Virus record (IMG/VR): IMGVR_UViG_3300021373_001027
Coordinates: 1-64,000 of that record
Strand: one strand, 5' to 3'
DNA: 64,000 bases
Origin: a virus
Shown: in pieces, positions 1-64,000 of the stretch
How the letters are laid out: the number at the start of each line of letters is the position of its first letter
Position numbering within the stretch: position 1 is the stretch's first letter
Program-made: the position numbers and the translations under genes
Notes under the pieces: model-generated
Databases searched by the model: none
What the model was told of the DNA's origin: nothing
The model's input: only the letters and a program-made list of their open reading frames with translations

Positions 1-126
1 TTTCGCTACTTTCGCTACTTTCGCTACTTTCGCTACTTTCGCTACTTTCGCTACTTTCGCTACTTTCGCTACTTTCGCTACTTTCGCTACTTTCGCTACT
101 TTCGCTACTTTCGCTACTTTCGCTAC
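1..126. repeat. 14 perfect tandem copies of a 9-bp repeat
   Basis: The unit TTTCGCTAC is repeated 14 times without a mismatch and continues to the window edge. On the minus strand it reads in frame as AGT AGC GAA, Ser-Ser-Glu. Absence of any synonymous change suggests recent slippage expansion, or an assembly that ended in the repeat. Confidence 0.98.
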
Positions 127-649
127 TAGACGTTTCTTCTACTTCTTCTTCTGCTGGCGGTATACCAATTATTATTTCTTGAGTTTCGTTATTAATGACT
201 ACAGGTTCGCCGTTTTGAATGCCTGTTACCGTGTAAAGCTCTGGATCAAACAACGCATCAATTTCTTCTTGGTAATCGTCAATGAGTTGTTGGTCAGGGT
301 TTATTTCAACAACTTCAGTAGTTTCGTCAACATCTGGGCCGGTTCCTGCATCGGTGCCTTCGTAATAATCAGCAAGCCAGTCTTGAGCGCGGTCATAAGC
401 GGGGGAGTTAGGGCCAATAGCCGCTATTATCTCCGCACCTTCATCACCGCCAAGGCATTGCATGTTATCGCCTTGACCTAAGACAAACCCTCCTGCCGCC
501 TTACAGCCTTCTTTCCACGCTCTCGTCGCTGCTCTGTATGCAGCGTTGGCTCCTTGCGCTGCTCCGGGGTACGAGGACTGTTGCGGAGGCGTTTTGCTGA
601 AGGTGATTAGCGTCCCTTTTGGGGTGTCGTCAGGATTGGGTGCAGTCAT
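1..649 (-). CDS. Acidic virion-region protein with (Ser-Ser-Glu)n tract, incomplete at window edge
   Basis: The ATG at 649-647 overlaps the stop of the upstream gene as TAATG. The frame stays open for 216 codons to base 1 and leaves the window, so the C-terminus is missing. The N-terminus reads MTAPNPDDTPKG. Residues about 1-100 are mixed with two Cys (WKEGCKAAG and MQCLGG). Residues about 110-170 are strongly acidic, and from about residue 173 the protein is an uninterrupted Ser-Ser-Glu repeat. I do not recognise a family. It belongs to the late minus-strand operon. If the genome is circular it could be the N-terminal part of the Cys-rich protein that enters at the right edge; that is inference, and direct joining would need extra bases to restore frame. 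Confidence 0.75.
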   Translation of the reverse strand, partial: MTAPNPDDTPKGTLITFSKTPPQQSSYPGAAQGANAAYRAATRAWKEGCKAAGGFVLGQGDNMQCLGGDEGAEIIAAIGPNSPAYDRAQDWLADYYEGTDAGTGPDVDETTEVVEINPDQQLIDDYQEEIDALFDPELYTVTGIQNGEPVVINNETQEIIIGIPPAEEEVEETSSSESSESSESSESSESSESSESSESSESSESSESSESSESSE

Positions 650-1254
650 TAGCCATTACTCACAAAGGAAAGTGAAGTGTAAATGGAGGGTACTCCACCG
701 TGAACGCCATCGTCGGCTTCGGCTGTTAAGGTTAGGCTGGTGTTATCTACATCAGCGGAAACTTCAATATAATCACCCGCACTTAAAGCGATCTGCTCAG
801 TCAAAGTAATTGAACCGGATACCGAGTTGTTGAACTCGCGAGTGGCGGCAGTGTTCGGCAGTGTTACGCCGTTCTTTTGAACAAAGATGTAAGCCGCAGC
901 GTTGCCGGTGGAGGTGTTAAAGTGGCAGTTTACGTGCAGTGCAAACACTCCATCGTCGGTTACGGTTAACCTAGAGTTGTTTGTAAGAAACACACCGCTG
1001 GACAGGTTAGTGGTGGTATAGGTCAACGGCTGGGCGACGTTGGACAGCGCAAAAGTCTGCGTAACGTCGCTAAAAAACGCACCGTGGGGCTTGTAGATAA
1101 AACGACCCCCTCCACCAGCTACGTCAGGCTCAGTTAAAGTCTGTAACGTGCCATTAATTCTATTAAAGAACAGACGAAGAATGTTGTTATAGGCACTACC
1201 TACACTGGGATCAGGAAGCGCTGGGGTTTGAGGCTTATTTAGAATGTTAGCCAT
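649..1254 (-). CDS. Probable jelly-roll (C1q/TNF-like) virion surface protein
   Basis: 201 residues. Residues about 55-200 alternate beta-strand patterns with a GAFF..VTQTFAL opening, a central GVFALHVNCHFN strand and a closing SAGDYIEVSADVDN strand. This resembles the C1q/TNF-like jelly rolls on phage fibres and surface decorations. The similarity is from pattern recognition only. The start is fixed by a TAATG overlap with the preceding gp10-like gene. It sits at the end of the tail and lysis part of the late operon, so a receptor-binding or fibre-tip role is plausible. A plain structural protein of another fold remains possible. Confidence 0.6.
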   Translation of the reverse strand: MANILNKPQTPALPDPSVGSAYNNILRLFFNRINGTLQTLTEPDVAGGGGRFIYKPHGAFFSDVTQTFALSNVAQPLTYTTTNLSSGVFLTNNSRLTVTDDGVFALHVNCHFNTSTGNAAAYIFVQKNGVTLPNTAATREFNNSVSGSITLTEQIALSAGDYIEVSADVDNTSLTLTAEADDGVHGGVPSIYTSLSFVSNG

Positions 1255-3149
1255 TAACGCCTGCCGTCCGTTCGTATATCAATGCGCGGCAAACCCAATT
1301 GCCAAGACACACCAAGATCATCAGAATCAACTTGAAACACAAGTTGTCTGCCCCGAACTCTAATGTTTAACTGTTCTGTAAACTTCTCTACAGTACCGCC
1401 TGCACCTTTAAGTATTTCCCTTGAACTAAGCCCACCTTCAGAAGCAGGCGATTGATAACCAGCACCGGAGTTTTTAAGTGCTTGTACCCTTACGTTAACA
1501 CTAGGGTCAGTAATAGTTGATCCCTCAAACGTAATATCGGGCAACATTCTCCACATAAAGGAAAACTGATCGCCGTCACCAATATCCGTTTGTGCAGAAG
1601 TAATGTGAGACGAGATTGCAACGGCTGTAGCATCGGTTTTATCGTCGTAGCCCACTTCATGCTCAACAATCTTTTGACTGTAAGTGGCGGCTAAGACTGC
1701 CGACTTGTCTTCCCATGCACTGCGTTCTAAGTTTCCGTGATACCACAGGTTTTCTGCATAGTTAAATATCACGTACTTATTAGGACGATCACTGTTTGCT
1801 GAAGGGTAGAACCACCAGACTTCACCAAACTCATCATTTGTCCCCGCAAATACCTGTTCAAGCTGAGAAATATTTATATCGTTAAACACATAACGTAATA
1901 GCGAACAAGGAAGCGCTTTAACTTGACCAGAATACGCATAAAATTCATTAACTCCCATCCAGTAGGTAACACCGTCAGCGTAAATAGCTGCATTTTTTGA
2001 AGCTATCGTTAGGTTATCGCCTACGATTTGAGAACCCCAAACAATAGGTGCGCCTAAATACTGTAAAGAATATAAAGAGGTGTCTGTCCAAATTAAAAGT
2101 TCTTGCCGTGCTTGCACCGCACTGATGATGCGACTACCTCTAGACAACCGCAAGCTGCCTGCTTGATTAGTAGCACTAGGTTGCCACTGCAAATAACTTT
2201 CTTGGTCTGACCAACGGACAAGAAGGGGGTCTTTTGTCGAACTAAAAACATCGTTAGTTCCCATACAGAACACGAATCGGCTAACATCAGATACGAAAAC
2301 TAAGTTTTGACTAAGTGGAACTTGATTGGCCCCCGGCAAGGTTTCGATTGACACCGCCCTAACGTTTACACCAGAAGACAAGTCCCAAAGAAACAATGAC
2401 CCTTCAGAGGGAGACACTATTAAGTCTTCACCAAAGTTAAATAGCGACCATGTTCTAGCTCGCTGAAATAAAGTTTGATCTTCAGACTCTCCCCATCCTA
2501 AACCCCCTGAACCGCCCCAGACACCAGCACCCCATCCAGAAACAGGTTTACTTATGTCAGCTCCCGTTATTATTTGGTAAGCGGCTACGGTTAAGGCACC
2601 GCCCCCTCCTGAAACCGTAGAGTTAGCTAAAAGTGCAGTGCCGTTGCTGTCAGTGGCAGTAAAGGTATAAGTAGAGCCATCTATGATTTCTGTTATTTGA
2701 TACTCTTTGTTTAGTACCGCCGCTGTTATGTTACTGGCTCCCAATTGCACTGCGCCACTAAAAGTAACGAAATCGTTTTCCGCTGCGGTGTGAACTGCGT
2801 CGGTAACCGTTATAACAGAACTGCCGCTAGTGCAGCTAAATGTAGCATCGCCTGCTGCTGTCGTACTTCTAATGGGCGTTATATCGTAAAAAGCGCCACC
2901 TAAATCGACATAGACTTTAGTGTTAGTGCCGTAGGCTTTAAATGCGACACCGGCTAGCGAGTTCCAAGAAAATATACTTCGACAAACACCATTATAGGTG
3001 GCGGTGCTTACGCTGCTCCATCCTCCTATTTTCTCAGGAAGCCCTTGTCTGAATCGGACTTTATCGCTGTCATACCAACCGCCTTCTGCGGCATACCGCG
3101 TAGTTTCTTTATTGACACCCGCTTTAAATTGTAGCTTCTGTAAAGCCAT
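1254..3149 (-). CDS. P22 gp10-like DNA stabilisation / tail hub protein
   Basis: 631 residues from the ATG at 3149, which has GGAG a few bases upstream and a TAATG overlap with the endolysin stop. A TTG twelve bases further upstream is less likely. The N-terminus carries a Lys-rich opening, GGWYDSDKVRFR and PEKIGGW, the pattern of a large group of phage proteins related to P22 gp10, the packaged-DNA stabilisation protein closing the portal channel. The rest is beta-rich and Trp-rich, consistent with a propeller-like fold. In P22 gp10 is about 470 residues, so this one is longer. Its presence with a P22-like portal supports a short-tailed virion. The family call is from resemblance, not a search. 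Confidence 0.65.
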   Translation of the reverse strand: MALQKLQFKAGVNKETTRYAAEGGWYDSDKVRFRQGLPEKIGGWSSVSTATYNGVCRSIFSWNSLAGVAFKAYGTNTKVYVDLGGAFYDITPIRSTTAAGDATFSCTSGSSVITVTDAVHTAAENDFVTFSGAVQLGASNITAAVLNKEYQITEIIDGSTYTFTATDSNGTALLANSTVSGGGGALTVAAYQIITGADISKPVSGWGAGVWGGSGGLGWGESEDQTLFQRARTWSLFNFGEDLIVSPSEGSLFLWDLSSGVNVRAVSIETLPGANQVPLSQNLVFVSDVSRFVFCMGTNDVFSSTKDPLLVRWSDQESYLQWQPSATNQAGSLRLSRGSRIISAVQARQELLIWTDTSLYSLQYLGAPIVWGSQIVGDNLTIASKNAAIYADGVTYWMGVNEFYAYSGQVKALPCSLLRYVFNDINISQLEQVFAGTNDEFGEVWWFYPSANSDRPNKYVIFNYAENLWYHGNLERSAWEDKSAVLAATYSQKIVEHEVGYDDKTDATAVAISSHITSAQTDIGDGDQFSFMWRMLPDITFEGSTITDPSVNVRVQALKNSGAGYQSPASEGGLSSREILKGAGGTVEKFTEQLNIRVRGRQLVFQVDSDDLGVSWQLGLPRIDIRTDGRR

Positions 3150-3505
3150 TAGTAGCTCCAAATACGAGGATAAGGTAAGTCCAAATCGTTATCTAAATGG
3201 ATAAATCTACTTTTACCTTTTTGGTTAATGCCAATACGAGGAACGTTATGCTGTATTGCTACTTGTAGTAGACGAAATGCTTTTTGTCCAGAAACAGCTA
3301 TGTCAACAGCTTTACCAGAGGCATGTGCGCCAACGTTTTCTTTGGCTACCTCAATGGGGTGGTCAGGGCATCTATAACCAGAACTAACGGGTAAAGCGAA
3401 ACCGCAATCATGCCTAATGCCGTTGAGTATTCTTTTAAATTCTTCATCGAAAACCAGACCTCCGCAATGCTGGCATTTTAACTCGTCGTCGCTAAAGTAA
3501 TTCAT
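3149..3505 (-). CDS. Endolysin, M15 peptidase (D-Ala-D-Ala carboxypeptidase type)
   Basis: 118 residues. It should cleave peptidoglycan peptide cross-links at the end of infection. Visible M15 zinc-peptidase signature: SSGYRCPDHP at 41-50, H61-ASGKAV-D68 and H103 in FIHLDND. A Cys pair (C11, C14) sits at the N-terminus. There is no signal peptide, so it relies on the holin encoded immediately upstream, whose stop overlaps this ATG as ATGA. It ends in TAATG with the gp10-like gene. Length is typical of single-domain phage M15 endolysins. Confidence 0.9.
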   Translation of the reverse strand: MNYFSDDELKCQHCGGLVFDEEFKRILNGIRHDCGFALPVSSGYRCPDHPIEVAKENVGAHASGKAVDIAVSGQKAFRLLQVAIQHNVPRIGINQKGKSRFIHLDNDLDLPYPRIWSY

Positions 3506-3897
3506 TGCTTCATAATCTTAGCTATTTTCTCTCCACTGCGACCAACAACGTACCCACCAAGGCCGATTTCTAAAAGAAACCAAGCTTCTTTGTTTAGTTC
3601 GTTTGGTAGCCAGCCCAGAGAATCGCCAACGACGAGGACTAGAAAGGTCAGCATTGTGATGGGTCGCCAGTTTGCCGTCAACCAGTGTTTTGACGAAGCT
3701 TCAGCATGTACATTTTTGGCCCTACTTTCTAAGATTTCACGCTCATAGGTAAACGCTTGTTGCATCGCTGCGGCCTGTACGTCTAGCAAGTTTCCTTTGG
3801 CTGTCAGTTTTTCCTCAGTGCTAGTGTGCAGGTTGTCAACTAGATCAGCGGCAGGTTTAAAAATCCCCGCGATTAAGTCCGTGACACCCAAGCTCAC
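3502..3897 (-). CDS. Holin, 3-TM GTA type
   Basis: 131 residues. The N-terminal half is a soluble helix (about 20-65). A hydrophobic hairpin follows: TANWRPITMLTFLVLVVGDSLGW (positions about 75-98) and AWFLLEIGLGGYVVGRSGEKIA (about 105-126). This layout and the NWRP and GGYVVGRSGEK motifs match the holin of three TMs described with gene-transfer-agent release (GTA_holin_3TM). It overlaps the endolysin start by ATGA and the upstream membrane-protein stop by ATGA, forming a lysis cassette. It would form membrane lesions letting the endolysin reach the wall. Confidence 0.8.
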   Translation of the reverse strand: MSLGVTDLIAGIFKPAADLVDNLHTSTEEKLTAKGNLLDVQAAAMQQAFTYEREILESRAKNVHAEASSKHWLTANWRPITMLTFLVLVVGDSLGWLPNELNKEAWFLLEIGLGGYVVGRSGEKIAKIMKQ

Positions 3898-4148
3898 TTA
3901 TCGGCCTTTTTATCTAGTTTGTGGTCTATCGAATCTAACTTGTTGAAAATTCTATTAAATTCTTGACGTAGTTCTTCGCGAGTTGGGTAAACTTCAGCTA
4001 CCCTAACTTCAAGTTCGTTAATTTTTTCTGAAAGTTTATCGTCTGTATTTTGCAAATCTCTAACGGCTTCCCAGATAGACTTTAGAATCCATCCAAAGAT
4101 GCCTCCACATAAACCCAGTAATAAATTTATAAAACTCTGAGATTCCAA
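3894..4148 (-). CDS. Small membrane-anchored coiled-coil protein of the lysis cassette
   Basis: 84 residues. Residues about 7-25 (INLLLGLCGGIFGWILKSI) form one hydrophobic segment; residues 30-84 are charged heptads (LSEKINELEVRV, FNRIFNKLDSIDHKLDKK), probably a coiled coil. Position directly upstream of holin and endolysin suggests an i-spanin, antiholin or XhlA-like role, but no diagnostic motif settles which. The stop overlaps the holin start. Confidence 0.7.
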   Translation of the reverse strand: MESQSFINLLLGLCGGIFGWILKSIWEAVRDLQNTDDKLSEKINELEVRVAEVYPTREELRQEFNRIFNKLDSIDHKLDKKADK

Positions 4149-4190
4149 AACATCGTCCTCAAAACTAATTAATAGATTTGCTCATTGTAC

Positions 4191-4367
4191 CTAATCGTCA
4201 CTATCTAATCCAGACAAGGCGTACGTTTCTCCGCATTCAGCGCATTCTAGTACATGGACTCGCTCACCGTGTTCAGAAGTTTGCCAAGTAAAGATAGAGC
4301 TACCGCACTCACCACATGATCTATCGTAAGTGCTTGATTTGTCTGGAAAATCTATAATATTAACCAT
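4191..4367 (-). CDS. Small zinc-ribbon protein, 58 residues
   Basis: A short frame starting MVNIIDFPD with two CxxC knuckles, CGECG (18-22) and CAECG (42-46), spaced as in zinc ribbons, and an acidic C-terminus (GLDSDD). It overlaps the end of the phosphoesterase gene by 8 bases and fills the gap before the lysis cassette. An AGGA-type ribosome site lies upstream. Function unknown; likely a metal-binding regulatory or structural mini-protein. Confidence 0.65.
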   Translation of the reverse strand: MVNIIDFPDKSSTYDRSCGECGSSIFTWQTSEHGERVHVLECAECGETYALSGLDSDD

Positions 4368-5529
4368 ATCTAGCCATCCTTATGTCACATCGGTATCTTG
4401 CTATCTCTCCGAAGTCCTTATGTAACACAATAGCATTCATATCTCTACCCGCTCGGTAGCCTTTACCTGCGTGCCACGCATCTTTAGCGGCCAAAGTACG
4501 GAAACTCTCTACAGTGCAGCCTCGTAACTCCATCTTACGGGAGTTGTGGATATGACCGCAGTACCAATACCTATGCTCGGCAGCGCCCCATTCTTCGGGC
4601 TTATCTGTAGCCATCAAAGAACCTAAATCGGCGTGCTTTACAGTATCACCGTGAGTTACACCTATTAAGCTTTTACCAAACGAAAAGTAGTGAAACTTAG
4701 ACGTTGTAGGTTGTATGGTGACTCTAGACTCATTACTGAAATAAGCGTCCATAAACGCAGCCAACATCACACTAGAATGGTCATCGTGATTGCCGATAGC
4801 GTTAATTACTTCTACGTTAGCGTGCTTTTTCAGCGCTAACTTAACAACGTCAACCATTAGCATACACCCAAGCTTTAATACTTTAGCCCATCGGGTGTCT
4901 ACGTCTAAAGCGTGACCGCTGCGTGAGGTTGTATTAGACATATTATCGGCGTGGAAAAAGTCGCCTAAGTTAATGATTAAACACTTACTAGCAGCAGGGG
5001 AAGCTTTGATTAGTTGATTAGCTGCCGAAAGCAAATCCGCTCTGGCAATATTTATATCGAAGTCTTCGCCAGATTCTTCTTTCCAAGCATACATACCAAT
5101 GTGAGGGTCACCCATAGGTATAGCTACAACCACATCATCTGTCTGTTGCGTAGGTGCTTTGGTAGGCTTACATAAGCCTTTGTAATCATCCATCATTTCG
5201 TCAATGGCGTTTTTGATCGCTACTAACCGTTCTTCTTCGGCAAGCTTTGACTTAACCCATTGGCCGGTAGCTACGCCATCTTCGTTGTAATACGTTGACA
5301 CCCCAGAGACTACAAACCCGTCTGGGACGGGTTTGGTCATATCATTACTGGGCGCGTAGCCTTGTTTTGCTGCCTTTTTACGTATTGCTGCAAAAGTTGA
5401 TCTTATTGTTCTTTCGCCAACGCCAAGCGCTCTTGCTCCCGCAACGATTGAACCGTTTGCCTCTGCTGCCTTCACAACCTTTAATTGATGTGGCGTGCAG
5501 TACGGATAAAGCTCTTTATAGTTAGTCAA
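4360..5529 (-). CDS. Calcineurin-like metallophosphoesterase with N-terminal HTH
   Basis: 389 residues. Residues about 12-55 look like a helix-turn-helix (ANGSIVAGARALGVGERT). From about 135 there is a metallophosphoesterase core with all metal-ligand blocks: GDPHIG (140-145), LGDFFHADN (188-196), GNHDD (246-250), THGD (292-295) and CGHIHN (324-329). The family hydrolyses phosphomonoesters, phosphodiesters or nucleic acid ends; Mre11/SbcD-like nucleases share the fold. It is encoded between tail genes and lysis genes, which is odd for a DNA enzyme and suggests late expression. Substrate cannot be deduced. The HTH hints at DNA targeting. Confidence 0.85.
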   Translation of the reverse strand: MTNYKELYPYCTPHQLKVVKAAEANGSIVAGARALGVGERTIRSTFAAIRKKAAKQGYAPSNDMTKPVPDGFVVSGVSTYYNEDGVATGQWVKSKLAEEERLVAIKNAIDEMMDDYKGLCKPTKAPTQQTDDVVVAIPMGDPHIGMYAWKEESGEDFDINIARADLLSAANQLIKASPAASKCLIINLGDFFHADNMSNTTSRSGHALDVDTRWAKVLKLGCMLMVDVVKLALKKHANVEVINAIGNHDDHSSVMLAAFMDAYFSNESRVTIQPTTSKFHYFSFGKSLIGVTHGDTVKHADLGSLMATDKPEEWGAAEHRYWYCGHIHNSRKMELRGCTVESFRTLAAKDAWHAGKGYRAGRDMNAIVLHKDFGEIARYRCDIRMARYG

Positions 5530-5546
5530 ACCTACTCCCTATACTT

Positions 5547-5813
5547 TTATTTTCGTCTTAACGTTTGGCTAGCTCTGTATATGTCAGCACGATACGCTTC
5601 ATAACAGTGGTCGTGCTGCCAGAAAAAGACTATGTTAATTAAGGTACGCATCAGCGCCCAAGGCCAGCTAACTTTACGGGTTCTGTACGCCCTGCCGCTA
5701 AGGGACTCGTTGGGGTTATCGCTTAGAAACACAACCACATTAATTAGCTGTGACAGCGCATCGCCCACACGAACGATGTAATTAAAGAGTGACTGCAAGC
5801 TTGAAAAGGTCAT
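5547..5813 (-). CDS. Small conserved-type phage protein upstream of phosphoesterase
   Basis: 88 residues from the ATG at 5813; the frame is open further upstream but that part lies inside the preceding gene. It carries SDNPNESLSGRAYR and a C-terminal FFWQHDHCYEAYRADIYRAS. A DNESIS-RAYR ... HC-AY arrangement recurs in small proteins near lysis or tail genes of many phages, to my recollection without assigned function. It overlaps the upstream gene by about 30 bases. Confidence 0.65.
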   Translation of the reverse strand: MTFSSLQSLFNYIVRVGDALSQLINVVVFLSDNPNESLSGRAYRTRKVSWPWALMRTLINIVFFWQHDHCYEAYRADIYRASQTLRRK

Positions 5814-6390
5814 CAAGCTGATCCTCCGTAAGCCCAAGTGCTGCCCCCAGCGTAGCGACAAGAGCCGATGGGCGATCAACCGTAGTTGCATATTCCCATT
5901 CAATTTGTGCTTCTTCTGGCAAAGAGTCTATGTTTGATTGCACTGTTGCCAACAGCCCCTGCTGCTTCAAAGCTAGTCGTGCTTGGCGCATGGACGTAGA
6001 AGTTGTTGCTCTAAAAATGCCAACATCAAAATCTAGCTCTGCTTGTGTTTTAGGACGAATACTCCAGCCATAAGTGATGGAATCGTCGGTTTCTACTACT
6101 GTTTTCTCTAATGTTTCCGTAGTGTCGTCAAACTGAGGTTGAGGTGTCGTAATAATTGTTTTCAAAGAACCAGATAAACCAGAAATATCTACTGAACCCG
6201 GCAGCGAATTTGTAGAGTTCCAATGGTTTTGAGCTTCCACCTGACCAGAACTAACTAGCTGCATAATGTTGTCGTTGGAAAAATCAGTAGTCCGAAAGTT
6301 TTTGTAGTAGTCAAGCTCCCCGTCTTTAGAATACTTGACTTGAATAAACTTTCCTTTAGGTTCTGCTTTAGTAACTTCGTATGAAATCAT
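5782..6390 (-). CDS. Putative tail-fibre accessory protein
   Basis: 202 residues, directly downstream of a tail-fibre gene. The N-terminal part is beta-rich with YSKDGELDYYKNF, and the C-terminal half has helices including LDFDVGIFRATTSTSMRQARLAL, a layout common in phage tail-fibre assembly or tail-tip proteins that end with a helical segment. It is soluble and has no membrane segment. Function is inferred mainly from location. Confidence 0.55.
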   Translation of the reverse strand: MISYEVTKAEPKGKFIQVKYSKDGELDYYKNFRTTDFSNDNIMQLVSSGQVEAQNHWNSTNSLPGSVDISGLSGSLKTIITTPQPQFDDTTETLEKTVVETDDSITYGWSIRPKTQAELDFDVGIFRATTSTSMRQARLALKQQGLLATVQSNIDSLPEEAQIEWEYATTVDRPSALVATLGAALGLTEDQLDDLFKLAVTL

Positions 6391-6403
6391 TTTCTTGCCT
6401 CAA

Positions 6404-7474
6404 TTATGGCTTTATGTATTGAGTTTCGTCAGTGTGGTTTGGAACTCCCGAATTGTTATATAACCAGCTTGAAACATTTGCCATTTCAGTTGTAGATATT
6501 TGGCGATCTACGTATAAAAAACCCTGACATAGAGAATGTTGGTTACAGGTTCCAAAGGTTCCCCCTAACGTACTAATTTCTTCTGAATTAAGATGGTGTA
6601 ACGCCCAAGCTGTTGGCGTTATAATATTAGCTGAACCCGTAGTAGCGTTTACAACACTTCCTCCGTTATTAGAATAATGAACGTCATACAAGCCGTTTAA
6701 TGTATCGGCTCTCATCATAGTAAGTGTTGAGCGTCCGGTAGTCCTTGTGTTTAGTATGTTGTTTTTGTCTGAATAGTTGCCGTTGAAAGCTCTACCCCTA
6801 TTTACGTCTGTTGCGTTAAATTCAAAACTAAACATTCGGTTCCTATCATTTGAGCTAGTAGTGCCGCCAAAGTTAAGGCCGTCCCACCCTAAAGCAAGTC
6901 CATTGTGATCTTCAAATCTATTGGTGGCAGAAGTGTCGTTTGTGTTTCTACAGTAAATTCGGTACTCTAAAATGGTAACAACCCTAGTACTGGCGCTAAT
7001 TCCTGTTGGCGTATAACTCCAACCACCCGAATTACTTGTCAAGTTATACCCAGTAGTACTTTCACTGGGGTGTGTCCAAGAGCCTTTTCTTTTCCAGCCG
7101 GGGATGTGGTGGTAGGTATTGTTTGGTGAGCTTTGTCCAGAAGCGACCAAAGCATCCATATCTGATTGAGTAGACTCCCGCATATTGTTAAAGGTGTGTA
7201 AAGCCTCAGACCCTAAAACAGTATTAGTTCCTGTGTTTAGCGTTTGAAACCCATACAGAAACGAATCACCAGTATCGCTTGCGCCAATCAAACCAGCAAA
7301 TTCATTATACGATGCCCCATAATAATCACTTATGCTAACTTGCGTCCCCACAGTAGAGCTAATTAGCGCCCTAACATCAGTGTCGTTTAGACTAACCTGT
7401 GTTCCAGTTGTACCCAATATCTCAACGTGAATATCGTCTAAGCTTAAAGGCACACCGGCATTAGGTAAGGCCAT
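6404..7474 (-). CDS. Tail fibre / adhesin with lectin-like domain
   Basis: 356 residues. The N-terminal 55 residues contain two short related segments, LDDIHVEILGTTGTQVSLND and VRALISSTVGTQVSISDYYGAS, an attachment-type repeat often seen at the start of marine phage fibre proteins. The remainder is rich in Ser, Thr, Asn, Gly and Trp and looks like a concanavalin/laminin-G-type beta sandwich ending in a STTEMANVSSWLYNN helix. The start overlaps the upstream fibre stop as TAATG. Probable role is host-surface recognition. Confidence 0.6.
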   Translation of the reverse strand: MALPNAGVPLSLDDIHVEILGTTGTQVSLNDTDVRALISSTVGTQVSISDYYGASYNEFAGLIGASDTGDSFLYGFQTLNTGTNTVLGSEALHTFNNMRESTQSDMDALVASGQSSPNNTYHHIPGWKRKGSWTHPSESTTGYNLTSNSGGWSYTPTGISASTRVVTILEYRIYCRNTNDTSATNRFEDHNGLALGWDGLNFGGTTSSNDRNRMFSFEFNATDVNRGRAFNGNYSDKNNILNTRTTGRSTLTMMRADTLNGLYDVHYSNNGGSVVNATTGSANIITPTAWALHHLNSEEISTLGGTFGTCNQHSLCQGFLYVDRQISTTEMANVSSWLYNNSGVPNHTDETQYIKP

Positions 7475-10284
7475 TACTTGCTCTCCTTAAGTGCCTTAAC
7501 CTCTGCACTCAATTCTTTAACCGCTTCGATCAATACAGCGACCATTTTGGCATAGTCTACCGTCAAATGCGTTTCATCTTCAGCGCCAAAAGTTTCTGTC
7601 TCTCTGACAAGCTCGGGCAATACAGATTTTACCTCTTGCGCTATCAGCCCAATATCTTTTTTGCCACTCAACTTGCTCTGGTCATTCCAAGTAAAACTTA
7701 CGCCGCGTAAAGACTGCACTGTTTCTAATGAGCCTTTTAGCGTATTAACTTCGTTTTTAAACTTGGCATCTGAGGTAAAAGCCGCTGTATATGCAGTGAT
7801 GTTTCCGTCTACGTCCCAAGACGCCTCATTAGAGCCTGTTCCCGTAAGTCTTGCGCCCTCATCGCCATTTACATAAAGACGATGGTAAGCCGTAGCGCCA
7901 TCTTGATAGCGCACATAAGTGTCGGCACCGCCAGCGTAGATACTAAGTCCTGAACCAAGTCGCTGATCGCTTGCCAATCCTACGGTGTCAGAAGCTACCG
8001 ATATACCCGTACCCGCTCCTACGTTAAAGGTTCGGTTAGTTGTTAAATTACCTCCACCTGTAAGGCCGTTACCTGCGGCTAAGTCTATCGTGTTTAAAGC
8101 ATGACGCCCATCAATATCTACAGTAGCCCCTGCGTTACCTACACCTGTAAGACTTATAACACCCGTAGTAGTGTTAAAGGAAGCGCCGTTTATATAGTCA
8201 ACGCTATTGGTATTAGTGTCAGTTGAACTTATTGTAAAGATATTACCTGAACGGGAAATAGTCGTAGCGCCACCTTCTTGGAAGGTTACAGTTTCTCCCG
8301 CTGATATGTTTGTTGTAGTACCTGAGTTAGCCTTTACATTGAAGTCCGTAGTGTTAGTGTCTGTTTGCACATACCTATTATCTAGGTTAACACTAGCCCC
8401 TGCGTTACCTACACCTGTAAGCGATAGCAAACCCGTAGTAGTGTTAAAAGAAGCGCCATTTATGTAGTCAATGGCATTCGGTGCACTTATAAGGTAGCGA
8501 TCATCTAAGTTAACAACTACGTCACTAAGGCTACTGGTTCCCCCACGAGTAAGTGTTAGATTGCCGTTTGTATCGTCAAACGTAGCACTTGTAACGTATT
8601 GGTTAGTATCGGTAGAAGCGTAACGACCATCAAGGTTTACTGTTAAGTCAGCTAACGCACCTGTTCGGCCTAAAGTAAGAACGCCTGTACCCGTATTAAA
8701 AGCTACGGTGTCAGTATAGTCATTAGTGTCACTGTAAGACGAAATTGGTAAATACCTTCCGTCCATGCTAAAAACAATATTACTTAAAGAGCTAGTACCT
8801 GTTCGGCCTAGTGTTACGTTTCCATCAGTCGAATTAAAGGAAGCGCTGCTTACGTAGTCGTTGGTGTCTGCGCCAACGCTAGTTAGGTAACGATTGTCTA
8901 GGTTAACCGTAGCACCCGCACCACCAGTACCAGTAAGCGTAAGATCACCAGTAGACGTATTAAAACTACCGCCGGTTACAAAATCATTGTCGTTGGCATC
9001 GTTGGCTATTAACAAATACCGCCCGTCAAGGCTTTGCGTCAAGTTGGCAAGTGCGCCAGTACGACCTAACGTTAGGTCACCCGTAGTTGAATTGAATGCC
9101 ACGGAATTAACGTAATCGTTAGTATCAGTGTTGGTGTCAGTGGAGCTTATTGTAAACGTATTACCAACACGGCTAATCGACGTAGCTCCTGCTTCTTCAA
9201 ACTCCAGAACATCGTTAGCATTAATGGTCGTGCCTGTTCCTTCACTTGCAACTTTTGCTTGAAAGTCAGTGGTGTTGACGTTTTGATCCGCATATATAGT
9301 TACTGTGCCATTGGTTTGCGTGACAACGGCACTACCGGAGGTGTTGAAGCGAATTTCATCACCCGCATCAATTTGAAAACCAGAATCAAGGTTAGTTGCT
9401 AACAGAAAATCAGTAGTATTGGTGTCAGTCTGCGAGTATCTTCCGTCTAGGTTTGTAACTACCGTCCCTGCATCTTGTTGAGTTAGGGTAAGGTCACCAT
9501 TAACAAAGCTAGATGAAGTTATTGTGTTGTTATATGCTGCATCCCAATTAGCATTGTTGTAACCGGTTTTAGGCGTTGTACCGTTAAAGAAGTCATCAAT
9601 CTGAGACTCAGTAAAGTACCTGTCATCGTGATTGTGGCTATTGTTTGTTACTTGCAGATTGTCATAAGTACCTGAAACGTCACCGCCAAAAGCAGTAGCT
9701 GTGGTTAAAGCAGAAGCTGCAAGTTGAAAAGAACTAGCTTCTAGGCCGTCAACGGTGTCGGCATCTAGTCCGTTACCAGTCCCCTCATCAGCCACAGTCA
9801 AAGCGCGGTTACCCGCCACTGTTAAGGCAGTCACATCAAGACTTTGGTTTACATCAGATACGTTTGAGGTGTTACCTGTGCCGTTAAACCTAACGACGGC
9901 ATTACTTCCGTTACGCAAAGTGTAAACAGCGCCTTGCCCATAAACGCCTTGAAAAAGAATAATGTCTTGAGTAGTAAGGTTGTTTTTAAAGTGAGCGACT
10001 TTTTCTACCGAAGCGGGAGTAAGCTGCACATAAACGACACTACCTAAATCCCCCGCGTCAGTGAACTCTATATAAGCGTTGCGGCCATCCGAAATAGTGT
10101 CGTCTTGAATAGGAAGTTCATTTGGTGAGCCTTGAGAACCTGTATCTGTTAAAGTCTTTACCAGTACACCCGACACGGCTTGATCAATTAAGTCCATGTT
10201 GGTATTAACGGTCTGCCCCCATACGCCTGATTGGGAACCGTCAGCAGGTTTCTGAATACCTAAATTAGTTGTATTGGTAGTCAT
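7474..10284 (-). CDS. Tail fibre with S74 intramolecular chaperone
   Basis: 936 residues. The N-terminus (NLGIQKPADGSQSGVWGQTVNTNMDLID) is a common fibre-attachment opening. The central region, about 200-740, is an array of roughly 55-residue repeats of the type FNSTTGDLTLGRTG...LDGRY, expected to form an extended triple beta fibre. The last 99 residues form a Peptidase_S74 intramolecular chaperone: S838-DAKFK is the Ser/Lys self-cleavage site, followed by FTWND, GLIAQEV and a terminal coiled coil. The chaperone trimerises the fibre and is then cleaved off. It overlaps the next gene by TAATG. Confidence 0.88.
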   Translation of the reverse strand: MTTNTTNLGIQKPADGSQSGVWGQTVNTNMDLIDQAVSGVLVKTLTDTGSQGSPNELPIQDDTISDGRNAYIEFTDAGDLGSVVYVQLTPASVEKVAHFKNNLTTQDIILFQGVYGQGAVYTLRNGSNAVVRFNGTGNTSNVSDVNQSLDVTALTVAGNRALTVADEGTGNGLDADTVDGLEASSFQLAASALTTATAFGGDVSGTYDNLQVTNNSHNHDDRYFTESQIDDFFNGTTPKTGYNNANWDAAYNNTITSSSFVNGDLTLTQQDAGTVVTNLDGRYSQTDTNTTDFLLATNLDSGFQIDAGDEIRFNTSGSAVVTQTNGTVTIYADQNVNTTDFQAKVASEGTGTTINANDVLEFEEAGATSISRVGNTFTISSTDTNTDTNDYVNSVAFNSTTGDLTLGRTGALANLTQSLDGRYLLIANDANDNDFVTGGSFNTSTGDLTLTGTGGAGATVNLDNRYLTSVGADTNDYVSSASFNSTDGNVTLGRTGTSSLSNIVFSMDGRYLPISSYSDTNDYTDTVAFNTGTGVLTLGRTGALADLTVNLDGRYASTDTNQYVTSATFDDTNGNLTLTRGGTSSLSDVVVNLDDRYLISAPNAIDYINGASFNTTTGLLSLTGVGNAGASVNLDNRYVQTDTNTTDFNVKANSGTTTNISAGETVTFQEGGATTISRSGNIFTISSTDTNTNSVDYINGASFNTTTGVISLTGVGNAGATVDIDGRHALNTIDLAAGNGLTGGGNLTTNRTFNVGAGTGISVASDTVGLASDQRLGSGLSIYAGGADTYVRYQDGATAYHRLYVNGDEGARLTGTGSNEASWDVDGNITAYTAAFTSDAKFKNEVNTLKGSLETVQSLRGVSFTWNDQSKLSGKKDIGLIAQEVKSVLPELVRETETFGAEDETHLTVDYAKMVAVLIEAVKELSAEVKALKESK

Positions 10285-10295
10285 TTATAACTCCA

Positions 10296-11054
10296 TCAAT
10301 CCTTATCAACATCACTGTATTGTGCACTTTGGCTTGAAAAAGCTTCAGCCCAGACCCCGCCCTGTGCGTCATTTACTTGGGAGTAGTTAGCAGAATTTGA
10401 TTCTAGTATACTATGCCAAGCTCCATTTTGCTCCTGATTTACAACTGAATAGCTACTTGATTGACCCTGTATAACACTCTGCCACGTAGATGAAGGGGGT
10501 AATATTGGAGTAAAACTACCTGTTTGACTTGTGTTTTTTAGCGCCCATTCCGCTGTTTGATTATCAAAAACAGCACTGTAAACAGAGCCTTGATTAGCTA
10601 ATTCTTCAGCCCACGCTGCTATCTGCGAGTCATCAACTTCGGTAAAAGACCCTAATTGGTCATCCAACACCGCTGTCCAGAAGTCCACGCTGCCTATTGA
10701 GGGGACAAGGGTGAAACCAGTAGTAGATGTTAATGAATTAGCTGAAAGGTTGTAATTACCAATAATTATGTTTGCTACTATACTGTTAATAGTAACATCA
10801 ACCTCACCAATGATAGAAACATTTTCTAGTGATAAAGTAAGTTGCTGTCCGGTGACAATAGACCGCGATTCTGCGAATGCACTTTCATCGCCCAAAGTTA
10901 GGGTTAAGGTTTGCCCAACTAGAGTGCTTTTACTATTAGCGGCAACAAGGGTTGAGTTTAAGAATAAAGAGGCATCAACTCCAGAAAGAAAGGCACGCCC
11001 AGTTCCATCTAGACTTGAAAGCGGGTCAAACGAAAATGGCGAAGTGCCTAACAT
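10296..11054 (-). CDS. Tail-associated protein with Trp-containing repeats
   Basis: 252 residues, between two S74 fibre genes and overlapping the upstream one by a few bases. The first half is Thr/Leu/Ser-rich beta (TLTLTLGDES, QLTLSLENVS). The second half, about 125-250, has five or six imperfect repeats of about 20 residues, each with a Trp: FTEVDDSQIAAWAEE, AVFDNQTAEWALK, SVVNQEQNGAWHSI, SQVNDAQGGVWAEA. I do not recognise a family. It may be a fibre adaptor or a spacer linking fibre to tail. Confidence 0.6.
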   Translation of the reverse strand: MLGTSPFSFDPLSSLDGTGRAFLSGVDASLFLNSTLVAANSKSTLVGQTLTLTLGDESAFAESRSIVTGQQLTLSLENVSIIGEVDVTINSIVANIIIGNYNLSANSLTSTTGFTLVPSIGSVDFWTAVLDDQLGSFTEVDDSQIAAWAEELANQGSVYSAVFDNQTAEWALKNTSQTGSFTPILPPSSTWQSVIQGQSSSYSVVNQEQNGAWHSILESNSANYSQVNDAQGGVWAEAFSSQSAQYSDVDKD

Positions 11055-14000
11055 TGTGTAAGCTTACTAACCATATCTTTAAGTTCTTCAATTTGTTCCT
11101 GTTGCTCTTTGATTGCTTCGATGAGTAGAGGTACAATTTTTTCGTATTGTACAGTTAAGTAATCTTCTCCAGATTTTGACTCTTGTTTTCCATCTACATT
11201 TATTAAATCAAAAGGAGCGGGTGCAGTTGCTTGAGGAATGACAGCTTCTATTTCTTGGGCCAATACACCTATTTCATTAACCATTATTGAAGGTTCAAAT
11301 CCTAGAGATTTAACTTTTTCTTCTTTCCAGTCAAAAGTTACCCCGTTCAAGCTCATTACTTTATCTAAGGCATTAGGTATATTTACAATATTTTCCTTCA
11401 ATCTTTTATCTGAAGAATATGCTGTGATATTACCAACCGCTAAATAGTCACCGTTGTTTTGCCAAGTATGCTTGATTGAAGTAGCCGTCCAACCACCCAT
11501 CTTTAAGTGGTTATCAGTATCCAAACCAAAGTTAACTGCATAGGTTCCGACTCTATGAAAAGACATAACAGCCGGTTTAGTAGCGTCACCTCTAATAGAA
11601 ATAGAACCTGCATCATTAGCACTAGTAAAAGTTGCAGTGGTACAAACTCTTCCAGTAAGCGCACCTGTAAGAGTCGCGCTAACAGTGCTAAGTGCACCTG
11701 CACCGGTCATACTCCAACTATTGCCTGAAATAGTGTTGCCTCTGCAACGTATGCTATCTCCGCTAGTATTACCTAGATAAGTATTAGTTGAGTACAGGTA
11801 GGTATTACCAGAACTAGCCTGAACATAAAAATCCGCAGTTGTAGCAATACGCCCCGACGCATCACTAAAGAAAGTGCCTCCATTGTTTATAAGAAACCTG
11901 TCTGCCTGAACCTCAGCAGTAGATGACTTAATCTTCACCGCAGCGCACGAAAAAGCTTGCGTAGTAGAGGTAGCCGTACCCCAGAGCACAGGGTAGGTCG
12001 CCGCATCAGCTCTGCCAAAAGAATGCGTTACCTTAGAGGCTGTCGCTGAGTTACCAGTACACGTTGCTGCTGTTGTGGCAGATGTTGCTGTTGTGGCAGT
12101 GTCAGCAAGAACCGCCGTAGCCGGTTTAACTAAGGATACGTCTGGTTGCCTAACGTATATTGTCCCTGCAAAACCTGACCAGTTTAAGATGACAAGAGAG
12201 TAGTAACCCGTGGCTGGGACTGTCCAACTACGTTCAAAGGTAGTCCAAGCAGAAGGCACAGCACCGTTTTCATACCAACCTGTATCTGACGTTGTATCTT
12301 CTTGTACAAAAGGTGAACCGTTTGTAGAGCTATTAGATACGTGCGTCTTTCCATCGGGTAAAACTGTGCCTGAGTAACCATACAGTCTTAAATACAATCC
12401 ATCAGCGTCAGCAGCGGAGCCCTTTAAAGTAACAGTCCATCTTACGGTAGCTCCCGCCTCTGCATACACAGCGCGATAAGCCCCTGCAAGAGCGGTATCT
12501 CCTTGATTTGACTTGATAGCGAGACACTTTTCTGTGTTATCCCAAGTTATAGCATTTTCAGCTATAGCAGCGCTGGCCGCACCGTAGGTTCCTTCCCACC
12601 CCATACCTCTTGCTGTTGGCTGTAACCCTGTTGCGCCAATATTATCGGGGGTTAGAGTTCTAGTAGCGACAGTACCATTAGCATCTGTTACGTGACCTAA
12701 CGTGTTTGTCGTAATATTAAAATCAAGGTCACTAATAACAGTTGCGCCAGTTAACGCACCTGTATCTATATTAATATCATCGCCAGCAGCAACAGGGTGT
12801 ACGTAGTTGTTTGCGTTAGTCGCGCCTGTATAACCAAGGTTAGCTAAGGTTAAGTTTCTAGTAGCGACAGTACCATTAGCATCTGTTACGTGACCTAACG
12901 TGTTTGTCGTAATATTAAAATCAAGGTCACTAATAACAGTTGCGCCAGTTAACGCACCTGTATCTATATTAATATCATCGCCAGCAGCAACAGGGTGTAC
13001 GTAGTTGTTGTACCCGTCTGGGTTGCTATCTGGATAGTACGCCGTAGAAGTAAAAGCATTAGAACCAAGTTCACGCGTTCCTACAACATTGGAACCGTTA
13101 ATCATCAATGCTGTGGCTTCTGAAGCTTGTGCTGAAAGTCCTGAAAGAGTTACAGTACTGCCAAGAAGAATCGGCTTGCTAGTTGTAGTACTTGTTGAGG
13201 GATTTAACGTCAAAGTACTAGCCAATGTTCCAATAATTCCCGCACCTGAGTTGTAGAACTCATTGGCATCCATTGCCCAACCGCTAGTGCCAGAGCCAAG
13301 GTGGAACGTTCCGTTAGCCCAAGTATTTCCCCCAATGGTGCCACTACCACCAAGAACAACGTTGTCCCACGTATCAATTACTTGAGTAAGAGTACCTGCG
13401 TCTTGTTGAGTGAGCGTCAATGTATAATTAGAGCTAGTCCAGCCAACAGAGTTTATTTTGTCGTTATAGGCTGCGTTCCAGTTTGGGGCGTTTGTTCCAA
13501 TATCTACACCGTCCACAGTGCCCGTTACAGTAATATTTCCAGTTACGTCCAAGCCTGCTTCAGCGTTTAGATTGACCTTGGCGTTTATCAGCAACGTTGA
13601 CATATACATGACTTGAGTTAAGGCAACAGGAGTGTCTTGTATTGTACTGTTACTTATCTCAAAGCTGAGAGAGCCTGTATTTGAATCCGTAGTAGCTTCT
13701 ATGCGGCAAGCAGATTGCGTTACGCTTGTATTATCAGGCGTTCCGTTTCGGTGGTTAAACGTTAAGTTGGCATTACCATAACCATCGTTAACGGTCATTG
13801 CTACGCCACCAGAGTTTTCACCAGACCCAAAATCACCGGTAGTTAAATAATCCCCAGTCCCCGCCGTTTTACTTGTTAGGTTGTTAAAAGCGTGAGTATG
13901 GCTGTCGTTAGCCACTACAATGGCGTTATAAGTACCACTTACGTCACCGCCAAATGCAGTAGATGTAGTTAGATAGCTACCTGTAGGCTGTTTGCCATTA

Positions 14001-14725
14001 AGAGCGGTTTGCAGTCCATCTACGTTAGCAATTATATGATTATGGCTGTCGTCAGCTACTACAATGGCGTTATAAGTACCACTTACGTCACCGCCAAATG
14101 CAGTAGATGTGGTTAGATAGTTACCCGTAGGCTGTTTGCCATTAAGAGCGGTTTGCAGTCCATCTACGTTAGCAATTATATGATTATGGCTGTCGTCAGC
14201 TACTACAATGGCGTTATAAGCACCTGAAACGTCACCGCCAAATGCAGTAGATGTAGTTAGATAGCTACCTGTAGGCTGTTTGCCATTAAGAGCGGTTTGC
14301 AGTCCATCTACGTTAGCAATTATATGATTATGGCTGTCGTCAGCTACTACAATGGCGTTATAAGCACCTGAAACGTCACCGCCAAATGCAGTAGATGTAG
14401 TTAACCCATCTGTAATTAAAGCTTGCGCTTCATCAGCGGGGAGGTCTACAAACACATTTTTTACGCCACTGGCGAAATTAACTAAGCTGCCTCCATTACT
14501 GGAAGCCTTAACTGTAGTGCGACTTAAGGTTGAGGCGTTGTACGTTCCAACTCCAACTTCCCACGCATTATTAAAGTTATCAACAATAACGTAGAAAGTA
14601 GTGTCACCATTTGACAAAACTGAACCAAAGGTGACGAAATTTGCTGCCGCACCGGCTAGAGTAACCGCTCCCGTTCCGGTTGAGGTTGTGGTTTCCTGAA
14701 CCCGATCCGCTAGAGCAAAAGGCAT
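11048..14725 (-). CDS. Large tail fibre with S74 intramolecular chaperone
   Basis: 1225 residues, the longer of two tandem S74 fibres. The N-terminal 110 residues form a beta domain. Residues about 105-280 hold four near-identical 48-residue repeats (STAFGGDVSGAYNAIVVADD..). About 575-700 holds two copies of a YVHPVAAGDDINIDTG module. The centre is a beta-rich fibre. The C-terminal 121 residues are a Peptidase_S74 chaperone, with S1105-DKRLKENI as cleavage site and a terminal coiled coil. The internal repeats are conserved at DNA level, implying recent duplication. Likely a host-range determinant. Confidence 0.88.
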   Translation of the reverse strand: MPFALADRVQETTTSTGTGAVTLAGAAANFVTFGSVLSNGDTTFYVIVDNFNNAWEVGVGTYNASTLSRTTVKASSNGGSLVNFASGVKNVFVDLPADEAQALITDGLTTSTAFGGDVSGAYNAIVVADDSHNHIIANVDGLQTALNGKQPTGSYLTTSTAFGGDVSGAYNAIVVADDSHNHIIANVDGLQTALNGKQPTGNYLTTSTAFGGDVSGTYNAIVVADDSHNHIIANVDGLQTALNGKQPTGSYLTTSTAFGGDVSGTYNAIVVANDSHTHAFNNLTSKTAGTGDYLTTGDFGSGENSGGVAMTVNDGYGNANLTFNHRNGTPDNTSVTQSACRIEATTDSNTGSLSFEISNSTIQDTPVALTQVMYMSTLLINAKVNLNAEAGLDVTGNITVTGTVDGVDIGTNAPNWNAAYNDKINSVGWTSSNYTLTLTQQDAGTLTQVIDTWDNVVLGGSGTIGGNTWANGTFHLGSGTSGWAMDANEFYNSGAGIIGTLASTLTLNPSTSTTTSKPILLGSTVTLSGLSAQASEATALMINGSNVVGTRELGSNAFTSTAYYPDSNPDGYNNYVHPVAAGDDINIDTGALTGATVISDLDFNITTNTLGHVTDANGTVATRNLTLANLGYTGATNANNYVHPVAAGDDINIDTGALTGATVISDLDFNITTNTLGHVTDANGTVATRTLTPDNIGATGLQPTARGMGWEGTYGAASAAIAENAITWDNTEKCLAIKSNQGDTALAGAYRAVYAEAGATVRWTVTLKGSAADADGLYLRLYGYSGTVLPDGKTHVSNSSTNGSPFVQEDTTSDTGWYENGAVPSAWTTFERSWTVPATGYYSLVILNWSGFAGTIYVRQPDVSLVKPATAVLADTATTATSATTAATCTGNSATASKVTHSFGRADAATYPVLWGTATSTTQAFSCAAVKIKSSTAEVQADRFLINNGGTFFSDASGRIATTADFYVQASSGNTYLYSTNTYLGNTSGDSIRCRGNTISGNSWSMTGAGALSTVSATLTGALTGRVCTTATFTSANDAGSISIRGDATKPAVMSFHRVGTYAVNFGLDTDNHLKMGGWTATSIKHTWQNNGDYLAVGNITAYSSDKRLKENIVNIPNALDKVMSLNGVTFDWKEEKVKSLGFEPSIMVNEIGVLAQEIEAVIPQATAPAPFDLINVDGKQESKSGEDYLTVQYEKIVPLLIEAIKEQQEQIEELKDMVSKLTQC
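12661..13009. repeat. Two identical copies (about 151 bp) inside the fibre gene
   Basis: Bases about 12661-12811 and 12859-13009 appear identical, with a period of 198 bp. They encode the duplicated YVHPVAAGDDINIDTG module. Identity at synonymous sites points to recent duplication or gene conversion. Confidence 0.85.
13904..14420. repeat. Four 144-bp tandem repeats in the fibre gene
   Basis: The block beginning CCGCCAAATGCAG recurs at 13947, 14091, 14235 and 14379, exactly 144 bp apart, and codes for a 48-residue module. Copies differ by small patches: two copies carry AGTACCACTTACG where the other two carry AGCACCTGAAACG. That patchwork looks like recombination between copies. Confidence 0.92.
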
Positions 14726-15144
14726 TAAACTATCCTAATAATGGCGCTGGCAGCGTCCCCTGTGGGCAATTGAACTGAAAAATCGCCTGTGGTTGAAGTT
14801 TTATCTTCGCCAAAGTTTAAAACAGCAACGGCACGGTTAGCTTTACTAGAGTTATAAATCAATGCGCCCCTTGCCGTAAGACTTACGTTGCTAAAAACAA
14901 CATCATCGAAGTCAATAAACGCTGTGTTTCCAGTTAACGAAATAACAACATTGGTTATATTGTTACCCCCAGCGGTGTAATTTGTGCCTGAAGTCTCGCC
15001 GCTAGTTATATAGACAGTAGTGGTAGAACTTAATGATGCACTATCAAGGTAAAGCGCCATTTTAAGCTGGTCTGTGTCAAGATCGTGAATGCCACCAAAC
15101 AACTCTTGTTTAAACGACGCACACATGGATTGTACTATTGCCAT
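14725..15144 (-). CDS. Putative virion protein, 139 residues
   Basis: It opens MAIVQSMCASFKQELFGGIHD and continues with beta strands including a GTNYTAGG loop and a DFDDVVFSN strand. Similar short proteins occur next to fibre genes in marine phage contigs, from memory and without named function. It overlaps the fibre start by TAATG. Probable minor structural or fibre-attachment protein. Confidence 0.6.
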   Translation of the reverse strand: MAIVQSMCASFKQELFGGIHDLDTDQLKMALYLDSASLSSTTTVYITSGETSGTNYTAGGNNITNVVISLTGNTAFIDFDDVVFSNVSLTARGALIYNSSKANRAVAVLNFGEDKTSTTGDFSVQLPTGDAASAIIRIV

Positions 15145-15156
15145 TACAGCCCCCTA

Positions 15157-15786
15157 TTAGACAATGCTTGCTACGGTTTCACCAAAACGATAAGTGTCCT
15201 GCCGTAGCTTACCATCACCTAAAGATTTTAGCATCAAAACTGATTGATCACGCATTTGCTGATACATAGCAACTGTATCGGGGTCAGATTTCATAAACCT
15301 AGCAGCTTCCACAAGACAACAATTAAGCAGGGCATTATCAAAGTTATCGCCAATCCAAGATGTACCTGCCGTTACAATGGAAGCGGGCCTATAGCCGTAA
15401 TGAAGCTCCACTGAATAGTTAGAATCGGGAGTGGGGCCAACAATAAGAGAATCTTCGTCAAAAATGCCGTAATGCTTAGGAACTCCCACGCTAGTTGCAT
15501 TCGGGTAAGCCTCTCTTATAAAGTTAACGTCTTTAAACAACAAAAAATTAGTATCACCCGACCCGTTTATCACTGAGACGCTATACAAATATAGAAAATC
15601 AGTAGGAAGGGACAAATACGAGTTATTTTGCGTTAAATTACCTAACTGATTTTTACGTAAAGCGGGAATCTGTACAGATTCGTGCAGAAATTGCTCAGAC
15701 TGTTGTGTAAACAACGCCAACTGAGCAGCGGTATACGTGTTTTCAGTAATATCTTGAATATTATCAATCAGTTCGGAATAATTCAT
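15157..15786 (-). CDS. Putative head-tail adaptor / tail tubular-like protein
   Basis: 209 residues starting MNYSELIDNIQDITENTYT. An N-terminal helix is followed by beta segments (SLPTDFLYLYSVSVI, YSVELHYGYRP) and a helical C-terminus (LLNCCLVEAARFMKSDPD). This matches a recurring phage protein type often annotated as adaptor or tail tubular protein, in which the C-terminal helices pack near the portal. It is encoded close to another adaptor candidate at 16.3-16.9 kb. Specific assignment is tentative. Confidence 0.6.
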   Translation of the reverse strand: MNYSELIDNIQDITENTYTAAQLALFTQQSEQFLHESVQIPALRKNQLGNLTQNNSYLSLPTDFLYLYSVSVINGSGDTNFLLFKDVNFIREAYPNATSVGVPKHYGIFDEDSLIVGPTPDSNYSVELHYGYRPASIVTAGTSWIGDNFDNALLNCCLVEAARFMKSDPDTVAMYQQMRDQSVLMLKSLGDGKLRQDTYRFGETVASIV

Positions 15787-15795
15787 AAGAATACC

Positions 15796-15933
15796 TTATG
15801 CCATTGGCCCACGGCATGTTTTTCCTCGTTTAGCAGCGCCAGCGCCACGCATTACTACGCCACCTGTCTTCATTTTTTTACATGAACACTTGCTACTTCC
15901 ACAATGGGAACACTTTTTAGACGACTTTTTCAT
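15796..15933 (-). CDS. Tiny Cys/Lys-rich protein, 45 residues
   Basis: ATG at 15933, stop at 15796. It begins MKKSSKKCSHCGSSKCSCKK, with four Cys in CxxC-xxxx-CxC spacing, then a Gly/Ala/Arg tail with MRGAGAAKRGK and GPM. It fills the gap between two virion genes. The RG-rich tail resembles short conserved proteins seen in marine phage late operons. Possible metal and nucleic-acid binder; function unknown. Confidence 0.6.
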   Translation of the reverse strand: MKKSSKKCSHCGSSKCSCKKMKTGGVVMRGAGAAKRGKTCRGPMA

Positions 15934-15940
15934 AATATAC

Positions 15941-16258
15941 CTATGTTGTTTGCACTGTTACTGAGTTTAAAAACATTGCCGTTGCTATTTTATTACTGTT
16001 AACAACAATAATATGCGCTCGACTTGCCGCGTAACCTGCATAGTCGGGCCTTGGGTCACGAATAGCTTGCGGATCGTAGATTGGTGTTTCCCCCAAATGA
16101 CGCTGAGGGTGATCTTTCTCCCAGCACTCGCTACAAACCTTGGTATTTGTGTCTTTACCTTTTATAACTAGCTTTCTTAAGTCTTTTAGCTTGTAACGAA
16201 AGCCGCAACGATCACATTCAGCTAACGCTCGCTTAGTCGAAGCGTAAATTTTACCCAC
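15941..16258 (-). CDS. Zinc-ribbon late protein, 105 residues
   Basis: Residues 15-48 contain CDRCGFRYKLKDL and, after a basic stretch, VCSECWEKDHPQ, giving two CxxC pairs of a zinc ribbon. A DPRPDYAGY segment follows. The start overlaps the upstream adaptor-like gene by 8 bases. This architecture recurs in phage structural operons near head-tail genes. Role unknown, possibly structural zinc binding. Confidence 0.65.
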   Translation of the reverse strand: MGKIYASTKRALAECDRCGFRYKLKDLRKLVIKGKDTNTKVCSECWEKDHPQRHLGETPIYDPQAIRDPRPDYAGYAASRAHIIVVNSNKIATAMFLNSVTVQTT

Positions 16259-16925
16259 GAGCAGGAACCAACCTAAAGGTAGCCTTCTCTCTGTCTTGTT
16301 CCGCTGCTAGTTGAAACTGTTTTTCGTACTCAGCTTGAAGCATTTGACTGCGTGGAAACAAATCAGGGTCTTTCATACTAATGTAATAGGCTAAACCAGA
16401 AACAAGTGCCGGGAGAAATCTAAAGTTTGCGTCAGCAGTCTCAACGCCACTGCCAGAATCTTCAATCCTACGTAGATACCAGTATGCGAAGGTATAAGAA
16501 TCGTCGTTTGGAATAGGCCATACCACTATTTTAGGGTTATCACGAAGGCGACGAACCCATAATTGAATAGGGCGACCCTCTACATTCTTATTCGGAATGG
16601 AAGCGTAGCTGCTAGCGCTGATTCTATTGATAGTTACGTCACTTTGATTCTGTCCAGAGCCTCGTCGCACAACATGATCCATTACGTCAATAACATCAGC
16701 AGCGAGATCATATTCTGCTACCCCTGACGTTAGCGCTAATGTGCCAGAATCAATAGTCCACATATTGATTCCACGGTTCTGCCACTCAATAGTCATCAAA
16801 TTCATAGAACGACGAGCGGTTTTCAAGTCATATCCGCTACGCATAGCGCGACCCGCACGTTCCCAAGCCTCTTCAGCTATCTCCGTGAAGTCTAAGTTAA
16901 ACGCCGTTGTTCCAGAAGTAGCCAT
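16251..16925 (-). CDS. P22 gp4-like head-tail adaptor candidate
   Basis: 224 residues. Helical N-terminus (FTEIAEEAWERAGRAM, DLKTARRSMNLMTIEWQNRGINMW), then beta segments with VVWPIPND and YWYLRRI, then C-terminal helices ending in EYEKQFQLAAEQDREKA. This arrangement is typical of phage head-completion proteins related to P22 gp4 that bind below the portal. With the gp10-like protein it supports a P22-like neck. The family assignment is by resemblance. Confidence 0.65.
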   Translation of the reverse strand: MATSGTTAFNLDFTEIAEEAWERAGRAMRSGYDLKTARRSMNLMTIEWQNRGINMWTIDSGTLALTSGVAEYDLAADVIDVMDHVVRRGSGQNQSDVTINRISASSYASIPNKNVEGRPIQLWVRRLRDNPKIVVWPIPNDDSYTFAYWYLRRIEDSGSGVETADANFRFLPALVSGLAYYISMKDPDLFPRSQMLQAEYEKQFQLAAEQDREKATFRLVPARG

Positions 16926-16926
16926 A

Positions 16927-17328
16927 TCAACGTCCCATTAGCTTTCGCATGAGCATTCTTTTGTGTTGAGGACTCATTCCAGCAACACGACCTCCATTGC
17001 TGTAACCGCGTTTTTGAGGCGGCTTAGCTGCGGCTTCACGCATTTGCTTATCCATTAACTGCTGCTTAAGTTGAGCCTTAAGACTTTGTATTTCTTTGGG
17101 AGACATTGTTGCTGAATTGTTATTACGCAACTGTGCCTCGCCAGCAGTTTTAGCCTTTGCATTCTGGGAACGCTGCTGTTTCATTGCTTGCATTACTTCA
17201 GGGGAAGGCTTAGCGGGCCTAGCGCCCACATCGGTTTCCCCTCCGCGTTGATAGCGCTTAACCCCGCCACCGCGAGACATACGGTAACCTTTGCTAGCTG
17301 GTTTTTTACCACAACCTGATTTCTTCAT
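16927..17328 (-). CDS. Basic Gly/Gln-rich late protein, 133 residues
   Basis: Strongly basic, with an RGGGVKRYQRGG segment near residue 20, a Gln-rich helix at about 80-100 and a NGGRVAGMSPQHKRMLMRKLMGR tail. It is first in a row of four small Lys/Arg-rich proteins transcribed together; its start overlaps the previous stop (ATGA). Possible roles are DNA condensation or virion assembly, inferred from charge and context only. Confidence 0.6.
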   Translation of the reverse strand: MKKSGCGKKPASKGYRMSRGGGVKRYQRGGETDVGARPAKPSPEVMQAMKQQRSQNAKAKTAGEAQLRNNNSATMSPKEIQSLKAQLKQQLMDKQMREAAAKPPQKRGYSNGGRVAGMSPQHKRMLMRKLMGR

Positions 17329-17609
17329 GTCTTCTTCCTTTTCCGCTTTAGCGGTTTAACACGTTTAGGCTTACCGGCGGGTTGCCCAAGCTTGTTCTTC
17401 TGGGCAATTCTACTTTTTTTCTCACTAGAAGTCATCTCAGAAGATGTTTTGGGCGTCTTTGACGATACTCTTTTGGAAGGTCTACAGTAAGGCGTGCTGC
17501 GGCCATCGCCTTTTTTACGGCCACATGACTTTCCAGTTTTAACGTCCTTCCAGTCTTCTTTAAACCACCGTTTCAGGGCTGCTCCCTTTTCGGTCTTTCT
17601 CACAGCCAT
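17325..17609 (-). CDS. Small basic protein (DUF5872-like)
   Basis: 94 residues from the ATG at 17609, chosen because it forms TAATG with the previous small gene; an upstream GTG at 17642 is unlikely. It carries LKRWFKEDWKDVKTGKSCGR, then GDGRSTPYCRPSKRVSSKTPKTSSEM, the signature I associate with DUF5872 proteins of large-genome viruses and marine phages. Two Cys and a Lys/Arg-rich tail suggest nucleic-acid binding. Biochemical role unknown. Confidence 0.7.
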   Translation of the reverse strand: MAVRKTEKGAALKRWFKEDWKDVKTGKSCGRKKGDGRSTPYCRPSKRVSSKTPKTSSEMTSSEKKSRIAQKNKLGQPAGKPKRVKPLKRKRKKT

Positions 17610-17752
17610 TACTTTTTCCCTTTGCCTTTCGCCTTTCGGCACTTTGCAATAGCACCTGACGCATAAGCGGAAGGGAACACCTTGTAATTCGCTTTGACCT
17701 TTTTATAACAGGCATCTTTAACAGTACCACCTTTTTTGTAATACCTTTTCAT
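17609..17752 (-). CDS. Tiny basic protein, 47 residues
   Basis: Begins MKRYYKKGGTVKDACYKKVK and continues with FPSAYASGAIAKCRKAKGKGKK. Both ends overlap neighbours as TAATG, strong support for a real gene. Two Cys and a DACYKKVK...YASGA..KCRK pattern recur in short proteins of marine viruses. No function known; likely acts with the adjacent basic proteins. Confidence 0.72.
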   Translation of the reverse strand: MKRYYKKGGTVKDACYKKVKANYKVFPSAYASGAIAKCRKAKGKGKK

Positions 17753-18045
17753 TAGCATTTCCACCTTTTTCTAGCCTGTCTCAAACGAGAATTAGGGTCT
17801 TTAGCGGCCTTGGGAAACTGTTTCATCTGCCCCGCAGACCTAGCACAGTATGACTTTCGGCGCTTTGCGTCCTTGCTTCCTGCTTTTACCTTACCAGTAA
17901 CAGCGGTCTTTAGCTTAGAGCCGGGATTTGCTTTTCGATGGGCAGCTACGCCCTTTTTAGTCATTCCTGCGCCTGCTTTGGTTTTACGGTAGTTCCCGCC
18001 CTTGCCAGTGGTTTTAGCTATAGGTTTGTCTTTCTTACTAGCCAT
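17752..18045 (-). CDS. Basic late protein, 97 residues
   Basis: Lys/Arg/Ala/Gly-rich throughout: MTKKGVAAHRKANPGSKLKTAV (positions about 28-49), then KAGSKDAKRRKSYCARSAGQMK and a terminal RKRWKC. The GVAAHRKANPGSKLKTAVTGKV core resembles a conserved motif in marine viral basic proteins. It is the most upstream of the four-gene basic cluster. Histone-like DNA condensation is possible but not shown. Confidence 0.65.
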   Translation of the reverse strand: MASKKDKPIAKTTGKGGNYRKTKAGAGMTKKGVAAHRKANPGSKLKTAVTGKVKAGSKDAKRRKSYCARSAGQMKQFPKAAKDPNSRLRQARKRWKC

Positions 18046-18047
18046 GA

Positions 18048-18536
18048 TTAATCCTTAAGAGCTATAAACTGCTCAAGAGTTAAAGCATTCACTGCCGCCG
18101 CTATTGTTTCAGGAGAGCCACTTAAAACATTTTCTGTGGTTGTCACCGTGTTGACCAGAGCCGCTACTTGCGCTGGGAATACTGGAGAGTTATCTGCTAC
18201 AAAGTAAAACGGAGTAGAGAAATCGTCTGAGAACAACACCCCCGCTACAGCAACAACGCGAGGGTCGTACAGTAACTTCCAGCCGTTTATTAAGAAGTAG
18301 CTATCGCCTGTAAAACCACCGGGAATTACGTCAAGCCCCGTAAAACGCATAGCGGGTAGGTAAGCGCGGTTTTCTTCGCGCTCAAACCAACGAACCCAAG
18401 CGGAGTACAGTTCATCTCTAATATCTAACGTAGTTACATCAGAGTTTACTGTAATTTCCTTAGTACGCCCGTTGAAGTTAACTTTATCGCCGTCAAGCCA
18501 TTCTTCACCGTGCGCTGTCCATACCAATAACGCCAT
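18048..18536 (-). CDS. Putative virion protein, 162 residues
   Basis: No recognised family. Beta-rich N-terminus with VNFNGRTKEITVNSDVTTLDIRDELYSAWVRWF, middle INGWKLLYDPR, and an Ala/Thr-rich C-terminal helix ending ALTLEQFIALKD. The SAWVRWF / INGWKL pattern is repeatedly found in phage structural modules with large surface proteins like its upstream neighbour. Probably a tail or head surface component. Confidence 0.55.
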   Translation of the reverse strand: MALLVWTAHGEEWLDGDKVNFNGRTKEITVNSDVTTLDIRDELYSAWVRWFEREENRAYLPAMRFTGLDVIPGGFTGDSYFLINGWKLLYDPRVVAVAGVLFSDDFSTPFYFVADNSPVFPAQVAALVNTVTTTENVLSGSPETIAAAVNALTLEQFIALKD

Positions 18537-18545
18537 GTGTTATTC

Positions 18546-20528
18546 CTACTGGAGTATTTCTTTCCAGTTAACGACCACCATGATTTTTGCACTAGGGTAA
18601 TAGGCAGTTCTTGTCTTGGCAAAGAAGCTCCAGACGACCCTAGAGCCTTGGAACCCTGTAATGTTGCCACCATTGGCAGCGCCTAAAGATATAGGGGTGG
18701 TCAGTCCAGCGTCGGAGTAAAGCTCTGCGCTGTTGACGCTAATCGGCTTAGCATAAACAACCAGATCATCGTAGCTTGCGTTGTCAGTTCCTGTGATCGT
18801 GTAACCCCCAGCATTGAACGGGAATGTTACCGTCATAGGCTCCCTGACATTGATTCTGGCGGTTGTGGTCATTACTGCGGGCGATGCCGCAGAGATTGTC
18901 GCTATCGTGTTCTCAACCGTGCCGCCGTCATCAGGAAAGTTTTTGACCGCGCCGTACTGAAAGTTATTAAACGTATCAGTCAGTATGCTATCAAAGCGCC
19001 CTTTAAACATATCTTGCAGAATAATTTTGCCGCCTTCAAAACTTGTTCCAGCAGTTGATATTTCTACGTTGGTTGACGCTATTGGAGTAAATACATTGCT
19101 GTTATCAACAGAGTTAATCTCCATTTTCAGGTCAACGATTGCGTCAGCCGCATCAAATTGTCCTACAGCCGCTCCAGTATCATTAAACGCGTAAGCGCTG
19201 ATAGAGGTTGGAACATATAGCGTGTGGTTAACCTCTCCATTGGCGTGAAGCTCTCTGGGCGACAAGGCAAACAGTCGTTGCCAGTTATCTGATACGTTTG
19301 CTGTAACCGAGGTATGTGGTGAAGCGTAAGTGGCGGGTGAACCGTAAGCTCTCAGGTCTATGTTACTTTCTGTCCATATTGCTGCTGACCATGTTTCAAT
19401 ATAGAGATTGCTTCCTGATAAAGCCGTAGATTTGTTTGAAAAACAGGCGGGTAACGAGGCTGTCTGACTCATTGCCTGTGCGTATTCATTGCCTTGGTAG
19501 TAGCTGTGGCAGACAACTCGTTGTCCGTCCTCATACACACCAAAACGAACTCGGCCAGCACCATGCCACTGTATGTCAATCCACCACAAGTTTACCTTTG
19601 ACAAGTCAAGAACAACCTGACTGTCTCCAGTGCCGTCTAGCTTGTCACCGTTCCAGTCTGCGCGAGGAACAATCGTGTCTTTCTGCGGTGCAGATGGAAT
19701 ACTGGATCGAACCACAACAGACAGACCTGTGGCGTCAACGGCGTCTACCCCGCCCGTACCCACCCGAAACATAAACCCGTTATTGGCGTCAAACAAGCCC
19801 CACTGTCGAGTGTTGCCCGTAGTCACAGGGGAGTTAAGTAGTGCGGTTCCCGCCCACAGATGGCTTGAGCCAGCTACGTAGTGGTGATACTGATTCGATG
19901 ATGATGAGGCAAATCCGTTTGTGGGATCAACTGTGTTGTCCACGCCAATCTTTACTGAGTGTCGAGTGTTACTGTAGGTGGCGTATCCTCCAGACAGCTT
20001 TACAGGTGAAAAGTTATCTGTAAAAACTGCTTCCTGACCAAACACGTAGTCGCCTAGCTGTGTGCCGCCACTGACGCGCAACTTGCCCCATGCATCTAAC
20101 TGAGGAAGCCCTTCTGCAAAACGCATGTTTGCAGAACCAGTAATATCAACATCAAGGCCGTACTCAGGGTTGTCAAACCCCATAATGTTGTTAGCTTGGT
20201 GGTAAAGGTCTTTTATGTCGGCAGTAGTGGTTGCGACTGTAGCCCCACTTGAGTCTTTGATACTTTGTCCAGCTATGGGGGAAATTTCGTTATACCTGTC
20301 GGCGTTACTGTAGTGAACGCTTATTGCGCCTTGGGAGTTAGACCCTTGAACGCCGTGCACATGGACGCTCATAGTGGGGCCACCATTTCCCTCTATGGTA
20401 TACATGCTTCCAATTGACCAAGACGCTGGGCCACCGGTAAACCCCACTTCGGCAGTGTGGGTCATAGCTATTCGATCACCCCCCGCACGCGGGGGGACTT
20501 GAGTAAACTTCCTATCGTTGACTGCCAT
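18546..20528 (-). CDS. Large structural/surface protein, 660 residues
   Basis: Beta-rich throughout without membrane segments. The middle has several Trp-rich strands (VNLWWIDIQWHGAGRVRFGVYEDG) that look like a carbohydrate-binding or jelly-roll fold. It is encoded with two other large beta proteins (482 and 509 residues) between capsid and adaptor genes. Candidate virion surface or appendage protein. I do not recognise the exact family. Confidence 0.6.
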   Translation of the reverse strand: MAVNDRKFTQVPPRAGGDRIAMTHTAEVGFTGGPASWSIGSMYTIEGNGGPTMSVHVHGVQGSNSQGAISVHYSNADRYNEISPIAGQSIKDSSGATVATTTADIKDLYHQANNIMGFDNPEYGLDVDITGSANMRFAEGLPQLDAWGKLRVSGGTQLGDYVFGQEAVFTDNFSPVKLSGGYATYSNTRHSVKIGVDNTVDPTNGFASSSSNQYHHYVAGSSHLWAGTALLNSPVTTGNTRQWGLFDANNGFMFRVGTGGVDAVDATGLSVVVRSSIPSAPQKDTIVPRADWNGDKLDGTGDSQVVLDLSKVNLWWIDIQWHGAGRVRFGVYEDGQRVVCHSYYQGNEYAQAMSQTASLPACFSNKSTALSGSNLYIETWSAAIWTESNIDLRAYGSPATYASPHTSVTANVSDNWQRLFALSPRELHANGEVNHTLYVPTSISAYAFNDTGAAVGQFDAADAIVDLKMEINSVDNSNVFTPIASTNVEISTAGTSFEGGKIILQDMFKGRFDSILTDTFNNFQYGAVKNFPDDGGTVENTIATISAASPAVMTTTARINVREPMTVTFPFNAGGYTITGTDNASYDDLVVYAKPISVNSAELYSDAGLTTPISLGAANGGNITGFQGSRVVWSFFAKTRTAYYPSAKIMVVVNWKEILQ

Positions 20529-20540
20529 TATTAGCTCCTA

Positions 20541-21989
20541 TTAGGGCGTGTAAGCACGATCCTGCTCAGCGGTCAACGTTACCACGTTTGACTTAGACCT
20601 TGTAATAGTGCCTGTAGCTACCACCGGCTTCGCAACGCCTATGTTTCCCGCAATAACCGTTATGTCAATGTCGGCAGAGTTTTCGTCAGCGTCAACTCGA
20701 CCACCTTGAACGTTGTTATCAAAGTCGATAGAGAAGGTTAGCGATGCTGCATTAATCGTACCTGTTACGTCAGTGCCTGTGTTGTCATCTAGGACAATCG
20801 CCGTAGCTGTGCCGTAGTCGTCGGCTCCGCTTGTAGAGTCCGTAATGAAGGCTGTGAAGTACCCAGCGCCACCCGACTGCAAGAACGAGTTAAAGTTAAG
20901 CTGCAAAGTTGCCGCGAAGTCAAAGATGCGCTTCGTACCACCTTGATCGAAGAAGTCCACGTTGTTTTGATCTTGAGGTCGCAGGTTGGTGATAAACACA
21001 CTTTGCGAACATATCAGCTTATCACCCTCAAAACGCAGTAGTGTATTCTGAATGTCACCTCTCTTTGCGCCGTCAGCGTCGGTAAGCGTGTCGAGGTTTG
21101 CTTGGTTTATGTCCCCAGTCTGACGCAGCAAATACTGAATCTTAGTGTATATTTGCTGAAGCGTTTTGTTGTCACCGTCAATGATGATACGGAAATCAAA
21201 ATCGTCAGCGGCATCGTTAATGTCGATAAGCTGGGACGTTGTGAAGTAACCTACGTCGATATTGGCATAAGTTGCTGATTGCGCTCCCGTTATTTCCGCA
21301 TCGGTGTTTACGATGTTTAGGTCTGTTGCGTTAGACAGCAGTACGTTGACCGTATTAGCGCCTGTTCCTAACTGACCAGTATCCGCTAGTACGGAATCGT
21401 CAAACGTAAAGCCTTGAGAGCGGATATACGCCTTGAAGAAAGTTTGACTGTCAAAAGTAGTTGTTGTGGCATCTACTGTGGCATCACCTAATATCTGAAC
21501 TGCTTGGTTAGGCTCATCAGTAAATACAAAATCTGCGGGGTTAGCACCGTCAACAATCTGGTAGTATGCCTGACCTCCAGCGTTAAACTCACCCAGAGAC
21601 ACGATACCTACATATCGTCGGGCCAGATCACCGGTATCGGAAGTACCTGCAATATCAGGCGTACCCGCTGCTTGGTATTCGTTCCAACCGCCATCACGTA
21701 ACGCTTCTCGCGTAGCGTCATCGGCTGGCCCCCAGTCGTTAAACCGCGATCCGTCAAAGCCAAATTCAAACTGACCTGATTTGGCGTCGATTGCATACAT
21801 CGGAAAGGGGAAGCTGTTATACGCTGACGTTTCCCACAGTTTGATGAACTTAGAGTAAAGCGCCTGTAACGTAACGCCGTCTTTATAGACAAGGTTACCT
21901 GCGGCATTAAGCGTAAAAGTACGCGCTGTAGTGTTAATGGTAATCTCGGTGTTTACGACCAGATCATCACCGTCTATAATTTTTGCCAT
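20541..21989 (-). CDS. Structural protein, 482 residues
   Basis: Opens MAKIIDGDDLVVNTEITIN and contains LYSKFIKLWETSAYNSFPFPM, KSGQFEFGFDGSRF and NLRPQDQNNVDFFDQGG, motifs I associate with large virion proteins of marine phage contigs. Acidic and beta-rich. Its last residues, EQDRAYTP, echo the end of the downstream-encoded 509-residue protein (LDRNYVP), suggesting a shared C-terminal docking element. Function unknown. Confidence 0.6.
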   Translation of the reverse strand: MAKIIDGDDLVVNTEITINTTARTFTLNAAGNLVYKDGVTLQALYSKFIKLWETSAYNSFPFPMYAIDAKSGQFEFGFDGSRFNDWGPADDATREALRDGGWNEYQAAGTPDIAGTSDTGDLARRYVGIVSLGEFNAGGQAYYQIVDGANPADFVFTDEPNQAVQILGDATVDATTTTFDSQTFFKAYIRSQGFTFDDSVLADTGQLGTGANTVNVLLSNATDLNIVNTDAEITGAQSATYANIDVGYFTTSQLIDINDAADDFDFRIIIDGDNKTLQQIYTKIQYLLRQTGDINQANLDTLTDADGAKRGDIQNTLLRFEGDKLICSQSVFITNLRPQDQNNVDFFDQGGTKRIFDFAATLQLNFNSFLQSGGAGYFTAFITDSTSGADDYGTATAIVLDDNTGTDVTGTINAASLTFSIDFDNNVQGGRVDADENSADIDITVIAGNIGVAKPVVATGTITRSKSNVVTLTAEQDRAYTP

Positions 21990-22004
21990 TGTCTGCTCCC
22001 CCCT

Positions 22005-23534
22005 TTAAGGAACGTAGTTTCTGTCTAATTGCTGCGCTACAGGTAACGTAGCGCTGGTGGAGCCAAGTTCAAAACCGTAAACAAAGAACGGTACGTAGCC
22101 GTCGCGGTATACTTTTATGTCTATAAAAGTTCCAGCAGAAAACGTATACGTATATGTAGAAGTCGTCCCAGTTATATCTTGATCGTCTTGCAATTTGGTT
22201 GTTGTGCCTGCGGTGTATATTACCACATCAGAGTTACTTATTACTCCACTAACCGTTAAGGTAGCTTGCCCAGCAACAACATTAACTGTTGCGCCTGCTG
22301 TCCGTATTGACGGTAGTGTTGCACCAGCAGCTACGTTAATGTTTAGGGTGCCAGAACCAACGTTTACAAATATTGTTTCGTTGCCTGTACTGCTAGTTGA
22401 CGCTGGGGAACCTGTAGCACCGACAACGTATCCCGATGTTGTACACGACCAATCCATTGAACCCGTACCAAGACTGGTAAGCTCTACTGCATGGCTAGTT
22501 GTAGCGCCTTTTGTAAAGTCACATAAATCAACTTGATCTAGGTTTGAAACAACCACGGCTTCTGTGGATGGGGCATCTGAAAATCTTGAACCTGTAAAAT
22601 CTGCGCCGTTGCCAATAATACTTGTGCAGTCGTTGAAAATGCAATTTGACGCAGTTTGTCCTGATTTAAGGGTTATTATCCCAGCCCGCACAAACGTCGT
22701 ACCAGCCAACAAAAGAGTCACATCGGCGTTATTCATTGTAAAATCAAAGCGTGTAGTATCTGTATCGCCAGCGCCTTTTATAACGCTGTTAGCAATATCT
22801 ACAGTACAGCCAGAACCTTGCCCGATAATGTCATACAAACTTGCATTTACAGGGGCATCGGCAAAGATAAACACATCGTTATCTGCCTTAAAATATGTTG
22901 CTGTTGCTCCCGAACCAATAGTTATTTTCCCAAAGCAAAAGTTTACTTCCTGCTCGGATAAAATAATTCCATAAGCTGAAGCGCTATCCACTGTAGACGT
23001 TTCTGTAAACGTAATTGGGTCGCCAACAGTACCTCCGGTAAGTGTATAACCATCACCATAACGCAGATAATCCACAAACGTGTTAATAACGTTTCTTGGC
23101 TGGCCGTTGCGCTGAAATCTAAAGCCAACATCATTAATGTTTCCGGTAGGCTTAGTGCCAGAGTCATTTGCAGAGTTATAGTCAACAATGGCATTAAACC
23201 AACCGCCTTGGTAGGTAGGGACACCCGTTACCGCAGAGCCAGCACCTCTAAAAATATTCCAAAACGCTGTATTGTTGCCGCCTATCAGCATTTCAAAAAA
23301 GTCTAAGTTGCCTAGCGCCGTAAATTGTACCCATCCGCGAATGTGTTGGTTAGCGCCAGCAAAGTTTGCTGAAGTGTACTCAACGCTAGACGCATCAGAA
23401 CGCAATGTTGCATAAACGGAGTTTGTCCCTTCCAGCTTAATATCAGGCTCAAGCCCACCCTCACCAACCCATCCCGTTACAGAATCGGCACTGCTAATCG
23501 TTACAGGTACGTTCGTAAGAGTAGGCGCAGCCAT
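22005..23534 (-). CDS. Structural protein with probable beta-helix, 509 residues
   Basis: The first 150 residues look like a lectin-type sandwich (LEGTNSVYATLRSD, RGWVQFTALGNLDFFEMLIGG). Residues about 200-400 show short repeated strands with Asn/Cys/Ser turns (ADVTLLLAGTTFVRAGIITLKSG), typical of a parallel beta-helix. The C-terminal 80 residues form an Ig/bacon-like beta domain ending LDRNYVP. Such architecture fits a receptor-binding or appendage protein. Start overlaps the next gene by TAATG. Confidence 0.6.
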   Translation of the reverse strand: MAAPTLTNVPVTISSADSVTGWVGEGGLEPDIKLEGTNSVYATLRSDASSVEYTSANFAGANQHIRGWVQFTALGNLDFFEMLIGGNNTAFWNIFRGAGSAVTGVPTYQGGWFNAIVDYNSANDSGTKPTGNINDVGFRFQRNGQPRNVINTFVDYLRYGDGYTLTGGTVGDPITFTETSTVDSASAYGIILSEQEVNFCFGKITIGSGATATYFKADNDVFIFADAPVNASLYDIIGQGSGCTVDIANSVIKGAGDTDTTRFDFTMNNADVTLLLAGTTFVRAGIITLKSGQTASNCIFNDCTSIIGNGADFTGSRFSDAPSTEAVVVSNLDQVDLCDFTKGATTSHAVELTSLGTGSMDWSCTTSGYVVGATGSPASTSSTGNETIFVNVGSGTLNINVAAGATLPSIRTAGATVNVVAGQATLTVSGVISNSDVVIYTAGTTTKLQDDQDITGTTSTYTYTFSAGTFIDIKVYRDGYVPFFVYGFELGSTSATLPVAQQLDRNYVP

Positions 23535-23770
23535 TAGCTATAACTCAACGATGCACGGTTGTCCCACACGCTATCAAAATTACCGTTACCGTCAGCAAAA
23601 GAAACTGAAAAAACGTTACCGCTAGTTTCTAGTTTTTTAATTTGCCAAACCGCCAAAGATGTAGGAGAACTAGGAGCCGCCCTACCTACATAGGTGACTC
23701 CTGCCTCTGTCTCGTCCAACAAAACTGTATAAGGAAAAGTTGTTGAGGACGTTATACTTACGCCGCTCAT
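23534..23770 (-). CDS. Small structural-module protein, 78 residues
   Basis: Beta-rich: TFPYTVLLDETEAGVTYVGRAAPSS, VWQIKKLETSGNVFSVSFADG and a terminal VWDNRASLSYS. The TYVGRA...VWQIKK...FADG..FD..WDNRASLSYS pattern is common in short tail-tip or fibre-base proteins. TAATG coupling with the 509-residue gene. Probably structural. Confidence 0.65.
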   Translation of the reverse strand: MSGVSITSSTTFPYTVLLDETEAGVTYVGRAAPSSPTSLAVWQIKKLETSGNVFSVSFADGNGNFDSVWDNRASLSYS

Positions 23771-23773
23771 AAC

Positions 23774-24292
23774 TTAGCCTAGTTTGGCTTTAAGCTTAGC
23801 TAAGGAGGTTTCTACTGACTTGCGCTTAGTTTCAAGCTGCTTAATTTCACTTTCTAAAGAGTCTTTAATTTTAGAAAGGTCTTTTTCTAAAGCAACCGTC
23901 TTTGCCTTAAAAACGTCGTCCAATGCGTCGATTTTAGCTTGCTTGACACTAACCGCTACTTCCGTCTCAGCCTTTAGTTTGTCTTTTAACCCCTGCAAAG
24001 AAGAATTAACGGACATAAAATCAGCTTCAATAGAGCCGAGTTCTTTAGAAGCTTCAGCTTTTTTAACTAAAATTTCAGCAAGCTTGGCGTCGGCATTGGC
24101 AATAGACTTAAGCTTATCTTCACGCTCTCTAGCGCAAGCGTCTTCAATAAGTTGCAGCTTATCTAAACTTTCGGCAACAAGCCTTTCATAATCTTTAGCC
24201 TTGGAAGCGGCTTCAATCACGGCAGGTATAGCTTCGATAGCAGGGCCAAACGTCTCAGCAAACTTTTTAAGAGCGCTCTCGTTAATGCTCAT
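23774..24292 (-). CDS. Coiled-coil protein, 172 residues
   Basis: Nearly all residues from 30 to 172 show heptad patterns rich in Lys, Glu, Leu and Ala (LEKDLSKIKDSLESEIKQLETKRKSV). No Cys-rich or membrane segment. It is encoded among head and fibre-base genes with TAATG coupling. A structural or scaffolding rod is plausible. Confidence 0.65.
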   Translation of the reverse strand: MSINESALKKFAETFGPAIEAIPAVIEAASKAKDYERLVAESLDKLQLIEDACAREREDKLKSIANADAKLAEILVKKAEASKELGSIEADFMSVNSSLQGLKDKLKAETEVAVSVKQAKIDALDDVFKAKTVALEKDLSKIKDSLESEIKQLETKRKSVETSLAKLKAKLG

Positions 24293-24618
24293 TATACTGG
24301 GCCTCCAGACTGAATTACCGTTAAAGTAACGTCACCGGTAGTAACCGCAGATACATCTAGACGAACAGCAGTCACAGGGAAAGCAATGTTCCCTGTTGCT
24401 GACGCCGATCCACCTACACCTGAAATACTAGACCAGTTACCGCTTGCAGCGACATAACCATCGGCATGAATATCGTCAGTTGTGTATTGAGCGACGTACG
24501 TAATCCCTGTTCCGTTTACAAGAACATCGACGGTCACATTAGACGGACTAATGTAGTGGTCTAAAGGGACAGGCTCGCTACTGGCAATAGAACTAACTGT
24601 TTTACGTATAGGTCGCAT
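24292..24618 (-). CDS. Small beta-rich virion protein, 108 residues
   Basis: Begins MRPIRKTVSSIASSEPVPLDHYISPSN and continues with alternating beta strands, ending TGDVTLTVIQSGGPV. The LDHYISPSNVTV...GTGITYVAQYTTDD pattern occurs in short proteins of marine phage head regions. It overlaps the coiled-coil gene by TAATG. Probably a capsid-associated or fibre-base protein. Confidence 0.62.
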   Translation of the reverse strand: MRPIRKTVSSIASSEPVPLDHYISPSNVTVDVLVNGTGITYVAQYTTDDIHADGYVAASGNWSSISGVGGSASATGNIAFPVTAVRLDVSAVTTGDVTLTVIQSGGPV

Positions 24619-24630
24619 TTAGACCCCCTA

Positions 24631-24864
24631 TTAAGACAGTGCAGCGCCAGAACAAACAACCCAAGCTGCGCCAGTCCAAACAACAACAGCAGTTTCGTCA
24701 TTACCTACGCCGTTATCAGTAACAACACGGAGAGAGCCAGTTGCGGCGTTTGTGATTGCGTTTGCCTCAGCCGTGGTGCCAACAGGCAAATTAACAGCGC
24801 CAGTAAGAGCGCCAGTAAAGCCACCTGTGGATACAATTGGGCCAGAAAAAGTAGAAGTTGCCAT
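24631..24864 (-). CDS. Small virion protein after capsid terminator, 77 residues
   Basis: Begins MATSTFSGPIVSTGGFTGALTGAVNLPVGTTAEANAIT and ends in AVVVWTGAAWVVCSGAALS. The STFSGPI-STGGF opening is typical of short phage surface proteins that share a fibre-like N-terminus. First gene after the terminator that follows the capsid gene, with a long inverted repeat in its leader. Probable decoration or fibre protein. Confidence 0.6.
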   Translation of the reverse strand: MATSTFSGPIVSTGGFTGALTGAVNLPVGTTAEANAITNAATGSLRVVTDNGVGNDETAVVVWTGAAWVVCSGAALS

Positions 24865-24888
24865 TAAATTTTCCTCACATGCGAGTTG

Positions 24889-24933
24889 GGTATAGCAGTC
24901 TGCATGTCGTCAGCCGGGACTGTCTGCTATACC
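24889..24933 (-). promoter_or_regulatory. Long inverted repeat in the leader downstream of the capsid gene
   Basis: GGTATAGCAG at 24889-24898 pairs with CTGCTATACC at 24924-24933, a perfect 10-bp stem around a 25-nt loop. It lies between the capsid terminator and the next late gene. It may be an mRNA stabiliser, a processing site or an operator. No promoter elements were clear. Confidence 0.6.
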
Positions 24934-24984
24934 GGAATGCCCGGAACTTGCTAAGAGTACGTTATTTTCTGTTAAACAGCAAAC

Positions 24985-25012
24985 AAAAAAAGAGGGCCGA
25001 AGCCCTCTTTTT
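24985..25012 (-). terminator. Rho-independent terminator after the major capsid gene
   Basis: On the minus strand, stem GAGGGC, loop TTCG, stem GCCCTC, then a run of seven T. It lies 20-40 bases past the capsid stop. Partial termination here would give higher transcript levels for head genes than for tail genes. Confidence 0.9.
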
Positions 25013-25027
25013 CTACAACGCTGAAGC

Positions 25028-25933
25028 TTAAGCTCCGGGCGAACCCCAGACAGCCAAAGGATCAGAAACACCAAACGAGTAACGCTCACGGGCCTTGTAA
25101 CGGCTGTTGCCGGTATCAAAGTCGCCGTCCATTGAGGTCTGCATTGGCGTACGGACGAAGTGCTTAAGTCCGTTCGGAATGTCAGTCATCAAGAACCATG
25201 CGTTCGTATCCGTCAGGTAATGGTTAATTGCATAACCTTCTGGAATAGAACCGTTGCTCTTAAGAGCGTTCAGGTCGTTATCCGCTGTTGCAACGCGGCC
25301 TTCAGTTTCCAACAAGCGAGTTGCAACGAATTGCAATGCGGGTGGAACGATAAGCTTGCGAGGACGGGCAGCAATTAACAAGCCGCGCTCATCAGTCCAC
25401 TGTGAAATCTGAATGACAGCGGCTTCCAAAGAAGTCTCATTCAGGTCAGCAGCGACCGTGGGGCGGTTAGAGTTAGTGCCACCGCTAACTAGCGGGTGAG
25501 CAGTTGAACATAAGGTAGTGCCGTCACCGTAGTTCACACCAGAGAAAGCATTGTTCAATACTGACGCAGCTTTAACTTGCTTGGTGTAAGCCATTGCGCG
25601 AGCCAGTGCCTTGGTGTAGCGAGCGGAGAGGGAATCATAAAGATTATCTTCCATCGCTTCTTCAGTAATACTGAAGCCCATTGCAACTGTTTCGTGCACG
25701 TAACGAGCAGTCCATGCTTCTTGAGCATTATCATACTCAATCGCAGAACCTTCGTCTTTAACGGGAGCGGCGGAGAAACCGGACAACTTGGTTTCTTCTT
25801 CAAATGAACGATCTGAAGATTCAGTCTCGAACATCTGCTTATGCTCTTCTTCATACTTAGAATACTCCATACCAAAAAGAGCGTTTAGCCCCGGCAAGAG
25901 TTCCTTTAGTAGTTGTGCGCGTGAAATAGCCAT
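25028..25933 (-). CDS. Major capsid protein
   Basis: 301 residues. N-terminal helix (LLKELLPGLNALFGMEYSKYEEEHKQMF), then RSFEEETKLSGFSAAPVKDEGSAI, a long spine-type helix (SARYTKALARAMAYTKQVKAASVLNNAF), a LCSTAHPL motif and AARPRKLIVPPAL. These are features of HK97-fold major capsid proteins, especially the Mu gpT-related branch, where the STAHP motif recurs. Position after scaffold and decoration candidates and before a strong terminator agrees. Length is usual for the family. Confidence 0.85.
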   Translation of the reverse strand: MAISRAQLLKELLPGLNALFGMEYSKYEEEHKQMFETESSDRSFEEETKLSGFSAAPVKDEGSAIEYDNAQEAWTARYVHETVAMGFSITEEAMEDNLYDSLSARYTKALARAMAYTKQVKAASVLNNAFSGVNYGDGTTLCSTAHPLVSGGTNSNRPTVAADLNETSLEAAVIQISQWTDERGLLIAARPRKLIVPPALQFVATRLLETEGRVATADNDLNALKSNGSIPEGYAINHYLTDTNAWFLMTDIPNGLKHFVRTPMQTSMDGDFDTGNSRYKARERYSFGVSDPLAVWGSPGA

Positions 25934-25945
25934 TAGTCAGTCTCC

Positions 25946-26542
25946 TTAAACGCCAGTTGTGTTGCTGTATTGATGACCAGCGTTCCACTTAACCAACGCT
26001 TCGGTAAAGCCGCCCGAAGAGTCTTTAGTCTCTTCAACCAGACCTACAACCTTGACAGGCAGAGTGGCAGTTGTTGCCGTTGTTTCAGAAATCGCAACAG
26101 CAGACTTGCCTGTTGCCGCATCACCGGAGTTGTCAATCAACTGAGCGTTGCCGCCCAAGTCAGTTTGTGCCATTGCACCAATGGTAGTACCAGAGGAAAC
26201 GATAGCTACTTTAAAGACAACGTTAGGATCGTCTACAACGTAAGCTACAATGTCAGAAGCAACTGTATTTGCAGGGAGGTACTGACTGTGAATCGTGTAC
26301 TTAAGTACAGGATCAGTGTAAGAACACCCTAAGAAAATACCAATTACGTCCATTTGAGCATCGGCTGCTTCACGTACGACTGTTCCAGTGGTGCCGTCAA
26401 CTTTGACAGCATCGCCGTTAAAGATCGAAGTGTTGTAGCCGCTTGCTACTTTAAACTGACGAGTTGCGCCAGCATACGGCATACCGTCTAGACGGTTTAC
26501 CGGTACAAGCCCAGAGGGGGCTTCGATAGCGGGATAAGCCAT
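25946..26542 (-). CDS. Putative capsid decoration / head protein
   Basis: 198 residues, directly upstream of the capsid gene in the operon. Beta-rich: RQFKVASGYNTSIFNGDAVKVDG, DVIGIFLGCSYTDPV, and a C-terminal VKVVGLVEET..EALVKWN. It looks like a small beta-barrel decoration protein of the type encoded next to capsid genes. No protease motif is visible, so it is not the prohead protease. Confidence 0.62.
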   Translation of the reverse strand: MAYPAIEAPSGLVPVNRLDGMPYAGATRQFKVASGYNTSIFNGDAVKVDGTTGTVVREAADAQMDVIGIFLGCSYTDPVLKYTIHSQYLPANTVASDIVAYVVDDPNVVFKVAIVSSGTTIGAMAQTDLGGNAQLIDNSGDAATGKSAVAISETTATTATLPVKVVGLVEETKDSSGGFTEALVKWNAGHQYSNTTGV

Positions 26543-26554
26543 TTTTGACTCCTA

Positions 26555-27025
26555 TTAATTCCCAGACCCGAAAGTGACCTTAGATTTTCTCTCGTTAAAG
26601 AGAGGCATCCTAGCGTCATTTTCGCGCATTAAGTTGTTGTCAACAGAGTTAATTTGAGCTTGAGTCTGATCGTTATAATAATCAGTTCGCTCGGTAACCA
26701 TCTCTTGTGGAGCCTTGCACAGCATTAAGCCGCCCATTACAACGTTGTCCTTGAAACGCGAGTTCTCAACAACACCGCCTGTATATAGCTCCATTTCTGG
26801 ATGATCTGCGCTTTTTACAGGTGTCCATCCTTCACGGATTTTCGCTGAAACGTTGGTAGGATCAGGTTGATTGTTTGTGCTAACACGTACCCAATGAAAA
26901 GCCCAGCCTTCTTGGGGGTCAGGGGTAGGTAATACCTCTGGCTTACGCCAAGCTTGCTTTCGGACTCCAGATTCCCGCGCTTCTGCTTTACGGGGATTGC
27001 GATTTTGTCGTGTTGATTCAACCAT
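26555..27025 (-). CDS. Head-module accessory protein, 156 residues
   Basis: Basic N-terminus (RQNRNPRKAEARESGVRKQAWRKPEVLPTP), then a core with WAFHWVRVSTNNQPDPTNVSAKIREGW and a Gln/Asn-rich segment. This combination is recurrent between scaffold and capsid genes of marine podovirus-like phages; function not assigned as far as I recall. It overlaps the scaffold stop by 8 bases. Confidence 0.6.
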   Translation of the reverse strand: MVESTRQNRNPRKAEARESGVRKQAWRKPEVLPTPDPQEGWAFHWVRVSTNNQPDPTNVSAKIREGWTPVKSADHPEMELYTGGVVENSRFKDNVVMGGLMLCKAPQEMVTERTDYYNDQTQAQINSVDNNLMRENDARMPLFNERKSKVTFGSGN

Positions 27026-28022
27026 TTTTAGCCTTCCTTATTTCATTAGCAACCTGTTTGGCGTATAAATCTAGGGGGACTCCTAGCCGTTTAGCAATCG
27101 CTATTTGGCTTTTTTCCAACTTAACTTTTTTTGGTGCGCGGCTACGAGTAGCCGGTGCTACGTTGGTTTGGGTTTTTTTGGTTTCCGACGACTCCCCAAA
27201 GTAATCTGAAAACACTTCCCGCATACGGGAATTTATTTTCCCGTAGTATTCTTCGCTTTTTGGATCGAACCCGCTTTTAACAAGTTTTTGATGCAGACCC
27301 AAAGCAAAGCTGGTCATTTCGTCATCACTTCCGAACCAAGAATTTTCACTGGCCCAGTTTTCTGCTTTTTCATCCCTAACCGGTAAGCTCGCAGGCTCGG
27401 GAACTGATGAACTTTGCAAGTTCTCTTTTACACTATTATCTTTATTTTGTAAAGGAGGTTTGATGTTCTCCACTCTAGAATGCTTTAATCTAGCATTAGA
27501 TAGCCGTTCTTCAGCCGCCATCACCTTATCTGTATCACCACTCTCATAAGCAGCAGCATATTCACGCTTAGCTGTCTCTATTTCAGTAGTAAGCATTCGC
27601 TTAACTTGCTCAATGATTGCAGATCGACTTTTACCTACAGAAGTCTTTAACGTTTCATTCTCTGCTATAAGCTTCTTAGTGTAATCCTCAAGCGCTGTTC
27701 TTTCCCGGAGAGCAGTTTCTTTAGCTCTCCGCTCGTCATGGTAACCTTTACTAAAATGCTTAATCCGATTAGCAACTTTTTCAGAGTAATTTTCTAACTC
27801 TTCATCGGTTACATCTTCGGGTGGAGTTTTAGAAGGCTTACGTCCCCTATCTTCTACAGGGGTATCGTCAACAATTTCAATTTCAAATTCGTCCTCAACC
27901 GGTGCGCTACGACTAGGCATGTTGATGGTTTCAGCACTGGATGGTTCAAGATCAATTTCAATCTCAGATGGATCATCCTTAGCTTCATGTGGAAAGTTAT
28001 ACTTAACTTCTTCAAAAGGCAT
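27018..28022 (-). CDS. Scaffold-like head assembly protein
   Basis: 334 residues, highly charged. The N-terminal 75 residues are acidic and Pro-rich (VEDEFEIEIVDDTPVEDR), the middle is a long coiled coil (about 80-200), and the C-terminus is basic and helical. This is the expected composition of a scaffolding protein that drives procapsid formation. Location between portal and capsid supports it. No sequence family can be named. Confidence 0.7.
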   Translation of the reverse strand: MPFEEVKYNFPHEAKDDPSEIEIDLEPSSAETINMPSRSAPVEDEFEIEIVDDTPVEDRGRKPSKTPPEDVTDEELENYSEKVANRIKHFSKGYHDERRAKETALRERTALEDYTKKLIAENETLKTSVGKSRSAIIEQVKRMLTTEIETAKREYAAAYESGDTDKVMAAEERLSNARLKHSRVENIKPPLQNKDNSVKENLQSSSVPEPASLPVRDEKAENWASENSWFGSDDEMTSFALGLHQKLVKSGFDPKSEEYYGKINSRMREVFSDYFGESSETKKTQTNVAPATRSRAPKKVKLEKSQIAIAKRLGVPLDLYAKQVANEIRKAKNG

Positions 28023-28032
28023 TAGCTACTCC

Positions 28033-28419
28033 TTAGACAGTAGTGACGGCAGTGGGGTTTTCAACAACAGCTTCAATGCTGTCATCATTCATCAGGCGGA
28101 ACTCCTTACCCTTAACTTTAAATCGGGTTCCAGAGTTTGAGCGAAACATTACGTAATCGCCCTCTTTACACCAAGCCCCGTTAGGAAATCGGGAAGTATC
28201 GCTATAAGCTTCACCGCCCATATCGACAACCAAACCAACCATAGACAAGATAGACTCGTGATGGATGGTTGTATTGGATTTCAAGATACCGCTGCTAAAA
28301 GTTTCTTCGACTTCAGGCATAGCTATCAAAACGTGATACCCCACAGGTTTGGGAATATCAGCCTCCAATACAGCTTCTTTCGGTTTAGGTGTTAAGTCCA
28401 GTTTAATTGCGTCACTCAT
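28033..28419 (-). CDS. GroES-like co-chaperonin
   Basis: 128 residues from the ATG at 28419 (MSDAIKLDL), which has AGGA upstream and overlaps the previous gene; the frame is open 12 codons further but those lie inside that gene. The core contains PVGYHVLIAMPEVEETFSSG, VGLVVDMGG, WCKEGDYVMFRSNSG and MNDDSIEAVVENP. These correspond to the Cpn10 fold: first strand with GILKS, mobile-loop region, the GD-V-F turn and the terminal D-I-AV strand. It would cap host GroEL for capsid folding, as T4 gp31 does. Encoded in the head module. Confidence 0.75.
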   Translation of the reverse strand: MSDAIKLDLTPKPKEAVLEADIPKPVGYHVLIAMPEVEETFSSGILKSNTTIHHESILSMVGLVVDMGGEAYSDTSRFPNGAWCKEGDYVMFRSNSGTRFKVKGKEFRLMNDDSIEAVVENPTAVTTV

Positions 28420-28609
28420 TATCTGAGTCCTCATAGTTTCGCGAGAGGTCTTCAATTGCCCTTATTGCGTACTCCAGACCTCGTATAGAGCCGCAGGATT
28501 CTTTATATTCTTCGTAACTATCAAGCGTGCCTTTACTCATGGCTTCTTTTATTCTTTCTTGCTGCTGCTGACAATCAGCGATTAGTACTTGAAAAACAGA
28601 TTTAGACAT
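28412..28609 (-). CDS. Small helical protein between portal and co-chaperonin
   Basis: 65 residues, mostly helix: FQVLIADCQQQQERIKEAMSKGTLDSYEEYKESCGSIRGLEYAIRAIEDL. The Y-EYK...GLE-A...I pattern is common in small proteins next to phage portal genes. It overlaps both neighbours by 8 bases. Function unknown. Confidence 0.65.
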   Translation of the reverse strand: MSKSVFQVLIADCQQQQERIKEAMSKGTLDSYEEYKESCGSIRGLEYAIRAIEDLSRNYEDSDNE

Positions 28610-31052
28610 TATTATTTCCTAGTAGTCCCTGTACCTGTTGGAGACGAAGCCTTGCTCGTTCAAATTCTTCCTCGGAAGCCAAGGAACGTTGCTCCATTTG
28701 ATACTTAAGTGCCATTTCTTCCTGTTCAAGCTCAAGTCGTTGTTGCTCAGTAATAGACTTGACCTGATCATTTGTTTCTTTACGCTGCTGTTCCCGCAAC
28801 TTAAGTGCCTGATTGTCTTGCTGAGTCTTTTCTTTCAACATCTGCTCACGATCCTTACGAGCCGCGTCTTGTTGTTGAAGTTGAATGAGCGGGTCTTGCT
28901 GCTTAGCTTGGTTTTGCTGAGCCTGCATTTCCTGTTTCTTCTGCTCGGTTATCTGCATAGAGGCATCTGCCAACAGACGAGAAAGCTGAAGTTCGATTTC
29001 TTCAGGCATTTCCTCATCAGGCGGCGGTAACTCAACGCCCATCTTAGCTTCAATCTCAGCCCTGTACTTAAACGCTACGTGTTCAGTAATGTGCGCTTGC
29101 AACGACGACATAATTTGCGGCGTCATTGGGTTTTGACCAATAGCTTGCATGATTTGAGGGTTCTGCATCATGCTTGTATGGGTGGCGATATGGGCATCGT
29201 GATCTTGGTAAACAAACGCTTTGATGGGTTTACCTACCATAGCTGCCATATTCTCACTTACAGGGTCTTTGGGTATGTGATCCTCTGTAAGCGGTATGAT
29301 CTTGTCAGCGTTTTTAATGCCAATCACATCAACCATCTGTCGGTGAAGCTGAGGCAGGTCATAGATTTGCGGAGCGGATTGCGCCATTTGCATAACAGCT
29401 TGATATTGAACAACTTTTTGAGCCATTGTCGCGCTGTTTGGATCACTAACAGGGATCACATCTACCGTAAGGTAGTCAGACTTACGTGCTTTCTGCTCAC
29501 CGGTACTCGGTAAAAAGTCATAGTTGTCTTGCGATCTGTCAGCGATCAAGTCCTTGATCAGCCTGAACTCCTGCTTCATGGCGTAGTGGACGCGAGACTG
29601 AACAGCGGTCATCGGCTTAAGCGTTCGCTCAAGCAGCGCCAGCGTTGTGCCAACCGGTGCGTTTGCTGACATATCAGAAATATCTATATCTGAAATAGCG
29701 CCAAGCCTTCGACCTTCATTGGTAATCTTGTCCAGCAAAGCCAGCAATGTCTGACTAGGCTCTTTGTAGGGGAGAGGCATTAAGTTCTCCCTAAGACTTC
29801 CAGAGGTAACATCAACGTCTTTCCACTCGCCGGGGGCAATTGGAGTGTCATCGCCGCGCACCCTCAAGTCTCGGGTTTTTAGACCCCCCGGCAAGTTAGC
29901 TAGTGTACCCGCGTCTACTAGCTGTCGGATTAGACTGGTTCCAGCACGAGCATATCCCCCGATTATGTGGATCAGACCTAACCCATAAAAACCAAAACCT
30001 TGAGAGTAGACGTAATGGACAAAGTGCTGTCTGCGCTTATAAAGCGTGTCACCTTCTTCCCAGTTACGATAGATAGAAAGAATCTCATTACTGCTAGTGT
30101 CTATGGTAACGATGTAGGGCTTAACTTGATTGTCGTCAGCGTCTATATCATCAAACGCTAAATCAACGTGCACCTCAAACAGCGTGTGCCGCCCATCCTC
30201 ATTAATACTAAACCCGTCTGCTTCCGCCTTCTTCTCATCTATATCCGTTGTATAGGGAGCAGCATCGCCTAAATCAATGTCTCTATAGAACCCAGACTGC
30301 ATTAGGCGGTCAACTTCGTTTGTCGTCTTACGCATAATGTGAGTTATACGCTCTGCGTTTTTCAGATTAGACGCACCATAAGGAACGACGATTTCTTCAG
30401 CGGGGACATACATAGCGACTTGTCGTGCGATACTATCGTCATAATAGACTTTCTTAAACGCACTGCCGCTAAGACCTAGACTGTAGAGCATCCGTTCATG
30501 CTCACTTCGGTACTCATCCATGACCTCAGTAAGCTGATAGTTCATATCGGACTTAACACGTTCCGCAGCTTCTCTTGTGTCCTTATCTTCAATGCCGATA
30601 ATTTTTGTCTTTACAGGGCCGCTCGCTGGGAACGTCTCTCCCATTGTTTCCGCTTGAAAACGAATAGCGGCCTCACTTAAGAGACTGGAGTAAACGCCAC
30701 AGGCTCCATCCCAAGGTTGTCCACGTTCCTCATGTTTAATTCCTAGCAAGTCTAAACCTTCGACAAAAGTATCCGACCATTCTTTTCGGCTAGTTATGTC
30801 AGATTCAACATCACCAACAATCTCATCACCCAGCGATTGAAGTACGTCTTCTGAAACAAATGACGCTAAATTAGCATCAAAAGGAATATTATCAGCCATC
30901 ATAGTGTCAGGCATTAGCGCAATTTCCATGCCACCGTCGTCCAGAAGGATCGCGTCAGGCGTCTCAATCTCAATCTCAATATCTGCGTCCATCGAAGGCA
31001 TTAAATCCCCCAGACCCATCGGCGCTTCGTACAAGCCTTTTTCAATAGCCAT
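28602..31052 (-). CDS. Portal protein (P22-like)
   Basis: 816 residues. The dodecameric portal is the entry for DNA packaging and the base of the tail. Recognisable blocks: RKEWSDTFVEGLDLLGIKHEERGQPWDGACGVYSSLLSEAAIRFQAE near residues 88-135 (the PW.GAC..YSPLL type block), LGLSGSAFKKVYYD, YVPAEEIVVPYGA, HFVHYVYSQGFGFYGLGLIHIIGG, and NAPVGTTLALLERTLKPM. The C-terminal 150 residues are Gln/Glu-rich coiled coil, resembling the long barrel of P22-type portals. It overlaps TerL by TAATG. Length is in the upper range for this type. Confidence 0.9.
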   Translation of the reverse strand: MAIEKGLYEAPMGLGDLMPSMDADIEIEIETPDAILLDDGGMEIALMPDTMMADNIPFDANLASFVSEDVLQSLGDEIVGDVESDITSRKEWSDTFVEGLDLLGIKHEERGQPWDGACGVYSSLLSEAAIRFQAETMGETFPASGPVKTKIIGIEDKDTREAAERVKSDMNYQLTEVMDEYRSEHERMLYSLGLSGSAFKKVYYDDSIARQVAMYVPAEEIVVPYGASNLKNAERITHIMRKTTNEVDRLMQSGFYRDIDLGDAAPYTTDIDEKKAEADGFSINEDGRHTLFEVHVDLAFDDIDADDNQVKPYIVTIDTSSNEILSIYRNWEEGDTLYKRRQHFVHYVYSQGFGFYGLGLIHIIGGYARAGTSLIRQLVDAGTLANLPGGLKTRDLRVRGDDTPIAPGEWKDVDVTSGSLRENLMPLPYKEPSQTLLALLDKITNEGRRLGAISDIDISDMSANAPVGTTLALLERTLKPMTAVQSRVHYAMKQEFRLIKDLIADRSQDNYDFLPSTGEQKARKSDYLTVDVIPVSDPNSATMAQKVVQYQAVMQMAQSAPQIYDLPQLHRQMVDVIGIKNADKIIPLTEDHIPKDPVSENMAAMVGKPIKAFVYQDHDAHIATHTSMMQNPQIMQAIGQNPMTPQIMSSLQAHITEHVAFKYRAEIEAKMGVELPPPDEEMPEEIELQLSRLLADASMQITEQKKQEMQAQQNQAKQQDPLIQLQQQDAARKDREQMLKEKTQQDNQALKLREQQRKETNDQVKSITEQQRLELEQEEMALKYQMEQRSLASEEEFERARLRLQQVQGLLGNNNV

Positions 31053-32602
31053 TAGTAATATCCACCCTTACGCCGTTTAAAATATTGAGTCTCTTCCGCT
31101 TCATCAGTGGGGAGGCGTATAAACCCACCTTGTCGGAAACGCATTAGAGCCATTACGGTTGAATCCACTCGGTCATCGTTTGACCCAAAAGGAAAGGCAG
31201 CGACTTCTTCAACTAGCTCATCTGCCCAACGTGTTTCAGGAACCCACACCATACCCGATGATACTATATCGCTAACAGAATTTAACCTTGCCAGCTTGTC
31301 ACCTGTGCCACGGTGGGGCGTATACTCAGAAACAGGCAACCCTGCTCTACGCATTTCTTGATAAATCGCCGTACCTGCGCTCTTTTTCTCTACGATAAAG
31401 GCGTCGGGTTCCCAGTCTTCATAGTTAGCCATACACATCTGTTTAAGCTCTGGGAACTCGTATCGCTCACAAATACTGTTTAACAGGATGATATGGTACG
31501 CATCTTCTTGATCATTAAAGAACACGCCCCACGTAGTTAACGATGTAAAGTCAGCACGGTTATGTTTTTCGGCGGCGGCGTCCAACGACATGATGACGTA
31601 TTCGCAAGAGGGCGGGGACTCGGCTCGCCATCGTTTCCACCAATTACGTTTTATCAGTGCGGCTTCTTCGGCAGTGGGATTCTGCTGATACTGGGCGTTC
31701 CACTGGAACAACGGCATACTTTCACGCGTGCGGTGTAACGCCTTTAGATCAAAGAACTCAGGCCACAGAGGAACTTCCTGCTCTTTACCCTTGCGCTTTA
31801 CGTCAAGAATCGCTGGAAACTCAACAACCTCATACTGGTCAATGTCTTGATTCTTTGCCATATCCTTTGTCAGACGGCCCGTTAGGTCATCCAAGTGCCA
31901 ACGTGTGTGTACGATAGCGACTCGACCTCCGGGCATAAGACGGGTTCGTGCGCCAAAACGGAACCAATCGTAGGCTTTGTCAAAAATTTCATAGTTGCCG
32001 TTTAGGATTTCTTGCTCGTTGTGCGGGTCATCGACCAGTAGGAGGTCGGCACCCCGTCCCGCCAACGCTGAACCTACACCTGTTGCGTAGAACTCACCGC
32101 CGTGGTCGGTGTTCCAACGCCCCGCTGATTTAGAATCGGACGCAAGCCCCACATCTTTAAATATCTCTCGGTAAGCATCACTGGCTATGATGTTTCGCAC
32201 CTTTCGGCCAAAGTCCACAGCAAGGTCTGCCGTGTGAGAAATCAGCATAACTTTCTTGTTGGGATTGCGACCCAAGAACCAAGCGGGGTAATAGGTCGAG
32301 GTAAGCTGTGACTTTCCGTGACGAGGGGGCATATTGATGCAAACACGATCTTTCGCACCAGACTCGGTTGCCATGAGCATATCGGCAAGCTTTCGGTGAT
32401 GCTTACCGACAAGATAATCACTTTGCATGTGCTTACAAAACTCAATCAAATCATCCTTACAGCTTTGTACATAGTCCCTTCTCTGTAACTCATCAACCAT
32501 TCGGTTGATTTCTTCTATTTCAGCCTCAGTATACTTATCGAGGTTGTTTAACATTATCTGAAGCTCTAGCTTCGTAAATGGAAGACCCTCACTCACTGTC
32601 AA
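31052..32602 (-). CDS. terL: Terminase large subunit
   Basis: 516 residues; ATPase and nuclease that packages DNA into the procapsid. Walker A is PPRHGKS (92-98) and Walker B LLLVDD (187-192). The RNase H-like nuclease residues are probably D341 in MSLDAA, E405 in VEKKSAG and D477/D480 in NDDRVDS. The annotated start is TTG at 32602, inside the TerS gene end; a GTG at 32596 is equally possible and no good ribosome site was seen, so translation is probably coupled to TerS. Confidence 0.93.
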   Translation of the reverse strand: MTVSEGLPFTKLELQIMLNNLDKYTEAEIEEINRMVDELQRRDYVQSCKDDLIEFCKHMQSDYLVGKHHRKLADMLMATESGAKDRVCINMPPRHGKSQLTSTYYPAWFLGRNPNKKVMLISHTADLAVDFGRKVRNIIASDAYREIFKDVGLASDSKSAGRWNTDHGGEFYATGVGSALAGRGADLLLVDDPHNEQEILNGNYEIFDKAYDWFRFGARTRLMPGGRVAIVHTRWHLDDLTGRLTKDMAKNQDIDQYEVVEFPAILDVKRKGKEQEVPLWPEFFDLKALHRTRESMPLFQWNAQYQQNPTAEEAALIKRNWWKRWRAESPPSCEYVIMSLDAAAEKHNRADFTSLTTWGVFFNDQEDAYHIILLNSICERYEFPELKQMCMANYEDWEPDAFIVEKKSAGTAIYQEMRRAGLPVSEYTPHRGTGDKLARLNSVSDIVSSGMVWVPETRWADELVEEVAAFPFGSNDDRVDSTVMALMRFRQGGFIRLPTDEAEETQYFKRRKGGYY

Positions 32603-33152
32603 TTATAACCGCGTCTTCTATGTCATCTAGCGTTTCATCACCCACTAGCTTGGACAGTTTGCTGCGTAGACTTTCTCGCAACTCGTCGCTGGTCTGATGC
32701 GTCACGGTTATTTCGCGTTTTTCGGAGAACAGGCCCACATCAGAAATCTTACCTAGCAACTCCAATGCGCGTAACCGCACCTTGGCGTCGTCGTGTTCGC
32801 TCTCCAGTAACAGTTTGTTGGTAATAAGGTTACGAATCTTCACAGAGTCGGTAACAACTAACCGGCCAAACTCGTCTAATATGTTACCTACGAGTAACAC
32901 TGAGCTTGGCGTCATCGAACTTAGCCGCTGGTCGTTAACTTCTTTTGAAATTTTCGTCGGGTCTTCGGCGTATTCGTTAGCCAGTGTCACCGCTAGCTCG
33001 TGGTCGGCATCGGTTAAGTTGGCAATGTCCAATCCGTACAGCTCTAAGTGCTGCGCCGTTGCACAGGCGGCGTCGATTCGCTCTCTTAGGTCTAGATACC
33101 CAAGGTCATCAGGTATTTCAACGCCCAGTTCAGGGATTACCTCTAACGTCAT
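32589..33152 (-). CDS. terS: Terminase small subunit
   Basis: 187 residues, first gene of the late operon. An acidic N-terminus is followed by helical segments, including DPTKISKEVNDQRLSSMTPSSVLLVGNILDEFGR and KLLLESEHDDAKVRLRALELLGKISDVGLF, typical of phage TerS proteins that carry a homology block ending in LGK-SDVGLF. C-terminus acidic (DETLDDIEDAVI). Position before TerL agrees. It would recognise the packaging site. Confidence 0.8.
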   Translation of the reverse strand: MTLEVIPELGVEIPDDLGYLDLRERIDAACATAQHLELYGLDIANLTDADHELAVTLANEYAEDPTKISKEVNDQRLSSMTPSSVLLVGNILDEFGRLVVTDSVKIRNLITNKLLLESEHDDAKVRLRALELLGKISDVGLFSEKREITVTHQTSDELRESLRSKLSKLVGDETLDDIEDAVIIDSE

Positions 33153-33190
33153 ACTAAGTTTTTCGCAGGTTGTTCACCGATTCCAGTGAG

Positions 33191-33219
33191 TATATAGCAA
33201 AAATTGTAAAGATAGTAAA
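33191..33219 (-). promoter_or_regulatory. Possible late promoter for terS
   Basis: On the minus strand TTTACT (33219-33214) is followed after 17 bases by TATATA (33196-33191), about 40 bases before the terS ATG. Match to sigma70 consensus is 4 of 6 in each box. Weak; could need an activator. Confidence 0.35.
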
Positions 33220-33320
33220 GTAGTTAGGAGTCCCATAGGGGGGTACTTCCATATAAGAGGGGGTAGGGGCATCCCCCACCCCTGCGGAGCAGCTTCTTTC
33301 GCGAAAATTTTTATACCCTC

Positions 33321-33395
33321 TGCCAAACTGGCATAGGGTGTACGCCAAACTGGCATAGGGTGTATACCACTGGCGTATACCACTGGCATAGGGTG
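33321..33395. repeat. CTGGCATAGGGTG direct repeats with TGCCA/TGGCA palindromes
   Basis: CTGGCATAGGGTG occurs at 33328, 33350 and 33383, with a degenerate CTGGCGTATACC between the last two. The first two lie in a 22-bp tandem repeat (33322-33342 and 33344-33364). TGCCA-AAC-TGGCA at 33321-33333 is a palindrome. Spacing of about two helical turns suggests an operator array. Confidence 0.75.
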
Positions 33396-33599
33396 CACAC
33401 TCGCTCTCACCCTCGCCCTCGCCCGATTTGAAAAAATACGTAATCATTCGTCTGGAATAGTAATAGTAGATAGTAGATACAAAATTATATATACGCGGGG
33501 GTCGGTATACCGTGGGTTCCCCCACGCCCCTTAGATCGGGCTGGAGTCCCTATGCTAACAGGGATACAGTAACAGGTTAGGATAAAGTCGGAGATGTTG

Positions 33600-33655
33600 T
33601 TGAACTTGATTGGGTATTGTGAGGTAATGGCGTCACTGGCACAGCATAGTGCCAG
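33600..33655 (+). promoter_or_regulatory. Possible early promoter with operator-like inverted repeat
   Basis: TTGAAC (33600-33605), 17 bases, GGTAAT (33623-33628): 4 of 6 in each box. Just downstream is a perfect inverted repeat CTGGCAC-N6-GTGCCAG (33636-33655) sharing the CTGGCA core with the repeats 250 bases upstream. Position overlapping the expected start of transcription suits a repressor site. Inference. Confidence 0.45.
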
Positions 33656-33664
33656 CGCCTACAA

Positions 33665-33685
33665 AGTTATACACACTGTATAACT
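33665..33685. promoter_or_regulatory. AGTTATAC inverted repeat, copy 1
   Basis: AGTTATAC-ACACT-GTATAACT, perfect 8-bp arms (9 counting A/T next to them), 26 bases before the start of the first early gene. Confidence 0.85.
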
Positions 33686-33711
33686 CGGGCTATTAAATAG
33701 AGACTATTACT

Positions 33712-34338
33712 ATGGAAAAGAAAGCAGACAAAATCGTCGTTACAGCAGCGGCGAAGCGTACCATCAAAGCAGTCGCAAACGCGTTCACCGATGGTGAAAT
33801 CGCAATGGTTGATGCCGTCAATAAGGCGCAGTCAAGTGCACAGCGTGGCGCTGATAAGCTGTTAGCAGCAGGTATGACAGTCAATATGATGTTAATAGAT
33901 AAGAAGGCGCAGCGCGAGACTGAAATAGAGTTTGGCGGTAGCGTGCTAACAGTACTACACATTAGGCACTTGATCGACGTTGCAATGGTCGACGGGCTTT
34001 GTAAGGCGGGCGGTATATTCGGAGACGCGCACCATAAGGCGTTCAACAAGCCCACAAAGGAACGCACCGTTCAGGAAGCTAAAGATGCCAAAGCTGTACA
34101 GCAGCGCTTGGGAGTGCTAAGAGCGCGGCTTAAGCAGGCAATGGGCGCCACCACCACTAAAACGAGCGAGCCGAAGCAGCCCGTGTCACCGACCGAGAAA
34201 CTACTTAAGCAGATCGGTGCGGTTATCAAGTCAATGCAGAAACTTGAAACACCGGAGTTTGATGTGACCGAAGCTTGCAAGTATGCCATCAAGGCAGGGC
34301 TGACAATCGACCCAACGTTCACACTCAACGATAAGTAA
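33712..34338 (+). CDS. Unknown early protein, 208 residues
   Basis: First plus-strand gene. It starts MEKKADKIVVTAAAKRTIKAVANAFTD and is basic and largely helical, with a Thr/Pro-rich linker around 145-165 and a C-terminal helical segment. I do not recognise a family. Single-gene transcription unit: an AGTTATAC inverted repeat precedes it and a strong terminator follows directly. Its proximity to the candidate origin and to the operator-like repeats makes a regulatory or DNA-binding role worth considering, but nothing in the sequence shows one. Confidence 0.8.
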   Translation: MEKKADKIVVTAAAKRTIKAVANAFTDGEIAMVDAVNKAQSSAQRGADKLLAAGMTVNMMLIDKKAQRETEIEFGGSVLTVLHIRHLIDVAMVDGLCKAGGIFGDAHHKAFNKPTKERTVQEAKDAKAVQQRLGVLRARLKQAMGATTTKTSEPKQPVSPTEKLLKQIGAVIKSMQKLETPEFDVTEACKYAIKAGLTIDPTFTLNDK

Positions 34339-34346
34339 CTACCACT

Positions 34347-34371
34347 AGCCACCTTCGGGTGGCTTTTTTTT
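34347..34371 (+). terminator. Rho-independent terminator
   Basis: GCCACC (34348-34353), TTCG loop, GGTGGC (34358-34363) and eight T. It isolates the first early gene from the origin region. A second hairpin (CCCGC-N7-GCGGG) follows at 34374-34390 without a T run. Confidence 0.93.
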
Positions 34372-34473
34372 CGCCCGCGATTCGTGCGGGATTGATGCCA
34401 GTATATTAGTGTAGCATGTAGTTTTTGATGGCACGCTCACCGCATCGCAGAACTTTGAAGAGAACGGAGTACA

Positions 34474-34494
34474 AGTTATACACCGTGTATAACT
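34474..34494. promoter_or_regulatory. AGTTATAC inverted repeat, copy 2
   Basis: AGTTATAC-ACCGT-GTATAACT, perfect arms, between the terminator and the iteron array; not adjacent to a gene start. Confidence 0.85.
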
Positions 34495-34542
34495 TAATAA
34501 CGACATGATACCAGTAGATCGTGTAGCATCGTGTAGCTGGGA

Positions 34543-35060
34543 GTTGTAGGTTGTTATCGGTGGTTGTAGGTTGTTATCGGTTTCGCTTGGTTGTTATCGG
34601 TATTGTTACCTTTTTGGGACTTCCCGATAACAAAATACCATTTATAGGAACAGCTCACTAGATCACCCTCAGTGATACTCATTACACTTCTAAATGATTG
34701 CAGATGGTGAGTAGTAGTAGTAGTAGATTATTCTTTTTTTATTTTGTTATCGTTTTTTATTTATTAACTATTATTGGGGGATTCGCTAGACCCCGCTGGA
34801 ATGCTATCACCCCCAAGCTAACTCCCCCTCACAAGGTAATAGACCCGATAACACGATAACATCGTAACAAATCAATGAAATCAAGCACTTACCAAAAAAA
34901 ACGGTAACAATACAATAACAAACGATAACAAAACGATAACAAAGCCAAAAGGTAACAATACAATCGCCCCCGATAACAAACCAATCACGCCCAATAACAA
35001 TACCCCGCTCACCAAATAACAAAAAGGTAACAAACCAATCACGCCCAATAACAATACAAT
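34543..35060. other. Candidate replication origin: CGATAAC iterons around AT-rich DNA
   Basis: The heptamer CGATAAC occurs at 34625, 34846, 34854, 34923, 34934 and 34971, and its complement GTTATCG at 34553, 34573, 34593 and 34746. Many one-mismatch forms (GGTAACA, CAATAACA) lie between. Left copies mostly point one way, right copies the other, and the middle (34725-34775) is AT-rich with T runs. This is the layout of an iteron-type origin bound by an initiator. Location beside the early promoter agrees. No initiator is identified. Confidence 0.6.
34974..35057. repeat. 30-bp direct repeat within the iteron array
   Basis: The 30 bases starting TAACAAACCAATCACG at 34974-35003 recur exactly at 35028-35057, 54 bp apart; each contains one strong and one degenerate iteron. 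Confidence 0.9.
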
Positions 35061-35111
35061 AAACAGCCAATAACTAAATAAACTAGGGTTGCTTTACTTG
35101 GTTGGTTTTAC

Positions 35112-35140
35112 TTGACTCTAACGTGTTTAAAGCGTATAAT
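35112..35140 (+). promoter_or_regulatory. Strong sigma70-type early promoter
   Basis: TTGACT (35112-35117), 17-base spacer, TATAAT (35135-35140): 5 of 6 and 6 of 6 matches with optimal spacing. It reads toward the main early operon; transcription should start near 35147, giving a leader of about 500 bases before the first gene. An inverted repeat CATATACA-N9-TGTATATG lies in the leader at 35434-35458. Confidence 0.8.
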
Positions 35141-35251
35141 GGCTATTCAATGGTAGTAATTTGTGTTTGGACGCGTTGCTACCTATGCCGCACGACCCGC
35201 TTTGGTTGTGCTGTATGTTGACTGTTATAGAGCTAGCGATAGGGAGTGCGA

Positions 35252-35272
35252 AGTTATACACCACGTATAACT
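35252..35272. promoter_or_regulatory. AGTTATAC inverted repeat, copy 3
   Basis: AGTTATAC-ACCAC-GTATAACT, perfect arms, in the leader about 105 bases after the predicted transcription start. Confidence 0.85.
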
Positions 35273-35646
35273 TTGGTCTGAAAGCCGTTGCAACCATACA
35301 TCTTGTGGTCATGCGCGATCCTATCCACCGCCGGTCAGTCAGCCTACAGTTCCAACCGCTGCGGAGACGCACCCAACAATCCAAACTAGCCAGTGAATAC
35401 CGCGACGGGTACTGGCGAACCACGCAGCGAAAGCATATACATCTATCAAGTGTATATGTGAGTTGCGCGTGGAGTGGCTATTCGATGAACCCTCCCGAAT
35501 CCTCTGCACCACCGATCCCTCCGAGTCAGTATCCAATGAGCCTCGCGCCATGCAGCAATGCTGGCGAAAAATACCTGTCCACGGTTTCTCAATACCGTGT
35601 TGATAAAGCCATAGCAGAAACAGGTTAACAATAACGGAGACTTACC

Positions 35647-35871
35647 ATGAATCGACTACGCAAATCCTCGTACCACTACAGTAACTATTCCCTCCGCACT
35701 ACGGAGTCTATTCCCAGTGCACCGGTTACACCGTTCAACCCCGAGGCCGAAGGTCGGGTAACAACCCAGACCTACACCGGCTCACTGGTCAAGGGCATCG
35801 CAACGATGCACAAGTCTAACCTGATCCCTGTCACTTCGGGCATCGGGACTAATCCTAAAATCACAAGCTAA
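35647..35871 (+). CDS. Small early protein, 74 residues
   Basis: Starts MNRLRKSSYHYSNYSLRTTES, preceded by GGAG. Ser/Thr/Pro-rich, no domain recognised. A copy of the AGTTATAC inverted repeat begins at the last base of its stop codon. First gene after the strong early promoter, so probably one of the earliest proteins made; host-takeover roles are common at such positions but none is visible here. Confidence 0.65.
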   Translation: MNRLRKSSYHYSNYSLRTTESIPSAPVTPFNPEAEGRVTTQTYTGSLVKGIATMHKSNLIPVTSGIGTNPKITS

Positions 35872-35891
35872 GTTATACACCGTGTATAACT
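35871..35891. promoter_or_regulatory. AGTTATAC inverted repeat, copy 4
   Basis: AGTTATAC-ACCGT-GTATAACT, perfect arms, from the stop codon of one gene to a few bases before the AAGGAG of the next. Confidence 0.88.
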
Positions 35892-35905
35892 ATTAAGGAG
35901 AAAAA

Positions 35906-36253
35906 ATGGGAACAAGAAAAAGAAACATAGCCAACGCGATGTTATCAAGGCCATCGCAGATCGCCACTATTGTTAACAACCTGCCTTGTCCACCCGATGC
36001 GATCATCGCGCAATCCCGAGACAACATGACAGTGCTAAAAGCTGTGATGCTCTGGGAGTTGTACGATGATTGGTCGTACGAGTTAGCGTTAAATAACTAC
36101 GAGCGTCGTTCTCGGCATTACGTTAACGCGGCGTCTGTACTTAGTGACTGGTTAAAGAGTGAGTACAACATCAGACCGCTTGATGTGTTAATGCCCAACC
36201 CTGCACCAATAAACAACCCATTCAAAAAAATCTTTGGAGAAAACCATGACTGA
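35906..36253 (+). CDS. Early protein, 115 residues
   Basis: ATG follows a clear AAGGAG. The protein is helical, with LKAVMLWELYDDWSYELALNNYERRSRHYVNAASVLSDWL in the middle (two helices, Trp/Tyr-rich) and a Pro-rich C-terminus. No known family recognised. It overlaps the start of the DUF3150-like gene by 8 bases, so may be translated together with the cassette that follows. Confidence 0.75.
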   Translation: MGTRKRNIANAMLSRPSQIATIVNNLPCPPDAIIAQSRDNMTVLKAVMLWELYDDWSYELALNNYERRSRHYVNAASVLSDWLKSEYNIRPLDVLMPNPAPINNPFKKIFGENHD

Positions 36254-37148
36254 ACTAAACTTTAACACCCCCGATATTCAAACGGACGTATCCCTTGCCA
36301 CTAGCGCGTGCCTTGTAAGCTGGAACGTATCGGCGTGGTCGGGCCGTAAGAAAGACACCAAGGCAGCGGGTAGCCTATCAATGGCAACCGGCGCAACCAC
36401 CAAATCTGTGTCTGTACATAAAAAGCTGATCAGCCTACCTGAGTTTGAAGCCATCAGTAAGCACGTTGGCTGGGTACGCAATAACTTTCACTACACTAAG
36501 ACCTTACCTTGGTCTGATACAGGCTTGCGGTTACTCGCCACCGAGGAGTTGTTCGACTACAAGCCACAAATGGAGGAACACGCGCAGGAGTTCGATAGGC
36601 TTGTTCGTGAGTTCTTTTCAGTATACCTAGACGCGATCAACCGAGGTCGTAACGAGTTAGGTACGCTGTTTGACGAGACGCAGTACCCTACGCTGGACGA
36701 GCTTGCTAGTAAGTTCTCATGGCGTACGACGTTTATCCCTGTACCTACGAGTAATGACTTCCGCATTGATGTATCCCAAGTGCAGAAAGATAGCTTGGCG
36801 AGTGAGTACGAGGACTTCTATCAAGCTGAGATGAAGCGTGCAATGGATACCGTGTGGGTAGACTTGCATACGTCACTGGTAGAGCTAAGCCAGAAGCTTG
36901 ACTTTGAAGCGGCTGGTAAGAAAAACAAGTTGTTTGCATCACGGCTGGATACCATACGCCAGCTAACCCGATTGCTGGGGTCATGTAACTTTACCAACGA
37001 TCCCAAAATGTCTGCTATGCAGCGCAAACTGGCATCAGCGTTTGACGGCTTGACGGTGGAGCAGCTTCGCCACAGTGATTCATTGCGTGTCGAGACTAAA
37101 GCTGAGCTTGACGATGCTATCCGACAGCTTCCTAGTTTGGACTTCTAA
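36246..37148 (+). CDS. DUF3150-like partner of the MoxR/VWA cassette
   Basis: 300 residues from the ATG at 36246, which follows TTGGAGAAAACC; a TTG four codons upstream is part of that ribosome site. The first 90 residues include LVSWNVSAWSGRKKDTKA and LPWSDTGLRLL, and the rest is helical. Proteins of this type, usually grouped as DUF3150, occur in phages next to MoxR-type AAA+ ATPases and VWA-metallopeptidase proteins, the same order as here. Domain assignment is by resemblance and context. Probably a component or substrate of that ATPase system. Confidence 0.65.
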   Translation: MTELNFNTPDIQTDVSLATSACLVSWNVSAWSGRKKDTKAAGSLSMATGATTKSVSVHKKLISLPEFEAISKHVGWVRNNFHYTKTLPWSDTGLRLLATEELFDYKPQMEEHAQEFDRLVREFFSVYLDAINRGRNELGTLFDETQYPTLDELASKFSWRTTFIPVPTSNDFRIDVSQVQKDSLASEYEDFYQAEMKRAMDTVWVDLHTSLVELSQKLDFEAAGKKNKLFASRLDTIRQLTRLLGSCNFTNDPKMSAMQRKLASAFDGLTVEQLRHSDSLRVETKAELDDAIRQLPSLDF

Positions 37149-37168
37149 AGTTATACATCGGTATAACT
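37149..37168. promoter_or_regulatory. AGTTATAC inverted repeat, copy 5
   Basis: AGTTATAC-ATCG-GTATAACT with a 4-base centre. It starts immediately after the stop codon and ends 7 bases before the next ATG, where a ribosome-binding site would normally be. Confidence 0.9.
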
Positions 37169-37175
37169 ATCTAAT

Positions 37176-37382
37176 ATGAAGTATTACGTTGAAGCATATT
37201 ACGAGGATGGTGGTCAAATCCTCGGTAATCTGGACGGGCAAGCGGTGCTTAGGTGCCGCAACCCCCGTCGAACCAAGCACTACCGTCATTTACAAGACGT
37301 TATTGCTCAAGGCAAGCACCCCAAAGTTTCGTACTACCGTATCGTAGACGAACATAACCGACTGTTTGAAACCATCATATAA
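37176..37382 (+). CDS. Small early protein, 68 residues
   Basis: MKYYVEAYYEDGGQILGNLDGQAVLRCRN..., mixed alpha/beta, basic centre. No family recognised. It has no Shine-Dalgarno sequence; an AGTTATAC hairpin occupies that position. It lies between the DUF3150-like and AAA+ genes, so is part of the cassette. Confidence 0.72.
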   Translation: MKYYVEAYYEDGGQILGNLDGQAVLRCRNPRRTKHYRHLQDVIAQGKHPKVSYYRIVDEHNRLFETII

Positions 37383-37397
37383 TCTTTGGAGAAAACC

Positions 37398-38486
37398 ATG
37401 AATGCATTAAAAACTTACGCTGTAAATTTTGAAGAAGCGGTGTCTGCTATCGTGAACCTTGGCGATGAGGTGACATACGTGTTTGAGGGTGATATGGGTA
37501 TTGGCAAATCAGCCATGCTCAAAATGGTGGCCGAGGCACTGCCTAACCACGTACCCTGCTACTTCGATTGCAACACCAAAGACGTAGCCGATGCCTTTGT
37601 ACCTGACATTTCTTCAGCGCAGACTGAGAATGTGGTACGTATGGTGCCTAACGCAGAGTTCGGTATTCAACACGGTAAACCTGTTATCCTGATGATAGAC
37701 GAGGTGGGTAAAGCCGAAGGTGCTTTGCTTAAAGCGTTGTTCGCAACGTTCCACGAGCGTAGCATTGGCATGACCCCGTTACCCAAAGGCTCTATCGTCT
37801 TTGCAACAACCAATCTGGGAGCCGAGAATTTGGGTGACCTGATCCCTCCGCATGGCTTAGACCGTGTAACTAAAGTACGACTCCGAAAGCCGACCCCTAC
37901 TGAATGGATGGAGTGGGGCTTTAACAATGACATTCACCCTACCGTTCTGGCGTGGGTAAAAGACAATCCTCAGTTATTTAATTCCTTCGACGATGTATCT
38001 TCCCCTGAAGATAATCACTACATCTACCACCCCAACGTTGTACGTGACGGGTTTGTAACTCCGCGTGGTCTGGAACGTGCATCCAAGATCATTCACAAGA
38101 TGGACTTGATTGGTGAGACTATGACACGTAGCTCTCTGATCGGTACGCTAGGTTCTCATGGTGCTGGTGATCTTATGGCGTTTGTGACATTGTTCAATCA
38201 AATCCCCTCGCATGATGCAATACTGTCTAGTCCAACTACGGCTATCGTACCTACTGATGCAGCGGCGGCTTGTATGGTGGTGGCGCGTGCACTTGTTAAG
38301 CTTGAAGCTAAGGACGTTTCTAAGTGGATGGAATACCTAGTACGTTTGGACAAAGGTGCACAAGTATTGTTTGGTCTACAAGCTAAGGCCAAAACCTACA
38401 AGCGTCAGAAAGCCGTTGTCAGTAACGGTGCGTTCAACAAGTGGGCGTTGGACAATAGTTATATCTTCAGTGCTGACAAGCAATAG
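37398..38486 (+). CDS. MoxR-type AAA+ ATPase
   Basis: 362 residues from the ATG at 37398, preceded by TTGGAGAAAACC; the TTG of that motif could be read as an upstream start but is unlikely. Walker A GDMGIGKS (31-38), Walker B VILMIDEVGKA (about 96-106), sensor-like FATTNLGAENLGD and PHGLDRVTKVRLRKP. MoxR ATPases act as chaperones that remodel or load metal into partner proteins and typically pair with VWA proteins, as the next gene does. The last codons overlap an AGTTATAC inverted repeat; a terminator follows. Confidence 0.88.
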   Translation: MNALKTYAVNFEEAVSAIVNLGDEVTYVFEGDMGIGKSAMLKMVAEALPNHVPCYFDCNTKDVADAFVPDISSAQTENVVRMVPNAEFGIQHGKPVILMIDEVGKAEGALLKALFATFHERSIGMTPLPKGSIVFATTNLGAENLGDLIPPHGLDRVTKVRLRKPTPTEWMEWGFNNDIHPTVLAWVKDNPQLFNSFDDVSSPEDNHYIYHPNVVRDGFVTPRGLERASKIIHKMDLIGETMTRSSLIGTLGSHGAGDLMAFVTLFNQIPSHDAILSSPTTAIVPTDAAAACMVVARALVKLEAKDVSKWMEYLVRLDKGAQVLFGLQAKAKTYKRQKAVVSNGAFNKWALDNSYIFSADKQ

Positions 38487-38504
38487 TTATACAACGGTAT
38501 AACT
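38485..38504. promoter_or_regulatory. AGTTATAC inverted repeat, copy 6
   Basis: AGTTATAC-AACG-GTATAACT with a 4-base centre. It starts inside the TAG stop codon and lies five bases before a rho-independent terminator. Confidence 0.9.
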
Positions 38505-38508
38505 TTAT

Positions 38509-38538
38509 GGGGTGACAGTTTTTGTCACCCTTTTTTTT
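38509..38538 (+). terminator. Rho-independent terminator between AAA+ and VWA genes
   Basis: GGGTGACA (38510-38517), 5-base loop, TGTCACCC (38523-38530), eight T. Placed inside the cassette, 18 bases before the VWA start. It should lower VWA and replication-gene expression relative to the ATPase unless antiterminated. Confidence 0.92.
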
Positions 38539-38555
38539 ATCAATGGAGAGTTAAC

Positions 38556-39845
38556 ATGAATATGTTGAATATTGGTATTAAGTTCACACTAGAACAGCGT
38601 CTAGATAAAGCGTTGGGTGATCTTATGGACGGCCCTCACGGACAGGCACGCTATCGTGCAATGGCTGGCATCTTTATGCTGGGTGACTGTTCAATCAGTG
38701 AAGAAGCCGGTGTAACAGCTTACACCAATGGCATTGACGAGGTGTATGGTCGTGCGTTCTTTGAAAACCTGAGTGACGCGCAGCTTCGCTATGTACGGGT
38801 GCACGAGAACAAGCACAAAATGTACAAGCACCCTTCGTTGTTCAAGTGGTTGTGGGATATAGATGCGGCAGCGGCAGGTGAAGCTACTGATCATTATATT
38901 AACTTACAGATAAACGACGAGAACCCCGATGGGTTTTGTAAGATGCCCACCGATGAGAACGGCGACCCAATGGGTTTTGCTAATCCTAAGTACAAAGGCA
39001 AAGACCCCGTTGCTATCTTCTGGGATATTGTCAATGCTAAGAAAGCTAACAATGACAATGGTGAAAGTGAGAGTGGTGACGGTAAGAGTACTGAAGGTAA
39101 TGGTGATGATAGCGGTGCGCCTAGTCCCGACGATGGTAATTTTGATGATCATGGTCACTTCGACGATGCGTTATCACCTGATCAAGAAAAGCAAGTAGAG
39201 CGTGCTGTAGAGGACGCCATACGTCAAGGTCTACTGGCATCAAGCAAAAGCGGGAACGGCGACACGCTGGGTTTAGCTGAACTAGTCGAACCCAAGGTTG
39301 ATTGGAAAGTGGCACTTCGAGACTTCATACAAGCTAACTGTAAGGGTCGCAGGTTAACAACATATCGCAGACCCAACCGCAGGTTTATGGGGGCTAAGAT
39401 ATACCTACCAAGTTTATATGATCAACGTGTTGACGATCTTATCATTGCACCGGATTGCTCTGGTTCGATGCTGTCACCAAGGCAGTGGCAAACCATGCTC
39501 ACCGAGTTACACGCGGCCATTAAAATGGTAACACCTAAACGTGTTCACATATTGTATTGGGACTCTAAAGTACGTAGGCATGAAACGTACACTGAAGAAA
39601 AAGCCGATGATATTCTTAAGAGTGTTAAACCTGTAGGCGGCGGCGGTACTAATCCTGAGTGTATACCTCAGTACATACTTGATAATAAAATCAAGGGCCA
39701 GTGTGCCGTGGTGTTGACTGACGGTTACTTTTTCTACGGTCAAGGTGATTGGACTATGCCTGTACTCTGGGGTGTTATTGACAATAAATCCTTTAAAGCT
39801 GCTAAGGGTAAAGCCTTGCACATTCAGTCGAGTAGCATACGATGA
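38556..39845 (+). CDS. VWA-like protein with putative metallopeptidase domain (DUF2201 type)
   Basis: 429 residues. N-terminal helical domain with H83-ENK-H87, an HExxH zinc-peptidase motif in VRVHENKHKMYKH. An acidic, low-complexity linker follows (about 165-210, rich in Asp, Gly, Ser). The C-terminal VWA-like domain has a MIDAS motif D300-CSGS, GGGGTNP and VVLTDGYF. This matches the VWA-like DUF2201 architecture, with a predicted metallopeptidase domain at the N-terminus. It follows a MoxR ATPase, its usual partner. Role in phages is not established, to my knowledge. The next ORF overlaps its stop (ATGA). Confidence 0.85.
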   Translation: MNMLNIGIKFTLEQRLDKALGDLMDGPHGQARYRAMAGIFMLGDCSISEEAGVTAYTNGIDEVYGRAFFENLSDAQLRYVRVHENKHKMYKHPSLFKWLWDIDAAAAGEATDHYINLQINDENPDGFCKMPTDENGDPMGFANPKYKGKDPVAIFWDIVNAKKANNDNGESESGDGKSTEGNGDDSGAPSPDDGNFDDHGHFDDALSPDQEKQVERAVEDAIRQGLLASSKSGNGDTLGLAELVEPKVDWKVALRDFIQANCKGRRLTTYRRPNRRFMGAKIYLPSLYDQRVDDLIIAPDCSGSMLSPRQWQTMLTELHAAIKMVTPKRVHILYWDSKVRRHETYTEEKADDILKSVKPVGGGGTNPECIPQYILDNKIKGQCAVVLTDGYFFYGQGDWTMPVLWGVIDNKSFKAAKGKALHIQSSSIR

Positions 39846-40069
39846 AACAACCTATTGTTAAAAAACTACCTACCCACAAAAAAGTAAAGTACATGATTGA
39901 TAACCCCGAGCTTGCAGGAGTATTATTAGATCATTGGGCAGGTAGCAGCACCAAGCACTTTACTGTTAAGGACGCTAAGAGGTTCGGCAAAGACGTACGT
40001 TCGTCTCCGCTTACTATGGGGGAATGGATGGACATTGAGTGGGAGGGTATGGCTGATGACAAAAGCTGA
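39842..40069 (+). CDS. Small early protein, 75 residues
   Basis: Overlaps the VWA stop as ATGA. MKQPIVKKLPTHKKVKYMIDNPELAGVLLDHWAG..., basic first half and acidic last half ending MGEWMDIEWEGMADDKS. Function unknown; overlap implies coupled expression with the VWA protein. Confidence 0.68.
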   Translation: MKQPIVKKLPTHKKVKYMIDNPELAGVLLDHWAGSSTKHFTVKDAKRFGKDVRSSPLTMGEWMDIEWEGMADDKS

Positions 40070-40202
40070 AATGCAAATGTTTCACGACGTTAATGATAAA
40101 TGCCAAGCGTTAATTCGTGAAAACAAAGCCCTAAAGCTAACTATAAAGAAGTTACTTTCACAACTAGTTAAGATTAAAGGAGCTAGCAATGAAGATGCCT
40201 AG
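40056..40202 (+). CDS. Small coiled-coil protein, 48 residues
   Basis: Short frame MTKAEMQMFHDVNDKCQALIRENK... overlapping both neighbours. The second half shows heptad Leu/Ile positions (LIRENKALKLTIKKLLSQLVKI), so a short coiled coil is likely. The GGGAGGG 9 bases upstream is a good ribosome site. Unknown function. Confidence 0.6.
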   Translation: MTKAEMQMFHDVNDKCQALIRENKALKLTIKKLLSQLVKIKGASNEDA

Positions 40203-40275
40203 AGATTGTATCTACGCGTTATCGTTTTTGTTTGCGTTGATTTCTATTTACTCAATTGTTGCTGAGATACAGTAG
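40189..40275 (+). CDS. Tiny membrane protein, 28 residues
   Basis: MKMPRDCIYALSFLFALISI..., basic start and a single hydrophobic stretch of about 19 residues, then EIQ. AAGGAG lies 7 bases before the ATG. Overlaps the upstream mini-gene. A single-pass inner membrane peptide; possible superinfection or host-control role is speculation. Confidence 0.6.
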   Translation: MKMPRDCIYALSFLFALISIYSIVAEIQ

Positions 40276-40279
40276 CTAA

Positions 40280-40300
40280 AGTTATACAGGAGGTATAACA
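40280..40300. promoter_or_regulatory. AGTTATAC inverted repeat, copy 7, with Shine-Dalgarno in the loop
   Basis: AGTTATAC-AGGAG-GTATAACA: left arm perfect, last base of the right arm changed. The centre supplies the AGGAGG ribosome-binding site (40288-40293) for the ATG at 40302, eight bases on. If this folds as RNA, ribosome access is through a 5-base loop, implying translational control. Confidence 0.85.
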
Positions 40301-40301
40301 A

Positions 40302-40502
40302 ATGGATAACATTTCCACCGGAAAGCTTGCCCACCCTGCGAATTTGGGTAGGCAAAAGTCTGTTGACGACACTATATCAATGGACAGACTAGAGAAGTTT
40401 GTTAACAGGACGTTTCATTGGAAGTCTTTACCGGCTTCTGATCAAATGAAAATGGCTAAAGAGTTACTACGAAGGAGGCGAGAAAGTGGAGGGGTCTACT
40501 GA
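40302..40502 (+). CDS. Small early protein, 66 residues
   Basis: MDNISTGKLAHPANLGRQKS, then a helical basic half (LEKFVNRTFHWKSLPASDQMKMAKELLRRRR). Its ribosome site is in the loop of an AGTTATAC inverted repeat. No family recognised; the Arg-rich helix could bind nucleic acid. Confidence 0.7.
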   Translation: MDNISTGKLAHPANLGRQKSVDDTISMDRLEKFVNRTFHWKSLPASDQMKMAKELLRRRRESGGVY

Positions 40503-40572
40503 GGTTATTCTTTTCTATGGGATGATTGTTTGCATCATCGCTTTTAGTTTTCTTTCAACGAGGCGCAAATAA
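40486..40572 (+). CDS. Tiny membrane protein, 28 residues
   Basis: GTG start with AAGGAGG 8 bases upstream, giving an acidic start (MEGSTEV), one hydrophobic segment (ILFYGMIVCIIAFSFL) and a basic end STRRK. Positive-inside predicts an N-out, C-in peptide. The stop overlaps the DUF3310 start as TAATG. Confidence 0.6.
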   Translation: MEGSTEVILFYGMIVCIIAFSFLSTRRK

Positions 40573-40814
40573 TGAAGGAAGGACACGATGTAGTTGACAA
40601 GCCCAATCATTATATGGTGGCGGGCATTGAGGTTAGGGACATACAAAAGGAGTTATGTGCACCATTCATAGGTCAAGAGGCTAGTGATCTAAGCAATGCA
40701 ATCAAGTACCTACTGCGATCCCCAAAAAAAGGCAAGCTTGCAGAGGACTTGAAGAAGTGTCGCAGACATATTACTTGGCTGATTGATTCAATAGAGGGGA
40801 CTTCATGCAAATAA
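40572..40814 (+). CDS. DUF3310 protein, T7 gp1.7-like nucleotide kinase family
   Basis: 80 residues. VDKPNHYMVAGIEVRDIQKEL at 8-28, GQEASDLSNAIKYLLRSPKKG at 34-54 and LAEDLKKCRRHITWLIDSI near the end reproduce the DUF3310 pattern (NHY...G.E..D.., ..NA.KYL.R...K....DL.K...Y). T7 gp1.7, a member, phosphorylates dTMP and dGMP. Whether this short version is active cannot be told. Start overlaps the tiny membrane gene (TAATG). Confidence 0.8.
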   Translation: MKEGHDVVDKPNHYMVAGIEVRDIQKELCAPFIGQEASDLSNAIKYLLRSPKKGKLAEDLKKCRRHITWLIDSIEGTSCK

Positions 40815-41029
40815 AAATGCCGTTGCTTATTGAGGTAGTCCACGATACTGACATTTTGGAATCCGTAGCCTATCTAAAAGTATGGGAGGAAGATGGAGAC
40901 ATTCTTAATAGCTTTATGGCATGGAAAGTAGAGAACGTATCCATGCCTTTAGACTGTATGCCAACCGCCCTGTCTGAGTTTTTTGCTGACGTTGCTGCTG
41001 ATGAATACTTAGGAGAATATCCAGAATGA
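40805..41029 (+). CDS. Small acidic early protein, 74 residues
   Basis: Starts MQIKMPLLIEVVHDTDILES, overlapping the DUF3310 end by 10 bases. Acidic, with DGDILNSFMAWKVENVSMP and ALSEFFADVAADEYLGEYPE. No family recognised. The stop overlaps the next start as ATGA. Acidic small early proteins are often DNA mimics or enzyme inhibitors, but nothing specific is seen. Confidence 0.68.
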   Translation: MQIKMPLLIEVVHDTDILESVAYLKVWEEDGDILNSFMAWKVENVSMPLDCMPTALSEFFADVAADEYLGEYPE

Positions 41030-41265
41030 AAACTAAAATTCATGTCAATCAACATATTATTCGTAGGAATAATAAACTCAAGGGTGAAGCCGTAGATATT
41101 TTTCACGAACCACCTATCACGGTTAAGCAAGGTAAGTTAAATACCTACTGTAAGGAGGTTGAAGTAACAGGGCCGTGTGTTGTTAAGTACTCACCTGATA
41201 AGCCGCTATCCTGCGGTGCTAAGGTGTGGATAGAAACGGATTCATCAGTCATTTTTATTAAATAG
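41026..41265 (+). CDS. Small early protein, 79 residues
   Basis: MKTKIHVNQHIIRRNNKLKGEAVDIFHEPPITVKQGK..., beta-rich with VEVTGPCVVKYSPDKPLSCGAKVWIET. A conserved-looking RRN---KGE--P---V--G pattern is seen in small phage proteins that accompany replication genes. Function unknown. Start overlaps the acidic gene by ATGA. Confidence 0.68.
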   Translation: MKTKIHVNQHIIRRNNKLKGEAVDIFHEPPITVKQGKLNTYCKEVEVTGPCVVKYSPDKPLSCGAKVWIETDSSVIFIK

Positions 41266-41273
41266 GGAGGGTT

Positions 41274-41453
41274 ATGGCTCAAGATGAACTGGAGTTTGAA
41301 ATACTGCTGGCTGTTGAAGCAGCAGAAGTAACAAGCGAGAACTTAAAAAAGAATATCGCCGTGTTAAATGATTTACAAGTTGTACCTGTCGATCAACTTA
41401 CCATAGAGCAACGTTCTCGTGTTGTAGAAATAATTAAATATCACTTTAGCTAA
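41274..41453 (+). CDS. Small helical protein, 59 residues
   Basis: MAQDELEFEILLAVEAAEVT... followed by helical LTIEQRSRVVEIIKYHFS. GGGAGG lies 5 bases before the ATG. Not recognised; fills the gap between the 79-residue protein and the 359-residue protein. Confidence 0.62.
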   Translation: MAQDELEFEILLAVEAAEVTSENLKKNIAVLNDLQVVPVDQLTIEQRSRVVEIIKYHFS

Positions 41454-41470
41454 TTAATAGGAAACTAATC

Positions 41471-42550
41471 ATGTCAGCATTTGAAACTATGAATATAGAA
41501 AGACTGGTATCAAGCTTGGCGTTACCTTGTGAACATCAAGACGAAAATACCAAACACGAATCTTTACAATCCGGTTGGGTAATTGACTGCTTTCCGGTAA
41601 CTAAGGAACTTTATGGTTACTGCACACAGCTACGTAAAGCTATGCCCAGTTTACGTTTTGGTGTTGATCGTGACGTATTGGAGATAGCACAGACGCAAAA
41701 GACACACACTTCGTTTTCAAAATGCTATGTCTACAGAGCCGATGATCTTTATGTAATGGGTGCAATTGGTTTTGGTATGTTAGGCAATGCCGCTGAGGAT
41801 AAATACTTAACCAAGTCTCAGCATATAGAAAACAATATGTTTTGTGAGTGGTCGCGTGCACACAAATGTAAAGCCACAAAGAACATAAGGCCAGCGGTCG
41901 CCAATGCGCTTACTTACTTTAGACGGCCTTCTGATAGGCATGTTTTGGACGCAACTTATCGTGCCTATACCGGAAGGGTTAATGCATTTTTAGAACAAGA
42001 GCGGAATGTTTTGGCGTCAAAAATGAGTGAGCTGTATAAAGAACTTACCGGCCTGATGTTTGGCAAGGCATGGGAAAAAGAAAATGATTCCCAGTATATG
42101 TTTCAATCTGTACTAGGTTCGTATCGAACCAAGCCTCATCTATGTAGACCTGTTAGTAGTGAAATGTTTGGTGATGTGCCTTTGGTAAAAGCAATCAACG
42201 ATTTAGCTAATAGCTATTTCAAACTCGCGGATACAAAGACTGATGTTTCTTTGGTGCACCCCGTTAAAGATGTAAATAATGTATTAGTGGGATACAACAT
42301 CACTAAGCTTGTCGAACAACAGACGCGTAACACTTTATCGGAACTTGAACCTGATATTTATCAAAAGAACTTAGTGGTAAGTGAGTGCGTTGATCAAGAA
42401 ATAGCTTCAAAGGTTGCAACGTTGTCTATGCTTGAGGAAAAAGAGTACAGCGCAGGGCTTGGGCTGAAGCTTGCCGGTGACATTTACTACGTAGAAACTA
42501 ATGTCGAAGCTCTGCCCGACGACTACTATGATAGGCAGGGTGAAAGCTAA
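41471..42550 (+). CDS. Unknown replication-region protein, 359 residues
   Basis: AATTAATAGGAAACTAATC precedes the ATG. Mixed alpha/beta with LRFGVDRDVLEIAQT, KCYVYRADDLYVMGAIGFGM (positions about 84-103) and KYLTKSQHIENNMF near 110-123, then an alpha-helical middle and C-terminus. No catalytic signature recognised. It sits directly before the VRR-NUC nuclease, with a TAATG overlap, so it probably belongs to the DNA-replication or recombination set. Confidence 0.75.
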   Translation: MSAFETMNIERLVSSLALPCEHQDENTKHESLQSGWVIDCFPVTKELYGYCTQLRKAMPSLRFGVDRDVLEIAQTQKTHTSFSKCYVYRADDLYVMGAIGFGMLGNAAEDKYLTKSQHIENNMFCEWSRAHKCKATKNIRPAVANALTYFRRPSDRHVLDATYRAYTGRVNAFLEQERNVLASKMSELYKELTGLMFGKAWEKENDSQYMFQSVLGSYRTKPHLCRPVSSEMFGDVPLVKAINDLANSYFKLADTKTDVSLVHPVKDVNNVLVGYNITKLVEQQTRNTLSELEPDIYQKNLVVSECVDQEIASKVATLSMLEEKEYSAGLGLKLAGDIYYVETNVEALPDDYYDRQGES

Positions 42551-42879
42551 TGGCTATGACTCCAGAAGCAAAAGTTAAGCGCAAGGTAACTGACATTCTT
42601 AAGAAGTTAGAATGCTATTACTTTTACCCTGCCACCGGAGGCTATGGTAAGAGCGGTGTGCCTGACATTGTGGCTTGCTTTAGAGGCGTGTTTGTGGGCA
42701 TTGAATGTAAGGCAGGCAAGAATAAACCCACACTGCTACAAGAGAGAAACTTGGATCAAATTAGAAGCGCTGGGGGACTGGCGCTTGTTGTTAATGAAAA
42801 CAACCTACATCAATTGACTGAGTTTATTATCGAACAAAAGTTGGGGATAGCCAATGCGGCAGATAACGTTAGACACTGA
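42550..42879 (+). CDS. VRR-NUC endonuclease
   Basis: 109 residues, the full length of stand-alone phage VRR-NUC proteins. PD-(D/E)XK core: GVPD39 and IE52-CK54, with Q64 in LLQERNLDQIRSAGG. These nucleases act on branched or Holliday-type DNA intermediates. The ATG overlaps the previous stop (TAATG) and the polymerase start lies 26 bases inside this gene, so the three genes are translated together. Confidence 0.88.
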   Translation: MAMTPEAKVKRKVTDILKKLECYYFYPATGGYGKSGVPDIVACFRGVFVGIECKAGKNKPTLLQERNLDQIRSAGGLALVVNENNLHQLTEFIIEQKLGIANAADNVRH

Positions 42880-44773
42880 GTGTTATGTAAACTACTTTCT
42901 TATGGTGTTCACCAATGAAAGCGGCAAGTCTAAATCGTTTGAGATATACGGAGATGATCATTCAAAGTTTGACAAGGGTGAGATTGCCAAGATTCTATTA
43001 AACCCTGACTACGAGATAGTTACATTTAACGGCAACGGTTACGATATGCCGATTGTTAACCTTGCATTGACGGGGACACTTTCCAACCGCGATCTTAAAA
43101 AGGTTAGTGACGACATAATTGTAAACAATCAACGAGCTTGGCAGGTTTACAAGAAGTACGGCATTGAACCTTTGCCGGTTAACCACATTGACCTACAAGA
43201 AGTAGCGATAGGTATGGTTAGCCTGAAGATATACGGAGGTAGGATGCACAGCCAAAAACTACAAGACCTGCCGCTTGAACCTGATACCGTTATTCAGCCT
43301 CATCATTTACCGGATATGCGTAAGTACTGCAAGAACGATACGCTGTTGACCCTTGATCTGTATAACACGTTAAAGAAACAGATAGAGTTACGACGTAAGA
43401 TGAGCGCTGAGTATGGTACAGACCTACGCTCAAAATCAGACGCCCAGATAGCAGAGGCCGTACTGAAAGCTGAGTATAAACGCATACACGGTGACTTCCC
43501 TGAACGCGTGTCCTTGGACTACAAATCATTTTACTATGTACCCCCGTCCTACATTAAGTTTATGTCAAAAGAACTTAACGAAGTATTAAAAACAATTTGC
43601 ACGGCGGAAATGACAATATCGGACACAGGGCATGTATCCATGCCGAAAGAAATTGCCAAGCTTAAGATAAGCATAGGTAAAAGTACGTACAAGATAGGTA
43701 TAGGTGGCTTACATAGTCAAGAATCTGAAGTTGCTCATCACACTTGTGACGATTACGTTTTGTTAGATAGAGACGTAGCTTCTTACTACCCCAGTCTCAT
43801 GTTAAATTTAAAGCTATTCCCCAGTGCTTTTGGGAGTACCTTCCTAGATGTTTTTCAGAAGATTCTAAAGGACAGGCTTGCAGCCAAGGCAAGTGGAGAT
43901 AAGACCGTAGCCGACTCTTTAAAGATTGTTCTCAATGGTACGTTTGGTAAAACTTCAAACGTTTATTCCAGCCTATATAGTCCTGACTTAATGATAGCCA
44001 CTACTCTGACAGGGCAGTTGTCGCTGCTTATGTTAATAGAAGCTGTTGAGCATATAGGCTGCGAAGTTGTTTCAGCCAATACAGATGGTGTGGTTATTAA
44101 AGCACCCCGTAGTTTAAAAACTACATTGGACAAACTAGTAGCCCATTGGGAAAAGCGCACCAATCTTGAGACAGAAGAAACGCTATATAACTCTCTGTAC
44201 TCCAGAGATGTTAATAACTACATAGCCATAAAACCTGACGGTGTAAAGACTAAGGGCGTGTATGCCCCTGACGGCTTGAACAAAAACCCTCAAGCACCCA
44301 TCTGTGTCGAAGCGGCTACTCAATACCTTTTAAATAAAATACCTTATGAAGAAACTATAACTTCATCCGGGGACATAACACGTTTTGTAACCGTGAGAAG
44401 GGTTACAGGAGGCGCAGTAAAAGACGGCATCAGTCTGGGTAAGGCTATTCGCTGGTACTACAGCGCCGACAACAAGAACCCCATAACGTACTTAAAGAAT
44501 GGCAATATCGTTCCGCGCTCCGAAGGGGCAAAGCCTTGTCTTGATCTACCTAATGAGTTTCCAGCAGACATTGATTACCAATGGTATATTGCCGAAACCA
44601 AAGATATACTGGTATCAATCGGCGCGTTACCTAGACCGGTATACGAGAAGATACCGCGCAAAAACAGCAAGGCATGGAAAGAGTTAATGCAAGCTGGTGA
44701 AATCCAATTAGACGTTAAGGGCAAATCGCAATGGGTACACCCCGAGCAGCACCTTGGAGCTTCAGCAAAATAA
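42854..44773 (+). CDS. Family B DNA polymerase with 3'-5' exonuclease
   Basis: 639 residues. Exonuclease motifs: D7-T-E9, TFNGNGYD (57-64) and YCKND (158-162). Polymerase motifs: A, LLDRDVASYYPS (303-314); B, KIVLNGTFGK (357-366); C, SANTDGV (407-413). It is shorter than typical family B enzymes (about 750-1000). Motif C has NTD where DTD is usual; this variant occurs in other phage family B enzymes. With the AEP primase, helicase and SSB it forms the replisome. No TPR1/TPR2-type protein-priming inserts are obvious. Confidence 0.9.
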   Translation: MRQITLDTECYVNYFLMVFTNESGKSKSFEIYGDDHSKFDKGEIAKILLNPDYEIVTFNGNGYDMPIVNLALTGTLSNRDLKKVSDDIIVNNQRAWQVYKKYGIEPLPVNHIDLQEVAIGMVSLKIYGGRMHSQKLQDLPLEPDTVIQPHHLPDMRKYCKNDTLLTLDLYNTLKKQIELRRKMSAEYGTDLRSKSDAQIAEAVLKAEYKRIHGDFPERVSLDYKSFYYVPPSYIKFMSKELNEVLKTICTAEMTISDTGHVSMPKEIAKLKISIGKSTYKIGIGGLHSQESEVAHHTCDDYVLLDRDVASYYPSLMLNLKLFPSAFGSTFLDVFQKILKDRLAAKASGDKTVADSLKIVLNGTFGKTSNVYSSLYSPDLMIATTLTGQLSLLMLIEAVEHIGCEVVSANTDGVVIKAPRSLKTTLDKLVAHWEKRTNLETEETLYNSLYSRDVNNYIAIKPDGVKTKGVYAPDGLNKNPQAPICVEAATQYLLNKIPYEETITSSGDITRFVTVRRVTGGAVKDGISLGKAIRWYYSADNKNPITYLKNGNIVPRSEGAKPCLDLPNEFPADIDYQWYIAETKDILVSIGALPRPVYEKIPRKNSKAWKELMQAGEIQLDVKGKSQWVHPEQHLGASAK

Positions 44774-45414
44774 AGTCCTTTGAGCAATGCCCTCGACAGT
44801 TTCATCAAGTCAAGGTTGTAAAGGCTTACCCACAAGAAGAAAATGATGCCATGTTGTACGGCACAGCCTACCATGAAGCGGCTGAGTTTTACGTTAGGGA
44901 CAATACGCCGCTCCCCCCGCAGTTTCAATTCTCTCAAAAACTTCTAGATTCATTGAACGCAAAGACAGGTAAAAAGCTCTGCGAATACGAGCTAGGTCTG
45001 ACCGCTGATCTTGAACCTTGCACATTTAAAGCCGACGATGTTTGGTTCCGAGGTATTGTTGACTTACTGATATTAGATGAAGAAAACGAGTTAGCATGGG
45101 TCATTGATTACAAGACTGGGCGCAACACAAAATATGCGGATACGGGCCAGCTAGAGCTTATGGCACTCGCAACCTTTAAACACTTCCCTCAAATAAAAAA
45201 GGTACGAGCAGGATTGCTTTTTGTTGTAGCTGATAAGCTAATCAAAACAAGTTATGATAAAGAAGATAGCTCTAAGTTGTGGCAAAAATGGTTGTCTGAC
45301 TACAGTAGAATGGAAAAATCGTTTGACAATGACGTTTGGAACGCCCATCCTAGTGGTCTATGTCGTAGGCATTGTCCAGTAAAGGAATGCCCACACAACG
45401 GGGCTTATAGCTAA
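44731..45414 (+). CDS. Cas4/RecB-type PD-(D/E)XK nuclease with Cys cluster
   Basis: 227 residues. Motifs: H48 in GTAYHEAAE, D111 in GIVDLL, D126-Y-K128 in DYKTG and Q140. Four Cys are placed as in Fe-S-containing Cas4/AddB nucleases: C20 (EQCPRQF) and C211, C215, C220 near the end, suggesting a 4Fe-4S cluster. Cas4-like phage proteins process DNA ends in recombination-dependent replication. No CRISPR array is nearby. It overlaps the polymerase by 43 bases. Confidence 0.85.
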   Translation: MGTPRAAPWSFSKIKSFEQCPRQFHQVKVVKAYPQEENDAMLYGTAYHEAAEFYVRDNTPLPPQFQFSQKLLDSLNAKTGKKLCEYELGLTADLEPCTFKADDVWFRGIVDLLILDEENELAWVIDYKTGRNTKYADTGQLELMALATFKHFPQIKKVRAGLLFVVADKLIKTSYDKEDSSKLWQKWLSDYSRMEKSFDNDVWNAHPSGLCRRHCPVKECPHNGAYS

Positions 45415-45671
45415 TGGCTAGAGATTACAAAAAAGAGTACAAGACGCAAAAGAAACGGGGCGAAACTCCTGATCGAATGGAACGTCAACGTGCACGCAGG
45501 GCCATTGATAAACGCGATACAGGGACAGTTACCAAGAAGTCCCCCAAGCGTAAAGGTAAAGATGTAAGCCACAACAAAATGCTAAGCAAAGGCGGCAGCA
45601 ACAAAGACGGTTACCGCTTAGAAAGCCCTTCAAAGAATAGGGCTAGGAACGGCCAAAAGAAAAAGAAGTAA
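45414..45671 (+). CDS. Small basic protein, degenerate HNH-like
   Basis: 85 residues, highly Lys/Arg-rich: MARDYKKEYKTQKKRGETPDRM, KDVSHNKMLSKGGSNKDGYRLESPSKNRARNGQKKKK. The C-terminal half matches small phage HNH-type proteins (DV-H---------N---L---SKNRSR), but the second catalytic His is replaced or missing here, so catalytic function is doubtful. Probably DNA-binding. An AGTTATAC inverted repeat starts immediately after the stop. Confidence 0.65.
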   Translation: MARDYKKEYKTQKKRGETPDRMERQRARRAIDKRDTGTVTKKSPKRKGKDVSHNKMLSKGGSNKDGYRLESPSKNRARNGQKKKK

Positions 45672-45691
45672 AGTTATACGGTTGTATAACT
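45672..45691. promoter_or_regulatory. AGTTATAC inverted repeat, copy 8
   Basis: AGTTATAC-GGTT-GTATAACT with a 4-base centre, directly after the stop codon and 57 bases before the helicase start. The last copy found; genes beyond 46 kb lack it. Confidence 0.9.
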
Positions 45692-45748
45692 TTGGTATTT
45701 GGGTGACGCAGACGCGTTTCGCCCCGCTCTGTTATGCAAGGAGACTGC

Positions 45749-47284
45749 ATGGAGATTATAAAAAATAAAGCACTTAAGCTTAAAGTTAAGCATCCAAACC
45801 GAATCACTGAAGTTATACCAAAAAGCAAACAGGTGTCCACGCACGAAGTTCTGGTTAATTGGGGCTTACCGGAAACCAAGATACTGCGGAATTTAAACAT
45901 AAACGCCCCCTCCCCAATCGAACGTCAGTACGCTTGGACAGGCAAGTACACACCGTTCGATCATCAAATTACAACCTCAGCATTCTTTACCATGCACCGC
46001 AAATGCTTCTGCTTCAACGAAATGGGTACAGGTAAAACGGCTAGTGTGATATGGGCTTCAGATTTCCTGCTTAATAAAAAAGAAATTAACAGAGTACTCA
46101 TTGTATGCCCGCTGTCCATCATGGACTCTGCGTGGCGTGCCGATCTGTTTACTTTTGCGATGCACCGGAAGGTGGACATTGCTCACGGTACACCGACTAA
46201 ACGCCGAGCAATCATTAAAGGTGATGCAGAGTACGTCATTATAAATTACGAAGGTATTGAAATTGTCCGTGACGAAATTATCAACGGCGGGTTTGACCTT
46301 GTTGTAATTGATGAAGCAAACGCATACAAGAACGCTAAGTCTAAACGGTGGAAGATACTAAACAGTTTACTGAATAAAGATACACGACTATGGCTAATGA
46401 CAGGTACACCCGCAGCGCAGTCCCCGCTTGATGCCTATGGTTTAGCAAAGCTAGTCAATGCTTCGGCAGTACCTCAGTTTTTCGGATCGTGGCGTGATCA
46501 AGTAATGAACAAAATCACTCAGTTCAAGTACGTGCCGAAAGCCGATGCCACGGATACAGTGTTTAGGGTATTGCAACCAGCAATACGGTTCACCAAAGCC
46601 GAATGCCTTGATCTGCCAGAAGTTACGATGGTCAAACGTAAGGTAGACCTGACGCCGCAGCAAGCTAAGTATTATAAAGACATTAAAAATAAGATGGTCA
46701 TAGCCGCTGATGGTGAAGAAGTTACCGCCGCTAACGCCGCTATTGTGATGAACAAACTACTGCAAATTAGCTCCGGTGCTGTCTACAGTGACAACGGTGA
46801 GTCCCTGATGTTTGATATAAAGAACAGGTACAAAGTTCTCAAGGAGGTCATAGACGAGTCAAGTCAAAAAGTTTTAGTCTTTGCTCCCTTCAAGCATGTA
46901 ATTAGCTCCCTAACTGATAAGCTACGCGCAGATGGCTTGTCGTGTGAGATTATTTCCGGTGACGTTAGCGCGTCCAAACGCACTGAGATATTTAAAACGT
47001 TTCAACAAAACCCCGACCCTCAAGTGCTGATAATTCAACCACAAGCAGCCGCACACGGTGTTACGTTAACCGCAGCCAACACAGTTGTTTGGTGGGGGCC
47101 AACGTCCTCCCTAGATATTTTCTATCAAGCCAACGCTAGGATTCACAGAGCAGGGCAAAACCACAAGTGTACAGTGGTGCAGCTAAGTGGATCAGCGATT
47201 GAAGATCATGTTTACTCTTTGTTGGATCAAAGAATTGATGTTCACTCAAAAGTTGTCGATCTTTATAAACAATTACTTGACTAA
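45749..47284 (+). CDS. SNF2-type DEAD-like helicase
   Basis: 511 residues from the ATG at 45749, chosen for the AAGGAG six bases upstream; another ATG lies five codons earlier. Motif I MGTGKTASVIWA (about 91-102), motif II VVIDEAN (DEAH-like, about 184-190), motif III LMTGTPAAQSPLDAYG, motif V ANTVVWWGP and motif VI QANARIHRAGQ. SNF2-family translocases move on duplex DNA; phage members assist replication or recombination. The set polymerase/VRR-NUC/Cas4-like/SNF2 is typical of many phages. Start of a new cotranscribed group after the last AGTTATAC repeat. Confidence 0.9.
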   Translation: MEIIKNKALKLKVKHPNRITEVIPKSKQVSTHEVLVNWGLPETKILRNLNINAPSPIERQYAWTGKYTPFDHQITTSAFFTMHRKCFCFNEMGTGKTASVIWASDFLLNKKEINRVLIVCPLSIMDSAWRADLFTFAMHRKVDIAHGTPTKRRAIIKGDAEYVIINYEGIEIVRDEIINGGFDLVVIDEANAYKNAKSKRWKILNSLLNKDTRLWLMTGTPAAQSPLDAYGLAKLVNASAVPQFFGSWRDQVMNKITQFKYVPKADATDTVFRVLQPAIRFTKAECLDLPEVTMVKRKVDLTPQQAKYYKDIKNKMVIAADGEEVTAANAAIVMNKLLQISSGAVYSDNGESLMFDIKNRYKVLKEVIDESSQKVLVFAPFKHVISSLTDKLRADGLSCEIISGDVSASKRTEIFKTFQQNPDPQVLIIQPQAAAHGVTLTAANTVVWWGPTSSLDIFYQANARIHRAGQNHKCTVVQLSGSAIEDHVYSLLDQRIDVHSKVVDLYKQLLD

Positions 47285-47348
47285 CTCACAGCCCTCACCT
47301 ATATTAACCAACCCCGAGCATTTTTCGGTGCGATGAAAGGAGAGTAAA

Positions 47349-47741
47349 GTGGACGTTTCTGTAGAGAAGTTAACCGGTATTTACCTAAAAATAAAATCCA
47401 AACGAGACGTACTGTCTCGTGATTTCAAGCAAGAAGATGAACGTTTGAAAGTTCAACAAGACGCGATCAAGCAACGCCTTCTTGATTACTGCAAAGCGAA
47501 CGAGATTGAGTCTGTTCGTACCGAAGCTGGTACGTTTTATCGTTCTATCAAAACTAAGTTCTGGACAAGTGATTGGGAGTCTATGCACAAGTTTATTCTT
47601 GAGCATGAAGTTCCTGAGTTTTTAACGAAGTCTTTGAACCAAGCTAATGTTAAGCAATTCATGGACGAAAACCCTACCCTTGTACCCGCAGGACTCAACG
47701 TTGATTCTGAGTATGTGGTATCCGTAAGAAAAGCAAAATAG
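47349..47741 (+). CDS. Conserved-type phage replication-region protein, 130 residues
   Basis: GTG start preceded by AAAGGAGAG. N-terminal coiled coil (about 8-60: LKIKSKRDVLSRDFKQEDERLKVQQDAIKQRLLDYCKAN), then ESVRTEAGTFYRSIKTKFWTSDW and a short C-terminal beta part with PAGLNVDSEYVVSVRK. The FWTSDWESMHKFI block is widely seen in phage proteins encoded by SSB and helicase genes, unassigned functionally to my knowledge. Possible recombination accessory. Confidence 0.75.
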   Translation: MDVSVEKLTGIYLKIKSKRDVLSRDFKQEDERLKVQQDAIKQRLLDYCKANEIESVRTEAGTFYRSIKTKFWTSDWESMHKFILEHEVPEFLTKSLNQANVKQFMDENPTLVPAGLNVDSEYVVSVRKAK

Positions 47742-47751
47742 GAGGTTATAA

Positions 47752-48027
47752 GTGACCGACAAAAAGCAAACATCAACCAGTCCTTTTGAAACCACAGAAG
47801 GCGTGGCTGAGTATTTTAACGTGTCCGTATGGACAGTTAGAGACTGGGTTAAACGTGGCATCATACCTGCCTCGGCTTATATAAAGGTAGCTAAAACTAC
47901 TCGCTTTAAGCTGGATCAAGTTGAAGCTGCCTTGGTATCAGTAATGTCTGTAGATGAACCTGAACCCGAACAAGCTGTTGAGCAAGAAGAATCTGTTGAA
48001 CACGAAAACACCATTTACCTTGACTGA
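47752..48027 (+). CDS. HTH DNA-binding protein, MerR/excisionase-type
   Basis: 91 residues, GTG start with GGAGG upstream. Residues about 12-60 form a winged HTH (VAEYFNVSVWTVRDWVKRGIIPASAYIKVAKTTRFKLDQVEAAL) of the helix-turn-helix_17 / excisionase type. The C-terminus is acidic. No integrase is seen, so excision is unlikely; transcriptional control of early or late genes, or binding at the operator-like or iteron repeats, is possible. Confidence 0.78.
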   Translation: MTDKKQTSTSPFETTEGVAEYFNVSVWTVRDWVKRGIIPASAYIKVAKTTRFKLDQVEAALVSVMSVDEPEPEQAVEQEESVEHENTIYLD

Positions 48028-48038
48028 GAGAAGTTATT

Positions 48039-48932
48039 ATGAGTACAAACATGACAACGTGGAAAGACGGCCTTGGTGCAAACCTAAAGGATTTTGAGGA
48101 CGCCAGCACTAACCTTTCGGATGCAAGTGGCGGTAGTAAGTCACGACGCATTAGTGTAAACGGTAGCCGCTTTAGAAAGATGGTGGGTGGTGAGCAAGTT
48201 GAGGTTAGTAACTCATCCTCAATGAACATCATCATCGTAAACGCCGCGCCAGTATCCCGTACCTTCTACGCAGGAAACTATGATCCAGAAAACCCCGCCC
48301 CTCCCGCTTGTTGGTCGCAGGACGCAAACGCAGGTATCCCTGCTAAAGATGTTACCGATGAAGGCAGACAGTCCTCACGTTGCGGCGATTGCCCTCAGAA
48401 CGTCAAGGGGTCGGGCCAAGGTCAGTCTCGCGCTTGTCGCTTTAATCAACGATTGGCCGTTGCCATCGAAGGTGATTTAGATAACATCTATCAGCTTCAG
48501 CTTGCGGCGACTAGCATCTTTGGACAGGCTGTTAATGGCAATATGCCGATGGGTGCGTACGCTAAGTACTTAAAGGAACACAGTGCGCCAGCTTCAGCCA
48601 TTGTTACGCAAATGTATTTTGATGAAAGCGCTTCTGTACCTAAGCTGTTTTTCAAACCGGTACGCCCCTTGGACGAAGATGAGCTTAATACAATAAGAGG
48701 CAAGCTTAAGTCTGAAGATACTATGCGTGCCATTGAGCTTACTGTCGCTCAGACTGATGGGGTAGATACGAAACCTAAGCTTGAAGCACCCGCAAAAGAA
48801 GCTCCGAAGAAAGTTGCCCCTAAAGAGGAAGTTATTGAAGAACCCAAGAAGGCAACCAAGCCTAGTGCTGCTGTTAACAAAGAAAGTTTGGATTCAGCAC
48901 TGGACGAAGTGATTGATGAATGGGACGATTGA
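48039..48932 (+). CDS. Putative ssDNA-binding protein
   Basis: 297 residues. The N-terminal core has beta-strands with NIIIVNAAPVSRTFYAG; residues about 83-135 contain four Cys (PACWSQD, SSRCGDCPQNVKG, SRACRFNQR) that could bind zinc, as in T4 gp32. The C-terminal 60 residues are a Lys/Pro/Ala/Glu-rich linker ending in an acidic tip DEVIDEWDD, the hallmark of SSBs that recruit partners. Location before the primase-helicase agrees. No alternative function is evident. Confidence 0.7.
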   Translation: MSTNMTTWKDGLGANLKDFEDASTNLSDASGGSKSRRISVNGSRFRKMVGGEQVEVSNSSSMNIIIVNAAPVSRTFYAGNYDPENPAPPACWSQDANAGIPAKDVTDEGRQSSRCGDCPQNVKGSGQGQSRACRFNQRLAVAIEGDLDNIYQLQLAATSIFGQAVNGNMPMGAYAKYLKEHSAPASAIVTQMYFDESASVPKLFFKPVRPLDEDELNTIRGKLKSEDTMRAIELTVAQTDGVDTKPKLEAPAKEAPKKVAPKEEVIEEPKKATKPSAAVNKESLDSALDEVIDEWDD

Positions 48933-48937
48933 CCTGA

Positions 48938-48964
48938 CCCCCGCCCCTGCTATGTGAGCGGGGG
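48938..48964 (+). promoter_or_regulatory. Strong GC hairpin between SSB and primase genes
   Basis: CCCCCGC (48938-48944) pairs with GCGGGGG (48958-48964), loop 13 bases, no T run. It starts just past the SSB stop. Likely protects the abundant SSB message from 3' decay or lowers read-through into the primase gene. Confidence 0.65.
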
Positions 48965-48981
48965 CATATTTGGAGACACAC

Positions 48982-51819
48982 ATGATCGCTTTAGATTTCT
49001 TTAAGGCGGTGCTGGGGGACTCTGGTTGGTATTGCGCGTTTAGTAAAGACCCAATAGTGCAAAAGTTCTATACAACAATAGAAGAACTTGACCACGTAAC
49101 TAAACAGTTTAGCCAGAACAACAAAGATTCCTACTTCGCACTAGCTACATTTAAAAACGGGGACTCAAGGGAAAGCATCAATGCCCTACAGATTAAGTCT
49201 TTCTTTGTAGACATTGACGCAGACCACGGAGCCATACGCTACGATAATAAACAGGAGGCCGTTTCAGAGTTAAGAGGTTTCTGTAAAGCTTTTGCTTTAC
49301 CCAAGCCTGTCATTGTAGATTCGGGTGGAGGGATTCACGCTTATTGGATTCTTGATGAGCCTGTCTCAATGGACGAGTGGAAGCCGGTAGCTCTCAGCTT
49401 TCGGCAAGCTTGTATTGATCACGGTCTACGCATTGATCCTAAAGTCACAGGTGACGGCGGCAGGGTGTTAAGGACACCCAATACGTATAACACTAGGTCA
49501 GATACGTATAGCAAGTTTTTAAGTGACACTGTTAACTACATACCCTTTTCCCTGTTTGCTGATAAGTTCGATACAGCGCCCGCGCCGGTACTGGTATCAA
49601 ACAACATTGACCAAGCAGACAGCGCTTTGCTTAACTTACTGCAAAGTAACGTACAGGGTAGCTTCACCAAAATAGAAGAAAAGAACGAAGCCGGTGAAGG
49701 TTGTGCACAGCTAGACTACATACTCAAGCACCAAGACGAAGTTAGCGAACCGCTTTGGCGTGCAGGGTTGTCTATTGTAAAGTTTTGTGACGAGTACGAT
49801 GAGGTAATGCATCGTATGTCAGAAAATCACCCTGAGTATGATGCGGGTGAAACTGAGTACAAGTTATCAAGAATCAAAGGCCCGTACAGGTGTAGCTCTT
49901 TTGAAGAAGAACGCCCTGAAGGTTGCGAAGGTTGTCCCCATAAAGGGCAGATAAACACCCCTTGGTCGCTGGGCATGAAGATAGCTGAAGCCGAGGGCGA
50001 GGAAGTTGTCTCTGATTTGTTTGACGACCAAATAAGCTATGTGATTCCTGAGTACCCTAAACCCTACTTTAGAGGATTGAACGGTGGCATATATATCCGT
50101 TCACAAACTCTAGCCGACGACGAGCCTGAAGAACGTTTGGTTTACCATAATGACTTATATGTAACCCGAAGAATACGTGACCCAGAACTAGGCGAGTCTA
50201 TTATTGTTACCTTAATTTTACCCCAAGATGGTAAAAAAGAGTTTGTATTACCGTTGACCGCTGCAACGTCACGCGAAGAATTTAGAAAAGCTATGTCCCA
50301 TCACGGCGTAGTTATGATGAAAATGGAAAACCTTATGGCCTATATACAGAAGTGGGTGGAGGAACTGCAATTGAAAAGCAAAGCTGATGAATCTAGGCGA
50401 CAGTTTGGTTGGACTAAGAATTTAGAAGGTTTTGTAGTCGGGGCCGAAGAAATTACCAAAGACGAGATACTGATAAACCACCCTTCGCCACCCACAGCTA
50501 GATTCTTTCCAGCGTTTGAACCTAAAGGCTCTTACGAGGACTGGCAAGTGATGATCGAAACTTACAATCGCCCTGATCTTGATGTGCACCAATTCTGTTT
50601 AGCCTTCTGTCTAGGATCGCCTCTGTTTGAGTTTATACCGAAGATTCAAGGCGGCGGTGTCCATTTGTTCAGTGGTGATAGCGGGTTTGGCAAAACGTCT
50701 GTCATGGACGCAGGGAACTCTATTTGGGGTGGCCCTAGCTTGCGAATTAAGGGCAAGGATACAGGCAACTTTACAATGAACAGAGCAGAGATATGGAAAA
50801 ACCTACCTTTGCTGATAGATGAAGTAGGAGATGTACCACCTCACGAACTAAGCGCACTCGCTATGGTTATGACGGACGGTGAGCAGAAAGGTCGAATGTC
50901 TAGCGGGGCCAATCAAGAGCGCATTAGGGGTGAGCCTTGGTCGCTAGGTGTAATGACCAACGGTAACAATAGCTTTATTGAACGTGTTTCTACCTTTAAG
51001 AACGTACCGCGTGCTGAAGCGCAGAGGATTCTAGAGTGGGAATGCGACGGTGTTAACTTCAATAAAAATGCTGAAGGGGGAGAAGAATCGGACAGGTTCA
51101 ACGACCTTCTTGAGAAGAACTACGGGTGGGCTGGCCCGATATTCATTAGATATATATTAAGTAACAAGGAAGAAGTACAGAAACTTGTTACCAAGACGAG
51201 TCAAGTGCTTAACAAAAAGCTAAGGTTGGCAGTGCAAAATAGGGTTTGGAAAGCCAACCTAACCGTTGCAATTGCTGCGAATATCATAGCTAACCGCCTT
51301 GGCATCTGGACATTCGATACCAATTTAATGCTGGCTACGAGTGCCAAAATCGTTAAGTATAATCGTGAAAAAGTGGTGACAATTACCCGCAATGCAACAG
51401 AAACGTTGAACGAGTATGTGGCAGAGAATATACGTAATATATATATCATTAACAGCAAGAAGGATTTACGTAAGCAAGGCATTCACAACAACGCATTGGA
51501 CAGCTTGGTAAAGACCGTTGACCCTTACAAAGTGGTAGGTCGGCTAGAGCCTGATACTGAAATGCTGTACTTAGCCGTTAGTCCTCTACGCAAATGGTGC
51601 TTGGATCAAAGAGTGAATTACTCTGAGTTAGATCGTGACCTGTGCCGAAACCATAACGCCTATAGAAAGAACAAGCGCCTATTGGCGGGACACAATCTTG
51701 ACACCGGCCCAGTAAAAGCTCTATGGGTTAACGTTAAGGATATTCTAGACTTGGAAGATGAAGATGCACTACGTGAACTGGAAAAAATAGCAAGCCTAAC
51801 AGAAGATGAAAACGATTAA
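48982..51819 (+). CDS. AEP primase-polymerase fused to a DUF927-like helicase
   Basis: 945 residues from the ATG at 48982, preceded by TTTGGAGACACAC; a TTG in that motif is not the likely start. N-terminal archaeo-eukaryotic primase (Prim-Pol/RepB-like) catalytic motifs: D77-I-D79, SGGGIHAYW (114-122) and RVLRTPNTYN (161-170). A zinc-finger-like segment follows (about 300-325, CSSFEEERPEGCEGCPHKG). The C-terminal helicase of the DUF927 group has Walker A GDSGFGKT (565-572) and Walker B LLIDEVGDVPPHE (about 611-623). Such single-chain primase-helicases initiate phage and plasmid replication; it is the best candidate initiator for the iteron region. Confidence 0.88.
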   Translation: MIALDFFKAVLGDSGWYCAFSKDPIVQKFYTTIEELDHVTKQFSQNNKDSYFALATFKNGDSRESINALQIKSFFVDIDADHGAIRYDNKQEAVSELRGFCKAFALPKPVIVDSGGGIHAYWILDEPVSMDEWKPVALSFRQACIDHGLRIDPKVTGDGGRVLRTPNTYNTRSDTYSKFLSDTVNYIPFSLFADKFDTAPAPVLVSNNIDQADSALLNLLQSNVQGSFTKIEEKNEAGEGCAQLDYILKHQDEVSEPLWRAGLSIVKFCDEYDEVMHRMSENHPEYDAGETEYKLSRIKGPYRCSSFEEERPEGCEGCPHKGQINTPWSLGMKIAEAEGEEVVSDLFDDQISYVIPEYPKPYFRGLNGGIYIRSQTLADDEPEERLVYHNDLYVTRRIRDPELGESIIVTLILPQDGKKEFVLPLTAATSREEFRKAMSHHGVVMMKMENLMAYIQKWVEELQLKSKADESRRQFGWTKNLEGFVVGAEEITKDEILINHPSPPTARFFPAFEPKGSYEDWQVMIETYNRPDLDVHQFCLAFCLGSPLFEFIPKIQGGGVHLFSGDSGFGKTSVMDAGNSIWGGPSLRIKGKDTGNFTMNRAEIWKNLPLLIDEVGDVPPHELSALAMVMTDGEQKGRMSSGANQERIRGEPWSLGVMTNGNNSFIERVSTFKNVPRAEAQRILEWECDGVNFNKNAEGGEESDRFNDLLEKNYGWAGPIFIRYILSNKEEVQKLVTKTSQVLNKKLRLAVQNRVWKANLTVAIAANIIANRLGIWTFDTNLMLATSAKIVKYNREKVVTITRNATETLNEYVAENIRNIYIINSKKDLRKQGIHNNALDSLVKTVDPYKVVGRLEPDTEMLYLAVSPLRKWCLDQRVNYSELDRDLCRNHNAYRKNKRLLAGHNLDTGPVKALWVNVKDILDLEDEDALRELEKIASLTEDEND

Positions 51820-52009
51820 CCCTGATGGGGTTTTAGTAAACGTTTACTGGGAAGCCGCTGTTCGCGGCAGCTCTTTTTTTATACCCTGCATAAACGTAAG
51901 CAAGGCTAAACTGCAAGTTAAAAGAGTAGCTAAAGACAAAGAGTTAAGTATAAAGAGCAAGACTGTAATTGAGCATGGTATTATTGGGTTGCGTGTTTGG
52001 ATTCAATAA
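51806..52009 (+). CDS. Small protein at end of the early operon, 67 residues
   Basis: Overlaps the primase gene by 14 bases. MKTINPDGVLVNVYWEAAVRG... then basic beta segments LQVKRVAKDKELSIKS and HGIIGLRVWIQ. The EAAVRGSSFFIPCIN block looks like short phage proteins that follow primase genes. Unknown function. Confidence 0.6.
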   Translation: MKTINPDGVLVNVYWEAAVRGSSFFIPCINVSKAKLQVKRVAKDKELSIKSKTVIEHGIIGLRVWIQ

Positions 52010-52071
52010 GGATATAATCGGATACCGCTTTTGTCATGGGGAGCGGTTATTCATGGTAGTCTCCTTACTTT

Positions 52072-52095
52072 GCCCCCTACTTAGGGGGCTTTTTT
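52072..52095 (+). terminator. Rho-independent terminator of the early operon
   Basis: GCCCCC (52072-52077), 6-base loop, GGGGGC (52084-52089), six T. It sits between convergent operons, overlapping the end of the 2084-residue gene; on the minus strand the same stem lacks a T run but may slow polymerase. Confidence 0.9.
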
Positions 52096-55000
52096 ATAGC
52101 TCCAAGGCTGACTTAGCAAGTTCCGCTTCAGTTTTGTCCCTGTATCGTATACCCATAACTCTATCTTCAACGGCCTTCATTCTAGCTCTAAATGATCGGT
52201 CAAAGGTTCCGTTTTCGCCAAGCTTAATTGCAAACTTAGAGTTTGCTGGTAACGACTTGTTAAACTCTACAGCTTCCTTAAGCTCATCGGCGTAACCTGC
52301 ACCGTCACCAACGCGGTACGCAAGCCAAGCTCTCTTTAAGATCAATGATCTTCGTTCTGCTCGGTTACCTTCTATGTACTTCTGGTTAGATATAAACCTC
52401 TGAGACTCTGTGACTTCTGTAGGTGCAAAGCCAATAACTTGCCCGAACAACGATAGCACTCCGAAATCATCGGTGATCATATCCCCGCTAGTGGTTTTAG
52501 CTCCATCCGATCTGTACCTGTTAGCTTTAAGCGCGTTGCTAATTGCAGGGGGCAATATAGCTTCCCACATTCTTCCCCAATCACCTCTCTGATAAGAACT
52601 GTAGCCTCTTGGAATACGCGATACGGTTCCCCATACAGGGCCAAGCGCTAAGGTAGCGTACAGTTCGGCGGGTGTTTGATCGTAGTTACGGTTGCTGCGG
52701 TAGAGCATATCCGTAAGTGCAATCCTGTCGGCAACGTTTACACCCAAAAGACTATTCACAACACCAGACGATGCACCAATGCCAATTCGCTTACGTAGCA
52801 TGTTATCAAAATCGTCTTCTTCACCATCACTTAAAAACAAATTGTAAAGAGCAGCAAAAATACCCATCAGCGGGATGCCTCTTACTCCCGCAAACGCAGC
52901 CGATGCGAGGTAGACGTTAAATATCTGATCCCTCGCTGCCTTCCTAATCTCAGGGGTTTCTCCCGCTAGCATATCCTTTGCCATCTTAAACTGTAGATAC
53001 ATCATGCGTGAGCCATAGCTCTTATACATAAAGGCCATTGACATTAGCGGTTTTTGCCCAAAGCGCGTGTTAGACAAGGTGGACATTGCACCGTTCACCA
53101 TCTGACTATCACTAATGGCATCTAGCGCGGCCTTCTCGTAATCTATCTTATCTCCCGCCTTCCTTTGATCCTCCAACCTAAACCTATAGCTGGCTAGAAT
53201 CGTAGCTTCCCTTCGCACTCGTTCACTGCTTGACATGAGTGAACCCATTAAGTTGTTCAAAACAGACATGAATCTGTTTTCACCTGTCATTTCGCCGCTG
53301 TCTGATCTAAGTGCAAGTTGGTGAACTTGGCCGTATTGTCGCATGGCCTCAACAAGCGGTCTTAGTTCTCGCGAGTTTTTATCGTTACCGCTTAAGTCCA
53401 TATTAACCAGCGAATACCACGCCCCTATCTTACGCGTATCTCTTTCTCCAAGACCTTTTTCTTTAATCTCTTTGTCGCTAAGCCCTTTAGTGGTGTAGCT
53501 TTCCACCGAGGTCTTAAACGGCGTACTCATAACGTCTTTTACAGCTTTTAAAACGGCCTTATTGGTTTCCACAATGCCTCTGTCAAACTTAGAATTAAGA
53601 TGCGGGGCAATAACCATCGGTAACGCAAAGGTATCAATAAGCGCTGAAGATACGTTCAAGCCCAGAGTCCAACCATACGCCGCTGTCTTAGCATAGTTAG
53701 CCATGTCCGTTACGGTTCCCGTAATAGGGTTACGTGCTAGTGCTATTCTCTTTTTCAGTTCTTCGCCTATGATTAGCTTTCTTTCGTTTTCTGCACTGTT
53801 GTTATCCGATGCAATAATCTTCATTTCAGCATCAAGCTCAGCTTCAGTTCTAGAAAGCTCATCCCTCATCTTCATGCTGTTTATCTTTCTTGCAAGATCA
53901 GTCAACGAAGACTCATAGACCTTAACAACATCATTGTTGTATCCAGCTTTACCTGTACGTTTCTTTAACGCATTCAATACAGTTCTTTGCGGAGCGGCTT
54001 CGATAGCTGTTCGTATAAGTTCTTCTTTGATTGCCTCAGTTTCAGGTGTATCGCCTAACCTGTTAATAAGCTGTAAACTTTTACCCACAAAGCTGTAAGG
54101 TATTCTATCGCCAGTCAGGTAGTCCGTTAGCTTTGTGGGTGTTCTGATAAGGTCAACCTGTGCTGGTTCTAGCAGGTTTTCTTTAAGAAACTCTACACGC
54201 GCATCCCGTTCGGTTGAGCTAGTGAACATCTCAAACGCATCTCTCGTCTTGCCGTCTGCGTCAGTAAAAGTGAAAGACAGAAGATAATCACCTCTACGCT
54301 GCAAAGGGAAGTATCCTTCAAGCGCGTTGTTCTTAAAGTGTTCGTACAATTCGCTGTATATCTTACTACCCGTCTCAGGGTCAATCGCCCCCAATGCCAC
54401 CTCTAACTGCTTAAGCAGGTCTTGATACATGCGGTCATAGTTAGACCTAACCTTATTGTATTCAAGCTGCCCTCCGTTGTCCTTCAAGCGATTCCATACA
54501 GGTTCTAGCTTTTCGTATGCCGCTTTCTGTTCACCTCTGTACTCATTCTTAGCTTTTCTAAAGTCAATCTGAGCCAAAGTGCCGTCCAGTAAAACCTGCT
54601 TTAAATCGCTTAAAGCTTCAGTGTTTTGCTTTCCCCACACTTGCAAGTCTTTTGCAGCAGTTTCCGCAATTGCTTGCTGATCGCCATACAACCGACCTTC
54701 GTACTCACTGATTGTCGTAAGTATGCGATCAGCCGACTTAAAGCTATCCTTAGCTGTATCAACGACTAAAGATAACTGTAAAGAACCTAGCATGGGGCCG
54801 AGGCTTGCATTGCTAAGCCTTCTAAGTGCACTCATCCCAACGGCTTTTGTTGTTGAGCCTCCATCGAACAACCCAAGCACTTTATTGTTGTCAGTGAGCA
54901 AGTTATAAACTTTACCAGTAGCAGCGGTGGCGCTGGGAGCAAGCAACTGTTCCATTGTATCGTTAAGGTCACGACGCGTTGCTACGTTTCCAAACAAACG

Positions 55001-58000
55001 TTTTATTGCGTCTGTCAAGCGTTGAAACATACTTTGTCGTTGCTTATCACTAGGTAGCATGAAGCTGAGTTCCCTGCGAAAATCAGGGTTGCCAAAGTAC
55101 TCCGCGACAAATTCATGTATACTTGATGTTGCGTAACTAGCAGGAAGTTTAGACTTAGCTTGCTCGTATAGCTTTGCTATTTTTCTAGCAGCAGGGTTTG
55201 ATTTGTTGTTAATTTGTTTATGAGTTAAAGCGTGAGCAATTTCGTGTAATACAGAATGGTTGGTTACCGACTCACCTTCAAGTATGTATACCGTATTATT
55301 GCTAATCCGATACTGACCTTTAACTAAAACACCCTCTACGTCACCCAAGTCTTTAACAAACTCAACTTTTAGGTCACCTACTAATTCAGAAAACAACTTA
55401 GCAATACGTGAAAGTGACCCAGTTTCCCGGCGAGATATTATGTTTAAGGCTTCTTGCACATCACCACTTCTGAGTGCAGCGGCAGCGGCACTGTCCATAG
55501 GTGCTGCTACGTCTAGCAAACCTTCTTCAGCAAGCATATTAAAATCAGACTCAGATAAACCGAATGCGGCTAGGTCGCTCTCGGCATCGCTCAATGCGCC
55601 GGTTTCTTCAGCGGTAGAGTCTACGGCATCGTCAATTATTTGCTGCTGTTTCTTGGCGGCTTGGCGTTCCCTTCGACTTTCTTGAGCTTCCTCAGACTCG
55701 CTCTTGCGTTGTCTTTCTTCAGCTTGGCGCTGTTCCATTGCTTTTCTGGCAGCGACCCGATCATCAAAAGCTTGGCGTTGTTCAGCTTGACCTTTGTTGG
55801 CTTCTATTAATACATCAACTTCTTTTTGCGCTTTACTTAAAGCTTTCTTTTGAGCAGCAGTGCCTTTGTTTTCTATGAACTTAACAGCAAGTTTAGCGCG
55901 TTGCCTGCTCGTCCCCTCTAGTTCTTTACGAACACGGGGGCTACCTTCTTCTGAGATTCTGTTAGCTGTTTCGTTGCTAGTGTACCCAAGCTCAGACGCG
56001 TCAAAAGCCAGCCGTCTAGCAGCGTCGTCAGGTTTGAACTTACCAAAGTAAGTCTTAATGACATTTACATCTTTGACGGAGCCTTTCTTGCTTGTTTGTA
56101 CTTGCTTAACGTCCTTGATTTTTTTGTCGGCTACAACAGCAGCGACCTTATCTTCAGGATCGACGGGTTTTTTAACTTCGACTTTAGGCTTGGGCGCTAG
56201 TGTATCAGGCTTAGTTCTTTTTCTGCTTCTAGTATCTGGTACGTTACCCCCAGTACTTGCCACGCTAGGCTGTCTAACGTCTCCAGCGACGGGGGTAGGT
56301 CGTTTTGCAGTAGGTAAAGGTCGCCTTGGCTGCTTGCTTCTGACGCCTCCGCTAGTACTTTTAGCGCTAGTTCCATCTGTTCCTGTGTCAAATTTAACAG
56401 CGGGTTCGACATTAGCGGGTTCCGTTACTTTTTTTTTACTCGCAGGGGTTTTTGCAGCAAGTGCTTTCGCTGCATCTACAGCCGCTTTTTTGTTGGGTAT
56501 CGCCCTGCCTCTTTTATCGACGCCAAACAATCCAACATTAGAACCAAAGCCACTTTTATCATCAAAGAACTTTGTCATTAAGAACTTAGTTCTGTTGTTA
56601 CCGTTCTTGTTCGCAAAGGTTTGAAGTTCTCTTTTTACCAAAGCCTTGTCTTGTGGGTTGTTTAAATCTTTACCCTTAACTCTGGCCCGCACTGGTGCGT
56701 TCTTGGGAATGTCAAATGAATTTAACAACTGGTCGTTTACTACAACCGGTTTTGCTAGGGGTGTAGCTTCGGCCTTAGCTTGAGGTACAACGGGAGGTTT
56801 AGCTTTTGCTCCACGAAACTTATCTTGAACTCTACCCAACGGCTGACCCTTAGCACCCAACATGCGACCTTGCACTGGGGCTGGGGTTTGATCGGTGGTA
56901 ACGTCAAGTTCACCTTGAATTGTTTGCGTAGGCAGCTTTGTCTGTGGCTCTGCTTTCGGCGTAGCTTTAGCTTCTTGAAGGTCGCGAGGAAATAAATCCC
57001 GTTGACCGTCTGAGTCTGCAAGAATCTCTCGCAATGCGCGATCAATTTGCTCATCGGTCATGTTCTCTATAAGAAGGTCATCGTCTGCATTAATATCTAA
57101 GCCGCTGAGAGTAGGCTTTGCTTCTTCTTCGCTACGGGCTTTTTGTATTCGCTCATTAACGTTGGCGTTAATAGCTCGGTCACGTTCTGAAGGCTGCGGA
57201 AGGGCAAGCTGTCCTGTAGGCTCCCTTACATTTTCTATCTCGGCAAGAGCGGCGTCTAAGATAGAATCATCAACGGGACGCTGAGGCATGTTCATTTGAG
57301 ATGGCTTGCGGCTTCTAGGTTCTTCTAACGATAAAGAATCTAGTCTGTCTAGTAGACTATCAAGATCGTCAACCTCAACGGGACGCTGAGGCATGTCCAT
57401 TTGAGTAGGTCTAGCTCGCCTTGCGTCTATAGAGGGCACACCCATATCCGTAGGGTCAAAAGCCGATGGCTGTAAAGGCGCATCGGTAGAAATATCGGAC
57501 GCTTCTAACAACTCCGATTCTATATCAGGGGCATCTTCAGACGATGCGGCACTTCCTCGCCGTGGAACTAATGCACCTACGATAGCACCGACAGCCGCGC
57601 CAATACCGCCCGACTCTAAAACGTTATCCATCAGCGATTCTAATTCAGGATTGTAAATCTTGCGCTCGGTTACGTTTTGCAGGTACTCGTAAACAGCTTC
57701 TTGTGCGCCTTCGTAGGAACCGCTCTTGGCAGCGTCAACTACCTTACCCTTAATGCCGTTAGGTAATGCCTGTGCAAGCTTAAATATTCTTTGGATAGGA
57801 AGGGCTTGTGTGGCACCGATTGCAGTACCGGACAGTGCAGCTTGGCTTCGTTGTTCCTCTGTAGCACCAGCGGCTCTAGCTCTCTCAGATGCATCTCCTG
57901 CACCAGCAGCCGAACCTAATCCTGCCCCCGCCACCACACCCGCTACAGGGCCACCCACAAGACCGGCAGCTAGATAGGGGCCGATTGAACCTAGACCTTC

Positions 58001-58348
58001 AACGACTTTAGTTAAAGTGTCATCTTCAAGTCCCGGCTCTCGCTCTGGCCTTAGAGTTTCTGCTGAACTCTTAATAAAATCTCTGGTCTTACTTTCATAT
58101 TCTTCGGGCAACAATGTCGCTAAACCCAAAGCACCAAGTTCACCAGTGTTCACTGCCCCGCGACCTAACGCGGGAAAAAAGTCACCAAAGCGCTCACCGA
58201 TAGTAACTTCTTCAGCGTCTCTGGCTTTGATTCTATCCGTTATTTCTTTTTGACGAACTAATGAAGCAAGCTGTCTGCGGCCAATGCCTTCTGGCCCTTC
58301 AATTTCAACAACTTGTCCATTTTGCTTAGTGACTTCATAAATCGGCAT
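52094..58348 (-). CDS. Giant internal virion / ejection protein with metallopeptidase motif (polyvalent type)
   Basis: 2084 residues. An N-terminal small beta domain (MPIYEVTKQNGQVVEIEG) is followed by Gly/Ala hydrophobic segments (about 110-165, LAAGLVGGPVAGVVAGAG; about 248-262) likely membrane-active. Residues about 270-1000 are charged, Pro/Gln-rich and largely helical. H1035-EIAH-A is a zinc-peptidase motif with a downstream Glu in FVAEYFGN, a gluzincin-type layout. The last 1000 residues are helical, resembling LPD38-type large polyvalent domains. In short-tailed phages such proteins are packaged and injected to open a channel and process the cell envelope. A host-modifying role is also possible. 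Confidence 0.8.
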   Translation of the reverse strand: MPIYEVTKQNGQVVEIEGPEGIGRRQLASLVRQKEITDRIKARDAEEVTIGERFGDFFPALGRGAVNTGELGALGLATLLPEEYESKTRDFIKSSAETLRPEREPGLEDDTLTKVVEGLGSIGPYLAAGLVGGPVAGVVAGAGLGSAAGAGDASERARAAGATEEQRSQAALSGTAIGATQALPIQRIFKLAQALPNGIKGKVVDAAKSGSYEGAQEAVYEYLQNVTERKIYNPELESLMDNVLESGGIGAAVGAIVGALVPRRGSAASSEDAPDIESELLEASDISTDAPLQPSAFDPTDMGVPSIDARRARPTQMDMPQRPVEVDDLDSLLDRLDSLSLEEPRSRKPSQMNMPQRPVDDSILDAALAEIENVREPTGQLALPQPSERDRAINANVNERIQKARSEEEAKPTLSGLDINADDDLLIENMTDEQIDRALREILADSDGQRDLFPRDLQEAKATPKAEPQTKLPTQTIQGELDVTTDQTPAPVQGRMLGAKGQPLGRVQDKFRGAKAKPPVVPQAKAEATPLAKPVVVNDQLLNSFDIPKNAPVRARVKGKDLNNPQDKALVKRELQTFANKNGNNRTKFLMTKFFDDKSGFGSNVGLFGVDKRGRAIPNKKAAVDAAKALAAKTPASKKKVTEPANVEPAVKFDTGTDGTSAKSTSGGVRSKQPRRPLPTAKRPTPVAGDVRQPSVASTGGNVPDTRSRKRTKPDTLAPKPKVEVKKPVDPEDKVAAVVADKKIKDVKQVQTSKKGSVKDVNVIKTYFGKFKPDDAARRLAFDASELGYTSNETANRISEEGSPRVRKELEGTSRQRAKLAVKFIENKGTAAQKKALSKAQKEVDVLIEANKGQAEQRQAFDDRVAARKAMEQRQAEERQRKSESEEAQESRRERQAAKKQQQIIDDAVDSTAEETGALSDAESDLAAFGLSESDFNMLAEEGLLDVAAPMDSAAAAALRSGDVQEALNIISRRETGSLSRIAKLFSELVGDLKVEFVKDLGDVEGVLVKGQYRISNNTVYILEGESVTNHSVLHEIAHALTHKQINNKSNPAARKIAKLYEQAKSKLPASYATSSIHEFVAEYFGNPDFRRELSFMLPSDKQRQSMFQRLTDAIKRLFGNVATRRDLNDTMEQLLAPSATAATGKVYNLLTDNNKVLGLFDGGSTTKAVGMSALRRLSNASLGPMLGSLQLSLVVDTAKDSFKSADRILTTISEYEGRLYGDQQAIAETAAKDLQVWGKQNTEALSDLKQVLLDGTLAQIDFRKAKNEYRGEQKAAYEKLEPVWNRLKDNGGQLEYNKVRSNYDRMYQDLLKQLEVALGAIDPETGSKIYSELYEHFKNNALEGYFPLQRRGDYLLSFTFTDADGKTRDAFEMFTSSTERDARVEFLKENLLEPAQVDLIRTPTKLTDYLTGDRIPYSFVGKSLQLINRLGDTPETEAIKEELIRTAIEAAPQRTVLNALKKRTGKAGYNNDVVKVYESSLTDLARKINSMKMRDELSRTEAELDAEMKIIASDNNSAENERKLIIGEELKKRIALARNPITGTVTDMANYAKTAAYGWTLGLNVSSALIDTFALPMVIAPHLNSKFDRGIVETNKAVLKAVKDVMSTPFKTSVESYTTKGLSDKEIKEKGLGERDTRKIGAWYSLVNMDLSGNDKNSRELRPLVEAMRQYGQVHQLALRSDSGEMTGENRFMSVLNNLMGSLMSSSERVRREATILASYRFRLEDQRKAGDKIDYEKAALDAISDSQMVNGAMSTLSNTRFGQKPLMSMAFMYKSYGSRMMYLQFKMAKDMLAGETPEIRKAARDQIFNVYLASAAFAGVRGIPLMGIFAALYNLFLSDGEEDDFDNMLRKRIGIGASSGVVNSLLGVNVADRIALTDMLYRSNRNYDQTPAELYATLALGPVWGTVSRIPRGYSSYQRGDWGRMWEAILPPAISNALKANRYRSDGAKTTSGDMITDDFGVLSLFGQVIGFAPTEVTESQRFISNQKYIEGNRAERRSLILKRAWLAYRVGDGAGYADELKEAVEFNKSLPANSKFAIKLGENGTFDRSFRARMKAVEDRVMGIRYRDKTEAELAKSALEL

Positions 58349-58366
58349 TGTGTTATTTACCTAAGC

Positions 58367-60040
58367 TTATTTGACAGTTACGTTTGCTATACCTTGACCG
58401 CTTTGTGCGTCTTGCTTGGCATACATCTGTTCCCAGTAAGGCAGTTTTTCTAACTGACTTCGTATTAGTTCTTCTTGTAGCTCTAGAGGTTGGTCAGCAA
58501 AATCACCTTGAAGCATTAAAGTATTTCGCGCCGCATCTTGAGCTTTTTGGAACGCCTCTGTCTGACTAAGTCGGTTTTCCTGTGCGTCTAGTGCGATTCT
58601 TGCCATTTCTACATCTAATTTGTTTTCTGCCTCTGCGCGTCTTTGTATCTGCGCTGTTTCTTCTAGGTCTAACTTTCGATCTTCTCTAGCAACAGCACTG
58701 TCGTACTTGTCTTTGTCTTGAAGTGCTGCGCTTCCCGCTGTCATAATTCTTCCGAAGTTGCGGTTGTTACTATTAACAGCACCCCTTGCGAAAGTCTTGA
58801 AATCGTCAGAGCGCAACCCTTCTAAGAATTTGGCGATTCCCGTTTTAGGTGCAGAGGTTGCTATACCTTCTTTCTCTGCGGTCTTGGGGTCGAGCGTGGT
58901 GTCTTGACCGCTAATTGCATCTAAGCTGTCAAATGGCGTACCTCTAGCAACATCACGACCCAGATCAGTACCCATAAGATCAAGAAGTTCTTGGTCTACC
59001 GACGACGCTTCAACGGCAGGGCCGGTAGTGGTGTCAGCACTCTCTTGGCTAACCTGTTTGGTTTCACCTTCTTCAGAACTAGTTTCTCTTTCGACACGGT
59101 TCATATCCATCATGCGAGCGCCAACGTCTTCAAGATCAATGTCACCTAAGAAGTCAACGGCGGCACCCCCTGCACTTGCTATATCTGTAAACACATTGTC
59201 AGAACCTTCAGGCCCACCGGCAGTTATGTATTGCAGTGCCTTAAGTATTTCGTCTTGTGTTGATGACTTTTCCTCTTTTTTCAGCCCCTCAAGCCCAGAT
59301 TCGTATTCTTCATCAGGTACGCCTTCACGAGCGGCTTGCATCAGTGCTTCTTCTAGTTCCAGATAAGGTAAATCTTTTAGGTCTGCAATTCTTTCTAAAA
59401 GAGCATCGCCGTCTTGCTCATCACGCAACGTTGGGTCGAAGTAGTATTCATCATCTTGCGAAAGCGGATCGCCAGAATTACTTATGATTTCCGACAAAGC
59501 ATCTTCAATTTTGTAAGGCGTTATTTCTTCTTCGTCAACGTCACCGCCTACTTGAAAGTTAACGATACCACCCGATGCCATACCCATAGGACGCGTAGGT
59601 AACCCTGCAACACCGCCCATCGAATTAGGACGTTGACCTTGAGCGCCAGCAATACCAGTGGGAGGCATACCGCCCATAGGAGGCCGAGCGCCAGCAATAC
59701 CAGCGGGAGGCATACCACCCATAGGAGGCCGAGCGCCCATAGCGGGATTAGGCATACCGCCCGTAGGAGGCCGAGGGACTGACAGGCCCATTTGCTGAGC
59801 AACTTCTTGTTGAGTACGCTGCTGTATTTCTTTTTCACGTTGACCTTTTATGGTGTCAGTAGGAATATTTCCTGCGGCAGCGGCTTGCATTTGCTTAGCA
59901 ACTGCGTTTTTATCAGATTGAAGTTTTTGCAGAGTGAGTAAATCAAGCAAGTCCTTACTATAACTGTAACGCTGAGCAAGCTTAGCAGGGTTTCCAGAAA
60001 AAGCCCTAACTCTGTCGTTAATCTGCTGGTCAATGCTCAT
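58367..60040 (-). CDS. Low-complexity internal virion protein, 557 residues
   Basis: The N-terminal 90 residues are helical. Residues about 90-165 are Pro/Gly/Met repeats (GARPPMGGMPPAGIA x3), then a GGIVNFQVGGDVDEEE segment. Residues 170-340 are acidic and the C-terminal 200 are helical and charged (KLDLEETAQIQRRAEAENKLD). SGGIVNFQVGG-type segments are frequent in virion proteins of marine podovirus-like phages. Encoded directly after the 453-residue protein and before the giant protein, so probably part of the ejection apparatus. Confidence 0.65.
   Translation of the reverse strand: MSIDQQINDRVRAFSGNPAKLAQRYSYSKDLLDLLTLQKLQSDKNAVAKQMQAAAAGNIPTDTIKGQREKEIQQRTQQEVAQQMGLSVPRPPTGGMPNPAMGARPPMGGMPPAGIAGARPPMGGMPPTGIAGAQGQRPNSMGGVAGLPTRPMGMASGGIVNFQVGGDVDEEEITPYKIEDALSEIISNSGDPLSQDDEYYFDPTLRDEQDGDALLERIADLKDLPYLELEEALMQAAREGVPDEEYESGLEGLKKEEKSSTQDEILKALQYITAGGPEGSDNVFTDIASAGGAAVDFLGDIDLEDVGARMMDMNRVERETSSEEGETKQVSQESADTTTGPAVEASSVDQELLDLMGTDLGRDVARGTPFDSLDAISGQDTTLDPKTAEKEGIATSAPKTGIAKFLEGLRSDDFKTFARGAVNSNNRNFGRIMTAGSAALQDKDKYDSAVAREDRKLDLEETAQIQRRAEAENKLDVEMARIALDAQENRLSQTEAFQKAQDAARNTLMLQGDFADQPLELQEELIRSQLEKLPYWEQMYAKQDAQSGQGIANVTVK
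59640..59745. repeat. 54-bp repeat encoding Pro-Met-Gly segments
   Basis: GCGCCAGCAATACCAG followed by GGAGGCATACC(A/G)CCCATAGGAGGCC recurs about every 54 bp (near 59642 and 59696, with a partial copy near 59740). Encodes the GARPPMGGMPP repeat. Confidence 0.8.
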
Positions 60041-60043
60041 GGA

Positions 60044-61405
60044 TTACCCCTCTCCGTCACCCTGTGGAAACAATATGTCTAGTATGTCCCCGATACCGGT
60101 AACACCGCCTAGAATTTCTTGTAATAAGTTAATGTCACCGTACTCATTTTGCCTAGCCGTGATAGGCAACCCTTGCAGTAAAGACTGCTGAAACAGCAAT
60201 TGCTCATAAGGAAAGTCTCGTTCTTGCTGGAACTGAGCGTAATCGGCAGAAATCGCCTCTTGCTCCATGTTCCTTTCCATGTCGCCCAGTAAGGCTTGCT
60301 GATTAATCAAGTCGCTTTGAGCGGCTAGGTTGCGAAGTCCTGCTGAACCTGCTTTGTCGTAAGCTCCTAACTGAGAAGTTAAAGCATCTAGCCCAAAAGC
60401 AGCTTCGTATTGTCTATCTTTCTGGCCCATTTGATCTGCGGTCACACCGTACTTAGCCATCAGGTCACGATCTTTCAGGCCCATTTCATCAGCGGCCAAG
60501 CCGTACTTAGCGGCTAAATCACGATCTTTCATGCCCATTTCGTCAGCGGCTAACCCGTACTTAGCAGCCAAATCACGATCTTTCATGCCCATTTCGTCAG
60601 CCGCTAAGCCAAACTTAGCTAACTGTGCTGCCGACTCAAGACCTTGTTGCCCTTGTACTTGTCTAGACCTGTCTTGTGCAATCTGTGCCTGTAAGTCACG
60701 GCCTTGGTCTGCACCAAACGCGGCCAAACCTTTGTCGTACGCAGTGCTGTAGCCTTGCGTCAGCATTTGATTTTGCTTGTCCATCAGGTTTCGGTTTAGT
60801 TCGGAGTCCATAATAGCTTGGCGTGACCCACCAAAAGCACCTGCCTGTGTCAACCTACTGGCATCACCTAACCTAGACACTTCAGCTTGACGCCTAGACT
60901 CATCCAACATTGGATTGAGTGCGCTCTGTACATAAGGGTTCATGTATTGTTGAGCAAAGTCTTGGTTAAACGCATCGGTGGAAATGTCACCGGCTTGATA
61001 CGCGCTAGCAGGGGCTTGGTACTGATTCGCATAGCCGCCGTCTTGCGCTTGGTATTGACTATCGTACGGACTTGTAGCTGGCTGATACTGACTGCCGTAG
61101 GTTCCCTGCCCTTGAAACTGATTAGCGTAGTTCTGAGCATCGTAATCCATCGCGCCCATTTGATTCGCAACGTTAGTCATCGAATCTGCGCCATACATCG
61201 TGGCGTCTGGAACGGCTAAACCTGCGATACCCGAAAAGGCATCTTGCAGGTTTTGATTCATTTCAGGGGTGAGTTGACCGCCATAAGACTGATAGGGTGT
61301 TTCTGATAAACCCCATCCTTTCCCAAGCATATCAGCAATGTACGGGCCAATCCATTCAGCTAATGTGGATTGTGTGCCAACGAGAGGGGCATCGCCTTCT
61401 GCCAT
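60044..61405 (-). CDS. Virion protein with 19-residue tandem repeats, 453 residues
   Basis: Residues about 90-150 are Tyr/Gln-rich (QYQPATSPYDSQYQAQDGGYANQYQ). About 175-220 contain LGDASRLTQAGAFGGSRQAIMDSEL, a motif common in marine phage internal proteins. Residues about 265-345 hold four repeats of GLAADEMGMKDRDLAAKY. A coiled-coil part follows. It lies between the 282- and 557-residue proteins. Probably an internal head or ejection protein. Confidence 0.68.
   Translation of the reverse strand: MAEGDAPLVGTQSTLAEWIGPYIADMLGKGWGLSETPYQSYGGQLTPEMNQNLQDAFSGIAGLAVPDATMYGADSMTNVANQMGAMDYDAQNYANQFQGQGTYGSQYQPATSPYDSQYQAQDGGYANQYQAPASAYQAGDISTDAFNQDFAQQYMNPYVQSALNPMLDESRRQAEVSRLGDASRLTQAGAFGGSRQAIMDSELNRNLMDKQNQMLTQGYSTAYDKGLAAFGADQGRDLQAQIAQDRSRQVQGQQGLESAAQLAKFGLAADEMGMKDRDLAAKYGLAADEMGMKDRDLAAKYGLAADEMGLKDRDLMAKYGVTADQMGQKDRQYEAAFGLDALTSQLGAYDKAGSAGLRNLAAQSDLINQQALLGDMERNMEQEAISADYAQFQQERDFPYEQLLFQQSLLQGLPITARQNEYGDINLLQEILGGVTGIGDILDILFPQGDGEG
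60410..60640. repeat. 57-bp tandem repeats, four copies
   Basis: GATCTTTCA(T/G)GCCCATTTC(A/G)TC recurs near 60469, 60526 and 60583, with a diverged copy near 60412; period 57 bp, coding for the 19-residue GLAADEMGMKDRDLAAKY unit. Confidence 0.9.
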
Positions 61406-61417
61406 AATTAGTTACCT

Positions 61418-62266
61418 TTAGTTTGGTAAAAACTTGTTTGGTTTAATTTCAGAACCTTGGCTTTTCTGACCTGTACGCGCCTGTCTAATACGATCCATCA
61501 TATCATAAAGTTCTTTAGCACCAGCGTTAGAATTGCCGTTACCTAAGTGACTTACTACGTCAGCAGGAACTACAAACTCACCATCGCTGAGAGCAGCTTC
61601 TTGACTGCCGCCAATGTTAGCGGGTATTTGATCAGCCATTCCGTCTGTAACCCCGCCAAGATAGTAGCCTTGCGCGGGCTGCATTGAGGCTAAACCGCCT
61701 TGAGCAAAACCGTCAGTTCTGGGAATCTGCCCTAAGTCTTCCGTTATGCCATATTCCGCTAACTTCTCTAATAACCTACTCATAAAGTCATTATTATACT
61801 GATTTTGGCTTTGTTGAACTTCTGAGCTAGTTGGCGTGTATCCGTAATTTAGCGGAGTGGAAAAAGGATTGTCTTGCAGTGGAGTGCCGCTAACAATATC
61901 CTGCGCTTGTTGGTTTACAAAAGCATCGGCTTCTTCATAAGTAGGTATTTGTAAGCCTACAGGAACGTCATCTTGATCCTTCTGCACGCCTTTCGGTAAA
62001 GAATACACCGTATCGCTAAAGTAGCGCCGCCCTAAGTCACCTACGCCTCTGGTCATTGCTTCAGTTTGATAGTCGTAAGGAGCTTGTTCGCGGTTAGCTT
62101 TGAATTTTTCAATCTTACCTTGATAGCCTACAGGCTGAGTGTTGGAACCTGTCAGCCCTAGTAAGGGTAATAAGGCACCAAGCCCAGCGCCAATAGCGTC
62201 TTTGTTATCGCCAAATAGATCAAAAGCTTTGTCAATAACGTCATCAATTTTGTCATACCAAGCCAT
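61418..62266 (-). CDS. Virion-associated protein, 282 residues
   Basis: Helical N-terminus with a hydrophobic, Gly/Leu-rich stretch (DAIGAGLGALLPLLGLTG, about 23-40). The C-terminus carries ALSDGEFVVPADVVSHLGNG (positions about 226-245) and GAKELYDMMDRIRQART, a block recurring in marine phage virion proteins. The middle is disordered and Gln/Pro-rich, with an FAQGGLASMQPA segment. Encoded after the Cys-rich protein; likely part of the same internal or tail structure. Function unknown. Confidence 0.68.
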   Translation of the reverse strand: MAWYDKIDDVIDKAFDLFGDNKDAIGAGLGALLPLLGLTGSNTQPVGYQGKIEKFKANREQAPYDYQTEAMTRGVGDLGRRYFSDTVYSLPKGVQKDQDDVPVGLQIPTYEEADAFVNQQAQDIVSGTPLQDNPFSTPLNYGYTPTSSEVQQSQNQYNNDFMSRLLEKLAEYGITEDLGQIPRTDGFAQGGLASMQPAQGYYLGGVTDGMADQIPANIGGSQEAALSDGEFVVPADVVSHLGNGNSNAGAKELYDMMDRIRQARTGQKSQGSEIKPNKFLPN

Positions 62267-62269
62267 AAG

Positions 62270-64000
62270 TTACAGTCCTAGTGAGTTAAGAAAATCATCA
62301 ACATCTGATTCCGTATCATAGTCGTATGTTGTGTCTGCACCGTTCCCGTAAAGCAAATCGTCTATGTACGAGTCTAGTTCGGCTTCTTGTTGGCTTGCAC
62401 CCACAGTTTGACCTGTTTGCGCTTGACCTCCTGCAACACCCAATTCTCTCATTAACTCGTCAAGAGGGCCACTATATTCGTAACTTTCTATAGCAGGTGC
62501 AGTTGGTGGCACAGTGCTGGTATTAGTTCTTGCCGCCGCCGAAATCTGAGTGGCAGGGTCACTACCCTCACCTTGTTCACCGTCACCGTCACCGTCACCG
62601 TCACCGTTACCGTTACCGTCGCCAACACAACGTTCTAGGGTGAAATCAAAGGTAAATCCCGCTTTACAGTCGCCGCAGCCCCCTTCGTCTAATTGGATAG
62701 CATTGGGGTCATTACATTCTCCAACGCAATTGCCCGTAGCTTCACCGCCGAAGCCTAAACCTGTTCTAATAAACCCTTCTTCACAGGGGCCACAATAGCC
62801 ATCAGCCGTAACGGTTGCATTGGGGTCATCACAGGTTCCACCAGTTCCTTGTTCTTGACAGATACCATTAGCGTCTTTTTCGTATCCAGCGTTACATTCA
62901 CCACACGCGCCTTGTTGACCGTAGGTTGAGCTATTAGGATCGCCGCACTCTCCAACACCTTGACAATTGCCATCGGCGTCTTTTACATAGCCAGCGTTAC
63001 AGTCACCGCATTCACCTTCTTGCCCATAGGTTGAGCTATTAGGGTCACCGCAAGTACCATCGCCAGTGCCGTTATCACCATCGCCCTCTTTACAGCCGCC
63101 GTTAGGGTCTTGTTCTTTGTTAGGGTCATTACAAGCGCCTACACATTTACCCGTAGTCTGGTTCTTTACAAAACCTTCTTTACAGGGGCCGCAGCTTCCG
63201 TCTAGGTTGGTGGTAGCGTTTTCATCGTCGCAAGTTTCACCTTGTCCGTCGTCAGTCCCATCACCATCTCCATCGTCGGCTTCGGCTTCGACACATATAC
63301 CCGTATCAGGGTCTTTAACATAGCCCGTTACACACTCACCGCAAGCTCCGAAAGCACCTTCCAGTGCGTTAGGGTCTGTACATTTCTCGACGCACTTGCC
63401 AGTGGCATCTGTTGTAAACCCCGCTTTACAGGGGCCGCAAGAACCGGCTTCGCCGTAAGTAGTGCTATTAATATCGTCGCAGGTTGCACCGTCACTAGTG
63501 TCTCCGTCTGCAACGCAATCGCCGTCTTCGTTTTCAGTAAAGCCAGCCTTACACCCTAGACAGCCGCCATTTGGGTCTTCATCTCTATTTAATGCTTCAC
63601 AGTCAGCACTTTCAACAGGCTCGTCAGGCTCGTCAGGCCCATCGTCGTTATCGGCTTCGCACAGGCCGGTTACTAAGCTTTTTGTATAACCTTCTTTACA
63701 GGGGCCGCATCGCTTAGTTACAGAGTCTACTGTAGCGTTAGGGTCACCACACAAAGAGGTATTGTCACCTACAGCTTCACATTGACCACTATTAGGGTCA
63801 CGTTCATAGTCAGCGTTACAGGGGCCACATTCACCCTCTTGACCGTAAGTGCTGCTGTTCTGATCGGTACAAGTAGGTTCAACTTCGTCAATAGGGTCTA
63901 CTGTTGTCGATCCCCCTATTTCAGTGCAAATTCCGTTTACTTTTTCAAAGCCCTCATTACAGGGGCCGCACTCACCGGCTTCCCCGTAGGTAGAGCTATC
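62270..64000 (-). CDS. Cys-rich modular protein, N-terminus beyond window
   Basis: Open from the right edge, so 576 residues are seen; an internal TTG at 63754 is not the true start. About twelve modules of 30-45 residues have the pattern C-x-DPN(A/S)T....G.CG.C..GY.KD..G.C, 3-5 Cys each, similar in feel to EGF- or TNFR-like disulfide modules. Acidic linkers (GDGNGNGDGDGDGDG, DGDGDGTDDGQG) may bind calcium. The last 100 residues lack Cys. No signal peptide visible here. Disulfides in a phage virion protein are unusual; a surface adhesin is possible. It may continue the (SSE)n gene at the left edge. Confidence 0.8.
   Translation of the reverse strand, partial: DSSTYGEAGECGPCNEGFEKVNGICTEIGGSTTVDPIDEVEPTCTDQNSSTYGQEGECGPCNADYERDPNSGQCEAVGDNTSLCGDPNATVDSVTKRCGPCKEGYTKSLVTGLCEADNDDGPDEPDEPVESADCEALNRDEDPNGGCLGCKAGFTENEDGDCVADGDTSDGATCDDINSTTYGEAGSCGPCKAGFTTDATGKCVEKCTDPNALEGAFGACGECVTGYVKDPDTGICVEAEADDGDGDGTDDGQGETCDDENATTNLDGSCGPCKEGFVKNQTTGKCVGACNDPNKEQDPNGGCKEGDGDNGTGDGTCGDPNSSTYGQEGECGDCNAGYVKDADGNCQGVGECGDPNSSTYGQQGACGECNAGYEKDANGICQEQGTGGTCDDPNATVTADGYCGPCEEGFIRTGLGFGGEATGNCVGECNDPNAIQLDEGGCGDCKAGFTFDFTLERCVGDGNGNGDGDGDGDGEQGEGSDPATQISAAARTNTSTVPPTAPAIESYEYSGPLDELMRELGVAGGQAQTGQTVGASQQEAELDSYIDDLLYGNGADTTYDYDTESDVDDFLNSLGL

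Follow-up and report, generated by a model that had tools for sequence, protein, structure and literature searches.

In Cluster A phages, which are temperate and have integration or partition genes, operators and repressor co-diverge, and stoperators occupy short intergenic gaps. These dispersed operators of the L5 type stop transcription elongation; they are asymmetric, are orientated with transcription, and work with a monomeric repressor in temperate phages (PMC9283540, PMC6550527). The SPBRE repeats of SPbeta are likewise dispersed and operator-like and are a single repeat type in a temperate Bacillus prophage, bound by the phage master repressor MrpR (PMC10516654). In Cluster K, SAS and ESAS repeats lie just 5' of start codons, are partly inverted and differ in consensus between subclusters, SAS being an asymmetric 13-bp element with a ribosome-binding signal and ESAS having imperfect arms of 17 bp (PMC3203893). 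Dispersed palindromes in phages without an integrase have been a puzzle since the Cluster O mycobacteriophages (Corndog), which carry 34 copies per genome of TGTTCGG-N3-CCGAACA, of unknown function, and for which no partner protein was identified (PMC4351075).

The palindromes described here, from a stretch of phage DNA of 64,000 nucleotides (the window), share with the 17-bp Cluster O repeat the many short dyads with invariant arms and a variable centre without fixed orientation, the many intergenic copies, the lack of an integrase and the proposal of a dimer site (PMC4351075), so that the statement in a preliminary description of this DNA that no phage element of such form had been described was not quite right. 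The two differ in that one sequence is found in all five Cluster O phages, with about one third of the copies inside genes and neither a partner protein nor type switching reported (PMC4351075), whereas the arms here are specific to the phage and segregate together with a single gene, that of the first early protein, gp1. Besides AGTTATAC, more than 25 other types of arm occur, and TGTTCGG is absent among the listed consensus half-sites. The co-divergence typical of Cluster A recurs in that gp1, a putative repressor only, and the half-site co-segregate; in contrast to Cluster A, the arms are perfectly palindromic, the centres occur both ways, no integrase was found and gp1 lacks any known DNA-binding domain. 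MrpR differs from gp1 in being a known protein of a different type.

In the window, AGTTATAC-N4/5-GTATAACT occurs seven times exactly and once with a single mismatch (Table 1), as against no occurrence in dinucleotide shuffles, and no further exact copies are found in the remainder of the 65,380-base record. All eight are non-coding except for an overlap of 1-2 nt with stop codons, the region being 87% coding (P ~ 8e-8), and all lie within the early rightward block 33526-52093 (P ~ 5e-5). The recount bears out the preliminary description, which had listed eight copies with one changed base, all outside genes and on the early side, four of them (35871, 37149, 38485 and 45672) at or directly after a stop codon. 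It had also held that they are not intrinsic terminators, and the arms are indeed AT-rich and without a T run, not GC-rich stems followed by one. The copy at 35252 falls inside a mechanically called 155-codon TTG ORF that is not a conserved gene, and the promoter predicted at 35112-35140 is an 11/12 match.

Table 1. Palindrome copies and early genes in the window
Feature	Position	Strand	Remarks
Palindrome copy 1	33665..33685		exact; 5' of gp1
gp1	33712..34338	+	208-aa first early protein, proposed palindrome binder; no known domain
Palindrome copy 2	34474..34494		exact; beyond gp1 terminator, adjoining origin-like repeat region
Palindrome copy 3	35252..35272		exact; ~105 bp downstream of predicted start of 35112-35140 promoter
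Palindrome copy 4	35871..35891		exact; overlaps stop codon, next ATG 14 nt on
DUF3150-like protein	36234..37148	+	
Palindrome copy 5	37149..37168		exact; immediately 3' of DUF3150-like stop codon
MoxR-type AAA ATPase	37386..38486	+	
Palindrome copy 6	38485..38504		exact; between ATPase and vWA genes
Metallopeptidase-like/vWA protein (DUF2201)	38556..39845	+	downstream of palindrome copy 6
Palindrome copy 7	40280..40300		one mismatch, right arm GTATAACA
Palindrome copy 8	45672..45691		exact; immediately 3' of stop codon, 5' of helicase gene
HTH protein	47752-48027		

A de novo palindrome search of 81 relatives and then of 78 further loci showed that nearly all of them have a repeated palindrome, located at the corresponding early junctions; about 140 relatives in all have one of their own. 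At least three exact copies with 7-bp arms are present in 65 of the 81 loci, with at most one in Markov resamples, and at least three copies with 6-bp arms in 76 of the 78 later loci. The palindrome lies 5' of gp1 in 45/45 relatives tested, 5' of the DUF3150 gene in 59/71 and 5' of the MoxR ATPase gene in 51/66. Six less related control phages without the cassette have no palindrome family, Tunturiibacter phage Tunturi_3 has the DUF3150 gene and no palindrome family with 7-bp arms, and a scan of a genome-contig collection found no relatives. The placement at homologous early junctions, for which the preliminary description had proposed to test related phages, is borne out, the arms falling into the more than 25 phage-specific types; its proposal of a phage-wide early regulon is likewise supported.

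Combining these data with the covariation described below, we suggest that the palindromes are probably operators in double-stranded DNA to which a dimer encoded by the phage binds, gp1 being the likeliest such protein. Among the shared genes that could be compared, the gp1 allele alone co-segregates with the sequence of the palindrome, in line with the earlier naming of the 208-residue protein as a candidate binder. Among phage pairs with ATPase identity >90%, which are not statistically independent of each other, gp1 identity was 0.70-1.0 in 44 same-site pairs versus 0.11-0.28 in 53 different-site pairs of a first sample, and 0.52-1.0 in 68 same-site pairs versus 0.11-0.26 in 23 different-site pairs of a second sample collected later; the overall ranges, 52-100% versus 11-28%, do not overlap. 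Across all comparisons, gp1 proteins of phages with different half-sites are at most 0.43 identical. The near-isogenic phages L218 and L220 have TerL at 100%, portal at 99.8%, DUF3150 at 99%, ATPase at 99.7% and vWA at 99.8% identity; their gp1 proteins have no match to each other, and all palindromes (GTTAGGGAATTCCCTAAC and GGTAGTCCACGGACTACC, respectively) are swapped in place between near-identical flanks. Naturally occurring near-isogenic phages such as these implicate a single gene as the specificity partner and come with dozens of natural gp1/site pairs. The DUF3150, ATPase, vWA and VRR-NUC proteins were rejected as specificity determinants, being 92-98% identical across different palindromes. 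Mantel distance-correlation tests are suggestive only, the p = 0.0035 for gp1 being accompanied by p = 0.004 for VRR-NUC. Two counter-cases have to be noted: gp1 is only 17-25% identical between some phages that share a half-site, and in one lineage, that of L144, L145 and L155, the place of gp1 is taken by a gene without detectable homology to the main gp1 family.

With a median pI of 8.9, gp1 is basic, which the DUF3150, ATPase and vWA proteins are not. Searches with gp1 of Pfam, PHROG, PDB sequences and Foldseek gave nothing credible, no DNA-binding domain was recognised in it, and it had no match in a collection of isolated phages. Two AlphaFold models (pLDDT 81 and 92) are all or mostly helical and have no PDB match. 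If gp1 binds DNA, it would represent a DNA-binding family that none of the libraries searched matches in sequence or fold, and one with many matched specificities.

The preliminary description had preferred an RNA stem-loop to a DNA site, and stem-loops in early mRNAs that are recognised by gp1 or another factor and act in translation, processing or antitermination would account for several features. Many copies lie 11-33 nt 5' of start codons and some in leaders downstream of predicted promoters; one has a Shine-Dalgarno sequence in its centre (AGGAGG of the gene at 40302, in copy 7); two directly precede terminators, a strong one (38509-38531 plus T run) starting 4 nt past copy 6; and the stem is preserved while its sequence differs between phages. 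However, a hairpin would be symmetric in the stem only, with a loop of at least 3 unconstrained nt, and the dyad symmetry extends into the 3-4 nt would-be loop at 246/320 sites (77%) versus 112 expected (~35%). Moreover, the centres are found in both orientations, e.g. ACT/AGT and AAAAT/ATTTT, in many relatives 20-90 bp separate the first palindrome from the sigma70-type gp1 promoter downstream of it, which places the palindrome outside the gp1 mRNA, and an Rfam search gave no match above threshold. We therefore regard RNA stem-loops as rather unlikely: given the symmetry in the would-be loop and the two orientations of the centres, the palindromes look, as judged from sequence, like double-stranded DNA operators, and the earlier option of a repressor operator gains support in the sense of a regulatory site for a dimeric factor. 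A half-site spacing that varies by 1 bp, as it does within some phages, is however not what a rigid dimer would usually have.

ParB/parS and KorB/OB systems typically have palindromes in many dispersed copies and a specificity that co-evolves. Centromere-like or nucleoid-organising sites of the parS or KorB-operator type, condensing or partitioning the phage DNA, would fit this pattern as well as the closeness of copies to the origin-like repeat region; but the ParB_N domain of CTPases of this kind is absent in the 13 records searched, and the sites are not clustered but lie at gene junctions, mostly just 5' of the same genes, making this function improbable. Elements of a selfish or recombination-related kind, copied or converted inside a genome, would explain how all copies in a genome were swapped in place with flanks still 97-99% identical, for which point mutation alone hardly accounts; since the junctions are fixed even among distant phages, neither coding nor transposon hallmarks are present, and co-segregation with gp1 likewise points to function, we consider such elements very unlikely. 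Finally, it is hardly credible that the palindromes are bound by the conserved HTH protein named as a candidate binder in the preliminary description, which is the sole recognised HTH protein among conserved genes and present in 7/9 near-complete genomes, but whose HTH region is near-identical in three phages (G005, G006 and G007) with the unrelated palindromes TCGGGAC, TCCCTAC and TCGTTAC.

For gp1 acting on DNA operators, we envisage that it would be made first, from a host-type promoter, with its own gene following the first operator, and that by binding the dispersed operators it would damp transcription of gp1 and of the DUF3150, MoxR ATPase and vWA genes. Predicted sigma70-like promoters are enriched near the palindromes, and a search for promoter elements conserved at a fixed distance from them found none. 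Few palindromes overlap a promoter, and the geometry is thus not that of simple promoter occlusion; damping may instead proceed by road-blocking or looping. Acting also in trans, such a repressor would silence any co-infecting phage that has the same operators, and this silencing would favour new gp1/operator types and could explain rapid switching without an integrase. It is a possible, though more doubtful, extension that gp1 constitutes a new DNA-binding class and, together with the palindromes, a switchable self/non-self code for type-specific exclusion without lysogeny, in which the type is changed by replacing gp1 and all operators together. If so, the immunity-type diversification of temperate phages would extend to lytic-looking phages. 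The replacement in place of 5-7 sites within 97-99% identical DNA also raises the question of how phages re-specify a regulon.

The palindrome-bearing phages show no sign of being temperate and look lytic; Phage_integrase, Resolvase and ParB_N domains had no match in the 13 records searched. N4-type hairpin promoters are single-stranded hairpins with a 3-nt loop that a giant virion RNA polymerase reads; large proteins of the phage match DarB-like families. Planktothrix phage Pra-JY27, with GGTTCA-N3-TGAACC, is the only cultivated relative found with such sites.

In the window, seven exact copies and one with a single change of the inverted repeat AGTTATAC-N4/5-GTATAACT are found at the eight positions listed for it in the preliminary description (table); shuffled window sequence gives no copies, and the whole 65,380-base virus record has no exact copies beyond the seven. 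All eight lie inside the rightward early block in non-coding sequence, save for 1-2 nt of overlap with stop codons. An intrinsic terminator begins 4 nt after the 38485 copy, and the Shine-Dalgarno sequence of the gene that follows falls within the 40280 copy.

Positions of the features discussed
Feature	Source	Position	Strand
Palindrome copies	window	33665, 34474, 35252, 35871, 37149, 38485, 40280, 45672	
gp1 gene (first early gene; 208 aa)	window	33712-34338	+
AT-rich repeat region	window	34340-35160	
Promoter and conserved stretch	window	35112-35620	
DUF3150-like gene	window	36234-37148	+
MoxR-type AAA ATPase gene	window	37386-38486	+
DUF2201/vWA gene	window	38556-39845	+
HTH protein gene	window	47752-48027	
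DarB-like giant protein gene (2084 aa)	window	52094-58348	opposite
Junctions with palindromes exchanged	L218	7970, 9089, 10520	
Split DNA polymerase homologue	G002	15044-17745	

A pattern scan of viral contigs yielded two further multi-copy contigs: one, from a near relative (L077 and others), has nine copies, and the other is the distant locus L029, with 35-42% identity in its DUF3150-like, ATPase and vWA proteins. The arms are the same in all three and the centres differ (ACCGT-like in the window, ATTTT or AAAAT in the near relative, CACA in L029). Between the window and L077, which are close relatives, the centres have changed almost wholly and the arms not at all, and within each of these genomes the centres resemble one another. 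When 80 loci were gathered via the DUF3150-like protein and searched for palindromes without any preset sequence, most had a repeated palindrome of their own at the same early junctions, with arm types including GTTCTAC, GTTAGGGA, GTTAGTG, GTATGGA, TACTGCG, TCGGGAC, TCCCTAC and TTCATAC. At least three exact copies with 7-bp arms were present in 65 of 81 loci, resampled sequence giving at most one, and in near-complete genomes the copies concentrate in the early block. A palindrome stands 5' of gp1 in 45/45 loci, of the DUF3150-like gene in 59/71 and of the ATPase gene in 51/66. A second sample of 78 loci, collected via the ATPase and new except for L279 and L283 from previously seen contigs, contained a repeated palindrome in 76; six less related phages with the polymerase or MoxR ATPase in common had no such family. 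In Planktothrix phage Pra-JY27 (L078), which has a DUF3150 gene, the 29.8 kb examined hold 15 copies of GGTTCA-N3-TGAACC, often placed 21-22 nt upstream of annotated start codons; this is an undescribed family.

Palindrome type co-segregates with gp1. Between phages with different palindromes gp1 identity has a maximum of about 0.42; each other shared gene tested has such pairs at 88-98% identity, and these reach 91-98% for every other shared gene except that of a 75-aa protein. Among pairs with ATPases more than 90% identical, gp1 identity is 0.70-1.0 if palindromes match (n=44) and 0.11-0.28 if they differ (n=53), and 0.52-1.0 (n=68) versus 0.11-0.26 (n=23) in the second sample; in both samples the pairs are not independent, and the figures are therefore counts, not probabilities. 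The clearest case of linked change is that of loci L218 and L220, with 99-100% identity in TerL, portal, TerS and the DUF3150-like, ATPase and vWA proteins and no match in gp1. In their aligned junctions only the palindrome and a few adjoining bases are exchanged (GTTAGGGAATTCCCTAAC versus GGTAGTCCACGGACTACC), and at three junctions of L218 this occurs exactly in place within flanks 97-100% identical. A cassette swap around gp1 fits the nearest sites and not those kilobases off between near-identical genes.

Co-segregation and position suggest that gp1 binds DNA, possibly as a new DNA-binding family. The family is basic (median pI 8.9), and no relative was found in Pfam, PHROG or PDB; two members were modelled (pLDDT 81 and 92), giving mostly helical folds without a counterpart among solved structures. 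One lineage has, in the gp1 position, a gene that lacks detectable homology to the main family. The HTH protein, also put forward as a binder in the preliminary description, is unlikely to determine specificity because it is nearly identical in three phages whose palindromes are unrelated.

The innermost 3-4 nt of an RNA hairpin cannot pair and are thus free of pairing constraint; here, the outer bases of this stretch are complementary in 246 of 320 sites (expected 112 +/- 7). Both centre orientations occur within single genomes, and the first gene's sigma70-like promoter is, in many relatives, downstream of the first copy. Because of this inner symmetry, the two orientations and the first copy upstream of the gp1 promoter, we favor, from sequence, a duplex DNA site rather than an RNA hairpin. 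The best remaining argument that the palindrome is something other than a rigid dimer site is that arm spacing tolerates 1-bp variation within a genome.

Overlap between palindromes and predicted promoters is rare: from the start of the gp1 site it is usually 20-60 bp downstream to the promoter, and at other sites a promoter, where predicted, starts 60-120 bp upstream. Because of these distances and the rarity of overlap, a road-block or looping repressor would fit the geometry better than promoter occlusion. Our preferred reading is that gp1 would damp the early operon, and that cross-silencing among co-infecting phages would select for new gp1/operator types. We consider a regulatory role of gp1 and the palindromes moderately likely and propose as a hypothesis that gp1/operator types function in exclusion between co-infecting phages. 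Lysogenic immunity is unlikely, since searches of 13 records turned up no integrase, resolvase or ParB and no relative came up when a genome collection was scanned.

The closest described element, the Cluster O 17-bp repeat (PMC4351075), has the same anatomy; it has no assigned partner and type switching is not reported for it, whereas here palindrome type co-segregates with gp1. The closest functional analogue is the stoperator-repressor system of Cluster A (PMC9283540, PMC6550527), whose sites are asymmetric and occur in temperate phages, in contrast to the palindromic sites described here in phages in which no integrase was found. We regard the gp1-linked palindromes as probably a new form of dispersed operator in phages.

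The AT-rich, non-coding region of the window has iteron-like repeats (GTTGTAGGTTGTTATCGG, CGATAACAA/ATAACAATACAAT), is conserved in L077 and is likely a replication origin. The strong promoter TTGACT-17-TATAAT is followed by ~480 nt conserved in L077 with no evident conserved gene and no match in Rfam, possibly a non-coding RNA. In most relatives (e.g. L080, L102, L146) the interval from the terminase small-subunit gene to the first palindrome holds, just upstream of the latter, a G-rich element (such as GGGGGGTGGGGGG) that may be a packaging site. In relative genome G002, ~750 nt, possibly an inserted element, split the DNA polymerase homologue in two. The DarB-like gene directly follows the early block, and relative genome G003 has a still larger ORF of 5302 aa.
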